Below, piece by piece: positions 1 to 64,000 of a stretch of 64,000 nucleotides of DNA. The stretch spans positions 22,113,193 through 22,177,192 of the forward strand of contig NC_089723.1 in the NCBI RefSeq assembly GCF_035083965.1, read 5' to 3'. The DNA is from Branchiostoma lanceolatum. Lineage: Eukaryota > Chordata > Leptocardii > Amphioxiformes > Branchiostomatidae. The position numbers and the translations under genes were made by a program. The notes under the pieces were generated by a model. That model did not search any database. It had not been told where the DNA came from and saw nothing but the letters and a program-made list of their open reading frames with translations. Position 1 is the first letter of the stretch. Each line of letters starts with the position of its first letter.

Positions 1-3000
1 GGGAGCTGGTGGTCCTCAACGACCGCTTCGCCAACTACATCGAGAAGGTGCGCTCCCTGCAGGAGCGGAACACCAAGCTGACGACCCAGATCAGGATCCA
101 GGAGGCGCGGGAGGAGACTGACATCGCTGAGCTGTACGAGACGGAGCTGACGGAGCTGAGGGCGCTGGTGGACCAGCTGACTCAGGAGAAGGCTCAGCTG
201 GACGCCGAGAGCGCCAGCTGGCAGGCACGGACTCAGGAGTGGCAGACCAAGTAAGTCCACAGTTAAGTTCTTCTTTCATGTTTCACTCTATACCGTAGGT
301 TTAGGAGTATTATTGAATTCGAACATAGCTTTTGACCAGAAACTAGAATGTACTGATTTTTTAAATTGACTATGACAGTTTCAGACTCAATATGAGGTTA
401 TTGACGTTGAAATGAACATTTATCGATGTGATTACTGGACAGGTGCGAGACCGAGACTGCCACGACTGAGGCCATGCGGACAGAACTGACAACGGTCAAA
501 ACGGTGGGTCTTCTCTTTCCGCTAAATCTCCATATTGCTGATATGCCATGGCGGAGCCGGAGATACCCAAATGTCGTCTTGTATTTCTTAAGTACCTATC
601 GTGTTCTTCTGATTTCTCATCTTATTTATCCATCAGACTAAGTCTAACTATTTGACAGTTGGGATACCACTAAAGATCTGGCTACCAGTTTTCTCCACCC
701 TTCTCGGTCTTTTGTTCATCTTGGTGTTTCACATAGTTTCATGTTTGTCAATTTTCTGATATGATCTACCCATCTTTTCCGTCGCCTACCATCTTTTTCC
801 TCCCTGGACGCTTCCTTACCCTTTTTGGCTCGTCCCGATCACCGTGACACGTACTCGTACCAATTTACCTTTTTGTTCGTCATTGTGGTCAGGAGTTCAT
901 CGTACGGACCGATGTTGTGTTTGAATGTATTCCGTACTTCAGCATTTTGAACACGGTCCCGGTATAGAATCTTCCGAAAGCATTTTTCTCTGTGGTCTGC
1001 ACATATACATGGTATGTTACGTCTACAGTTGTTCGGAGTTACAACAATTTGTGCAAACTGTTTTTCCAGGAGGTTGATGCAGCGACTGTGGAGCGTGTTG
1101 GAGTGGAAAACAAGCTGACCACCGCGCAGGAGGAGATTGAGTTCCTCAAGAGGGTCTATGATGAGGTAGGCATGTCATTGTCACCGTGAATAGCTTCATA
1201 AGGTTGGTGAATGACTGAATAGCAAAGTTCTGTATTTCCAATCACATATTGATCAAGAGCCGACGTTTCGATGACTGTTTCTGTCATCTTCATCATGGCA
1301 ATTCTGACTGGTTCACTGCGCCCTGACTATGTATGTGACAATACTTTACGATTGGGACTGCATTGTTAGCAGTAACACTTTCCTTCAGTGCACAGTGAAC
1401 CAGTCAGAATTACCTTGATGAAGATGGCAGACGGCCATCGAAACGTCGGCTCTTGTTAAATATGTGGTTTTAAATAAAAGACTTTGCTATTCATGTCTTC
1501 GTAACGTTAGACGTTAGAACCATCCCGAAATTGTATTTGTGCTCTAGATAAACAATAAAGGATTATGTAACTTTTTGAAATCAAGCTTGACGCTGTAGAT
1601 AGACGACATATGTATCGATTGATGCTACGAATTTCAAAGACACAAGAAAGAACAAACAGCCGCTGAAGATTTAGTCACTTAAACGTTTACCTTGCTGTTC
1701 GTAGACAGACTGTACACTGATCAATCAACCAATTATTCGAATCCGCAGGCATCAACTGGCGATACATTTCGGGTGTAGACATCTCTCTATTATAACAATG
1801 TATCATCTTTATAGAATACAGTACATACTGCTGTACACTCACTATGATAATCATATATGCTTACCATGTAAGTTTTGTACCATTACAGGAGACGCGTAAG
1901 GTGCAGTACCAGTTGAACCAGACAGTGGCCATTGTTGAGACCGAGGCTCCGATCATCACTGGACCTGACCTGAGCGAGACTCTGCGTGAGATCCGCATGC
2001 AGTACGAGATCATGGGACGGGCCAACAGGGAGGAGGACGAGGCCAAGTACAAGCTCAAGGTGAGACCACCACTGATACTGTGGTCACAATTAGAAAAAAG
2101 GGGCCCCAGCGGGGAGTTTACGGGCTTTTTTTCACTTTCGGGCGTGACCCCGTGCTAGCCCCCTTGGACACCCTGCGGCTACCGGGCTATTTTGGCGCAT
2201 GTCCAGACCCCCAAATGTTTTTAACTCGTATAGTAGTTAGAATATCCATCGGGACCTGGTGACGAATTGACGCCGTAGGATCATGGAAAGTGAAAAAAGG
2301 ATGCTATACCGTACCTCGCATAAAGCGCTATTCCAAAGTACAAATATACTTCATTGCATACTACTTATTTGTCACCATTGTTATCTTGCACACAATCTGT
2401 TTTCTTTTTCTACATTGTATATACAATTTAAAGTTGCAAATAGCCCTTGGGCAGGGACTGTATCTAAACATTGATATTCCAGTTGCAGGGATATTGTTGT
2501 GTACATTACATATAGAAAAAAAGGTTGATGTTTCTCGTCCTCTGGAACGGAGCAAACAAAGCAAAACAAACTTAAAGTTGATATTGTTTGTTTCTTTCCA
2601 GTTCAGCGAGTTCGCCCAGCAGCGGGAGCTTGATAACGAGGCTCTGGTTTCCGCCCGGTCCGAGCTGACCAACCTGAAGAGGATGCTTCAGTCTATCGTC
2701 ACCGAGACACAGACACTCAAGAACAAGGTTGGGTCATCGCCTTACCGTTATGTTACGGTTACACTCGGAAAAAGGGGCCCCGACGGGTTGTTAACGGGCT
2801 GTTTTTCACGGTGCGTTTCCGGGCGTGGCCCCGTGGAACCCCATGTGGCTACCGGGGTATTTTGGGGCACGGCCGGGCCCTGTTTGATTTTAACTTCCCA
2901 CACCCTCTACGGGCTCGGTGACCGTAGCATTTCAGCAACATTCCACTCGGGCGGCGACCTCCCTGCAACAGAGCTATTTGACAGATCGATCAGCGAATTT

Positions 3001-3585
3001 CATAGATTAAAAACGAACCTTTTTTGTGTTTGTGTGTTTATTGTGTTTTCAGTCCACTGTATATGTAGTATGAAATAAGAGAGAAAGTAAAAAAAATTTG
3101 TGTCTTCTTTACTAGACCGGGTCCCTGGAGACGAACATCGCGGAGACAGAGGCCCGCCGTCTGAAGGAGATTGAGGAGTACAAGCTGGCGATCGGCGAGC
3201 TGGAGCAGCAGATCGAGAAGATGAAGCTGGAGATGACGCAGCACACCGTGGAGTACCAGGAGCTCATGAACATCAAGATGGCGCTGGACGTGGAGATAGC
3301 GGCCTACAGGAAGCTGCTGGAAGGGGAGGAGTTGAGGTGGGGTTATTTTCGTAATAACAATGACCTTTATCACATGAATATTCAATCTCAATATGGGCTA
3401 ATGTTGACATATTTGGATCTTATAGAATCTGAAAAGACTTATGCTCAGAAAATAGAATCTATATCGCCATCGTAAACGCCCATCGCTATTCATATTGTAA
3501 ACACTCATTTCTTGCAATTTTCTTGTTTGAATGATTTCCACTATACAGGCTCTTCAGCGAAGCCCAACCAAAACGTCAAACGTGA
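1..3585 (+). CDS. Cytoplasmic intermediate filament protein, IF gene 1, unit 1 (5'-truncated by window)
   Basis: This is a coiled-coil structural subunit of cytoplasmic intermediate filaments. Exons are 1-250 (frame starts at base 3), 443-503 (61 bp), 1070-1165 (96 bp), 1889-2059 (171 bp), 2602-2727 (126 bp), 3116-3336 (221 bp) and 3549-3585, all with GT-AG junctions that keep frame. The first exon carries the coil 1A start motif [19 protein letters not shown]. Exon 6 ends with the helix-termination motif [13 protein letters not shown]. The tail is only about a dozen residues and begins [12 protein letters not shown]. Exons 2, 3, 5 and 6 have the sizes known from vertebrate type III IF genes, and coil 1B lacks room for the 42-residue protostome/lamin insertion. 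The head and start codon lie before the window. No lesion is seen. It could belong to any amphioxus A/B/C-type subgroup, so no symbol is given. Confidence 0.93.
1203..1496. mobile_element. Foldback MITE in intron 3 of IF gene 1, unit 1
   Basis: Two inverted arms of about 110 bases surround a short centre. The left arm contains GAGCCGACGTTTCGATG and CTGACTGGTTCACTG, and the right arm contains their complements CATCGAAACGTCGGCTC and CAGTGAACCAGTCAG. The outer ends read TGAATAGCAAAG and CTTTGCTATTCA. There is no coding content. The same element occupies the same intron in units 2 and 3, so it predates the duplication. Confidence 0.8.
2072..2285. repeat. Dispersed GGTCACAATT-type repeat in intron 4, unit 1
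   Basis: This starts GTGGTCACAATTAG, runs into AAAAAAGGGGCCCC and ends near GACGCCGTAGGATCATGG. Relatives lie at about 2755-2960, 6257-6490, 25165-25375, 25928-26200, 33297-33530, 52866-53075 and 53540-53700. They share the order ACGGGCT(G)TTTTT, CGGGCGT(G)ACCCC, a central CCGGG(C/G)TATTTT and a final GACGCC. No open frame or clear termini are seen. This is an intronic interspersed repeat of unknown class. Confidence 0.55.
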
Positions 3586-3759
3586 GGTCAGCAGTCAGGT
3601 GAGGCGTGAAGTCACGATGGAAATCAAGTCCAGCTAGAGAGGAAGTACTTGAATCGGATGACGTAAAGCTGTGTGACGTCGTATTACATCATTAGCATAT
3701 ATCATCATTTTAATCGTAGCATGCAACGTGTGAACATTTGTTTAAGTCAAACTTGTACG

Positions 3760-3765
3760 AATAAA
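3760..3765 (+). terminator. Poly(A) signal of IF gene 1, unit 1
   Basis: AATAAA lies about 175 bases after the stop codon, and a second AATAAA follows about 30 bases later. The same pair is kept in units 2 and 3, which supports the 3' end of this gene. Confidence 0.6.
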
Positions 3766-3853
3766 TCATGAAATTCAAGAGGCTTCTGAAGAATAAACAT
3801 TTGCTTTGGTAGACCATGACCTAGTGCTATTGTCAATGAATGATTTTTCTTCT

Positions 3854-4246
3854 TCATTTATGAACTGGAGATAGACATTCGAGAGGTAGCCTTACTATGC
3901 TACGGTCACAATTGGAAAAAGTGTGGCGATTAAAAATTATTGCCATAGCGAAGGTGTCTGGGTTGATCTTACTGTCATGTAAGGAAAGTATCAACGTAGC
4001 ACTTATAGTTCTGCCATAATATTTGTTCAAATCGCACTTAGAAATCAGAGAGGCCTCTGCCAAGTTTTTTGAGTCAACAGAGGTTTTGTTGGTGGGAGGC
4101 ATGATGTTCAGCACGTTCTTGAGATAATAGATCAACTGGGGTAGGTTGAAAACCCTTTTCAAAGCTAGAATACTAGATTCGGTGCCCTGAGTACTCCCTG
4201 ACACACTCCCACCAGTACGAAATCGGAAACCACTTAAGTAGGTCAT
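3854..4246 (-). other. Unrecognised open frame between IF gene 1 and GH10 (unit 1)
   Basis: A 130-codon open frame runs antisense to the flanking genes. Related frames are at 27183-27524 and 54622-55014. I do not recognise the product; it contains the stretch LPQLIYYLKNVLNIMPPTNK. The end near 3900 runs into a dispersed repeat that begins GGTCACAATTGG, and in unit 2 an A-run length change alters the C-terminus. Because the units are nearly identical here, persistence of the frame is weak evidence of function. It may be an exon of an unidentified gene, a transposon fragment or chance. Confidence 0.15.
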
Positions 4247-4641
4247 CTGTCATCGACCTGCGTGCTGGGATGCCAGACCGTGCTAAGGAAGGTATAGAGT
4301 GACAGGCGGGCGGACGGATTCCATACATTCCTCTGCAATTCTGGGAATTCTTGTAAAACGGGCGTAAAATATACTATTAAGCTCGCTCTTAAAGGGCGCC
4401 AGACATTTGGAGATAACTTAGTCTTATCATATGTAACAATAGTATTATTATTATTAACAAGGCTAGAAGAGCAACATGTTATTACCCTTAAGATGTGGTA
4501 CAGCTCTAACGACTCCCTCCTGATCAAAGATTTCGACGACACCGTGGGCAGCATCCGGATAAACTTGGAGCGACCTCCGAGCGAGATCCGTTTCCTTGTG
4601 GACGACGCTTCCTTAAAGGAGTTCATGTCTCCCATCACCGA

Positions 4642-4911
4642 CATATTTGCAGGGAGTGATGGTCACGTCAAGGTTTATAAATTCCTGTAATTTTGGTGAC
4701 GTTATGACGTAATATGACGTAATTACGACGTCATCGATGTGATTTTGTTGGCTAAGTAGTGAATTCCCGTCATATCTAAAGGTAGTAAACACAACAGTTT
4801 GTATTAAAATTCGATTTAAGGTATGCAAAGGCATACGACGTTAATGGTAAGTACGTTGACGGCAATATGACGGATCCGCCATCTTGGATCGGGCATTGTG
4901 AAATTTTTGAG
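4642..4911. mobile_element. Remnant of piggyBac-like MITE in GH10, unit 1
   Basis: The sequence from ATATTTGCAGGGAGTGATGG onward matches the inside of the TTAA-flanked element at 61693-62599. Both element ends are gone. The left edge is the breakpoint in the GH10 exon. The right edge is a second deletion of about 560 bp relative to unit 2, with the same TGA at both breakpoints. Confidence 0.6.
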
Positions 4912-7807
4912 ATGGCAAGCATAGGCAGCAGCAAAATGTATGGTGGATAAAACCTGGCTGACTGTGGTATTTTTTTTGTATCGTAGTATCAACACACCGA
5001 ACGCGCATGACATTACAGTAGAGGTAAGTTACGATAAATGGAGTCATCTTCAGAAACAAGTGTTAAAGATACATTGAGTGGTCTCTATTGAAGCGCCGTA
5101 AGGTGGATGTAGAAAATTGTGTTATAACGCAAAGAAGGTTATTTTTTTTTCTTTTGTAGCCTGTGTACATGCATATATGTGTGGGTAAACAGCATGACTC
5201 AAGAAGGTCTGGATGGATTGTTTAATATTTGGCATGTAGGTGATGAGACCAAGAAACTACCAAAGACAGGGGGGCCCTAGTGACGTATTAAGATACTGCT
5301 GCGGAGGTGCGGTTTTGATATCTCGTGTTCTGGATATGCCCTTGTCGTGATTTTTGAGTGGTATATAGTTTTTTGGGCCAAGAGGAATTGGTGTAGATGT
5401 AGTGCCCCCCCCCCGGCATTTTTTAAAACTGCAAAATTTGAAAGAGAATAAAATCAATCAAGAAGTGGTTGACGGATCGTCATGTTTTTTCGTATGCAGA
5501 TCGTGATTATTGATATGATCAAATTATTATTATGCAAACCAATTGAAATTAATCTTTTTGTATATTTGCTTGGCAGGTAGCTCAGACCCGATCCCACTTT
5601 GCCTTTGGGTCGGTCGTCCACGCCAAGCAGATGCCAAGCAACAGTCACCACACAGACTTCTTCTTCAACAACTTCGAGTGGGCCGTTCTGACCACCAGCT
5701 CAAATGGAAGCAAAATGAAAGGAATGAAGTATGTTATTCCTTATCATATGTAGGTGCTTGAACGCATTAACTCCGGCCAGGGCTTGTTTTTTAGCTGAAT
5801 TCATTAGAAGGTGTGAACACTATTGCAAGCAAGATACCTGTAAAAAGTGTGGATGTGAGAAATAGTTCCGATCACGAAGATGCAAATGATATCATCACTT
5901 CTGAAGTTTTGCTGAAGCTATTATGACAACACTCAAGTTATATCAACTCGATTGTCATGCAAACTATGACATATTAACTAGCTGTTCGTATTGATTCTTT
6001 GTTTCGTCTTAGGGACAGTTGACGTTCGACTGGGCAGATCCAACGATCGCACTGCTTGAAAGTCGAGGGTGAGTTGTAATCCTATACTATAGTGGCATGG
6101 ATATGTACTCGTGTAAACAATAGCATGTCTTTGCGTATACATTCTTACAATGTGAACTCTTAACGAACTTATAGCAATTAAGATCACCGTTGGCGTTACA
6201 AAAAAACTTGAGAGTAAGTTCACTACTTACCTTTCCATTTTTTGAAAACTTGCTTATTGCTACGGTCACAATTGGAAAAAAGGGCCACGCCGCGAATAGT
6301 TTACGGGCTGTTTTTGGCACAATCGGGCGTAACCCCTAGCGGTCGGGATTATTTTCGTAAACTCAAGGTTTAAATAACCGCGGGGCCTGGTAACAAATAG
6401 ACACCATAAGGTAATCGTGAGAGCACCGAGAGGTTCCCTTCTCCACCGGGACACATTTATGGCTTTAGGGGGCCAGACCCCTTACGGGCACTGGTGCAAA
6501 TGTGACTGAGGCATAAACAGGGATGGTGAACAATAATATGCAAGTATATGGTACACTTGTTTATCGTTGCTTTTGCTAATCGTTTTTCAACTATTGCCTG
6601 ACCAGGATACCGATTCGCGGGCACAATGTGTTCTGGGGAACCGGAGACTCTCATGTCCCCACCTGGTTGCCGGCGTACTCCGGGTCAGAGCTGGAGCAGA
6701 AGTGCTGGAAACGGGTTGATGACGTCGTGGGTCGGTATGCTGGGAGGTAAACCTTTTTATTTCAATCATTTCACAATACACACAAGTATCATTAAGTACC
6801 ATTAAGCCCCAGAACCATTCTACCTGTATATGTCCTTAATATGAACGTGACTTGCCATGCTAGGTCAGGATTTACAAGTCACACAAGACGTGGTCCAGGG
6901 CAATGATATCTAGATAGTGATATCCTCACCACCCTGGATAGAAGGACGCCTACCACACACAAGCATTATCGAACTAATTCAACCTTCTGAAAACACTTAA
7001 CAGAAAACCCTACTCCCGATAAAAGGTCATAATTTTCACGATCTAATAAAAAGGTCACAATCTTCCCAACCAAACTCAGCTTCGAAAACACTGCATTGTA
7101 CTGTCAGTCTTAATAATCAAAGATATCAATCTATATTATGGAGACGGGATCCGGATAAACTAAGACGTTCTGGTGCTATTTCACATATTGTATTTTGAAG
7201 AAACGAAGCTTTTGCAACCATCTTCTCAAATCTAGCATAAAGATCAGACACTTGAGAATTTGCCACAAAGCTCATTATAAAGTATCATATTAATCGATTT
7301 CTGGGCAATAATTTCTTTCCTCACGCTGTGCCAGGTTGCAACATTGGGACATCAACAACGAGATGCTGCACGGAAACTTCTTCGTGGAGAAAACGGGAAA
7401 CCCGCAGATCCGGTACGAGATGTTCCAGAAGGTGAAGGAGAAGGACCCTGGTGTCAAACTCTTCTTGAACGACTACGGTGTCATCAACAGTGGTGCGATG
7501 ACACAGGTCAGTGGATCTAGTCTGCAACGTTGTCTAATAATCAAAGTCATCCTTTTCTGGCAACGATTGAATACCTTTATCACAGCATATTTGCATAGAC
7601 ATGGCGACGGAAAAAATCAATACTATGTTGCATCCATCCGTCTGCTCATTGATACGTAGCATCGAAAAATACGAGTAAACATGGTTTATTTTAAAATTCT
7701 GCCTTTTCTATACATTTGATAATCGTTTTAAAGTTACACAGGAAGTTGTGTAACCAGCTTCTTAGTAGTTGAGTGCCCAGTACCTTGCACAGATCATGTG
7801 TAATCTT

Positions 7808-7840
7808 ATATATATATATATATATATATAATATATGTAT
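7808..7840. repeat. (TA)n microsatellite in GH10 intron, unit 1
   Basis: A run of alternating TA lies in the intron between the acid/base exon and the AIGAQGH exon. The unit 2 counterpart near 36174-36190 is shorter, so its length is polymorphic between paralogues. Confidence 0.8.
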
Positions 7841-9310
7841 ATACATTTAAAAGAAATTGTAAAGCTTAAGTATGCATGCAAGAGATAAACGATGGTCATC
7901 ATTGTTTTTTCCACAGGCGTACGTGCAGCAAGCGGAGAAGTTCCTCGCTAACGGAGCTCCAGTCGACGCGATCGGAGCTCAGGGACACTTCAAAAGCCGC
8001 CCAGATCCCGTCCTTCTTAAGGTACTGTTTCGATGTCATAACCTTTTAAAATTTTCCTTGACCTTGCAATGGATTTAGAGAAGCACCAATACTTATCAAC
8101 ATATACACCAACGATTGCCTTTTAGGTATTTTCATATTGACGTCAAAATTTATCTTCCAAATATACAGCAAATACAATTTATCATCTAAGATGATTAATG
8201 TACACATTTGAGATCATAAACTGAGTTTACAAGACTCAATTTTTTTTTCCTTTACAGAGTCGCTTGGACCTTTTGGCCACTGCCGGCCTGCCCATCTGGG
8301 TAACGGAGATGACCGTAGCCGAGCTAGACGAGTTGGAGAGGGCGACGGGTTACGAGGACGCCTTGCGGGTCTCCTTCAGCCACCCGGCCGTAGAAGGAAT
8401 CCTTCTGTGGTCCGCCTTTGGCATTGCGAATTTTGACGATCCTTTAACTGCAATTGCCAGTGGAGATAACGTTGAGGTTCTGTACAAAATTATGTATCCA
8501 ACATATCATTGATGTCGTCATAAACATTCAAATGTCACATGTGGTCCTCCTTTGGCAGTGCGAATTTTGGCGAACCTAAAACTTCTATTGCCAGTGAATA
8601 TAACTTAAAAAACAATATATCTAAGATATCCTTGATGTCATCATAATGTCAAAATGTTTACAGAACAATTAAAGGTTACAGTTACAGAGCAGCCACTCTT
8701 AGGACTCAATAGACGCGATAACAGTGAACAACACATTCTTAGCATTAACTGCCTTTGGGTCGAAACGTTAGGCTCTCATGGTAAGGATAGTTGCCATATT
8801 ATGTATGTCAATGTATCTGGAAATTTTCTCGTATTAACGCACGGTTACGTATACTCGAGTACAGCTTATGTAATACAGGCTTTTCCTTGATCTTAGGGCT
8901 TTACTTATCGTGCTCTGAATCTTTGTCGGTACAGCTCAACGAGGCCGGTCGCAGCTGGCGGCAGCTGGTCTTCACCGACTGGCGCACCAACCTGTCCCTG
9001 CATCACGGCACCACGACGCCAGCTGGGCAGGAGTTCGACTTCCGCGGTTTCCATGGCAACTACGAGATCAAAGTCAAGTTCCACGGCCAGGTGGCGGCCA
9101 CCAAGACCTTCTCCCTGACACCTGGAGACGGACCGATGGTCGTGGATATAGACATGCCTAATGACGTCATTGTTGGCTGAGAGGCTACAGCTTATACATG
9201 TAGATGTCTACATTTATCTGATGATGAAAATGCAAGTGGAAAAGAATCACTTCAAGTCTCGGGCATCAGTTCATATTTCCTGTCATTGTTTAGTAAGAAG
9301 ACAGTACATT

Positions 9311-9316
9311 AATAAA
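9311..9316 (+). terminator. Poly(A) signal of GH10, unit 1
   Basis: AATAAA lies about 130 bases after the GH10 stop codon. It is also present in unit 2 at 37677-37682. Confidence 0.5.
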
Positions 9317-9973
9317 TGAGTCTTATACACATCTTCTTTTTCAAAATCTACATCTATATATTTGTCTGTGTGGTCTTTTGTTACAGAGCAGAGGACACGG
9401 AATCTAGTACGTTTTGTGAAAGCTAACACGAATGATGGACCATTCAGACATTCAGTTCAATTTTATTTATTTTATTACGTTCGTTGCTTTTATATTAGCT
9501 GAAATCAATTACAAATACTACATAAGTGTCAGAGCGAGAGTGCCGAGATGTGCTAACGTGACATACACGTGGCACGTCGTATCATTCACCCCGTAGTTGT
9601 TTGTTTACCCAGCCGCTTCTCATAACCACTTGAAGTAAAAACGCGCAAAACTAAGCATCATCGATATATATCTGCTTGGAGATAAGTCTAAACTTTACTT
9701 GTTTGACTGTGTTACTTCAAAATTCAACAGTTTGTGGGCGAGTCAAACAAAGTATTATTGTAGTGTATAAGCAACTACACTCAAAAGCACGTTGTCTTCT
9801 TTTTATCGTGATCGAGTAGTTTTTGCTTCAGTCTCTATTGTACTGGATTAACACTGGCATCCGTCTAAACATGCACTGTTGACAGAAAAACGTAAAATGA
9901 AGATCTATGATTTTAATACCACGGGACTATATCAGAAGCTTGCTATGAAATCATCTTTTGCGTCGTAACATTC
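9317..9973. other. Convergent intergenic region between GH10 and IF gene 2, unit 1
   Basis: There is no coding exon here. On the minus strand several overlapping AATAAA signals at 9462-9476 (read as TTTATT on plus) lie about 500 bases past the IF gene 2 stop and could end that transcript. The unit 2 equivalent is 37683-38340, with only scattered differences. Confidence 0.5.
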
Positions 9974-12900
9974 TCACATGCCGTCGTTTCCAGGTGCCTG
10001 CTGTGCCTGCTGTGCCGCCTGGTCCGGCTGGGGAATCTGGGCTTGTCCAAACAACCTGTGGGACAAATCAAGAGAAATAAACATTATAAGTGGTTAATTG
10101 TAGACTGATTTCTCGTACTAAAGTTCACTGTGACACTCACGAGCAAAGTTGCTTTGGTCAGGTCATTATTTGCGTATGTCAGTTTTTGGTGAAAAGGTTA
10201 AAATCATACACTTTTTTTTTATCTGCACAACCACCCCCCCCCATTAAAATCGGTCGACAAATTACCAATCGAAGCAGAGATATGAACTACGTGCAGATAA
10301 GAAGTCAAGATAAAGAAAATAAAAACAAATGGAATATTGGTACAAATGTACAGCCACGAGTGCTATGGTTTTTTTTCTCTTACAGTTTCATGTAGGCAGC
10401 AATAAGAGAGTTGTTGGTTAACGTTTTTTCAGCTTGAAGCAACTGGAAGTAACAGTTTTACTTCAATTTGCATGTTATGTTTTGACATGGTTAGGCAGAG
10501 CTTTGGGGCTTGTCTATTCCACAGAAAATAAATGTATCAAGCATCAGGTCACAGCAAGTACATGGATGATATCAGCGCGCTCATCAATTTTCGCCTGATT
10601 TTGAAAAGAATCCCATTCAGAGATGGTCAATATGTCTTTCCAAAATGGGAAATATGTCGTGTTGTAGCCTTAATTGTAATTGTAATTCTAGAAGTTTCAC
10701 TTTATTGAATACAGGAATAAAAGACCTGTTGGTTGTTATACCATATTTGTCTATTCAATTCTTTTTACAATGATTATGGTGTCTAATTTGGCCACCTTCT
10801 TTTTCGCCATCTTGTTTTCCTCGCCATCCTTTTCTGTTTTAGGATTCAATTTGAAGTTGATGTCATCCATGAAAATTACTTGTTGTGGCCTCATAGAGTT
10901 GCCTGTTTACCTCATCTCCTCCCCTTCCAACAGCTTCCTGTAAGCTGCTATTTCAATGTCCAGCGCCATTTTGACGTTCATCAGCTCCTGGTAGTTGGTG
11001 AGATTCTGGGCCATCTCCAGCTTCATCTTCTCGATCTGCGCCTCCCGTTTCCCGATGGACTGCCTGTATCCTTCAACCTCCTTCAGCATACAGGTCTCTG
11101 TCAGCTTTAGGCTGTCTTCTAAAGCACCGTTCTGTCAGGAATACAACATAATATATTGGTAAATGATACAGAACATAACACTAACTCTTAGGCAGAAAAG
11201 CAGATATTGGAGAGTCAATAGTTTAGAGACAGGCAGAAATATATAACTAATGGCAATTTACACATCACTCGTTTGAATACAATATTATCAGTCTTATAAT
11301 CCAGTTTAAACATGGTTGAGACATTTGATCACTTTTATAGATATACTAAATACACAACAGAAATAGTTTGTGCCCACGTGTGTTCGGAGATCAGAGGTCT
11401 TGTAGAAGGAAGTATGACTGTTTATGTCCAAAAAAATGTTGAAAAGTCCACAGGCTACCTCACAACACTTATGTTGACAGCATCACACACTCACCTTGCT
11501 CCTGATAGCCTCGGAATCGGCCCTTATGGTGCTGAGCTTCTTTTGGAATTCAGCCACTTCTGTCCTGGCGGCTGCTAGAGCCTCGCTGTCTTTCTCACGT
11601 AGCAGGGCTATCTCCGCAAACTGTCACATATAGCAGCAAAGACAAGTAATCACATATCATTAGTTCCATTGGTGAAGCTAATCATATACTATCATATGGT
11701 TATATATGGTAAAAACTAGTATAAACATTGGCCATTTCAGAATACGGGTTGAAGACTTCATTATATTATCAAACACTGATTCCGGCATCATTTGCCTTGT
11801 GTAACTGGCCTTGGACATAAGACATCAGCTTCGTAGGTCCGCTTTGTGGCTGGTCATACTGCATGAATGTTGCACATTAGATTACGACTTGCCCTACCTA
11901 AACCTTTGCATGTCTACACGCTACTCCCAGCGTCGTTTTTCAGATCTTCTTGGTATTTCTACAACTACAAAGCTGTCTCCTGAAAAGAGGATATTTCTTA
12001 AGCACAAGCGTTCTGTATTAGCCCCATATTTTCTTACCTTCTCCTTGTACTTGGCTTCGGCATCTTGCTTGTTCGCCTGTCCGATCGTCTCGTACTGTTC
12101 ACGGATCTCCTTCAGGGTGTCGCTGAGATCTGGTCCAGTCATCACCGGCTGCTGAGACTCTATCTTAGTCACAGTCAGAGCCAACTCTTCCTGCAGAACT
12201 GTCATCTCCTGTAAAATGTGCCCATATTCATAAAGCGTTCGTGTGGCGTAACGGCAGGGTGTTGGGCCCAGAGTCCATGAAGTTCCGGGTTTCAATCTTA
12301 TCATTTCACCGATCTTGTGCCCGTAAATTGCAAAAAATAATCAGGAAATGATACTAATGTCGTAGAAAGACAAAGTCAATTCCAAATTTAAAAAAAAAAA
12401 AAAAGATGTGAAAGAACAGAAAATCTATTGTATGGTATACCATACTCTGTGTGTTTAGTCATTTGTTCAATCTTCCTGACCAGTTTTAATGATGAATGAA
12501 TACAACTTTTTTTGCTAAACTTTTTTATTCACACACTCGCGTCATGAGTTTTGGGGTTGCCGGAGGATGGCATCCATATAATCGAGTCAATATATGGCTT
12601 TACTTGCAACTAAATTACATACAGACAGACTAGCTTACCTCCGAGTGAGTCTTCCTCACAAACTCAATCTCTTCCTGTGCGACCGCCAGCCTGCTCTCAA
12701 AGCCCGCACGCGCCGCTGTGATGATTTCCAGTTCCTAAAAAAGTATGGATTATTTTAAGGTGGTAAAGTAAAACGTTCTTTATACCCCATTCCTCGAGGA
12801 CGGCGCTCTCGCCGCGCGCTCTATGCGACCTCAGCGCTCAACGAATTTCATTTTTTTTTTTAAAACGAACTTTTTACGCTTTGTGCGTTTTGTTGTCTTT

Positions 12901-13666
12901 TCAGTCATACTTCTACGTTGCATAATATTCCAATTAAGTAATCAAGGATTAGACAAATCTGACGTAGTAAGGGGAAGAAGCTTACCATCTTGTGCTTCTC
13001 AATGTCAGCCTTCAGCTCTGAGCGCACTGATATCTGGTCCTCGCACCTATAACAAAACACGTGGACCATGCTTAGTAACGTTAATAACCGACCGACTGAC
13101 CAACAGACCGACCGACCCACCGATTAGCAAGCCAACCAACCAACCAACCAACCAACCAACCAACCAACCGACCAACCAACCAACCAACCAACTAACCAAC
13201 CAACGTCATACCAACCAATGCGATGAAGAAATAAAGGAACAATTTGTTGAAACCTTGAAATGCCAAGAAATGCGTAGTTAATTGAAAGTAATGAATTTGA
13301 AAGTAATGATATAACGTACTTTCCCTGCCACTCCTCCGCCTGTGTCTGCCAGCTGTTCCTCTCCACCTCCACCTGGGCCTTCTCCTTCGACAGCTCGTCC
13401 ACCTTAGTCCGCAGCTCCTTCAGCATCTCTTCGAACTTTGCCTTGTCGACGGGGGCGGCTTTGACCTGGGCGGCCTGCAGCTGAATCTCCAGGGTGGCGT
13501 TGCTCTCGTTCAGGGCTCGCACCCTGTCGATGTAGGTAGCGAAGCGGTCGTTGAGGATGCCGAGCTCTTTCTTCTCGCTGGCGCGGGTCATCCTGGCGTC
13601 GCTGAGAGTTTGTAGCGCGCCTTCGGAAGTGGTTACAACGGTCTTTCGTGACACCTGAGCGGCCAT
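9974..13666 (-). CDS. Cytoplasmic intermediate filament protein, IF gene 2, unit 1
   Basis: This is a complete IF subunit of 367 predicted residues. Minus-strand exons are 13666-13320 (347 bp), 13046-12986 (61), 12734-12639 (96), 12208-12038 (171), 11620-11495 (126), 11131-10911 (221) and 10055-9974 (82). All junctions are GT-AG and the frame is continuous. The short head starts MAAQVSRKT. Coil 1A begins [19 protein letters not shown]. Coil 2 ends [15 protein letters not shown]. The tail starts RLFGQAQ, is rich in Gln and Ala, and ends GNDGM. The start was chosen because the AUG has good context (AGCATGG) and the frame upstream is closed in this copy. It converges on GH10. Intron 6 holds a MITE and intron 1 a CCAA array. 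No defect is visible. Confidence 0.93.
10547..10890. mobile_element. PIF/Harbinger-like MITE in intron 6 of IF gene 2, unit 1
   Basis: This 344-bp element has inverted ends, GGTCACAGCAAGTA on the left and TACTTGTTGTGGCC (plus-strand reading) on the right. TCA directly flanks both ends, giving a 3-bp target duplication of TNA type. The subterminal motif CATGGATGATATCAGCGCG is echoed inverted at the other end. No transposase is present. The element occupies the same site in unit 2 (38923-39261). Confidence 0.65.
13130..13204. repeat. (CCAA)n microsatellite in intron 1 of IF gene 2, unit 1
   Basis: About 75 bases of CCAA repeats carry occasional G substitutions. The array is shorter in unit 2 (about 41499-41563). 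Open frames across it encode simple Thr-Asn-Gln-Pro or Gly-Trp-Leu-Val repeats and are not genes. Confidence 0.9.
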
Positions 13667-14811
13667 GCTTTCCTGGTGTGAGCTTCGAACAGGCCTGGAG
13701 GAGAACTGGCTGTCAGAACCTGGACGGTCTTACTAGAGAGCCGTAGACGGTGGGTTCTGAGCTATACCGGCCAGCGGGTGTTTAAGCCTTTGAGCCGTCC
13801 ATATTTGTTTAAGTTCATCAGTGTAACCACCCTCTGTCAATCATTGAGTCAAGAAGGCGTTTCATTGGTGATGTGTTGTGTACAGTGATGCGGGAGGGTC
13901 CCTGTGCATATAAGTGTTGAAGAAGCCACCAGAAATGGCCTAAAATGCAGACAGATGTCATTGACTAATGATGTCCGGTCAAGAGCTGACTAGGACGATG
14001 TGCGGGGCATTCCGGAACCCAAATATGTGGGGCAATCAAATAGCCAATGTAAAGGATGAAGACAGCCTTCTATTTATGAACTTTGAGATTTGAAAAAGAT
14101 GTACCCACGTCTACGATGAATTTAGAATGCATTTATGGCTGTAACCTCTCCATGAACCTTTACCTCTGGCCTCCGAGGCTTCGGGAAATTAAGGAGGTCA
14201 TGTCTTAGGAATCAGAGAGTTGCAATCCTCTACAGCACGGCACTTTAAGACCTTGACATAATAAGTAATTCCGGGGTACTGTAGGCGTTCATTGCTGTAC
14301 GGACGTATTTTTTATACTTTGTAGGAAGGATGATACGAGTAACTGGAAAACAAAGGTAAAGTAGTGTGTTATTGTACCAAATGTTAAATTTATGTTACGT
14401 TTCAATTCAATATATACCACTGGACACGTTATCTGAGAAATACCAGACGCTTCATGTGTCCGGATCCGTACAGCATCCTTTCTCTTTGATCAAAATTTTT
14501 TTTATCATTCGTTCCTGGATGCCTAACCTTCATAAAAGTACTGAATAGATGTTTAGGATTCGTAATGTTTAAATATCGTTATCCGTAAATGGAGTATGAG
14601 GGGTATCAAAGGGTTGGGTTCGCAGTATGAAACAAATGCAATGTAGAGGGCACAATGTTGACATATAAGTTCTGTTATTTGGGGTAATCAAATGTTTGAT
14701 GTAGTTTCCATACCACTGTGGAGATTCTGCGCAAACTTTTTACGCTGGATCAAACCTTATTCGTTCATATTTATCTTCGTTGTGTATTTTGAATCTCTGA
14801 TTTATGTCTTA
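13667..14811. other. 5' flank of IF gene 2 and start of the spacer, unit 1
   Basis: No gene was found. The first 370 bases upstream of the IF gene 2 start are almost identical to unit 2 and probably hold its promoter. A TATA-like stretch, TTATATGC on the minus strand, lies near 13908-13915, about 245 bases before the AUG; its role is unproven. Past about 14060 the similarity to unit 2 drops sharply. Confidence 0.4.
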
Positions 14812-15601
14812 GGCCACAGCAAGTAAATTTTATGGATGACATCCTCCGCAGACTCCAAAATTAATGAGATAGGGCGAAAAAAAAACAAGGCGGGCAAAAA
14901 AACAAGATTCCAATATTTTCAAATTTCGAGATCATAAATCTTGTTAAACAAGAATTAAGGCGACGACATATGATATCATGACCAACAGGTCTTTTATTCC
15001 TGTATTCAACCAATGAGGTTTCATATATAATATAAAACCCCCTTGATTCAACAGTAGACATGTCCTTGTAGATGTGTATACATCATCTCAATAGACTAAC
15101 TACAACAAATGCAGAAAAGAGCTTGTTGTACCATCATCTGAAGCAATTACACTGGGTATTCATATGCGATGAAACACCTTGTGTATACAGCTCAATTAAC
15201 TAGAACCCCCCCCCCCCCATTATTTATATAATGTCCGTGCTAGAAAAAATGTAGAAAACAGCTTGTTATTATACCATCATGGTCAGGAACTACACTGGGT
15301 ATTCATATGCAACGAAACACCTTAGACTGTCAACATTAAACTGTTCTTGAAGATGTGTATACAGGTCAATTAACTAGAACAAATGCAGAAAACAGCTTGT
15401 CATACCATCATGGGCAGGAACTACACTGGGTATTCATATGCAATGAAACACCTTAGAGTGTCAACGTTTACTACATATTTGCCAATTTTTGGCATGTTGA
15501 CCACCGTCGGAGGGCAATGAAATTTCTTGTTTTTTATTTCGAAATCAGGCGAAAATTAATGAGCGCGCTGATGTCATCCATAAAAATTACTTGCTGTGGC
15601 C
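14812..15601. mobile_element. PIF/Harbinger-like MITE, insertion specific to unit 1
   Basis: This 790-bp element starts GGCCACAGCAAGTAA and ends TTACTTGCTGTGGCC, flanked on both sides by TTA (14809-14811 and 15602-15604). The subterminal motifs ATGGATGACATC and GATGTCATCCAT form part of the inverted repeat. The interior has three imperfect direct repeats, near 15105, 15250 and 15385, each containing ACTGGGTATTCATATGC. The matching unit 2 site near 43137 lacks the element. It is the same family as 10547-10890. Confidence 0.7.
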
Positions 15602-15604
15602 TTA

Positions 15605-17170
15605 GACAAAATTCTGCAAAATCCTGTACAACGCCTCAACGGAAGGAAACGTGGGGAAATTTACGGTCTTTGAAGTGCCAGTATCATAGTATGTAGGGCA
15701 GGTAAATGTTTGATGTGGACACAGTGTTGAATTTGACACGATGCCTGGGAATCTTAAGAATCACATGTACGTAATGTATCAATAATACACTCGGACCACT
15801 TAAATTGCTAGATTGCTGTGCACACTTGCACACCAAGCTTCAAATTTTTAAAAAGTTGCCAAGAGCAAGGCGCATAGGGAATGACGGTGTCAGTGAATCT
15901 GTCGCAGTTTTCACGCAACCAAATGCTCTTTCCAAATCGATAGTTGCGAAATTGTTATAAATTTACTTTTAGACATTGCATTAGTCATATCCATGTGACT
16001 GCCGGTTAACACTTGCCCGACTCAGTAGATACAAAATGATATACTGTAACAGTAATTGTTTTTACTGACTTGAAGACTGTGCGCCCAAAAGCAGCGGTTC
16101 AGAACATACCTTCAGACAATGTCTGAACACTTCAGTAACTGACGTAAAACGTAACATGATTTCATTATAATGTTTCTGGCCGCTGTCCTTCTTGATTATC
16201 ATACCTTGGTGTTATCTTCAAATTCCTAAAGGCCTCAAAGATGTCCAGAAGTAATGATATGATTACATTTACAACCGGGACCCGGCCGGGCTTTTTGCGG
16301 AAACGAGAAAAGGTATACATCGATAAATAGTCATAGATTATGCTAATTACCATTCTTAAACGTTTCGGGTAATCATACTTTTCGTTCCCGCAAACTGCCC
16401 GGTCGGTTTGTGACCATAGCATACGACCGGTATGGCATCAGATAATTAGTCAAGATGTCTGAAATCATACACTGAGTTATGGTAGGGTCACATTTCCTAA
16501 CCGGGGCCCGGTCGGGCTGTTTGCGGAAACGCAAAATCAAAGTGTATGTCAATAAATTTGCACACGCTATGCTCTTAGATGATTTTGAGTACGTTTTGTG
16601 TTTTTGTTGTCTTTAATATCATACTTTTCGCTCCCAAAGACTACCCGGCCGGGCCCCGGATTTGAAATGTGACCCTAGCATAAACGGTTGATGAAGGACA
16701 TACTTAGATGTCTTCTGTATGCAGTTTGAACCCTACAACGCACATAATAGTAGTTCACTTAATACTATATTTTTTAAAGACGTTCACTTGTTAAAGACGA
16801 AATGAATACCTTCGTTCTTGGTATGTTTTATTATAATATTAGGCTCTTGATCCTTTGCTTATGAAACGCTTTCAACATAAAACATAACGTATATCAACAA
16901 CATCTACTCTGACTTTGTAAGCATTAGCACTGGTGCTGAGTTTTAACCTGTTACATTCTAATTGATAATGTAACCTATCTGTGTATGTATCCATGGACAC
17001 CTGAAAATAACAGGTCAAGGGACCTGATCAGTGTATCTACTGGTGAAATAGATAAATGAAGTAAAGTTTGTCGTCATATAGCTTACCATACGCTTAGTTA
17101 ACACATGATGGAAAACATGTTTTCTGTTTGTCTAAAAACGTCTAATCGTCTAAAAATACATCAATGTTCC
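15605..17170. other. Intergenic spacer with small MITEs, unit 1
   Basis: There is no recognisable gene. Two related MITEs lie at about 16260-16424 and 16477-16683, described separately. The remainder aligns loosely with unit 2 at 43138-45780, with many substitutions and indels, as expected of unconstrained spacer. Confidence 0.4.
16477..16683. mobile_element. Short MITE with 20-bp inverted ends, unit 1
   Basis: The left end TTATGGTAGGGTCACATTTC and right end GAAATGTGACCCTAGCATAA are inverse complements at 19 of 20 positions. Further inside, GGGGCCCGGTCGGGC pairs with GCCCGGCCGGGCCCC-like sequence. A degenerate relative precedes it at about 16260-16424. Neither is at the matching place in unit 2. 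Confidence 0.65.
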
Positions 17171-17934
17171 AATAGACCGATCCCAAAGCCACGCCCCCTG
17201 TTCGATTCGAACACCTCCGTCAAAAACAGGGTTTGACGGACCAAACATGGCCGCCGCGGCTAGTTTGAAAATAATGCCACTGACTTCGGTTTAGCTTTTG
17301 TGGCACTGAAACCCTTTCAGAGCGGGCCAAATAATAATGCTATGTATTCTTTGTTGAAGGCTGTATCCACCGGGTAGAGTTGTTTAAGGAGGGAGTAGAT
17401 GTAGTTGCGGTGAGAGCGTAATGTTTTCGGTCAATGTTAAAGCAGTATGCGCCGCATAGCTTTCCCTTGTCGGTGGGCATCAGCGCCCAGTTTCTGACAA
17501 GCAGCCGATGCACGTGTAAAACAGGGTTCATATATCTGTGACAGGGTTCCCACTGTATTGACTGCATGCATAACAGCTGCATGGTATTTAGTAACTAAGA
17601 ATTAAAATGCATCCTTTTACTTCCCTGTTCACTTTCAAGTTAGCCAGTTTCACACACCAGTAACTGAAGAGACGAAACTCTGCGCTAGCGGACTTTGTAG
17701 TAGTCAGCATGTAGTACAAGTTTCTTCTCCTTGAGTGCCCGATCTATTTTCTTTTTAAATTCGTTTTTGTTCTGAGCATGCATTCAACCAATACAGTTGA
17801 AAGCCTGTCCCAGATATACGTACCCTGCTTTACACGTGCCATTTCTGCCCCACCAACGCTGTTTTTGACGGAGGTCAGGGGGCTCTATGGGTCTTCTATT
17901 CGTTCGATATGGTGTTCGACTGGATCGGTCTATT
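17171..17934. mobile_element. Non-autonomous DNA element with 13-bp perfect TIRs, unit 1
   Basis: The ends AATAGACCGATCC and GGATCGGTCTATT are perfect inverted repeats. A second inverted pair, TCCGTCAAAAACAG and CTGTTTTTGACGGA-like sequence, lies inside. The interior carries an 80-codon minus frame at 17340-17582 that I do not recognise. Unit 2 lacks the element; its flanks there join near 45785. Confidence 0.6.
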
Positions 17935-19079
17935 TTGAATTCAAATTTTATTGTTGAATATAGTCATACTTTTCAATATGCAGGAACAGTTTTGTCTGGC
18001 TCTTATCATGTAATTATCAAGAAATCATCTAGTATTCAAGTGATCGCAGCTGTAACGTTTTCAATGTTTTTATTCTTCAATTTACAAAGCAATCGCACAA
18101 TGACATGCACAAGATAACATACAAAATAGTTGAAGTATATTGTGACAGAGTTGCAATTCCATACTCGTTATCTTTTCAGTTGAATACCGGTCTCTGGAGA
18201 TACTGATTATCCATGTCGGTTGACTGGCTAATTTAGTAAACCCAAAAATGCACATTGTACGACCGACATTTGTCAGAACTAAATATCTTTAACTACACAA
18301 GTTGGTAAATCCATTACATATCTCAACATTTAAAGTCTGTTCGTGCAATGCTTGTAAGCCAGTGAAGCTGCGAATAAAATGCTTGATTTACGTATCTTTG
18401 TTACTTTTGATACTTGCTTCTGCTTTTCTTATGACCGATCATGGCGAAGACAAGGAGGTTCGCAATGAGACGGTCGAGTTGCCTAATAATGAATTGTCGT
18501 TCGATTAGCATTGGCAATGCTTTGATGTTCAACATCTGTCACAGTTGTTGGATTCAGCACACAATGTAGACATCCTACTGCTCCGGTTATGCTTAAAGGT
18601 TCAATGATCCGAGGATGACCTGCGAGGCAATAAGCAAGTAGGTGAATTAGACAGTTCAAACAATGAGATGTGATAGAGATATGTGACTCTGATTGTTGAG
18701 GTTCTGGACCAAATAGTTTGGGGTATAACATTTATTGTATCGTCGATGCTATAGGTGTAAACAACATTTCCTTTAGTCATTCTTTATTAATTTAAAAGGT
18801 GCTCACTGCAAGATTGGGACGATGTTAGCGTCAGTTTCCTGGGCATTTATTAACACATTACGTTGAATCAAGCTTATGGCGTTGTACAGCTATTTAGGGA
18901 GTAATATGAACATGTAGAAAAACTGCTGTTTTCATCCATGGCCAGCTAGCGTGTATTTATTTGTACCACAAAAAAAAAGGGACGTTGGTGCGGGTTGCCT
19001 AGGCACACTGACATACATTCATAGTTTTACTGACCTTCTCGTTGTGTGCGAGTTACATTGGTCTGCAGCATGTACAGTA
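17935..19079. other. 3' flank of IF gene 3, unit 1
   Basis: There is no confident gene. A minus-strand AATAAA (TTTATT on plus, 18956-18961) about 120 bases past the IF gene 3 stop could end its transcript. A 68-codon plus frame at 18302-18508 with a hydrophobic stretch is broken by indels in unit 2, so it was not called. Confidence 0.4.
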
Positions 19080-21796
19080 TTAGAATATTCCCCTCTGGGT
19101 GGTCATCGTTATTTGTTGGACACCGGTAGATGAAGATGACGAGCTCTGCGAATAGAAGTCAAAGCTAAGTCATGTTTTATTTAATCAACTACGTCTACAA
19201 CGTAAAAGACTTTGATGTCCTTGAGAATTGTTTCTCTTTCACTTTATGTACAGTTTTGGGTTATCAACTTCTCATTACGTCTTGATTAAAGATTCCCTGC
19301 TCCACAAAACCTTAAATTCCTTCCAAAGTCTTGTTTTATCCAAGAAGAGGTTGTTGCAGGGAAGATTTTGACTTTCTTAATTATATGCCCCGCTTTCCTG
19401 TCCGAACACCTCAACAACCTGTCGGAGACTCAAAGTCCTTCCCCGTGCCCCTAAGTTCAGCTATCACTGAATTGGTGAAGGAGATGGTTGTTGGGGAGTT
19501 TGGATACAAACAGGGTGCATCATAAGAATGTCACAACCTTCACAATCAAGCTCTGCTAGAGAGAAACTTCACCTGGCTTTGCAGGGTCTCAGTGCTGGTC
19601 ATGACGGTGTTGAGCTGGCCTCGCAGCTCAGACAACTCCTTACGGGAGGTGATGAGTTCACCCCTGGCGGCCAGCATCGTCTTGCTGTCCCGCTCCCGTT
19701 CGAGCTCAAGCTCGGTGAACTGTGAGGAAACACAAACAGGAAGATTGTACCTCAAGTCAGTTGCTAGTAATGGACATTCACTGCTGGTATACTTTCATTT
19801 CAATGACTTCGTGTTGGCGTAGCGGTTAAGGTGTTTGTCACGTAATACGACTTTCCAATTTCTACCCAGGTGTAAAAATGGGTGCCATACTCCAGTTGAG
19901 GAGGCAAAAATCGATGAAAGGAGAGCGTCGGGCTTTGCCTTCCAACCGTGCCCTAAAAACAGTGGATAACAACGTTAACCCACTGCTTCTACGGCATGCC
20001 TTCATTTTATACTTCCATTCTTTGAATCAATACTGACAAACCTGCTACATTTTGTTACAAAACTGCCAGTTTTTTTGTTTGTTTCTGACCAGAAATTCTC
20101 TTGGCTTTATCACAGCAAACATAACATAGCCATCAAAACAAATGTCAAAGATCCCGATGCAAGGCAACACAGCAAGCAATTTTTTGTGTTTCACCTTCTC
20201 CTTGTACTTGGCCTCTGCTTCCTCCTGAGTGTCCCGGCAGAAGTTATCGTAGATCTGCCGCAGGTCATACAGCTCGGCGATGACGTCAGGTCCAGCTTCC
20301 TGGGTCTGCTCCACTGCGACAATGGACAGGCTCTGGTTCAACTGGTCTTGAAGTTGTTTCAGTTCCTGCAATTCACAATTAGGAACTCATGGGAATATCC
20401 AGATTTATGACATTTCCAAGGCATAGATAGCTCATTGTTCTACCCGGTTAGGCCCCCATTTTACCGGACGGCGAACGCGCTTCGACCTCGCTGTACCATT
20501 ATATGGATTTGTGTTACTTTTGCCTTTTGAACTGGAGTATTATGCATAATGTAAAAGTATGGCTGAAAAGACAACAAAACACACAAAGCGTAAAAAGATC
20601 CCTTTTATACACAATAAATTCGTCAACTCGCTCGATCGGTCGCGGCGAGGTCGCAATGAGGTCGCCGGCCTAGTGGAACGTAGCTAAGTGTAAGTAGTAT
20701 AACTATAATAAGCAATGAATGAATGACGCATGTTGTCACTCCGTGGCCTGAAGCAATACTAACACCAATATTGTAAAATTGACACGTAACGTTACCTGCT
20801 TGTGAACCGTCACCATGAAATCGATCTCTTCCTGCATAGTAGCAAGCTTATTCTGGAGGTCCACACGTATCAGTGTAACAGCGTACAGGTCCTAGAGGAA
20901 GAAAACAATGTCAAGTAGATAACTCCTTCCTATCTATGCTTTGCAGATAAACAGGAGGAATATTGTACAGTAAGACATTCCAAACATGGTAAGCACAAGA
21001 ATCAGATCCATGATTTTATTGGGTATCGACCTGACATGTTAGCATAGGACTTACTTTATTGAGCTTTGCAACCTCAGTATTAAGCTCGGCGTGCCAGGCC
21101 GCCTCGTCCTCCCACCTGTGTAGCAACAAACAGTCAGCAAACATTCAGTATATAGTTGATAACACAGATGGAAACAATCATTTCAACTACTCGACACCTT
21201 CTCTTGCCAACTGTACACTCAGGTAGTGAGCGTTTCTTACACCCAGCACTAGCCACATTTCTTTTCTTCCATGGAAATGTTACGCTTACAAGACAGGCCT
21301 TACTGAATAAATCGGAGCTTGTGCCAAAACAATCTTACTTTTTCTTATATTCCTCAGCCTGATCCCTCCATTTGTTCCTCTCCAGCACCATTTTGGCCTT
21401 GTCTTCGGACAGCTCGTCGACCAGCTTCCGCAGGTCTTTGGTCTCCTTCTCGTACAGCGCCTTCGTGTGTGCCGTCGTCTCAGTCGCCTGTAGCTTCAGA
21501 ACCTGCACCTCCAGGGCGGAGTTGCGTTGTTGGAGGGAGCGCATATTCTGGATGTAGGAGGCGAAGCGGTTGTTCAGGGAGGACAGTTCCTCCTTCTCTT
21601 GGGACCGGGCCTTGCGGGCGCCGGCCATGGTCTGCAGCGCGCCGCCCGCCCCTCCCAGCGAAGTGATGACATTGCCCGCTCTGATGGACCGTGTTCTTGC
21701 CTTGAACGATTCGGCTTCGCCTCTGTCGGCCAGAGAGGATCTCACAGAGCTACGAATCGCCTCGCTCGTTTTCGGTTGAGTCGTTACGACGGACAT
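19080..21796 (-). CDS. Intermediate filament protein lacking the coil-2 end exon, IF gene 3, unit 1
   Basis: Minus-strand exons are 21796-21339 (458 bp), 21115-21055 (61), 20891-20796 (96), 20365-20195 (171), 19719-19573 (147) and 19145-19080 (66), giving 332 predicted residues. The head of about 75 residues starts MSVVTTQPKTSEAIRSS. Coil 1A is LNNRFASYIQNMRSLQQRN, which resembles type II keratins. Exon 5 is 21 bp longer than in IF genes 1 and 2, one heptad. No equivalent of the 221-bp exon with YRKLLEGEE was found in the 427-bp intron that follows, nor elsewhere in the spacer. Exon 5 ends in phase 0 and the tail exon starts in phase 0 after GCAG, so they join in frame to a Ser-rich tail ending TTQRGIF. 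The protein may be unable to assemble normally. Head-to-head with IF gene 1 of unit 2. Confidence 0.8.
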
Positions 21797-23012
21797 TTTG
21801 GTTTGACTTGATTCGACCGTAGCTTCTTCTTATCTTTTGTGGATAGTGTAAGGCCACCAAGGAAGAGGTTTTGTCGCACTGCTGCCTTTTACTGAAAACT
21901 TCTGCCAGGGATATCACTCTGCAGACGCCCTTTTTTTCTCGGATTGTATTTTAAGATCAACTACGTAAGCATCACCTGTCAATCACTTCGTCCATGTCCA
22001 ACCAGGCACATCAGCTAATCCATACGTGACAGCACACACGGAGGGCAAAGGACGTCACAAACTAATGCCTTATATGGACATACCATTTCGCCAAGACGGA
22101 CTAATGACATTTTTCTTAGACATTAACACGCGGATGACCTCTGCTTAGCACCGAGGTGGACTGTTGCCTTGAACTTCTTGCTTCCCTCTTCCTACAGCAT
22201 AAGAGATCATTAAAATACATGTAGGCCAAAGAACATATTACCAGTCCATTTCCCATTCGCCGATACTTCCTATCCCAGCTCGCAAAGCCACGTTTGGCAC
22301 CTTTGTGCAACGAAGATGAACATTTGACTTTTCCTCTTCTTTTGAGAAAAAGGAACTTTGTACATTCACGAGTGTTAAAAGGGTGTCGCCTTGAATCATA
22401 TCAAATATTTAGTTGCCCTAAATACTAAAGACCTGCAATATTTCTACTCATCGCATTCTATTTTGATGAAACCGTACTCTAGGTACGTTTACAAATGAAA
22501 TGACGACCTAATCTAATGCATGTAGATAAATTACCAATAAATCCCGTTATTGAAGGACGAAGGTTCGGGTATAGTAACAAAACGATTCAGAGCACATCTT
22601 TTCCACTAACAAGATACAAGCATGTTTTCCCTCAAACATTTGATTGCCCTACATACTCTTCAGCTCATCAGCAGTTCACGCATAACTTTCTATATGAAGC
22701 CATAGGGTGGGAACGAAAGGTCGCGAACCTGTGACGTGTTGACACATTGGGGCCTGATATGTCCTCTGTAAACTTGGTTGAACCCAGTAAACTATCTGGT
22801 GTTTCTATAATCTGGAACAGCGTTGTTAACCAATGGCAAGCATCGTGAGCCAAAGAGATTGACAGCAAGTGACTATGTGATTAAAGTTAAAACTGTGTAA
22901 AGAAGCTGTGTACCGGGTAGATGCTCTAGCACCGGTACTGACAACGCCTCGAGGGTCGTGCTCAGACGCCAGTTTCAAAATCAAGACAAGGTCGAAGATC
23001 TAAGGAAACGCC
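21797..23012. other. Head-to-head intergenic region between IF gene 3 and IF gene 1 (units 1/2)
   Basis: This 1.2-kb region must hold the promoters of two divergent IF genes. The 400 bases before IF gene 1 (from about 22610) are nearly identical to unit 3, whereas the half next to IF gene 3 is clearly more diverged from the unit 2/3 counterpart. No coding exon is seen. Confidence 0.5.
22068..22077. promoter_or_regulatory. Candidate CArG (SRF) box upstream of IF gene 3, unit 1
   Basis: CCTTATATGG fits the CC(A/T)6GG consensus for serum response factor. It lies about 270 bases before the IF gene 3 start, in the shared head-to-head region. In unit 2 the matching site (49659-49670) reads CCTTATATATGG and has lost the required spacing. 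It could instead serve as a TATA-like element. Confidence 0.35.
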
Positions 23013-26000
23013 ATGGCTAGCAAAGCAGCACGAGCGGGCGTTGGCGGTGCAAAGCCCGTTGTCGCCCCCGCCATCCCGACCGAAGGAGCGCTGCAGACCC
23101 TCGCTGACGCCAGGGCGACCCGCAGCAGTGAGAAGAGGGAGCTGGTGGTCCTGAACGACCGCTTCGCCAACTACATCGAGAAGGTGCGCTCCCTGCAGGA
23201 GCGGAACACCAAGCTGACGACCCAGATCAGGATCCAGGAGGCGCGGGAGGAGACCGACATCGCGGAGCTGTACGAGACGGAGCTGACGGAGCTGAGGGCG
23301 CTGGTGGACCAGCTGACTCAGGAGAAGGCTCAGCTGGACTCCGAGAGCGCCAGCTGGCAGGCACGGACTCAGGAGTGGCAGGCCAAGTAAGTCCACAGTT
23401 TCCTCTTTCATGTTTCACTCCATACCGTAGGTTTACGAATATTATTGAACATAGCTTTTGACCAGAAACTAGAATGTACTGATCGTTTTAACTGACCATG
23501 ACAGTTTCAGACTCAATATGAGGTTATTAGGGCTAGAGCAAATTGACGTTGAAATGAACATTTATCGATGTGACTACTCGTCAGGTGCGAGACCGAGACT
23601 GCCACGACTGAGGCCATGCGGACAGAACTGGCAACGGTCAAAACGGTGTGTCTTCTCTTTCCGTTAAATCTCCATATTGCTGATATGCTATGGATATATT
23701 CAACTGTTTAATGCGATCTTTTATACCTATTTTGTTCTTCTAATTTCTCATCCCATTTAGTCACTAGTCTAACTATTTGACCGTTGGGGTACCACAGAAG
23801 ATCTGGCAACCAGTTTTCTCCTCCCTTCTCGGTTTTCTGTTCATCTTAGTGTTTCAAGTAGCTTCATGTCTGTCAGTTCTTTGATATTATCCCTCGTCGC
23901 CTACCTATCTTTTTCCTCCCTGGACGCTTCCTTGCTCGTTTTGGCTCATACCGATCGTACCACTTCAGTTTTCTTTTCTTTACTGTGGTGAGGAGGTGTT
24001 ATATATGGTCTTACGGACCGATGTTCGTTTAACTCTAGATCTGTATTGTACGTCAGTATTTTAGATGGCTCCCGGCATAGAATCTTCCGGAAGCATTTCT
24101 TCGTTCACTGTGTACTGTACATATTGTAATGGTATGCTAGGTACATGCAAACAGTTGTTCAAAGAGATAAGAGGTTCTGCAATCTGTTTTCCAGGAGGTA
24201 GATGCGGCGACTGTGGAGCGTGTTGGAGTGGAAAACAAGCTGACCACCGCGCAGGAGGAGATTGAGTTCCTCAAGAGGGTCTATGATGAGGTGAGCATGT
24301 CCTTGTCACCGTGAATAACTTCATGAGGTTGGTTAATGACTGTATAGCAAAGATCTGTATTTACAGCCACATATTCATCAAGAGCCGACGTTTCGATGAT
24401 CGTCTGTCATCTTCTTTGGGGCAATTCTGACTGGTTCACTGTGCCCTGACTATGTATGTGACAATACGTTACGTTTGGGACCGCATTGTTAGCAGTAACA
24501 CTTACTTCAGTGCACAGTGAACAAGTCAGAATTACCTTGATGAAGATGGCAGACGGCTCTTGTTAAATATGTGGTTTTGAATAAAAAGACTTTGCTATTC
24601 ATGTCTTCGTCACGTTAGAACCATCCCGGAATTGTATTTGTGCTCCAGATAAACTGTTAAGGATTATGGAACTCAAGCTTGACGCTGTAGATAGAAGACA
24701 CATGTATCGAATAATGATACGACTTTTGAATACACAAGAAAGAACAAACATCCATCGAAGGCTTTGTTACTTAAACGTTTAAGTTGCACTGAACTTAGAC
24801 AGACTGTACACTCAATCAATTAATTTCCGAATCCGCGGGCATCAACTGGCGATACATTTCGGCTGTAGACATATCTCTATTATAACAATGTATTGTATTC
24901 ATACAATACCATACATACTGCTATACACTCACAACGATAATCAAATATCCTTACCATGTAAGTTTTGCACCATTACAGGAGACGCGTAAGGTGCAGTACC
25001 AGTTTAACCAGACCGTGGCCATTGTTGAGACCGAGGCTCCGATCATCACTGGACCTGACCTGAGCGAGACTCTGCGTGAGATCCGCATGCAGTACGAGAT
25101 CATGGGACGGGCAAACAGGGAAGAGGCCGAGGCCAAGTACAAGCTCAAGGTGAGACCATTACCAATACTGTGATCACAATCAGAAAAAGGGTCCCCACCG
25201 GGGAGTTTTCGGAGTTTTTTTTTCTTTTTTACTTTCGGGCGTGACCCCTAGCTAGCCCCGTTGGACACCCTGCGGCTATCGGGCTATTTTGGCGCATGTC
25301 CGGGTCCTCAGATGTATTTAACTCGTAGTTAGAATATCCCCCAGGACCTGGTGACGAATTGACGCCTAAGGACCATGAAAAGTGAGAAAAAAAGATATGT
25401 TATACCGTACCTCACATATATTAAGCAATATCCTAATTATTGGCACTATTCCAAAGTACAATTGTAAATATACTTCCTTGTATACTACTTATTTGTCAAC
25501 ATTGTTATCTTACACTATCTGTTTTCTTTTTCTATAAACAGATTATGTTGCGAATAGCCCTGGGGCAAGGACTCTGGCTAAATATTGACGTAATATTCGA
25601 GTTGCATGAACATTGTTGTGTATAATGCATATAGCCAGACGAGTTATGATTCTCGTCCTCTTGAACGGTAGGAAAAATGCCTTTAGTCCAATATTCAGTC
25701 ATAACTCATAACAAATATTTCAAAACAAAACAAAGCAATTCTAACGTTGGTATTGTTTTCTTTTTTTCCAGTTCAGCGAGTTGGCCCAGCAGCGGGAGCT
25801 GGATAACGACGCTCTGGTCTCCGCCCGGTCCGAGCTGACCAACCTGAAGAGGATGCTTCAGTCTATCGTCACCGAGACAGAGGCACTCAAGAACAAGGTT
25901 GAGTCATCGCCTTACCTTGGTTATGCTACGGTCACAATTGGGCAAAGGGGCCCCAATGGGTAGTTAACAGTTTGTTTATGTGCAATTTCGGGCGTGGCCA

Positions 26001-26862
26001 CTGGGTCCACTCTGTGACTACCGGGCTATTTTTGGCACGGCCGAGCTCCGGGTTGATTTTAACTCGGAGTTCAAATAAGCCCGTGACCCGTTGACAAATA
26101 GACGCCGAAGCTTATCATGGGATCACCGAGAGGTACCTCCCAGTTTTCGTAGTCCACCGGGACACATTTGTGACTTCGACGCCCGGCCGGGGCTACACCC
26201 TCTACGGGCACGTTGACCGTAGCATTTCAGCAACATTCCACTCGGGCGGCGACCTCCCTGCAACAGAGCTATTTGACAGATCGATCAGCGAATTTCATAG
26301 ATTAAAAACGAACCTTTTTTGTGTTTGTGTGTTTATTGTGTTTTCAGTCCACTGTAGTATGAAATCAGAGAGAAAGTAAAAAAAATAATGTGTCTTCTTT
26401 ACTAGACCGGGTCCCTGGAGACGAACATCGCGGAGACAGAGGCCCGCCGTCTGAAGGAGATTGAGGAGTACAAGCTGGCGATCGGCGAGCTGGAGCAGCA
26501 GATCGAGAAAATGAAGCTGGAGATGACGCAGCACACCGTGGAGTACCAGGAGCTCATGAACATCAAGATGGCGCTGGACGTGGAGATAGCGGCCTACAGG
26601 AAGCTGCTGGAAGGGGAGGAGTTGAGGTGGGGTTATTTTCGTCACATCACATTAATATTCAATCTCAATATGGGCTAATGTTGACATATTTGGATCTTAT
26701 AGAATCTGAAAAGACTTATGCTCAGAAAATAGAATCTATATCGCCATCGTAAACGCCCATCGCTATTCATATTGTAAACACTCATTTCTTGCAATTTTCT
26801 TGTTTGAATGATTTCCACTATACAGGCTCTTCAGCGAAGCCCAACCAAAACGTCAAACGTGA
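23013..26862 (+). CDS. Cytoplasmic intermediate filament protein, IF gene 1, unit 2
   Basis: This is a complete IF subunit of 361 predicted residues. Exons are 23013-23386 (374 bp), 23585-23645 (61), 24195-24290 (96), 24979-25149 (171), 25772-25897 (126), 26406-26626 (221) and 26826-26862. The AUG has strong context (GCCATGG). The head of about 40 residues starts [15 protein letters not shown]. The rod runs from [19 protein letters not shown] to [13 protein letters not shown], and the tail is [12 protein letters not shown]. The RLF at the start of the tail exon is shared with IF gene 2, which supports this splice. A second open frame in the same exon runs to a TAG at 26912-26914 and could be reached by an acceptor at 26867-26868. 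Poly(A) signals lie at 27037-27042 and 27069-27074. Confidence 0.95.
24332..24600. mobile_element. Foldback MITE in intron 3 of IF gene 1, unit 2
   Basis: This is the unit 2 counterpart of the element at 1203-1496. It has the same GAGCCGACGTTTCGATG motif and long inverted arms, but several internal deletions in the right arm, including loss of CATCGAAACGT. Confidence 0.75.
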
Positions 26863-27749
26863 GGTCAGCAGTCAGGTGAGGCGTGAAGTCACGATGGAAA
26901 TCAAGTCCAGCTAGAGAGGAAGTACTTGAATCGGATGACGTAAAGCTGTGTGACGTCGTATTACATCATTAGCATATATCATCATTTTAATCGTAGCATG
27001 CAACGTGTTAACATTTGTTTAAGTCAAACTTGTACGAATAAATCATGAAATTCAAGAGGCTTCTGAAGAATAAACATTTGCCTTGCTAGACCATGACCTA
27101 GTGCTATTGTCAATGAATGATTTTTCTTCTTCATTTATGAACTGGAGATAGACATTCGAGAGGTAGCCTTACTATGCTACGGTCACAATTGGAAAAAAGT
27201 GTGGCGATTAAAAATTATTGCCATAGCGAAGGTGTCTGGGTTGATCTTACTGTCATGTAAGGAAAGTATCAACGTAGCACTTATAGTTCTGCCATAATAT
27301 TTGTTCAAATCGTACTTAGAAATCAGAGAGGCCTCTGCCAAGTTTTTTGAGTCAACAGAGGTTTTGTTGGTGGGAGGCATGATGTTCAGCACGTTCTTGA
27401 GATAATAGATCAACTGGGGTAGGTTGAAAACCCTTTTCAAAGCTAGAATACTAGATTCGGTACCCTGAGAACTCCCTGACACACTCCCACCAGTACGAAA
27501 TCGGAAACCACTTAAGTAGGTCATCTGTCATCGACCTGCGTGCTGGGATGCCAGACCGTGCTAAAGAAGGTATAGAGTGACAGGCGGGCGGACGGATTCC
27601 ATACATTCCTGTGCAATTCTGGGAATTCTTGTAAAACGGGCGTAAAATATACTATTAAGCTCGCTCTTAAAGGGCGGCAGACATTTGGAGATAACTTAGT
27701 CTTATCATATGTAACAATAGTATTATTATTATTAACAAGGCTAGAAGAG
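26863..27749. other. Intergenic region between IF gene 1 and GH10, unit 2
   Basis: This holds the IF gene 1 3' UTR and poly(A) signals, then the minus-strand open frame 27183-27524 of unknown identity. I looked here for upstream GH10 exons (N-terminal half of the carbohydrate-binding domain, signal peptide) and found none. Confidence 0.45.
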
Positions 27750-28093
27750 CAACATGTTATTACCCTTAAGATGTGGTACAGCTCTAACGACTCCCTCCTG
27801 ATCAAAGATTTCGACGACACCGTGGGCAGCATCCGGATAAACTTGGAGCGACCTCCGAGCGAGATCCGTTTCCTTGTGGACGACGCTTCCTTAAAGGAGT
27901 TCATGTCTCCCATCACCGACTGGAGGTCTGAGGCAGACGCACGGATAGAACAGATCCGCAAGAGAGACGTCAAACTCCGGTGAGAAGAAATGAGAAATTA
28001 TACATAACCTATTTACTGATATTTGACAAGATTCAGAAGCTGGTGGCATACGTAGACAAGGATTTGTTCACATTTGCGAATATTTTCATCGGG

Positions 28094-28290
28094 TTGGTGA
28101 ATGACTGAATGGTAAAGTTCTTTATTCACAACCACATATCTAACAAGAGATAAAACGTTTCGATAACCGTCTGTCATCTTCATCAGGGCAATATGCTGAC
28201 TGGTTCACTAGCTATAGTGCAAAGTGAGCCAGTCAGAACTCTCCTGATGGAGGTCGCAAACGCACATCCAAACGTCGATTCTCATTATCT
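28094..28290. mobile_element. Degenerate foldback MITE in GH10 intron 1, unit 2
   Basis: This is related to the IF gene 1 intron 3 element. It contains GAATGACTGAATGG, AAACGTTTCGATAACCGTC, CTGACTGGTTCACT and the inverse AGTGAGCCAGTCAG. The centre is shortened to a few bases. Unit 3 has the same insertion at about 55584-55780. Unit 1 has lost the whole segment. Confidence 0.65.
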
Positions 28291-28574
28291 CCAGGAAAAA
28301 TGGAGATATAGTTTTGAGCGTGTCTTTTTGTCTGTTTGTCATCTGTTTGTCAACCATGTTGTGAAGTTGGCACCAAGAAATGCATGGTGCACCAACTGCA
28401 GAATTTACATATACGTGCACGCCGACAGAAGACCGAATCGCTTGAAATTGTCACCATAAAATTTTAACTGTACTATGATATTTTACTGTATAGTTGCTGT
28501 ATAGCACGGTATTTTGCTGTACTTCACAGCGCAATTCAGGAATCCAATGCAATTAATGGTGACCTGTCATCATT

Positions 28575-29162
28575 TGTAAACATTTGTAAACAGTTGTTAA
28601 CAGTTGTTAACAGTTGTTAACAGTTGTTAACAGTTGTAAACATTTGTAAACTTTTGTAAACTTTTGTAAACATTTGTAAACATTTGTAAACTTTTGTAAA
28701 CATTTGTAAACTTTTGTAAACTTTTGTAAACATTTGTAAACTTTTGTAAACTTTTGTAAACTTTTGTAAACTTTTGTAAACTTTTGTAAACATTTGTAAA
28801 CTTTTGTAAACTTTTGTAAACTTTCGTAAACTTTTGTAAACATTTGTAAACTTTTGTAAACTTATGTAAACTTTTTTAAACTTTTGTAAACATTTGTAAA
28901 CTTTTGTAAACTTTTGTAAACTTTTGTAAACATTTGTAAACTTTTGTATACTTTTGTAAACTTTTGTAAACTTTCGTTAACATTTGTAAACTTTTGTAAA
29001 CTTTTGTAAACATTTGTAAACTTTTGTAAACTTGTGTAAACAGTTGTAAACTTTTGTAAACATTTTGAACTTTCGTTAACATTCGTAAACTTTTGTAAAC
29101 TTGTGTAAACTTTTGTAAACATTTGTAAACTTTTGTAAACTTATCTAAATTTTTGTAAACAT
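28575..29162. repeat. 10-bp minisatellite in GH10 intron 1, unit 2
   Basis: About 59 tandem copies of a decamer, mostly CTTTTGTAAA or CATTTGTAAA with CAGTTGTTAA variants at the left edge. A few units carry an indel that shifts the register near 29060. Minus-strand frames read through it as a repeated Lys-Phe-Thr-Lys-Val-Tyr-Lys pattern; these are by-products of a period whose threefold multiple is 30. Confidence 0.95.
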
Positions 29163-29583
29163 TTAGAGATGTAGTTTTGGGTGTGTCTGTGTGTGTTTCC
29201 GGACTACTGTAAGCAGCATAACTCAAGTACCTCTTGATATGATGGAATTACGATGATATTCGGTATATGGGCGGGTGTTGAGAATCCAAAATTCAAGGTC
29301 TATTTTGGGCCCCCTGGTAAGTGACCTTGGTACTGCAGCAGAACTTTTTCTATCTTTTGACCTATGGTCTTGATTGTTTGTGTCAGATAGCTTGTGATGT
29401 AATGAAGAGGTGGTTAATGTTTGGGCCCCTGGCAGCTTATTCTGGAACTGCATGGGCGTTATTGTGAAAATCTTCTAAGGAGAATAACTGAACAGAGGAA
29501 TGTTAGATTTTCATATTTAGTATGCAGGTAGCTTGGACAGAGATGTAAGTAATGAAGTGCAAATAATGCTAATTGGGACTTAA

Positions 29584-30415
29584 TTGGGGCTTGCTCATTC
29601 GCCCCCCCCCCCCGTCATAATTTCCGAACGGTATGATGTATCATCGCCATATTTGCAGGGAGTGATGGTCACGTCAAGTCTTATAAATTCCTGTAATTTT
29701 GGTGACGTTATGACGTTATATGTCGTAATTACGACGTCATCGATGTGATTTTATTGGCTAAGTAGTGAATTCCCGTCATATCTAAAGGTATTAAACAAAA
29801 CAGTTTGTATCATTTGATTTAAGGGATGCAAAGGCATACGACGTTAATGGTAAGTACGTTGACGGCAATATGACGGATCCGGCATCTTGGATCGGGCATT
29901 TTGAAATTTTTGAAAATCCTTTATGACTCCAAACGACACTGAAATAGACTAGAAATGTTCATTTTAATTTTTCTGGTAAAGAAAATGTCAGGTATTGACG
30001 ATTTTAATGGCGAAAAAGCCTGCTGGTACCTTAAATAGTGATATAGTCCGCCATCTTGGATTTTGACTGATAACGTCATCAAATTAGCATAAATTATGAA
30101 TATTAAATCATGAAAGTTACATCTAATTACATATGATGTTATACATGTATGAAAACTAGTGTAGTTGTGCAAGAAAACCTGAGAAATATCTTTTTTTTCA
30201 AAAAAATTGTGATTTTTGCATAAAATGCCTGTCAGAAACCCGTCGCCAGGGCAACATGAAAAATGATAAACTTAAAACCATTATAACAAAATTGCTGCCA
30301 ATTTTTTTTAAGGAAAAGTCACCATGGTAGTCCTTGCATACATCGTTTGGCAGTAATACGATGTCAAAGTTGACGCGGGAACTTTTAGCCCCCCCCCCCC
30401 CTAGTCTGGATAGGG
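29584..30415. mobile_element. piggyBac-like MITE, older copy in GH10 intron 1, unit 2
   Basis: The right end reads CTAGTCTGGATAGGG and is followed by TTAA (30416-30419). The interior matches 61693-62599, with GAACGGTATGATGTATCATC near the left and GTCGCCAGGGCAACATG near the right. The left terminus is degenerate; a TTAA at 29580-29583 may mark it. Confidence 0.6.
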
Positions 30416-31112
30416 TTAAACACTTAGATACTCTATGCCTAGATTTGAATGGATGTTGTATTCCAATTGATGAGATGGCAAGCTTAGGCAGCAGCAAAAA
30501 GTATGGTGGATAAAACCTGGCTGACTGTGGTATTTTTTTGTATCGTAGGATCAACACACCGAACGCGCATGACATCACAGTAGAGGTAAGTTACGATGAA
30601 TAGAGTCATCTTCAAAAACAAGTGTCAAAGATACATTAAGTGGTCTCTATTGAAGCGCCGTAAGATGGATGTAGAAACTTGTGTTATAACGTCAAGAAGG
30701 TTATGTTTTTTTTTTTGGTTTTTTTTTGTAGCCTGTGTACATGTGTGTGTAAACAGCATGACTCAAGAAGGTCTGGATGGATTGTTTAATATTTGGCATG
30801 TAGGTGATGAGACCAAGAAACTACTAAAGATAGGGGGGCCCTAGTGACGTATTAAGATACTGCTGCGGAAATGTCGGCTTTGATATCTGGTGTTCTGGAT
30901 ATGCCCTTGTCGTGATTTTTGAGTGGTAGATAGCTCTTTGGGCCAAGAGGAATTGGTGTAGATGTAGAGCACCCCCCCCCCCCGGCTTTTTTTAAAACTG
31001 AAAAATTTGAAAGAGAATAGAATTAATCAAGAAGTGGTTGACGGATCGTCATGTTTTTTTCGTATGCAGATCGTGATTATTGATATGATCAAATTATTAT
31101 TATGCAAACCAA

Positions 31113-32575
31113 TTAGAACTAGAGATCCACGAACACATTATCTTCGCCAAATAATCAAGGCTTATTGTGGAGAGTGATTAATATTTACATGCTTATCAAC
31201 CCCTGCAAACTTGATCATACACCATACCGTTTGAAAGTTATGATGGGGGGGGGGGGGGATGAGTCCAGTCTAGATAGGGATAAAACTCATTTGGTGGTAC
31301 AGAACTAGTATATGTGTATAGTGTGCTGATATATGTTATAACTGGTCATCAAAAAAATTTAAAGTTATAATTAGATGGTACAGTCAATATATATGAATAG
31401 AATAAATCTTTATTCCATATCGTACACATTTTGCAAGACATAGTACATGTTACTTTTCCATACGGTGCTAGGTAATACCTAGCAGTGTACTCTCTGAGCA
31501 GAGGAGTTGGTCCGGCTGGTTATTCACATGTTTTTAGGTGTTTTGTAAGGCTTTCTATTTTGTTCCCTTTCGGTTATGTCTCCAACCGTGTGTTTGAAAA
31601 AAATGCAGAAACTGAACACTTTAAAAAAAACCGGACCCACACATCTGTTTGAATTGTAGTGAGACTGCCCCATTTGTTTATTTATGTACACCATCTCTTT
31701 ATTTACACTTCTAGGCAAGGCCTTCTGCTGGCCTGTTTCGGGAATACTGTCACACGCCCCGTTATGGGATGTAAAGGATTTACAATTATTCTTACTAATC
31801 ATGCAGATTAGCTCCTGTTTTCTATAATTAGACATCGATTGTGTAAAGCACCATCTAAGCTCTCTACATACAAAACTTCACGACAATCTTCTCACCCCTT
31901 CTCAAGTAATACGTGTTCGAATGTCAAAACAAAAACACCCACTGCAGTTCTAAACAAGCCGCTAGGGGGCCCAAACTTACAGAACTTACTTCTTGTGGCA
32001 TGAACTATCTACCACACAAATATCAAAACCATAGCACTTTCAGAAAATATGCCACTAAATTTTGAAGCTCCGCTGCAGTACCTTAGGTACTTGCTAGAAG
32101 GCCCATTATCGAACTTGACCTTCCTTTCCGTAAACCCTACCCATCCACTAAATATCATACAGATCCATCAACAGCTTATGTTGTCCACAAGAAAATACAC
32201 ATCCACACAAAGCCCACTGCAGTACCGACGGAAAATGCCAGGAGAACCATTTTTGAACTTGATCTCTGTTACCACAACATCTACACACCTGCAAAATATC
32301 ATAAAGATCCATCAACGTTTCCGTCATTTTTTTCGCCTACATACAAACGCACAAAAATTAAAAGTCTGCTGCAGTACTGTTGAAAAACGCAAGGTAAACC
32401 ATTTTTGAACTTGACCTTCCTTTGCACAACCAATACACACCTAGCAAAAATCATAAAGATTCATCAAAGGTTTCTTGAGTTATGCTCTTGACATACATAC
32501 AGACCCACCAAACAGCTGGCTCAACCGAAAACATAATCTACCCCGAGTACTATAGTACTCGGCAAAGATAATTAA
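31113..32575. mobile_element. Unclassified 1.46-kb insertion in GH10 intron 2, unit 2
   Basis: This is absent from unit 1, where the flanks join around AATTGAAATTAAT near 5540. Part of it is seen in unit 3 from about 62935. The ends contain CATTATCTTCGCC and GGCAAAGATAAT in inverse orientation. The right half holds four imperfect repeats spaced 130-150 bases, each starting near CTGCAGT (31942, 32073, 32216, 32367), followed by GAACTTGACCTTCCTT and ATCATAAAGATCCATCAA variants. No long open frame is present. Confidence 0.5.
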
Positions 32576-34124
32576 TGAGAAAGTTTGTTTTGTATATTTG
32601 CTTGGCAGGTAGCTCAGACCCGGTCCCACTTTGCCTTCGGGTCGGTCGTCCACGCCAAGCAGATGCCAAGCAACAGTCACTATACAGACTTCTTCTTCAA
32701 CAACTTCGAGTGGGCCGTTCTGGCCAACCAGCTCAAATGGAAGCAAAATGAAAGGATTGAAGTATGTTATTCCTTATCATATGTAGGTGCTTGCACGCAT
32801 TTACTCCGGCCAGGGCTTGTTTTTCGAGCTGAATTCATTAGAAGGTGTGAACACTATTGTAAGCAAGATACCTGTAAAAAGTGTGGATGTGATAAATAGT
32901 TCCGATCACGAAGATGCAAATGATATCATCACTTCTGAAGTTTTGCTGAAGCTATAATGACAACACTCAAGTTATATCAACTCGATTGTCATGCAAAATA
33001 TGACATATTAACTAGCTGTTCATATTGATTCTTTGTTTCGTCTTAGGGACAGTTGACGTTCGACTGGGCAGATCCAACGATCGCACTGCTTGAAAGTCGA
33101 GGGTGAGTTGTAATCCTATACTATAGTGGCATGGATATGTACTCGTGTAAACAATAGCATATCTTTGCGTATACATTCTTACAATGTGAAATCTTAACGA
33201 ACTTATAGCAATTAAGATCACCGTTGGCGTTACAAAAAAACTTGAGAGTAAGTTCACTACTTACTTTTCCATTTTTTGAAAACTTGCTTATTGCTACGGT
33301 CACAATTGGAAAAAAGGGCCACGCCGCGAATAATTAACGGGCTGTTTTTGGCACAATCGGGCGTAACCCCTAGTGGTCGGGATTATTTTCGTAAACTCCG
33401 AGTTTAAATAACCCCGGGACCTGGTAACAAATAGACACCATAAGGTAATCGTGAGAGCACCGAGAGGTTCCCTTCTCCACCGGGACAAATTTATGGCTTT
33501 AAGGGGCTACACCCCCTACGGGCACTGGTACTTCAACTTCAACCGGCTCGGCTTTTTTGGGTAAAGACTGTCAGAAAACCAAGTACATACAACTTACAAG
33601 TCAGAAAATGTTACGACCTCGCATATCTGCTTGGAGATTACAGTTATTCACAATACACGTACTCAAATTGCATGCGCTATGCGTGAAACCTTGGCCTAGG
33701 CTCTATTGTGCATAATAGCTGTATTTATTCCAACTGGTTAGCATACCTGCTGCTGGCTGTATTGTTCTGGCCAGGAGGCTGAAACACCCCATTTCATGGG
33801 TAACAACATCATGTATATGTAGGTCTCTGCACATGGGGCTTATCCTACATGTAGATACTAAACACTACAGCTGTGGGTCAGTCCTTTATCATTTTTTATC
33901 ATTTTCAAGAAAAGTTATAACAAAGATATTGCCAAAACATTAATAATAATATCACTTCACAGAGAATGGAAAAGCACATGGCACATTTACCTGATGAGGA
34001 TCTATGTAAGTTTGCATAATGGAGAAGGGGGAATTGTTGATGTGGTAGGTTCCACAAACTTCAACTTATTGGGCCCCCAGATAACCCCGCAAGGGGCAAA
34101 GTAGGGGGGGGAGGAGGTCCCGGG

Positions 34125-34905
34125 CTAAGGCGGGCAGGCCTCCAGCCTGGCGCGGAAAGACTCAACGGTGGGAGTCGTAACAACCGCGCCAGGCAGGGCG
34201 TTCCACTCTGGTATGGTGCGAGGGAAAAAAGAATATTTAAATGAGTCTGTTAGAGCGTTGATTGTTTGGAATTTTAGAGTGTGGCTACCCCGGGTGCGCC
34301 CCTGAGCTGGTTTCAGAAGATTGTCTGTGTTTATATTAATGTAGTTATTGACTAGTTTATAGAGAAAAGTGAGGCGGGCGTTCCTCCTCCTTTCAGAGAG
34401 AAGGGGCCACTGCAGGTCATTGAGCATTTGTGTCACGCTGCTAGTCCGCCGGTGGTCATTCAGAGTCACTCGGGCGGCCCTGCGCTGGACGGCCTCCACC
34501 GCCTGTATTCCTTTGGTGGTATACGGGTCCCAGACGATGGCATTATATTCCAAGTGGGGCCGCACCAGCGCTTTGTAACAAGTGGCATTGACTCTTGATG
34601 GATAATGGGTCAAGTTGCGCCGAATGACCCCTAGTACCCTACCGGCTTTGCTAGTGGCGTAGTTGATATGGGTGTCCCACCGCAGATCGTCGGACAGTTG
34701 TACTCCAAGATAGGGGTGGGACTTGACACCGGTGAGGGCTTCTCCACAGAGGGAGTACTGGGTTAGAATGGGGTGCTTTTTACGGGTGATATGGAGGATG
34801 TGGCATTTAGAGGGATTGAACGGCATAAGCCAACGATTTTGCCAATCTGTTAGTGCATCAAGATCAGACTGTAAACCTTGTGCGTCAGAAGGCGTGCTGA
34901 TGGTT
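34125..34905 (-). mobile_element. 5'-truncated CR1/Jockey-like retrotransposon fragment in GH10 intron 4, unit 2
   Basis: About 260 codons of open minus-strand frame match the C-terminal reverse transcriptase and thumb region of CR1/Jockey-type non-LTR elements. The stretches include NRWLMPFNPSKCHILHITRK, YLGVQLSDDLRWDTHI and RPHLEYNAIVWDP, ending ESFRARLEACPP. The FADD-type active site lies upstream of the truncation. It is absent from unit 1. An additional 0.5 kb of unit-2-specific sequence lies to its left (33533-34124), probably partly its 3' UTR. Confidence 0.8.
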
Positions 34906-37676
34906 CGATAAGTATATGGTATTATGGTACACTTTTTTACCGTTGCTTTTGCTGACCTTTTTTTTTTCAACCATTGCCTGACCAGGATACCGATTCGCGG
35001 GCACAATGTGTTCTGGGGAACCGGGGACACCCAAGTCCCCACCTGGCTGCCGGCGTACTCCGGGTCAGAGCTGGAGCAGAAGTGCTGGAAACGGGTTGAT
35101 GACGTCGTGGGTCGGTATGCTGGGAGGTAAACCCTTTTATTTGAATCATTTCACAATACACACAAGTATCATAAAGCCCCAGAACCATTCTACCTGCATA
35201 TGTCCTTAATATGAACGGGACTTGCCATGCAAGGTCAGGATTTACAAGCCACACAAGACGTGGTCCAGGGCCATGATACCTAGATAGTGATATCCTCACC
35301 CCCCTAGATAGAAGGAAGCCTACCACACACAAGCATTATTGAACTAACTCAACCTTCTGAGAACACTTAACAGAAAACCCTACTCCCGAAAATTTGTCAT
35401 AATCTTCACGATTTGATAAAAAGGGCACCATCTTCCCAACCAACCTCAGCTTCGAAAACACTGCATTGTACATCAGTCTTAATCAAAGGTCTTAATCTAT
35501 TTTAGGAAGACGGGATCCGGATAAACTAAGACGTTCTGGTGCTATTTCACACATTGTATTTTGAAGAAACGAAACTTTTGCAACCATCTTCTCAAATCTA
35601 GCATCAAGATCAGACACTTGAGAATTTGCCTCAAAGCTCATTATAAAGTATTATAATAATCGATTTGTGGGCAATATTTTCTTTCCTCACGCTGTGCCAG
35701 GTTGTAACATTGGGACATCAACAACGAGATGCTGCACGGAAACTTCTTCGTGGAGAAAACGGGAAACCCGCAGATCCGGTACGACATGTTCCAGAAGGTG
35801 AAGGAGAAGGACCCTGGTGTCAAACTCTTCTTGAACGACTACGGTGTCATCAACAGTGGTGCTATGACACAGGTCAGTGGATCTAGTCTGCAACGTTGTC
35901 TAATAATCAAAGTCATCCTTTTCTGGCAACGATTGAATACTTTTATCACAGCATATTTGCATAGACATGGCGACGGAAAAAATCAATACTATGTTGCATC
36001 CATCCGTCTGCTCCTTGATACGTAGCATCGAAAAATACGAGTAAACATGGTTTATTTTAAAATTCTGCTTTTTCTATACATTTGATAATCGTTTTAAAGT
36101 TACACAGGAAGTTGTGTAACCAGCTTCTTAGTAGTTGAGTCCCAGTACCTTGCACAGATCATGTGTAATCTTATATATATATATAATATATGTATATACA
36201 TTTAAAAGAAATTGTAAAGCCTAAGTATGCATGCAAGAGATAAACGATGGTCATCATTGTGTTTTCCACAGGCGTACGTGCAGCAAGCGGAGGAGTTCCT
36301 CGCTAACGGAGCTCCAGTCGACGCGATCGGAGCTCAGGGACACTTCAAAAGCCGCCCTGATCCCGTCCTTTTCAAGGTACTGTTTCGATGTCATAACCTT
36401 TTAAAATTTTCCTTGACCTTGCAATGGATTTAGAGAAGCACCAATACTTATCAACATATACACCAACGATTGCCTTTTAGGTATTTTCATATTGACGTGA
36501 CAATTTATCTTCCAAATATACAGCAAATACAATTTATCATCTAAGATGATTAATGTACACATTTGAGATCATAAACTGAGTTTACAAGACTCAATTTTTT
36601 TCCTTTACAGAGTCGCTTGGACCTTTTGGCCACTGCCGACCTGCCCATCTAGGTAACGGAGATGACCGTAGCCGAGCTAGACGAGTTGGAGAGGGCGACG
36701 GGTTACGAGGACGCCTTGCGGGTCGCCTTCAGCCACCCGGCCGTAGAAGGAATCCTTCTGTGGTCCTCCTTTGGCATTGCGAATTTTGGCGATCCTTTAA
36801 CTGCAATTGCCAGTGGAGATAACGTTGAGGTTCTGTACAAATTTATGTATCCAACATATCATTGATGTCGTCATAAACATTCAAATGTCACATGTGGTCC
36901 TCCTTTGGCAGTGCGAATTTTGGCGAACCTAAAACTTCTATTGCCAGTGAATATAACTTAAAAAACAATATATCTAAGATATCCTTGATGTCATCATAAT
37001 GTCAAAATGTTTACAGAACAATTAAAGATTACAGTTACAGAGCAGCCACTCTTAGGACTCAATAGACGCGATAACAGTGAGCAACACATTCTTAGCATTA
37101 ACTGCCTTTGGGTCGAAACGTTACGCTCTCTACATGGTAAGGATAGTTGCCATATTATGTATGTCAATGTATCTGGAAATTTTCTCGTATTAACGCACGG
37201 CTACGTATACTCGAGTACAGCTTATGTAATACATGCTTTTCCTTGATCTTAGGGCTTTACTTATCGTGCTCTGAATCTTTGTCGGTACAGCTCAACGAGG
37301 CCGGTCGCCGCTGGCGGCAGCTGGTCTTCACCGACTGGCGCACCAACCTGTCCCTGCATCACGGCACCACGACGCCAGCTGGGCAGGAGTTCGACTTCCG
37401 CGGTTTCCATGGAAACTACGAGATCAAAGTCAAGTTCCACGGCCAGGTGGCGGCCACCAAGACCTTCTCCCTGACACCTGGAGACGGACCGATGGTCGTG
37501 GATATAGACATGCCTAATGACGTCATTGTTGGCTGAGAGGCTACAGCTTATACATGTAGATGTCTACATTTATCTGATGATGAAAATGCAGAATAAAGTG
37601 GAAAAGATCGAATCACTTCAAGTCTCGGGCATCAGTTCATATTTCCTGTCATTGTTTAGTAAGAAGACAGTACATT

Positions 37677-37682
37677 AATAAA
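37677..37682 (+). terminator. Poly(A) signal of GH10, unit 2
   Basis: AATAAA, conserved with 9311-9316. It lies about 140 bases after the GH10 stop codon. Confidence 0.5.
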
Positions 37683-38411
37683 TGAGTCTTATACACATCT
37701 TCCTTTTCAAAATCTACATCTATATATTTGTCTGTGTGGTCTTTTGTTACAGAGCAGAGGACACAGAATCTAGTACGTTTTGTGAAAGCTAACACGAATG
37801 ATGGACCATTCAGACATTCAGTTCAATTTTATTTATTTTATTACGTTCGTTGCTTTTATATTAGCTGAAATCAATTACAAATACTACATAAGTGTCAGAG
37901 CGAGAGTGCCGAGATGTGCTAACGTGACATACACGTGGCACGTCTATCATTCACCCCGTAGTTCTTTGTTTACCCAGCCGCTTCTCATAACCACTTGAAG
38001 TAAAAACGCGCAAAACTAAGCATCATCGATATATATCTGCTTGGAGATAAGTCTAATACTTTACTTGTTTGACTGTTTAACTTCCAAATTCAACAGTTTG
38101 TGGGCGAGTCAAACAAAGTATTATTGTAGTGTATAAGCAACTACACTCAAAAGCACGTTGTCTTCTTTTTATCGTGATCGAGTAGTTTTTGCTTCAGTCT
38201 CTATTGTACTGGATTAACACTGGCATCCGTCTAAACATGCACTGTTGACAGACAAACGTAAAATGAAGATCTATGATTTTAATACCACGGGACTATATCA
38301 GAAGCTTGCTATGAAATCATCTTTTGCGTCGTAACATTCTCACATGCCGTCGTTACCAGGTGCCTGCTGTGCCTGCTGTGCCGCCTGGTCCGGCTGGGGA
38401 ATCTGGGCTTG

Positions 38412-41400
38412 TCAAAACAACCTGTGGGACAAATCAAGAGAAATAAACATTATAAGTGGTTAATTGTAGACTGATTTCTCGTACTAAAGTTCACTGTGAC
38501 ACTCACGAGCAAAGTTGCTTTGGTCAGGTCATTATTTGCGTATGTCAGTTTTTGGTGAAAAGGTTAAAATCATACACTTTTTTTAATCTGCACAACCACC
38601 ACCCCCCCCCCCCCCCCCATTAAAATCGGTCGACAAATTACCAATCGAAGCAGAGATATGAACTTCGTGCAGATAAGAAGTCAAGATAAAGAAAATAAAA
38701 ACAAATGGAATATTGGTACAAATGTACAGCCACGAGTGCTATGTTTTTTTTTCTCTTACAGTTTCATGTAGGCAGCAATAAGAGAGTTGTTGGTTAACGT
38801 TTTTTCAGCTTGAAGCAACTGGAAGTAACAGTTTTACTTCAATTTGCATGTTATGTTTTGACATGGTTAGGCAGAGCTTTGGGGCTTGTCTATTCCACAG
38901 AAAATAAATGTATCAAGCATCAGGTCACAGCAAGTACATGGATGATATCAGCGCGCTCATCAATTTTCGCCTGATTTTGAAAAAGAATCCCATTCAGAGA
39001 TCGTCAATATGTCTTTCCAAAATGGGAAATATGTCGTGTTGTAGCCTTAATTGTAATTCTAGAAGTTTCACTTTATTGAATACAGGAATAAAAGACCTGT
39101 TGGTTGTTATACCATATTTGTCTATTCAATTCGTTTTACAGTGATTATGGTGTCTAATTTGGCCACCTTCTTTTTCGCCATCTTGTTTTCCTCGCCATCC
39201 TTTTCTGTTTTAGCATTCAATTTGAAGTTGATGTCATCCATGAAAATTACTTGTTGTGGCCTCATAGAGTTGCCTGTTTACCTCATCTCCTCCCCTTCCA
39301 ACAGCTTCCTGTAAGCTGCTATTTCAATGTCCAGCGCCAGTTTGACGTTCATCAGCTCCTGGTAGTTGGTGAGATTCTGGGCCATCTCCAGCTTCATCTT
39401 CTCGATCTGCGCCTCCCGTTTCCCGATGGACTGCCTGTATCCTTCAACCTCCTTCAGCATACGGGTCTCTGTCAGCTTTAGGCTGTCTTCTAAAGCACCG
39501 TTCTGTCAGGAATACAACATAATATATTGGTAAATGATACAGAACATTACACGAACTCTTAGGCAGCAAAGCAGATATTGGAGAGTCAACAGTTTAGGGA
39601 CAGGCAGAAATATATACCCAATGGCAGTTTACACAATGCTAGTTTGAGTACAATGTAATCAGTCTTATAATCTAGTTTAAACATGGTTGAGACATTTGAT
39701 CACTTTTATAGATATACTAAATACACAACAGAAATAGTTTGTGCCCACGTGTGTTCGGAGATCAGAGGTCTTGTAGAAGGAAGTATGACTGTTTATGTCC
39801 AAAAAAATGTTGAAAAGTCCACAGGCTACCTCACAACACTCATGTTGACAGCATCACACACTCACCTTGCTCCTGATTGCCTCGGACTCGGCCCTTATGG
39901 TGCTGAGCTTCTTTTGGAATTCAGCCACTTCTGTCCTGGCGGCTGCTAGAGCCTCGCTGTCTTTCTCCCGTAGCAGGGCTATCTCCGCAAACTGTCACAT
40001 ATAGCAGCAAAGACAAGTAATCACATATCATTAGTTCCATTGGTGAAGCTAATCATATACTATCATATGGTTATATATGGTAAAAACTAGTATAAACATT
40101 GGCTATTTCAGAATACGGGTTGAAGACTTCATTATATTATCAAACACTGATTCCGGCATCATTTGCCTTGTGTAACTGGCCTTGGACATAAGACATCAGC
40201 TTCGTAGGTCCGCTTTGTGGCTGGTCATACTGCATGAATGTTGCACATTAGATTACGACTTGCCCTACCTAAACCTTTGCATGTCTACACGCTACTCCCA
40301 GCGTCGTTTTTCAGATCTTCTTGGTATTTCTACAACTACAAAGCTGTCTCCTGAAAAGAGGATATTTCTTAAGCACAAGCGTTCTGGATTAGCCCCATAT
40401 TTTCTTACCTTCTCCTTGTACTTGGCTTCGGCATCTTGCTTGTTCGCCTGTCCGATCGTCTCGTACTGTTCACGGATCTCCTTCAGGGTGTCGCTGAGAT
40501 CTGGTCCAGTCATCACCGGCTGCTGAGACTCTATCTTAGTCACAGTCAGAGCCAACTCTTCCTGCAGAACTGTCATCTCCTGTAAAATGTGCCCATATTC
40601 ATAAAGCGTTCGTGTGGCGTAACGGCAGGGTGTTGGGCCCAGAGTCCATGAAGTTCCGGGTTACAATCTTATCATTTCACCGATCTTGTGCCCGTAAATT
40701 GCAAAAGATAATTAGGAAATGATACTAATGTCGTAGAAAGACAAAGTCAAGTCCAAATTTAAAAAAAAACAAGATGTGAAAGAACAGAAAATCTATTGTA
40801 TGGTATACCATACTCTGTGTGTTTAGTCATTTGTTCAATCTTCCTGACCAGTTTTAATGAAGAATGAAGGCAACTTTTTTTGCTAAACTTTTTTATTCAC
40901 ACACTCGCGTCATGAGTTTTGGGGTTGCCGGAGGATGGCATCCATATAATCGAGTCAATATATGGCTTTACTTGCAACTAAATGACATACAGACAGACTA
41001 GCTTACCTCCGAGTGAGTCTTCCTCACAAACTCAATCTCTTCCTGTGCGACCGCCAGCCTGCTCTCAAAGCCCGCACGCGCCGCTGTGATGATTTCCAGT
41101 TCCTAAAAAAGTATGGATTATTTTAAGGTGGTAAAGTAAAACGTTCTTTATACCCCATTCCTCGAGGACGGCGCTCTCGCCGCGCGCTCTATGCGACCTC
41201 AGCGCTCAACGAATTTCATTTTTTTTTTAAAACGAACTTTTTACGCTTTGTGCGTTTTGTTGTCTTTTCAGTCATACTTCTACGTTGCATAATATTCCAA
41301 TTAAGTAATCAAGGATTAGACAAATCTGACGTAGAAAGGAGAAAAAACTTACCATCTTGTGCTTCTCAATGTCAGCCTTCAGCTCTGAGCGCACTGATAT

Positions 41401-41992
41401 CTGGTCCTCGCACCTATAACAAAACACGTGGACCATGCTTAGTAACGTTAATAACCGACCGACTGACCAACAGACCGACCGACCCACCGATTAGCAAGCC
41501 AACCAACCAACCAACCAACCAACCAACCGACCGACCAACCAACCAACCAATCAACCAACCAACGTCATACCAATGAAACCTTGAAATGCCAAGAAATGCG
41601 TAGTTAATTGAAAGTAATGAATTTGAAAGTAATGATATAACGTACTTTCCCTGCCACTCCTCCGCCTGTGTCTGCCAGCTGTTCCTCTCCACCTCCACCT
41701 GGGCCTTCTCCTTCGACAGCTCGTCCACCTTAGTCCGCAGCTCCTTCAGCATTTCTTCGAACTTTGCCTTGTCGACGGGGGCGGCTTTGACCTGGGCGGC
41801 CTGCAGCTGAATCTCCAGGGTGGCGTTGCTCTCGTTCAGGGCTCGCACCCTGTCGATGTAGGTAGCGAAGCGGTCGTTGAGGATGCCGAGCTCTTTCTTC
41901 TCGCTTGCGCGGGTCATCCTGGCGTCGCTGAGAGTTTGTAGCGCGCCTTCGGAAGTGGTTACAACGGTCTTTCGTGACACCTGAGTGGCCAT
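38412..41992 (-). CDS. Cytoplasmic intermediate filament protein, IF gene 2, unit 2 (tail truncated)
   Basis: Minus-strand exons are 41992-41646 (347 bp), 41413-41353 (61), 41102-41007 (96), 40579-40409 (171), 39991-39866 (126), 39502-39282 (221) and 38421-38412. The head and rod are intact, starting MATQVSRKT and ending [15 protein letters not shown]. In the tail exon GGA of unit 1 is TGA here (38414-38412), so the tail is only RLF, not 27 residues; the protein is 343 residues. The former stop would be at 38342-38340. The frame is open 58 codons upstream of the chosen AUG, but the unit 1 copy has an in-frame stop there, so the internal start in good context is preferred. Loss of the Gln/Ala tail need not prevent filament formation. 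Confidence 0.9.
38923..39261. mobile_element. PIF/Harbinger-like MITE in intron 6 of IF gene 2, unit 2
   Basis: This is the paralogue of 10547-10890, with the same TCA flanks and the inverted GGTCACAGCAAGTA and TACTTGTTGTGGCC ends. It inserted before the units duplicated. Confidence 0.65.
41499..41563. repeat. (CCAA)n microsatellite in intron 1 of IF gene 2, unit 2
   Basis: A shorter counterpart of 13130-13204 with a few CGAC and CAAT variants. The following 30 bases present in unit 1 are missing. Confidence 0.9.
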
Positions 41993-43553
41993 GCTTTCCT
42001 GGTGTGAGCTTCGAACAGGCCTGGAGGAGAACTGGCTGTCAGAACCGGGACGTTCGTACCAGAGAGCCGTAGACGGTGGGTTCTGAGCTATACCGGCCAG
42101 CGGGTGTTTAAGCCTTTGAGCCGTCCATATTTGTTTAAGTTCATCAGTGTAACCACCCTCTGTCAATCATTGAGTCAAGAAGGCGTTTCATTGGTGATGT
42201 GTTGTGTACAGTGATGCGGGAGGGTCCCTGTGCATATAAGTGTTGAAGAAGCCACCAGAAATGGCCTAAAATGCAGACAGATGTCATTGACTAATGATGT
42301 CCGGTCAAGAGCTGACTAGGACGATGTGCGGGGCATTCCGGAACCCAAATATGTGGGGCAATCAAATAGCCAATGTAAATGGTGAAGACAGCCTTCTATT
42401 CATGAACTTTGAGATTTGAAAAAGATGTACCCACGTCTACGATGAATTCATAATGAATTTATGGCTGTAACCTCTCAATGAACCTTTACTTCTGGCCTGG
42501 GGCTTCGGAAAGTTGAGGAGGTCATGATCATGTCTAAGGAACTAGGTAGTAATCTTCTACAGCACGGCTGTCTATTGGGGTGCTTAAAGACCATGACTTA
42601 ATAATTAACACCGAGAGGGTTTCATTGCTGTGCGGGCGTATTTAAAGGCTTTGTAGGAAAAGCCTTTCAAGTACTAACTGGTAAACTAACCTAAACTAGT
42701 GTGTCATTGTACAAAATGTTGAATTTACAATATGTTTCAATTACATCTATACCACTGGACACGTTTTCTAAGAAATATTAGAGCTTTTCTGTCCGGCAAT
42801 CTTCTTCAATTATCAAAATATTTTTTTAGCATTCGTTCCTGAATTCGTTCCTGAATACCTAACCTTTATAAAAGTGCTGAACAGATGTATTTTTGTAATG
42901 TTTACATATCGTTATCCGTACTTGGAATATGAGAGTATCAGAGTGCTGGAATTGTAGTAACGAAATGCAATGTAAATGGCACACCGTTGACATGTAAGTT
43001 CTGTTATTTAGGGTAATCAAATGTTTGATGTAGTTTCCGCACCACTGCGGAGATTCTGTGCAAACATTTTACGCTGGAACAAACCTTATTCGTTCATATT
43101 CTTCTTCGCTGTGTGTTTTGAATCTCTGATTTATGTCCTGTTATACAAAATTCTGCGAAATCCTGTACAACGCCTTAACGGAAGGAAACGTGGGGGAATT
43201 TACGCTCTTTGAAGTGCCAGTATCATAGTATGTAGGGCAGGTAAATGTTTGATGTGGATATGGAATCTTGAATTTGTCACGATGCCGAGGAATCTTAAGA
43301 ATCACATGTACATTATGTACCAATAATAAACCTGGACCGCCTATGTTGCTAGATCCCGGTGCCGTGATAAATTAATGGCACATTTGCACACCAAGGCTCA
43401 AATCTGGAGAAAGTTGCCAAGAGCACTGCGCGTGGGGCCGGGGTATAATGGTGTCAGTTAATCTGTCCTAGTTTGCACGCAACCAAAACGTTCTTTCCAG
43501 ATCAACAGTTACGAAATGGTTATAAGTATACTACAAAACATGGTATTAGGCAT
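41993..43553. other. 5' flank of IF gene 2 and spacer, unit 2
   Basis: There is no gene. The proximal part is nearly identical to unit 1 up to about 42400, then diverges. It includes the empty site for the 790-bp MITE near 43137 and, at its right end, the first copy of the retrotransposon target duplication (43545-43553). Confidence 0.45.
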
Positions 43554-45067
43554 CAACAGATCCTTTCTCTCCAAGCGAACTCAAAACAGTACTGGGATCC
43601 CTCCCTGACAATAAATCTCCTGGTCTGGATAATATCCCAGCCATCATCTGGAAAGACCCGGTTTTCAATGACCTTCTTTTACACCTGTGCAACCAAACAT
43701 TTATGTATCACAGACCACCATCTTCCTGGCTTAAAGGAGGAATCGTTCCCATCCCCAAAAAAGGTGACCTAACATCTGCCTCCAACTATAGAGGTATTAC
43801 TCTCACTCCCATTGCAGCAAAGGTGTATAACAGACTTTTACTTAATCGTCTTACCCCTGTAATTGATCCCATTCTTAGGAGGAATAAAAATGGATTCAGA
43901 AAAGGAAGGTCTACTATTTCACAGATTCTGGCAATACGTCGTATAATTGAGGAGATGAAGAGATGTAATAGGGATTTTGTACTGCTTTTCGTTGATTTTC
44001 GTAAGGCCTTTGATTCTATTAATAGAGATGTAATGTTTGATATTCTAGCACAGTATGGTATTCCACAATGTTTTATAAAAGCAGTCAGAGCTCTGTATAG
44101 AAATACTCTAGCCTCCGTTATTACACCTGACGGTGAGACTAGTTCATTTGAGATAGTTACAGGAGTTCTTCAGGGTGATACTTGAGCACCGTATTTGTTC
44201 ACTATTGTACTTGACTATGTCTTAAGACTATCATTTGATATAAATGAAAACAAAGGTATTGAAATCAAACCACGCAGGAGTCAAAGACGCCCTGCCCAGT
44301 ATCTTACTGATTTGGATTTTGCAGATGATCTTGCTCTAGTTGCTGAACTGATCAAAAATGCAGAAACTCTGCTACAATCCCTAGAAGAGTCTGCATCCCA
44401 AGTGGGGCTATATTGTAATGAATCTAAGACAGAATACATTAGCAACATCTCTGGAACACTTGAACTCAGATCCCTGTCTGGGACACTCATTCATAGAGTA
44501 CATGATTTCAAATATCTTGGTTCTTACATTATGTGCTCAAAGAAAGACCTTTAAATTAGAAAAGCCCTAGCATGGGAAGCAAGCAACAAGTTGGACAAAA
44601 TATGGAAATCTAACATTCCTAACAAACTGAAGGTACAAGTTTTTCTTACCCTTGTGGAACCGATACTACTCTACGGTGCAGAAACTTGGACGCTTACCTG
44701 TCAGCTCCAAAACAGACTGGATGGGACCTATACAAAGCTACTACGCAGGGCACAGAACATTTCTTGGACACAACACGCTACTCTCAAAACAATTTATGGA
44801 AGTCTTCCGCGGTTGTCTCAAAAGCTCACCCACCGTCGTGTAACATTTGCTGGACACTGCTTTCGAGCCAAACAGCAAATAGTTTCGGACATCCTTCTAT
44901 GGAAACCAAGAGGCCAAGTGCACAGCAGAAGTTTGACTTTTACCGATAGTTTAGTCAGAGACACTGGGCTTGCATATGAACACTTAGGACAAATGATGTT
45001 GGACAAGGCGATTTGGAGTGATGTATGTACTTATTTAGTCCCGGCCGATGGCCGATAGATGATGATG
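43554..45067 (+). mobile_element. 5'-truncated non-LTR retrotransposon with inactivated reverse transcriptase, unit 2
   Basis: A single frame from 43562 encodes the palm and thumb of a reverse transcriptase. It shows DNKSPGLDNIPA, GGIVPIPKKGD, NYRGITLTPIAAKVYN, FVDFRKAFDSI, GVLQGDT, the catalytic FADD motif, and LLYGAETWTL. The frame is interrupted by TGA at 44183-44185 and by TAA near 44552, so the copy is dead. The frame ends at 45058 and a short GATGATGATG tail follows. ATTAGGCAT flanks both ends (43545-43553 and 45068-45076) as a 9-bp target duplication. Unit 1 has the uninterrupted site near 15980. The clade is uncertain. Confidence 0.88.
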
Positions 45068-45076
45068 ATTAGGCAT

Positions 45077-46859
45077 AACTATGAAGTTGCTGGCGAACAC
45101 TTGCCTGACTCAGTTGAGACAACGAACTACTGTAACAGCAACTGTTTTGCTGACTTGAAGACTGCGAGTCTCCAAAGTACTTTAACACAAGGTCTAAACA
45201 CCTGAATAACTTTGACGTATGGTTGTTAACATGGTTCCCAAATAATGTTTCTGGTCTCTATCCTTCATGATTTCCCTGCCTTGATATCATCTTCAAGAAG
45301 TTTCAAAGAAGTCAGAAAGTAAGACCGGTATAGCATCAGATAATTAGTCAAGATGTCTGATATCTTGTACTGAGTACATGGATAATCATGAACCTGTTTA
45401 TATGCCTTCTGTATGTATTTTGAGCCCTACAGACCCCATGATAGTAGTTCAAATTACTCAAAGCTATGTTAAAACGGTATTCAATTGTTAAAGATGACTA
45501 CTGATTGCTAGCTGTCGTCCTGGGTATGTTTTATCATAATATATTAGGTTCTTGGTACTTTGCACATAAAACATAACGTATATCAACAACGTCTACTTTG
45601 ACTTTAAGCATTTGGACTGGTACTGAGTTTTAATATATATTCTTGTGTCTTATGTAACGTATCTGTGTATGAATCCAGGGACACCTGAAAAACAGACCAA
45701 GGGACCTGGGTGTATCTTCTTACCATAAATTAAAGGAAAACGTTTTTTTCTGTTTGTCATGCAAAAACCATGACCTGATTTTGTATTTCAATTTTATTGT
45801 CGAATATAGTCATACGTTTAAATGTATGGAAATCTTCATTGACACAACAAAAGTACAGCGACTTCCGTAAGGTCTTCTACAACCATACATGCATAGTTTT
45901 GTATGGTACTTCTAATTAATATGAAATTATCAGGAAATCATATAGAAATCGAGTGAACGCAGCTTACATTTTTCAATGTTTTTATTCGTCAGTTGATAAA
46001 ACAATTGCACAATGACAAGCACAAGCTGATAACAAAATAGTCGAAGTCGAAGTGTAACAGAGTTACGAATTCCATACTCGTTATTCTTCCAGTTGACTAC
46101 CGGTCTCTGGTCAAAATGTGATACTGATTATCCATGTCGGTTGACTGGCTGATTTAGTAAAAAATAAATGAAACCAAAAAATTCACATGGTAAGCCCGAC
46201 ATTTGTCATAACTGAATATCTTTAACTACATAATTCGTAAATCCTTTACATATATCAACATCTTAAGCCGGTTCGTGCAATGCTTGTAAGCAAGTGCAGT
46301 CGCGAATGCAATGCTTGATTTACGTATCTTTGATACTTTTGTTCTTTTGCCTTTCTTATGAACAATTATTGCGAAGACAATAGCTGTTTGTAATGATGAG
46401 GTCGAGTTGCCTAATAATGAAGTGTCGTTCGATTAGCATTAGCAATGCGTTGATGTTCATCATCTTCGACTGTTACAGCTGTTGAAATTCAGCACACAAT
46501 GTAGACATCTTGTTGCTTCAGTGATGTTCAATGGTTCAAGGATCAGGATGACCTGGGAGGCGATAAGTATGTGAATTAGACAATGAGAATGGCCATTCTC
46601 TAGTTGGTAAACTCTGACTGTTCATGTATCAATGTGTTCATGCCGAACCAATAAATAAATAAATAAGCTGTGTGACTGTGATTGTTGAGGTTCTGGACTG
46701 GATAGTCTTGGGTATGAGTATGCCGTATCGTCGATGCAAAAGGTGAAAGCACATTTTCCTAAGTCACTCTTTGATGTTCAAATACAAAAGTACTTTAATC
46801 ATCGTTTTACTGACCTTCGCTTTATGTGAGAGTAGCTTTCTTCAGCAGCATGTACGGTA
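45077..46859. other. Spacer and 3' flank of IF gene 3, unit 2
   Basis: No gene is seen. It aligns with unit 1 at about 15990-19079 with many differences and without the three DNA elements found there. A (TAAA)-rich stretch near 46655 is specific to this copy. Confidence 0.4.
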
Positions 46860-49380
46860 TTAGAAAATATCCCTCTGGGTTGTCATCGTTACTTGTTGGA
46901 CACCGGTAGATGAAGTTAACGAGCTCTGCAAACAGAAGACAGAGCCGAGTTTATTTTTTGTTTAAAAAAAAAACTTCTCAACTATGTCTACAATGTAAAA
47001 GACTTTGCGGTCCTTAATAGTTGTGCTTCTCCTTTCCTTGACGAACTTACGTGTTGCTTAGACATAACCTGATTTGAAAGAAGAAAAAATGATGAGTGTT
47101 TGTGTTATTAATGCGACTCCTTCAAAGATTTCCTGCTCCACAAAACATAACATTTTTACCACAAAATCGTGGTTCTCATTTAAAATCAACTGATGACCCT
47201 CTGCTTCACGATGCATACAACATTGTATTTACTGGTGACCATGACTTGGCTAATCCTGTTAAAGACATTCATTAAATTTTAATTCTATACCATTGTTTGA
47301 TAGTTGTAAACATACATTGTACCGTATACGACGGTCGTGCAATAAATTTCTTCTTTATCGTAACTTCACCTGGCTTTGCAGGGTCTCCGTGGTGGTCATA
47401 ACGGTGTTGAGCTGTCCTCGCAGCTCGGACAGCTCTTTACGGGAGGTAATGAGTTCACCCCTGGCGGCCAGCATCGTCTTGCTGTCCCGCTCCCGTTCGA
47501 GCTCAATCTCGGTAAACTAGAGGGAAACGCGCACAGGAAAGTGTTTTTCTATCTTATCATCAGACTATATTGATATTACAGGAAACATTTTATCATATGC
47601 CATACAATAATTTTACGATATCAGTACTGAAAAAAAACTGCCACATTCTGTGCGTTGTTTTCTTTGTTTTGATCAGAAATTCTTTTCGCTTCTTTATATC
47701 AAATTGCACAGCCATCTAAACGAATTTCAAAGTTCCCCAGTTATGTATGTCAACACAACATCAGAATTTATCTTTCTGTGTCTCACTTTCTCCTTGTACT
47801 TGGCCTCTGCTTCCTCCTGAATGTCCCGGCAGAAGTTTTTATAGATCTGCCGCAGGTCATACAGCTCAGCGATGACATCAGGTCCAGCTTCCTGGGTCTG
47901 CTCCACGGCAACAATGGACAGGCTTTGGTTCAACTGGTCTTGAAGTTGCTTCAGTTCCTGCAATTGAGAACTCATGAGAATATCCGGATTTAGGACATGT
48001 CCGGGCATAGATAGCTCCTTGTAACTTTTTCATTAGTTAGGTTCCCATTCTACCAGACAGCTATCGCGCTGCGACCTCGCTGTGACCTTGCCTGAATTTG
48101 TGTAAGCCTTGACTTTTGAATTGGAATAAGTATGAAGCATTATGCACAGTATGGCTGAAAAGACAACAAAGCACACAAAGGGTATACTTGAAAGATTCGT
48201 TTTGTTATCCATGAAATTCGTTAAAAGCTGTCAAATTGCTTGGTCGCAGTGCGGTGCACTGGCCTCGTGGAGTTGCAACTAAGCAATGAATGTTTAGGTA
48301 ATATGAAGTATGTTGATAATTTGTGTCCAGACGCAATAGTAACACTAATATTGATACGTACCTGCTTGTGAACCGACACCATGAAATCTATCTCTTCCTG
48401 CATAGTAGCAAGCTTATTCTGGAGGTCCACACGTATCAGTGTCACGGCGTACAAGTCCTAGAGATAAGACGTAAAGTACTAGGTATATCTTGTATATGAA
48501 TAACTTTGTCTATAAACAAAAAAATATCGTACATTGTACAGTAAGACAGCTCAAATATGGTAAACACAAGAATCAGATCCCTAATTTGATTGGGTACATG
48601 TACAATAACCTGAAATACTAGAAGAATATGAAACCTACTTTATTGAGCTTTGCAACCTCAGTATTCAGCTCGGCGTGCCAGGCCGCCTCATCGTCCCACC
48701 TGTGTAGCAGCAAACAGTCAGCAAACATTCAGTATATAGTTGACAACACAGAAGGGCATAATCATTTTAACTACTCGACACCTTCTCTTGCCACCTGTAC
48801 ACTCAGGTAGTGAGCGTTTTTTACACCCAGCACTTACCACATTACTTTTCTTCCATGGAAATATTACGCTTACAAGACAGGCCTTACTGAATAAATCGGA
48901 GCTTGCGCCAAAACAATCTTACTTTTTCTTGTACTCCTCAGCCTGATCCCTCCATTTGTTCCTCTCCAGCACCATCTTGGCCTTGTCTTCGGATAGCTCG
49001 TCGACCAGCTGCCGCAGGTCTTTGGTCTCCTTCTCAAACAGCGCCTTCGTGTGTGCCGTCGTCTCAGTCGCCTGTAGCTTCAGAACCTGCGCCTCCAGTG
49101 CGGAGTTGCGCTGTTGGAGGGAGCGCATATTCTGGATGTAGGAGGCGAAGTGGTTGTTCAGGGAGGACAGTTCCTCTTTCTCTTGGGACCGGGCCTTGCG
49201 TGCGCCGGCCATGGTCTGCAGCGCGCCGCCCGCCCCTCCCAGCGATGTGATGACATTGCCCGCTCTGATGGACCGTGTTCTTGCCTTGAGCGATTCGGCT
49301 TCGCCTCTGTCGGCCAGAGAGGATCTCACAGAGCTACGAATCGCCTCGCTCGTTTTCGGTTGAGTCGTTACGACGCTCAT
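46860..49380 (-). CDS. Intermediate filament protein lacking the coil-2 end exon, IF gene 3, unit 2
   Basis: Minus-strand exons are 49380-48923 (458 bp), 48699-48639 (61), 48457-48362 (96), 47957-47787 (171), 47516-47370 (147) and 46925-46860 (66), giving 332 residues. The head starts MSVVTTQPKTSEAIRSS. Coil 1A reads LNNHFASYIQNMRSLQQRN, with His in place of the usual Arg/Lys. As in unit 1, exon 5 carries an extra heptad, and no exon with YRKLLEGEE is present between exon 5 and the tail exon (444 bp) or beyond. The tail exon keeps its acceptor, phase and stop and ends TTQRDIF, although the surrounding intron has diverged. That both copies share the missing exon means the loss predates duplication. 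Confidence 0.8.
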
Positions 49381-50669
49381 TTTGGTTTGACTTGATTCGA
49401 CCGTAGCTTCTTCTTATCTTTTGTGGCTAGTGTACGGCCACCAATGAAGAGGTTTTGGCGCACTGCTGCCTTTTACTGAAAACTTCTGCCAGAGATATTA
49501 CTCGGCAGCTAGACTGTTTTTTTTCCCGATAGTTGGTTATTTCAAGATCAACTACGTAAGCATCAGCTGTCAGTCACTTAGTCCATGTCCAACCAGGCAC
49601 ATCTACTGATTCATACATGACAGCGCACGAATAGGACAAGGAACATCAAGAACTTATGCCTTATATATGGACATGTCATTACCAAGATGGAGCGAAAAGA
49701 AATTCTGCGTAGACGTTGACTAGCGGATGACCCCTGGTTAGCAGCGATGTGGAATGCTGCCTTGACGTTCCCTCTTACTACAGTCTAACAGGTCATGAAA
49801 TATGAAAGATGGTATTTAGGTCTCACTGGAAGAGAAAGGATAAAGGACATCATTACCCGTCCATTTACATTACGCCTTTTTTTCCTGACACAGCTCCCCA
49901 AACCAATGTTTGATAAGTTTTTACAACGATGATGAACATTTCATTTTCGCACTTCTTTAATTGCCAATCAATAGCTGCGTACATAATACAACTGGTTCTC
50001 AAAAGAACTGTTGGTACAGATATAAGTGTAAAAAGGGTGTTGCCTTGACTCATATCAAACATTTAGTTGCCCTAAATACTAAAGACCTGTAATATTTTCA
50101 ATCATCGCATTCCGTTTGGATCCTATCCTAGTCAACGTAGGTTTGAAAACGAAATGACTATGGAATTCAATGCATGCAAATAAAATGTCACTACATTACG
50201 TTATATACGAAATAGGCTCTGGTAACAAATAGATACGGAGCACTTTTGAAGCATAGTTTTCACTGACGAGATACAAGCTTGTTTTCCCTCAAACATTTGA
50301 TTGCCCTACATACTCTTCAGCTCATCAGCAGTTCACGCATAACTTTCTATATGAAGCCATAGGGTGGTAACGAAAGGTCGCGAACCTGTGACGTGTTGAC
50401 ACATTGGGGCCTGATATGTCCTCTGTAAACTTGGTTGAACCCAGTAAACTATCTGGTGTTTCTATAATCTGGAACAGCGTTGTTAACCAATGGCAAGCAT
50501 CGTGAGCCGAAGAGATTGACAGCAAGTGACTATGTGATTAAAGTTAAAACTGTGTAAAGAAGCTGTGTACCGGGTAGATGCTCTAGCACCGGTACTGACA
50601 ACGCCTCGAGGGTCGTGCTCAGACGCCAGTTTCAAAATCAAGACAAACTCGAAGATCTAAGGAAACGCC
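49381..50669. other. Head-to-head intergenic region between IF gene 3 and IF gene 1 (units 2/3)
   Basis: Counterpart of 21797-23012. The right 400 bases are almost identical to unit 2; the left part differs by many substitutions and indels, including the altered CArG-like site at 49659-49670. No coding exon is seen. Confidence 0.5.
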
Positions 50670-53600
50670 ATGGCTAGCAAAGCAGCACGAGCGGGCGTTG
50701 GCGGTGCAAAGCCCGTTGTCGCCCCCGCCATCCCGACCGAAGGAGCGCTGCAAACCCTCGCTGACGCTAGGGCGACCCGCAGCAGCGAGAAGAGGGAGCT
50801 GGTGGTCCTGAACGACCGCTTCGCCAACTACATCGAGAAGGTGCGCTCCCTGCAGGAGCGGAACACCAAGCTGACGACCCAGATCAGGATCCAGGAGGCG
50901 CGGGAGGAGACCGACATCGCGGAGCTGTACGAGACGGAGCTGACGGAGCTGAGGGCGCTGGTGGACCAGCTGACTCAGGAGAAGGCTCAGCTGGACGCCG
51001 AGAGCGCCAGCTGGCAGGCACGGACTCAGGAGTGGCAAACCAAGTAAGTCCACAGTTAAGTTCTTCTTTCATGTTTCACTCCATACCGTAGGTTTAGGAG
51101 TATTATTGAATTCGAACATAGCTTTTGACCAGAAACTAGAATGTACTGATTTTTTAAATTGACTATGACAGTTTCAGACTCAATATGAGGTTATTGACGT
51201 TGAAATGAACATTTATCGATGTGATTACTGGACAGGTGCGAGACCGAGACTGCTACGACTGAGGCCATGCGGACAGAACTGACAACGGTCAAAACGGTGG
51301 GTCTTCTCTTTCCGCTAAATCTCCATATTGCTGATATGCCATGGCGGAGCCAGAGATACCCAAATGTCGTCTTGTATTTCTGAAGTACCTATCGTGTTCT
51401 TCTGATTTCTCATTTTATTTATCCATCAGACTAAGTCTAACTATTTGACAGTTGGGATACCACTTAAGATCTGGCTACCAGTTTGCTCCACCCTTCTCGG
51501 TCTTTTGTTCATCTTGGTGTTTCACATAGTTTCATGTTTGTCAATTTTCTGATATGATCTACCCATCTTTTCCGTCGCCTACCTATCTTTTTCCTCCCTG
51601 GACGCTTCCTTACCCTTTTTGGCTCGTCCAGATCACCGTGACACGTACTCGTACCAATTTAGCTTTTTGTTCATCATTGTGGTCAGGAGTTCATCGTACG
51701 GACCGATGTTGTGTTTGAATGTATTCCGTACTTCAGCATTTTGAACACGGTCCCGGTATAGAATCTTCCGAAAGCATTTTTCTCTGTGGTCTGCACATAT
51801 ACTTGGTATGTTACGTCTACAGTTGTTCAGAGTTACAACAATTTGTGCAAACTGTTTTTCCAGGAGGTTGATGCAGCGACTGTGGAGCGTGTTGGAGTGG
51901 AAAACAAGCTGACCACCGCGCAGGAGGAGATTGAGTTCCTCAAGAGGGTCTATGATGAGGTAGGCATGTCAGTGTCACCGTGAATAGCTTCATAAGGTTG
52001 GTGAATGACTGAATAGCAAAGTTCTGTATTTACAATCACATATTGATCAAGAGCCGACGTTTCGATGACTGTTTCTGTCATCTTCATCATGGCAATTCTG
52101 ACTGGTTCACTGCGCCCTGACTATGTATGTGACAATACTTTACGATTGGGACTGCATTGTTAGCAGTAACACTTTCCTTCAGTGCACAGTGAACCAGTCA
52201 GAATTACCTTGATGAAGATGGCAGACGGCCATCGAAACGTCGGCTCTTGTTAAATATGTGGTTTTAAATAAAAGACTTTGCTATTCATGTCTTCGTAACG
52301 TTAGAACCATCCCGAAATTGTATTTGTGCTCTAGATAAACAATAAAGGATTATGTAACTTTTTGAAATCAAGCTTGACGCTGTAGATAGACGACATATGT
52401 ATCGATTGATGCTACGAATTTCAAAGACACAAGAAAGAACAAACAGCCACTGAAGATTTAGTCACTTAAACGTTTACCTTGCTGTTCGTAGACAGACTGT
52501 ACACTGATCAATCAACCAATTATTCAAATCCGCAGGCATCAACTGGCGATACATTTCGGGTGTAGACATCTCTCTATTATAACAATGTATCATCTTTATG
52601 GAATACAGTACATACTGCTGTACACTCACTATGATAATCATATATGCTTACCATGTAAGTTTTGTACCATTACAGGAGACGCGTAAGGTGCAGTACCAGT
52701 TGAACCAGACCGTGGCCATTGTTGAGACCGAGGCTCCGATCATCACTGGACCTGACCTGAGCGAGACTCTGCGTGAGATCCGCATGCAGTACGAGATCAT
52801 GGGACGGGCCAACAGGGAGGAGGCCGAGGCCAAGTACAAGCTCAAGGTGAGACCACCACTGATACTGTGGTCACAATTAGAAAAAAGGGGCCCCAGCGGG
52901 GAATTTACGGGCTTTTTTTTCACTTTCGGGCGTGACCCCTTGCTAGCCCCCTTGGACACCCTGCGGCTACCGGGCTATTTTGGCGCATGTCCAGACCCCC
53001 AAATGTTTTTAACTCGTATAGTAGTTAGAATATCCATCGGGACCTGGTGACGAATTGACGCCGTAGGACCATGGAAAGTGAAAAAAGGATGCTATACCGT
53101 ACCTCGCATAAAGCGCTATTCCAAAGTACAAATATACTTCATTGCATACTACTTATTTGTCACCATTGTTATCTTGCACACAATCTGTTTTCTTTTTCTA
53201 CATTGTATATACAATTTAAGGTTGCAAATAGCCCTTGGGCAGGGACTGTATCTAAACATTGATATTCCAGTTGCAGGGATATTGTTGTGTACATTACATA
53301 TAGAAAAAAAGGTTTGTTTCTCGTCCTCTGGAACGGAGCAAACAAAGCAAAACAAACTTAAAGTTGATATTGTTTGTTTCTTTCCAGTTTAGCGAGTTCG
53401 CCCAGCAGCGGGAGCTTGATAACGAGGCTCTGGTTTCCGCCCGGTCCGAGCTGACCAACCTGAAGAGGATGCTTCAGTCTATCGTCACCGAGACACAGAC
53501 ACTCAAGAACAAGGTTGGGTCATCGCCTTACCGTTATGTTACGGTTACACTCGGAAAAAGGGGCCCCGACGGGTTGTTAACGGGCTGTTTTTCACGGTGC

Positions 53601-54353
53601 GTTTCCGGGCGTGGCCCCGTGGAACCCCATGTGGCTACCGGGGTATTTTGGGGCACGGCCGGGCCCTGTTTGATTTTAACTTCCCACACCTTCTACGGGC
53701 ACGGTGACCGGAGCATTCCAGCAATATTCCACTCGGGCGGCGACCTCCCTGCAACAGAGCTATTTGACAGATCGATCAGCGAATTTCATAGATTAAAAAC
53801 GAACCTTTTTTGTGTTTGTGTGTTTATTGTGTTTTCAGTCCACTGTAGTATGAAATCAGAGAGAAAGTAAAAAAAATTCTGTGTCTTCTTTACTAGACCG
53901 GGTCCCTGGAGACGAACATCGCAGAGACAGAGGCCCGCCGTCTGAAGGAGATTGAGGAGTACAAGCTGGCGATCGGCGAGCTGGAGCAGCAGATCGAGAA
54001 GATGAAGCTGGAGATGACGCAGCACACCGTGGAGTACCAGGAGCTCATGAACATCAAGATGGCGCTGGACGTGGAGATAGCGGCCTACAGGAAGCTGCTG
54101 GAAGGGGAGGAGTTGAGGTGGGGTTATTTTCGTCACATCACATTAATATTTAATCTCAATATGGGCTAATGTTGACATATTTGGATCTTATAGAATCTGA
54201 AAAGACTTATGCTCAGAAAATAGAATCTATATCGCCATCGTAAACGCCCATCGCTATTCATATTGTAAACACTCATTTCTTGCAATTTTCTTGTTTGAAT
54301 GATTTCCACTATACAGGCTCTTCAGCGAAGCCCAACCAAAACGTCAAACGTGA
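50670..54353 (+). CDS. Cytoplasmic intermediate filament protein, IF gene 1, unit 3
   Basis: A complete 361-residue IF subunit. Exons are 50670-51043 (374 bp), 51236-51296 (61), 51864-51959 (96), 52676-52846 (171), 53388-53513 (126), 53897-54117 (221) and 54317-54353. All junctions are GT-AG and in phase. The protein is almost the same as unit 2, with the same head, coil boundaries and [12 protein letters not shown] tail. Introns 1-5 match unit 1 much better than unit 2. A poly(A) signal lies at 54528-54533. The alternative tail frame would end at TAG 54403-54405. Confidence 0.95.
52003..52287. mobile_element. Foldback MITE in intron 3 of IF gene 1, unit 3
   Basis: Nearly identical to 1203-1496, with the same two long inverted arms around GAGCCGACGTTTCGATG and its complement. 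Confidence 0.8.
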
Positions 54354-55239
54354 GGTCAGCAGCCAGGTGAGGCGTGAAGTCACGATGGAAATCAAGTCCA
54401 GCTAGAGAGGAAGTACTTGAATCGGATGACGTAAAGCTGTGTGACGTCGTATTACATCATTAGCATATATCATCATTTTAATCGTAGCATGCAACGTGTG
54501 AACATTTGTTTAAGTCAAACTTGTACGAATAAATCATGAAATTCAAGAGGCTTCTGAAGAATAAACATTTGCTTTGGTAGACCATGACCTAGTGCTATTG
54601 TCAATGAATGATTTTTCTTCTTCATTTATGAACTGGAGATAGACATTCGAGAGGTAGCCTTACTATGCTACGGTCACAATGGGAAAAAGTGTGGCGATTA
54701 AAAATTATTGCCATAGCGAACGTGTCTGGGTTGATCTTACTGTCATGTAAGGAAAGTATCAACGTAGCACTTATAGTTCTGCCATAATATTTGTTCAAAT
54801 CGCACTTAGAAATCAGAGAGGCCTCTGCCAAGTTTTTTGAGTCAACAGAGGTTTTGTTGGTGGGAGGCATGATGTTCAGCACGTTCTTGAGATAATAGAT
54901 CAACTGGGGTAGGTTGAAAACCCTTTTCAAAGCTAGAATACTAGATTCGGTGCCCTGAGAACTCCCTGACACACTCCCACCAGTACGAAATCGGAAACCA
55001 CTTAAGTAGGTCATCTGTCATCGACCTGCGTGCTGGGATGCCAGACCGTGCTAAAGAAGGTATAGAGTGACAGGCGGGCGGACGGATTCCATACATTCCT
55101 GTGCAATTCTGGGAATTCTTGTAAAACGGGCGTAAAATATACTATTAAGCTCGCTCTTAAAGGGCGCCAGACATTTGGAGATAACTTAGTCTTATCATAT
55201 GTAACAATAGTATTATTATTATTAACAAGGCTAGAAGAG
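54354..55239. other. Intergenic region between IF gene 1 and GH10, unit 3
   Basis: IF gene 1 3' UTR, then the unrecognised minus frame 54622-55014. No upstream GH10 exon was detected. Confidence 0.45.
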
Positions 55240-58200
55240 CAACATGTTATTACCCTTAAGATGTGGTACAGCTCTAACGACTCCCTCCTGATCAAAGATT
55301 TCGACGACACCGTGGGCAGCATCCGGATAAACTTGGAGCGACCTCCGAGCGAGATCCGTTTCCTTGTGGACGACGCTTCCTTAAAGGAGTTTATGTCTCC
55401 CATCACCGACTGGAGGTCTGAGGCAGACGCACGGATAGAACAGATCCGCAAGAGAGACGTCAAACTCCGGTGAGAAGAAATGAGAAATTATACATAACCT
55501 ATTTAATGATATTTGACAAGATTCAGAAGCTGGTAGCATACGTAGACAAGGATTTGTTCACATTTGCGAATATTTTCATCGGGTTGGTGAATAACTGAAT
55601 GGCAAAGTTCTTTATTCACAACCACATATCTAACAAGAGATAAAACGTTTCGATAACCGTCTGTCATCTTCATCAGGGCAATATGCTGACTGGTTCACTA
55701 GCTATAGTGCAAAGTGAGCCAGTCAGAACTCTCCTAATGGAGGTCGCAAACGCACATCCAAACGTCGATTCTCATTATCTCCATGAAAAATGGAGATATA
55801 GTTTTGAGCGTGTCTGTTTGTCTGTTTGTCATCTGTTTGGCAACCATGTTGTGAAGTTGGCACCAAGAAATGCATGGTGCACCAACTGCAGAATTTACAT
55901 ATACGTGCACGCCGACAGAAGACCGAATCGCTTGAAATTGTCACCATAAAATTTTAACTGTACTATGATATTTTACTGTATAGTTGCTGTATAGCACGGT
56001 ATTTTGCTGTACTTCACTGCGCAATTCAGGAATCCAATGCAATTAATGATGACCTGTCATCATTTGTAAACATTTGTAAACAGTTGTTAACAGTTGTAAA
56101 CATTTGTAAACTTTTGTAAACTTTTGTTATCTTATGTAAACATTTGTAAACTTTTGTAAACTTTTGTAAACTTTTGTAAACATTTGTAAACTTCTGTAAA
56201 CTTTTGTAAACTTCTGTAAACTTTTGTAAACATTTGTAAACTTTTGTAAACTTATGTAAACTTTTTTAAACTTTTGTAAACATTTGTAAACTTTTGTAAA
56301 CTTTTGTAAACATTTGTAAACTTTTGTATACTTTTGTAAACTTTTGTAAACTTTCGTTAACATTTGTAAACTTTTGTAAACTTTTGTAAACATTTGTAAA
56401 CTTTTGTAAACATGTGTAAACAGTTGTAAACTTTTGTAAACATTTTGAACTTTCGTTAACATTTGTTAACTTTTGTAAACTTGTGTAAACTTTTGTAAAC
56501 ATTTGTAAACTTTTGTAAACTTGTGTAAATTTTTGTAAACATTAAGAGATGTAGTTTTGGGTGTGTCTGTGTGTGTTTCCGGACTACTGTAAGCAGCATA
56601 ACTCAAGTACCTCTTGATATGATGGAATTAAGATGATATTCGGTATATGGGCGGGTGTTGAGAAGCCAAAATTCAAGGTCTATTTTGGGCCCCCTGGTAA
56701 GTGACCTTGGTACTGCAGCAGAACTTTTTTTATCTTTGACCTATGGTCTTGATTGTTTGTGTCAGATAGCTTGTGATGTAATGAAGAAGTGGTTAAGGTT
56801 TGGGCCCCTGGCAGCTTATTCTGGAACTGCATGGGCTTTATTGTGAAAATCTTCTAAGGAGAATAACTGAACAGAGGAATGTTAGATTTCCATATTTAGT
56901 ATGCAGGTAGCTTGGACAGAGATGTAAGTAATGAAGTGCAAATAATGCTAATTGGGGCTTGCTCATTCGCCCCCCCCCCGTCATAATTTTCGAACGGTAT
57001 GATGTATCATCGACATATTTGCAGGGAGTGATGGTCACGTCAAGTCTTATAAATTCCTGTAATTTTGGTGACGTTAAGACGTTATATGTCGTAATTACGA
57101 CGTCATCGATGTGATTTTATTGGCTAAGTAGTGAATTCCCGTCATATCTAAAGGTATTAAACAAAACAGTTTGTATTATTCGATTTAAGGTATGCAAAGG
57201 CATACGACGTTAATGGTAAGTACGTTGACGGCAATATGACGGATCCGGCATCTTGGATCGGGCATTTTGAAATTTTTGAAAATCCTTTATGATTCCACTG
57301 CACGAAATGGCCACGTATCCTGACGGATCCGACGGATCCGGAATCGGGCCTCATGGCGTTTCCGAGCGAATCCGGAAAAATCCCAGTTCACTGCTCGGAT
57401 ACTGAAGTGCCCGCAGATCCGACCAATTCCGACGCCGTATTCTTCTGGATCCGTGATGCGCCTCGGATACCCGAAAATATTTGTGCGGATCCCTCGTTTT
57501 TTTATATTTGGAATGTTCGGATTGTTTGTATGTCGGTAGTTGTTTCGGATCCTGACGAATAAATACACACGGCACGGCATGATCTCATTTCCTGACGAAT
57601 CCAGCAGATCCGGAATTACGCATTATAGCAGACACGGAACGTTTCCGATTAAATCCGATGCACCTCAGATCCGACAATTCCGGCGCCGTATACGTCTGGA
57701 TCCTTCATACATTTCGGGGACAGATACGGAACGTTTCCGAGCAAATTCAGACAAATACCAGGTACAGCTCAGATCCGGCAATTCCGACGCCGTATACGTC
57801 TGGATCCGTGATGCGCCTCGGATACCTGAGGATGTTTGCGCGGATCCTTTGATTTCAGATATTTGTCAATATGGCAGAGATAATCGGATTGTTTCTTTGT
57901 CGGTAGTTGCTTCGGATCCTAACTTACAAATACACACTGCACGGCATGATCTCAGATCCTGAAAAATCCAGCGGATCCGCAATCGTGCATCATAGCAGAC
58001 ACGGAACGTTTCCGATTGGATCCGATGCACCTCAGATCCAACAATTCCGACAAATCCTGACGTATCCGGAATACGGATTCGTGTCCAATCTCCCACAAGA
58101 CACTGCGTGTCATGACGTCAGGCGCGAGAAACGGTTTTGTCGGTGAACAGCACGGAGACAAGAACGGCGTTTCATTACTCTCTGTGCTTAACATGGCATC

Positions 58201-61200
58201 GTCAGAGTCTACCATGGTCGACCAGTGATTTTTAGTGACTTGAGAGTCGAAGGGGATTCGGTGTAAACTCAAACGCGCGGCATTGCGAAGTAGTCTTCTT
58301 CGTGCATGCAATATTCGTCGCCCCCCTCCCCCTTGTATAGTTGGTAGGGAGTCGATTCATCATTTAGAGGGACTGCCCTTTGGTAAGTACAAATTGCAAA
58401 ATTCCTGTTTCTAACTAGTTTGAACGTCAATTATCCTCCTATTGTGGCTTGACATATCATCGCATTTGCAAGACATTAAGAATTGTCCAGTCGACCTGCA
58501 CTTCTACACCGTTAGGATCTAGGAAATTTATAGCTTTCAATTTGTTCGTTCTTGCCAATGGTCAACAGACATTTGTGTCTGGTTAACGTTTCAGATACAA
58601 CATAGCAAGCGGTTGAGGGAAAGATAATTAAAGATATCCTGTAACGGAAGAGAATGTCATAAGTATTTGTCCCACAAAGGTCCCACAGTTTGTGGATAGT
58701 GAGCTGGAACTTATGTGGAGGTAGTAGTGTGTTTCAGTGATTATTGGATTAAGTTATAGCTGTACATGTTTGATCAATATCATATTCAAGTTATGAATGT
58801 AAGTTTAACGTATTCAATTAAACGATGCCAGATTCATTTTTTACAAATGTGATTATGTGATATGTTTAATATTTGTCATTGTTTCCCTTTATATATATAT
58901 CCTATACAGCATCGGCAGATACTTCCTTCACAAATGCAGCACATGTTGTGAGGACCTTAGCTTGGCTTGGAACAAAGCAATCAGCTGTCAGATGCTCAGA
59001 GTACCTCAGGCTCCTTCGGTAAGGCTTAAGTCCATCATCGGTACACTTCAATGTTAGCTGAGACAGGCATGATGGATACCCATTGTCCCTTGTTTTTTGT
59101 TAGCTGCTGTGATGAAACGAAGCCCACCACAGCAAGGAGGTTATATAGTCTATATAACCTCCTTGATCACAGTTATGTCAAAATCATGTGACATGTTACT
59201 TAAATACTAAGTATTTGAATTGATATTTATTCATCATTTGGTTTTATGATATAGGAACTGGTTCATCACAAGATGAGCTCCAAGCTGAGTCCAACATGCT
59301 AGATACAGAAGAAATCAGCCTTGCCTGTACCTTACCAAGAGTGCATGGAAGAAGTGAACTCAGATGTAGTCATAGAATGGGGAGAGGACGATTATACACA
59401 TGCAGTTCCACGGCATATACTACTTACGTGTAAAATGTGGCGTGTCATAATGGGAGTTTTTCAGACAGTACAATGTTACTTTGAAGTTTCTATTTTCAAC
59501 CTCTGTATTTGAAATTATTTGTATCTGATATCTTTTAGACGAAGAACTGGCCACAAATAAGGCTTTCATTACTTTAGTAGAATGTGTAGAACATGTAGAA
59601 ATTTTTGGTCCAAGTGCACTATACGGCAGTAAATATTACCACCATGATGTGATGGTTGTTAATTGTAATACATTTTATAACAATTGTGCTTACACAACCC
59701 CAATTTACCGACATTAACCTGCATATGCAGAGGTGCTTTGAGTATGTGGATGTCCCTCGGCCTGTCTTAAACGAAATGGATTATTTAGCCACATAGAACT
59801 TCCGTATTGTATTTGATAGTTTTTGAACTTAGAAATGCATATATGTTGAAATATGAAATAATGTTACATTCAGGCTTTCCCAAAACTTCCTGTCATTGAA
59901 TAATGATGTTTTGGGTATCGTTAAATTAAGAATGCACGCGTATTTATGAATAATCAACCATTCTATCAAACTTTGTGTGTTTGATTTGTACATATTCGTG
60001 GCAAATACAAACATATTCAGAGTCACAATATGTCAAAGATTGTAGAAAGTCTGTATGTTGGATCAGTCTGTATCCGTGGCAAATACATACTGTACGTATC
60101 TGTCAGGATCTTGGGCAATTTCGTGCAATGTACGGCCCCATATCCGTCGAAAATTCCTATTTTTGTATTCCTCCGGATCTGATGTTCCGGATCACAGTCC
60201 GCTTGTATCCGTCAGTATCCGCAATTTTCTTTTAAAAAATACAGAAAACTTCCTGTACGTATCCGTCAGGATTTCCGTACAGTGTACGGCTCCGTATCCG
60301 TCGAAAATACCTCATTTTCGGATTCCTCCGGAAATATTCCCGATCCCGGTGCGGAAATTTTCGGATCCGTTAGGTCGGATTCGTCAGTATCCGTCAGTAT
60401 CCGCCCAAAATACAGAAAAATCCCTGTACGCATCCGTCAGGATCTGTGGCATTTCCATACAGTGTACGGCTCCGTATTCGTCGAAAATACCTTACTTTCG
60501 GATTCTTCAGGAAATATTCCATATACTGGTGCGGAAATAGTCGGATACGTTACACGAATCCGCATGTATCCGTCAGTATCCGCCAAAAATACAGAAAAAT
60601 TCCTGTTCGTATCCGTCAGGATCGGTGGCATTTCCGTACAGTGTACGGCTCCGTATTCGTCGAAAATCCCTTACTTTCGGATTCTTCAGGAAATATTCCA
60701 TATACCGGTGCGGAAATAGTCGGATACGTTACACGAATCCGCATGTATCCGTCAGTATCCGTCAGTATCCGACAAAAATACAAAAAAATCCCGGTACGTA
60801 TACGCCGGGAAACGAGGCCATTTCGTGCAGTGTTCCAAACGACACTGAAATAGACTAGAAATGTTCATTTTAATGTTTCTGGTAAAGAAAATGTTAGGTA
60901 TTGACGATTTTAATGGCGAAAAAGCCTGCTGATACCATAAATAGTGATATAGTCCGCCATCTTGGATTTTGACTGATAACGTCATCAAATTAGCATAAAT
61001 TATGAATATTAAATCATGAAAGTTACATCTAATTACATATGATGTTATACATGTATGAAAACTAGTGTAGTTGTGCAAGAAAACCTGAGAAATATCTTTT
61101 TTTTCAAAGAAATTAGTGATTTTTGCATAAAATACCTGTCAGAAACCCGTCGCCAGGGCAACATGAAAAATGATAAACTTAAAACCATTATAACAAAATT

Positions 61201-61491
61201 GCTGCCAAATTTTTTTTAGGAAAAGTCACCATGGTAGTCCTTGCATACATCGTTTGGCAGTAATACGATGTCAAAGTTGACGCGGGAACTTTTAGCCCCC
61301 CCCCCCCTAGTCTGGATAGGGTTAAACACCTAGATACTCTATGCCTAGATTTGAATGGATGTTGTATTCCAATTGATGAGATGGCAAGCTTAGGCAGCAG
61401 CAAAAAGTATGGTGGATAAAACCTGGCTGACTGTGGTATTTTTTTGTATCGTAGGATCAACACACCGAACGCGCATGACATCACAGTAGAG
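55240..61491 (+). CDS. GH10 (xylanase-like) glycosyl hydrolase, unit 3 (cut by window end)
   Basis: Only two exons fall in the window. The first is 55240-55469, encoding the CBM-like end (IRFLVDDASLKEF) and the RIEQIRKRDVKLR start of the catalytic region. The second is 61455-61491, encoding INTPNAHDITVE. Both keep the splice sites and frame of unit 2. The intron between them has grown to about 6 kb through the minisatellite, a piggyBac-like MITE and a nested CACTA element. The exons with catalytic residues lie beyond 64000, so it cannot be said whether this copy is active. Confidence 0.7.
55584..55780. mobile_element. Degenerate foldback MITE in GH10 intron 1, unit 3
   Basis: Counterpart of 28094-28290, with the same shortened inverted arms around CTGACTGGTTCACT. 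Confidence 0.65.
56062..56543. repeat. 10-bp minisatellite in GH10 intron 1, unit 3
   Basis: About 48 copies of the CTTTTGTAAA / CATTTGTAAA decamer, roughly 100 bases shorter than in unit 2. The right-hand third matches unit 2 almost unit for unit, so length change occurred in the left part. Confidence 0.95.
58090..59970 (+). other. Unique core of the CACTA element with possible spliced exons
   Basis: The core has several splice-like signals on the plus strand: a donor CCCTTTG|GTAAGT at about 58382, an acceptor CCTATACAG before 58911, a donor CTTCG|GTAAGG after 59019, and an acceptor GATATAG before 59256. A plus frame at 59321-59512 contains SDVVIEWGEDDYTHAVPRH. I do not recognise any product, and joined frames are short. 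It may be a captured host gene fragment or remnants of a transposase gene. Confidence 0.25.
59133..59165. repeat. Perfect 33-bp palindrome inside the CACTA core
   Basis: Two 16-base arms, CAAGGAGGTTATATAG and CTATATAACCTCCTTG, are separated by one T. The flanks CTGTGAT (59106) and ATCACAG (59165) add a further imperfect inverted pair. It would form a stable hairpin or cruciform, and may be the joint of a small foldback element. Confidence 0.85.
60833..61317. mobile_element. Right part of the older piggyBac-like MITE, unit 3
   Basis: This continues the element interrupted by the CACTA insertion; its left part is about 56960-57295. The right end CTAGTCTGGATAGGG is followed by TTAA. It is the paralogue of 29584-30415. 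Confidence 0.6.
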
Positions 61492-61692
61492 GTAAGTTAC
61501 GATGAATAGAGTCATCTTCAAAAACAAGTGTCAAAGATACATTAAGTGGTCTTTATTGAAGCGCCGTAAGGTGGATCTAGAAACTTGTGTTATAACGTCA
61601 AGAAGGTTATGTTTTTTTTTGTTTTTTTTTGTAGCCTGTGTACATGTGTGTGTAAACAGCATGACTCAAGAAGGTCTGGATGGATTGTTTAA

Positions 61693-62599
61693 CCCTATCC
61701 AGACTGGGCTTTTTTGGTATATCTGGGACTGGGGGGGGGGGGGCTGATTCGGCCCCCCCTCATAATTTTCGAACGGTATGATGTATCATCACCAAATTTG
61801 CAGGGAGTGATATTCACGTCAAGTTTTATAATTCCTGTAATTTTGGTGACGTCATGACGTAATATGACGTAATTATGACGTCATCAATGTGATTTTATTG
61901 GCTAAATAGGGAATTCCTGTAATATCTAAAGGTATTAAACAAAACGGTAAGTATTATTCATTTTAAGGTATGCAAGGCATACAAAGTCAATGGTAAGTAC
62001 GTTGACGTCAAAATTACGTCATAGAGTGACGTCATGTGTTGTTAGCGATCCCTTGGGATCCGCGATCTTGGATCGGCCATTTTGAAATTTTTAAAAATCC
62101 TTTTTTTCCACTTATGACCCCAAAGGACACTAAAAACGTTAATCGAAATGTTTCTGATAAAGAAAATGTCAGGTATTGACGATTTTAAAGGCAAAAAAGC
62201 CTGCTGATACCTGAAATAGTGATATAGTCCGCCATCTTGGATTTTGACTGATTACGTCATCAAATTAGCATAAATTATGAATATTAAATCAGGAAAGTTA
62301 CATCTAATTACATATAATGTTATACATGTGGGAAAACTAGTGTAGTTGTGCAAGAAAACCTGAGAAATATCATTGTTTTCCAAAAATTACTGATTTTTGC
62401 ATAAAATGCCTTTTAGAAACCCGTTGCCATGGCAACATGAAAAATGATAAACTTTAACCATTAGTATAAAATTGTCCCCAAAAATTTTTTAGGAAAAGTC
62501 ACCAAGTTTGGTAGTCGTAGCATACATCGTTTTGCAGTAATACGATGTCAAAGTTGCCGCGGGCACTTTTAGCCCCCCCCCCCCCCAGTCTGGATAGGG
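61693..62599. mobile_element. piggyBac-like MITE, younger insertion in GH10 intron 2, unit 3
   Basis: This 907-bp element starts CCCTATCCAGACTGG and ends CCAGTCTGGATAGGG, flanked by TTAA on both sides (61689-61692 and 62600-62603). Unit 2 has the empty site, GTTTAATATTTGG near 30785. TTAA duplication and CCC...GGG termini are hallmarks of the piggyBac superfamily. No transposase is present. C- and G-runs occur just inside each end. Confidence 0.8.
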
Positions 62600-62603
62600 T
62601 TAA

Positions 62604-64000
62604 TGTTTGGCATGTAGGTGATGAGACCAAGAAACTACTAAAGATAGGGGGGCCCTAGTGACGTATTAAGATACTGCTGTGGAACTGTTGGCTTTGATAT
62701 CTGGTGTTCTCGATATGCCCTTGTCGTGATTTTTGAGTGGTAGATAGCTCTTTGGGCCAAGAGGAATTGGTGTAGATGTAGAGCACCCCCCCCCCCCCGG
62801 CTTTTTTTAAAACTGAAAAATTTTAAAGAGAATAGAATTAATCAAGAAGTGTTTGACGGATCGTCATGTCTTTTTCGTATGCAGATCGTGATTATTGATA
62901 TGATCAAATTATTATTATGCAAACCAATTAGAACTAGAGTTCCACGAAGACATTATCTTCGCCAAATAATCAAGGCTTATTGTGGAGAGTGATTAATATT
63001 TACATGTTGATCAACCCCTGCAAACTTGATCATATACCATACCGTTTGAAAGTTATGATGGGGGGGGGGGGATGAGTCCAGTCTAGATAGGGATAAAACT
63101 CATTTGGTGGTACAGAACTAGTATATGTGTATAGTGTGCTGATATATGTTATAACTGGTCATCAAAAAAATTTAAAGTTATAATTAGATGGTACAGTCAA
63201 TATATATGAATAGAATAAATCTTTATTCCATATCGTACACATTTTGCAAGACATAGTACATGTTACTTTTCCATACGGTGCTAGGTAATACCTAGCAGTG
63301 TACTCTCTGAGCAGAGGAGTTGGTCCGGCTGGTTATTCACATGTTTTTAGGTGTTTTGTAAGGCTTTCTATTTTGTTCCCTTTCGGTTATGTCTCCAACC
63401 GTGTGTTTGACAAAAATGCAGAAACTGAACACTTTAAAAAACCCGGACCCACACATCTGTTTGAATTGTAGTGAGACTGCCCCATTTGTTTATTTATGTA
63501 CACCATCTGTTCATTTACACTTCTAGGCAAGGCCTTCTGCTGGCCTGTTTCGGGAATACTGTCACACGCCCCGTTATGGAATGTAAAGGATTTACAATTA
63601 TCCTTACTAATCATGCAGATTAGCTCCTGTTTTCTATAATTAGACATCGATTGGGTAAAGCACCATCTAAGCTCTCTACATACAAAACTTCACGACAATC
63701 TTCTCACCCCTTCTCAAGTAATACGTGTCCGAATGTCAAAACAAAAACACCCACTGCAGTTCTAAACAAGCCGCTAGGGGGCCCAAACTTACAGAACTTA
63801 CTTCTTGTGGCATGAACTATCTACCACACAAATATCAAAACCATAGCACTTTCAGAAAATATGCCACTGAATTTTGAAGCTCCGCTGCAGTACCTTAGGT
63901 ACTTGCTAGAAGGCCCATTATCGAACTTGACCTTCCTTTCCGTAAACCCTACCCATCCACTAAATATCATACAGATCCATCAACAGCTTATGTTACGCCA
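62604..64000. other. GH10 intron 2 continuing past the window, unit 3
   Basis: No coding exon is present. From about 62935 to the end it repeats the unclassified insertion seen at 31113-32575 in unit 2, including the G-run near 63060 and the CTGCAGT-spaced repeats. Confidence 0.5.

What the first reader, a model, noticed from the sequence alone, without database searches (positions are those of the whole stretch)
19080..21796. IF gene 3 lacks the exon for the end of coil 2 and the helix-termination motif, yet stays in frame
Seen: exon 5 (19719-19573) ends in phase 0, a 427-bp intron follows, and a Ser-rich tail exon (19145-19080) starts in phase 0. No 221-bp exon with a [13 protein letters not shown] end is present there or in the spacer. 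Unit 2 has the same structure. Known: this motif is among the most conserved parts of IF proteins and is needed for normal filament assembly. Inference: the locus may make a rod-truncated, possibly regulatory or dominant-negative IF, or be an old degenerate gene.
Basis: partly seen in the sequence, partly recalled or inferred. Interest (0 to 1): 0.8.

Follow-up and report, generated by a model that had tools for sequence, protein, structure and literature searches.

The report
Rod-truncated intermediate filament gene pair
An animal carries two copies of a gene for a cell-skeleton (intermediate filament) protein from which the normally indispensable end of the rod is missing, and natural selection has preserved what remains, so this looks like a working shortened filament protein and not a wreck.

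Summary
Gene 3 (21796-19080, minus strand) splices into one 999-nt frame through six exons with GT-AG introns. Unit 2 (49380-46860) has the same exon lengths, donor, phase-0 acceptor and stop. The five other IF genes in the window keep a 221-bp exon ending YRKLLEGEE. No such exon or recognisable remnant was found near gene 3, although a remnant diverged beyond about 40-50% would be missed. The rod stops after about 246 of 313 Pfam filament positions.

The "old degenerate gene" reading is contradicted. Exons 2-5 of the two copies differ by 22 synonymous but only 7 nonsynonymous changes (Ks 0.25, Ka 0.019, omega 0.08), while intron 5 is down to 61% identity. The helix-initiation motif is also altered: LNNR in copy 1, LNNH in copy 2.

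I infer a selected, rod-truncated subunit that can still dimerise and form half-staggered tetramers but cannot elongate normally. Its nearest parallels are lens filensin and the Alexander-disease truncation of GFAP (residues 1-311). Expression and assembly are untested. The short Ser-rich tail is conserved in sequence but not shown to be under protein-level selection.

The parts
21339..21796 (-). gene 3 unit 1 exon 1: head of about 64 residues, altered helix-initiation motif LNNRFASYIQNMRSL, start of the rod
   Evidence: unit 2 copy 96.7% identical
21055..21115 (-). gene 3 unit 1 exon 2 (61 bp, same length as in paralogues)
20796..20891 (-). gene 3 unit 1 exon 3 (96 bp, same length as in paralogues)
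20195..20365 (-). gene 3 unit 1 exon 4 (171 bp, same length as in paralogues)
19573..19719 (-). gene 3 unit 1 exon 5 (147 bp = 126 + 21), the last rod exon; ends phase 0 at a CAG|gtgaag donor
   Evidence: omega 0.069, Fisher p 2.1e-4 between units
19146..19572 (-). intron 5 of unit 1 (427 bp); no 221-bp exon or detectable remnant
   Evidence: 60.8% identity to unit 2 with 95 gap columns
19080..19145 (-). gene 3 unit 1 tail exon, SSSSSSTGVQQITMTTQRGIF-stop
   Evidence: 59 of 66 identical to unit 2, no indel; omega 0.55, not significant
48923..49380 (-). gene 3 unit 2 exon 1 (LNNH at the helix-initiation motif)
48639..48699 (-). gene 3 unit 2 exon 2
48362..48457 (-). gene 3 unit 2 exon 3
47787..47957 (-). 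gene 3 unit 2 exon 4
47370..47516 (-). gene 3 unit 2 exon 5 (147 bp)
46860..46925 (-). gene 3 unit 2 tail exon, SSLTSSTGVQQVTMTTQRDIF-stop
23013..26862 (+). full-rod paralogue A, unit 1 (126-bp exon 5, 221-bp exon 6 with YRKLLEGEE at 26406-26626); other copies at 50670-54353 and, cut by the window edge, 1-3585
9974..13666 (-). full-rod paralogue B, unit 1 (126-bp exon 5, 221-bp exon 6 at 10911-11131); second copy 38340-41992

Best explanation
Gene 3 is a real protein-coding intermediate filament gene whose rod ends early: about the last fifth of the rod (some 67 of 313 model positions, the end of coil 2 with the helix-termination motif) is missing. It has been kept in that form by purifying selection in two tandem copies. 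SHOWN: the open spliced frame; the same truncated structure in two diverged copies; strong constraint on the remaining rod; the missing exon; an altered helix-initiation motif. INFERRED: the protein keeps coil 1 and the first part of coil 2, so it can pair through coiled coils and form half-staggered antiparallel tetramers, with itself or with the full-rod neighbours A or B. Lacking the termination end, and with a changed initiation end, it cannot make the normal end-to-end overlap that joins unit-length filaments. When co-assembled it would limit length or branching, or specialise the filament, in the manner of filensin in lens beaded filaments. My probabilities: real truncated protein about 0.85; assembly-modifying heteropolymer partner about 0.5 given that it is real.
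For: Open spliced frame and matching splice sites in both units. Exons 1-5: 32 synonymous and 14 nonsynonymous changes, omega 0.118, Fisher p 5.7e-12. Exons 2-5: 22 against 7, Ks 0.25, omega 0.076, p 1.4e-10. If one copy were free of constraint and the other frozen, about 47 nonsynonymous changes would be expected in exons 2-5; 7 are seen in both together (conditional binomial p 1.2e-5). The Pfam filament model matches with 161.7 bits but only from position 1 to 260 of 313 (about 246 without the tail), against 1-313 for A and for B. No exon 6 found nearby. In the literature, GFAP 1-311 forms paracrystals best modelled by antiparallel dimers in phase through helix 1B, and cytoplasmic aggregates (PMC11900225, passages and section 14). 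Filensin combines an altered LGER initiation motif, an altered termination motif and a 29-residue truncation within coil 2, and co-polymerises with phakinin (PMC10626283, passages).
Against: No transcript, protein or second-species evidence was available. The tail exon shows no protein-level selection (omega 0.55, p 0.63), and conservation continues past its stop. The head alone shows no significant constraint either (5 changes, omega 0.56, p 0.62). In cells the GFAP forms C-delta-121 and delta-Ex6 gave cytoplasmic aggregates, so simple co-assembly is not assured. Keratin 14 R125H can still form filaments with wild-type K5 under certain conditions, so the initiation change alone need not matter. 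Which partner gene 3 has, if any, is unknown, and nothing links its expression to A or B.
Confidence: 0.55

Rival explanations
1. Gene 3 makes a structural protein of its own: the truncated rods build paracrystal-like or lattice assemblies and are not a brake on other filaments.
For: GFAP 1-311 forms ordered paracrystals with a 22-nm repeat by itself (PMC11900225). The strong selection on the rod fits any coiled-coil assembly.
Against: Nothing here tests assembly. In cells the GFAP truncation gives aggregates.
Confidence: 0.22
2. The full rod is restored by splicing from gene 3 exon 5 into an exon 6 not recognised here, for example the exon 6 of gene B about 8.4 kb downstream on the same strand (read-through transcript).
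For: Gene 3 exon 5 ends in phase 0, B exon 6 starts in phase 0, and both are on the minus strand.
Against: Gene 3 has its own acceptor and stop, shared by both units. The hybrid would carry 7 extra residues in coil 2 compared with A and B. No other convincing exon-6 match in the window.
Confidence: 0.08
3. An old degenerate gene (pseudogene) that still looks intact by chance or by recent gene conversion.
For: The 5' part (head, intron 1) is more alike between units than the rest (head Ks 0.039, intron 1 93.7%), so some conversion is likely. One LNNH change hits a motif position that is the same in A and B.
Against: Exons 2-5 have Ks 0.25 yet omega 0.076, with open frames and splice sites in both copies.
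Confidence: 0.06
4. Assembly artefact or misplaced alternative haplotypes: exon 6 was lost from the assembly, or the two units are alleles.
For: Units are very alike in places (B copies Ks 0.021), and this kind of animal can be very polymorphic (recalled).
Against: Both units lack exon 6 although intron 5 differs strongly between them (60.8% identity), the window has no N, and gene 3 exons 2-5 have Ks 0.25, far above the B copies. If they were alleles, the truncation would still be shared.
Confidence: 0.04

Closest known systems
Filensin (BFSP1), lens beaded-filament protein
   Same: A natural IF protein with altered initiation and termination motifs and a truncation within coil 2; co-polymerises with phakinin. 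From passages of PMC10626283.
   Different: Filensin loses 29 residues within coil 2, keeps a recognisable though altered termination segment and has a long tail. Gene 3 loses about 67 rod positions and the whole termination motif and has a 21-residue tail.
GFAP+1 splice forms (delta135, delta164, delta-exon6) of human GFAP
   Same: IF products lacking exon 6 or coil 2B sequence; passages of PMC11658191.
   Different: Less common splice variants of a gene that also makes the full rod, caused by a frame-shift. In gene 3 the exon is absent from the gene, and the following exon is in frame.
GFAP C-delta-121 (residues 1-311), Alexander disease nonsense allele
   Same: Ends at or near the exon 5/6 border (the paper places residues 312-340 in exon 6; that 311 is the border is my reading), close to where the gene 3 rod ends (PMC11900225).
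   Different: A disease allele, whereas gene 3 is a constrained gene in two copies.
Keratin 14 R125H and neighbours
   Same: The unit 2 initiation motif has H where A, B and unit 1 have R; K14 R125 lies in the initiation motif and R125H perturbs keratin networks (PMC8714116 passages). That the Arg of LNDR is K14 R125 is recalled.
   Different: Natural sequence of a wild gene, not a disease allele; the next residue back is also changed (LNN), and the rest of the context differs.
Cephalochordate cytoplasmic IF proteins
   Same: Chordate-type short coil 1B: gene 3 aligns to vimentin without a large coil 1B gap. Tandem IF genes.
   Different: Species not identified by any search. Four searches with amphioxus, Branchiostoma or lancelet terms (4 of 4, 2 of 2, 20 of 51 and 15 of 24 papers listed) listed no title on a rod-truncated one; apart from passages of PMC8733776 only listings were seen.

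Membership tests
Cytoplasmic intermediate filament proteins (Pfam PF00038) | Significant match to the filament rod model | tested here: met
   161.7 bits, E 4.3e-47, cut-off 40; vimentin E 1.1e-28
Cytoplasmic intermediate filament proteins (Pfam PF00038) | Complete rod over the whole model | tested here: not met
   Profile 1-260 of 313, of which the last 14 or so fall on the tail; A and B give 1-313
Cytoplasmic intermediate filament proteins (Pfam PF00038) | Helix-termination motif YRKLLEGEE | tested here: not met
   Absent from gene 3 and its surroundings; five copies elsewhere in the window
Cytoplasmic intermediate filament proteins (Pfam PF00038) | Helix-initiation motif LNDR | tested here: not met
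   LNNR in unit 1, LNNH in unit 2; LNDR in A and B
Cytoplasmic intermediate filament proteins (Pfam PF00038) | Conserved exon lengths of the rod | tested here: inconclusive
   61, 96 and 171 bp shared with A and B; exon 5 is 147 not 126; the 221-bp exon is missing
Cytoplasmic intermediate filament proteins (Pfam PF00038) | Forms 10-nm filaments alone or with a partner | not testable with these tools
   needs purified protein
Chordate-type (short coil 1B) IF proteins | No 42-residue lamin-type insert in coil 1B | tested here: met
   Alignment to vimentin across coil 1B without such a gap; the 42-residue criterion is recalled
Pseudogene | Broken frame or splice sites, or relaxed constraint | tested here: not met
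Dominant-negative or assembly-limiting IF subunit | Blocks or shortens filaments of a partner | not testable with these tools
   inference only

The most novel reading that the evidence does not exclude
A dedicated, selectively maintained filament terminator: a gene family member that has lost the termination end of its rod and altered the initiation end, and whose normal job is to cap or limit intermediate filaments built by its full-rod neighbours. This would be a chain-stopper for a cytoskeletal polymer not generally thought (recalled) to have capping subunits of its own kind.
Probability: 0.3. Interest if true: 0.82.

Novelty: new variant of a known kind. Interest (0 to 1): 0.62.

Why it matters
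The two ends of the IF rod are critical for assembly, and variations there can cause disease (PMC10626283, passages). Here the coil 2 end is missing from almost the same place as in an Alexander-disease GFAP allele, yet what is left is under strong selection in two gene copies. If the protein is made, it is a natural test of which interactions the rod end is needed for. It could also be an evolved regulator of filament length, which could be tested directly by mixing it with A or B.

Tried and rejected
Degenerate-gene reading: rejected on Ka/Ks.

Hidden exon 6: profile searches at protein and DNA level (the output was cut, so I saw the best protein hits and the end of the listing with the DNA table). 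Unit 2 intron 5 gave 1.6 bits in one frame, equalled or beaten by 2 of 200 shuffles. Unit 1 intron 5 was equalled or beaten by 118 of 200. The two spacers gave no reported hit. The aligned piece of unit 2 does not look like a rod, and four regions were tested, so I treat it as noise, but a very decayed remnant is not excluded. Control: a B exon 6 with random substitutions, set in a shuffled intron, was recovered at 10 bits or more in 50 of 50 trials at 10% and at 20%, 49 of 50 at 30%, 29 of 50 at 40% and 3 of 50 at 50%.

Whether the extra 21 nt of exon 5 is the start of exon 6 or a one-heptad insertion: undecided. Ungapped scores beat gapped for the two B copies (76 and 78 against 70) and lose for the three A copies (63-66 against 71) (printed before that script failed). 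A local A/B profile aligned unit 1 with an insertion and unit 2 without. The Pfam match lengths and the vimentin alignment favour no insertion.

Tail under selection: not shown.

Structure prediction was not tried: it accepts only sequences read directly from the window DNA, spliced proteins are not contiguous there, and a lone coiled coil would say little.

Full report
WHAT IS THERE. The window holds seven IF genes in a tandem arrangement: three copies of A (plus strand; the first is cut by the window edge), two of B (minus) and two of gene 3 (minus). Gene 3 of unit 1 splices through six exons with canonical sites into a 332-residue protein, and unit 2 does the same with identical exon lengths. 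In A and B of unit 1, exons 2-6 are 61, 96, 171, 126 and 221 bp, the last carrying YRKLLEGEE near its end, followed by a tail exon entered in phase 2. Gene 3 has 61, 96, 171 and 147 bp, then a 66-bp tail exon entered in phase 0. Skipping exon 6 in A or B would shift the frame because 221 is not a multiple of three; in gene 3 the join is in frame.

IS EXON 6 REALLY ABSENT. The termination motif occurs five times in the six-frame scan, always in A or B. A nucleotide profile built from the five real exons finds those five (E at most 4.7e-69) and then noise from E 0.041, at 60.2 kb. The next protein-profile hits are at E 6 or weaker. A shuffle test of both introns and both downstream spacers gave nothing convincing; its limits and the one marginal score (2 of 200 shuffles, unit 2 intron 5) are in Tried and rejected. 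If the exon 5 donor is not used, the frame stops after 8 codons in unit 1 and 4 in unit 2, so any product of these exons lacks the rod end unless a distant exon is spliced in.

WHERE THE ROD STOPS. Pfam PF00038 matches residues 66-325 to positions 1-260 of 313, equal lengths. Rod exons end at residue 311, so about 246 positions remain and about 67 are gone. Vimentin aligns from residue 54 to 313 of gene 3, ungapped over the exon 5 part, and pairs TETLQSQ of gene 3 with NESLERQ. A aligns to the same vimentin stretch with the start of its exon 6, TGSLETN. On that view exon 5 of gene 3 covers the first seven codons of exon 6. A one-heptad insertion is the alternative, and the tests split. The best heptad register and core composition of these 49 residues are the same as in A and B.

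SELECTION. Between units, exons 1-5 show 32 synonymous and 14 nonsynonymous changes, omega 0.118, p 5.7e-12. Exons 2-5 show 22 and 7, Ks 0.25, Ka 0.019, omega 0.076. Exon 5 alone gives omega 0.069. The head (2 and 3 changes, omega 0.56) and the tail (2.5 and 4.5, omega 0.55) are not significant. If one copy were neutral and the other frozen, about 47 nonsynonymous changes are expected in exons 2-5 against 7 seen in both together; the conditional binomial p is 1.2e-5. Introns 2-5 are 60-73% identical with many gaps, while intron 1 is 93.7% and the head Ks is 0.039, which suggests gene conversion at the 5' end. The 3' half with the truncation lies outside that more similar stretch, so the shared truncation probably predates the split of the copies; conversion elsewhere is not excluded. 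The tail exon is 59 of 66 identical without indels. None of 1164 overlapping 66-column windows that touch neither exon 5 nor the tail reaches 59 (maximum 56), but conservation continues past the stop.

THE OTHER END. The initiation motif LNDR of A and B is LNNR in unit 1 and LNNH in unit 2. By recall this Arg is K14 R125, which PMC8714116 (passages) calls the most frequently mutated K14 residue, linked to over 30% of reported severe epidermolysis bullosa simplex. That paper also reports that R125H can still form filaments with wild-type K5 under certain conditions, so LNNH alone need not block assembly.

MECHANISM. Published deletions tell what such a rod can do. GFAP 1-311 makes paracrystals best modelled by antiparallel dimers in phase through helix 1B, and aggregates in cells; a rod with residues 312-340 removed makes rod-like aggregates (PMC11900225, passages and section 14). 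Filensin, with both motifs altered and 29 residues of coil 2 missing, makes filaments with phakinin (PMC10626283, passages). I therefore infer dimer and half-staggered tetramer formation but failure of normal elongation, with a role as a partner subunit that modifies or limits filaments. Dimerisation, partner and effect are all inferred.

KNOWN OR NEW. Rod-shortened IF products are known as splice variants (GFAP+1, PMC11658191 passages), as disease alleles and, more mildly, as filensin. I found no described gene in which the whole exon with the termination motif is absent while the rest is under selection. The searches behind that statement are in one open-licence library. I saw their listings, which were partial for all but, and passages of five papers, plus one section, so it is a weak negative. 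The source animal is not identified by any search; I believe it is a cephalochordate (recall). No genome was held.

VERDICT. Observation confirmed; degenerate-gene reading contradicted; functional truncated IF likely; regulatory role open.

Noticed in passing
38421-38340 (gene B unit 2 tail exon): In-frame stop right after EGEEMRLF in B unit 2, where B unit 1 reads Gly; B2 would be nearly tailless with a full rod.
   Followed up: no
21827-21078 against about 49411-48662: Exon 1 and intron 1 of the two gene 3 copies are more alike (93-98% per block) than the flanks and the 3' introns, a likely gene conversion tract.
   Followed up: partly
7312-7656 (similar copy near 35708-36022): Exon-like ORF with a weak glycosyl hydrolase family 10 match (21.3 bits, cut-off 22.1) between the IF genes; only the first copy was scanned. 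Two other ORFs of this stretch gave no family and a weak sub-threshold one.
   Followed up: partly
43550-44551: Reverse-transcriptase fragments (PF00078, E 3.2e-17 and 3.8e-07) in the spacer downstream of gene 3 unit 2; the self-comparison, filtered at 200 bp, lists no match for this stretch in unit 1.
   Followed up: partly
28573-29164 and 56055-56543: Arrays of short tandem repeats, seen as many self-matches offset by multiples of about 10 bases.
   Followed up: no
1-4642 against 50794-55410 and 23137-27920: Gene A copies 0 and 2 are 98% identical over 4.6 kb, while copy 1 matches copy 0 at 83-84% in the first 2.9 kb and 98% after that, a mosaic that also suggests conversion.
   Followed up: no
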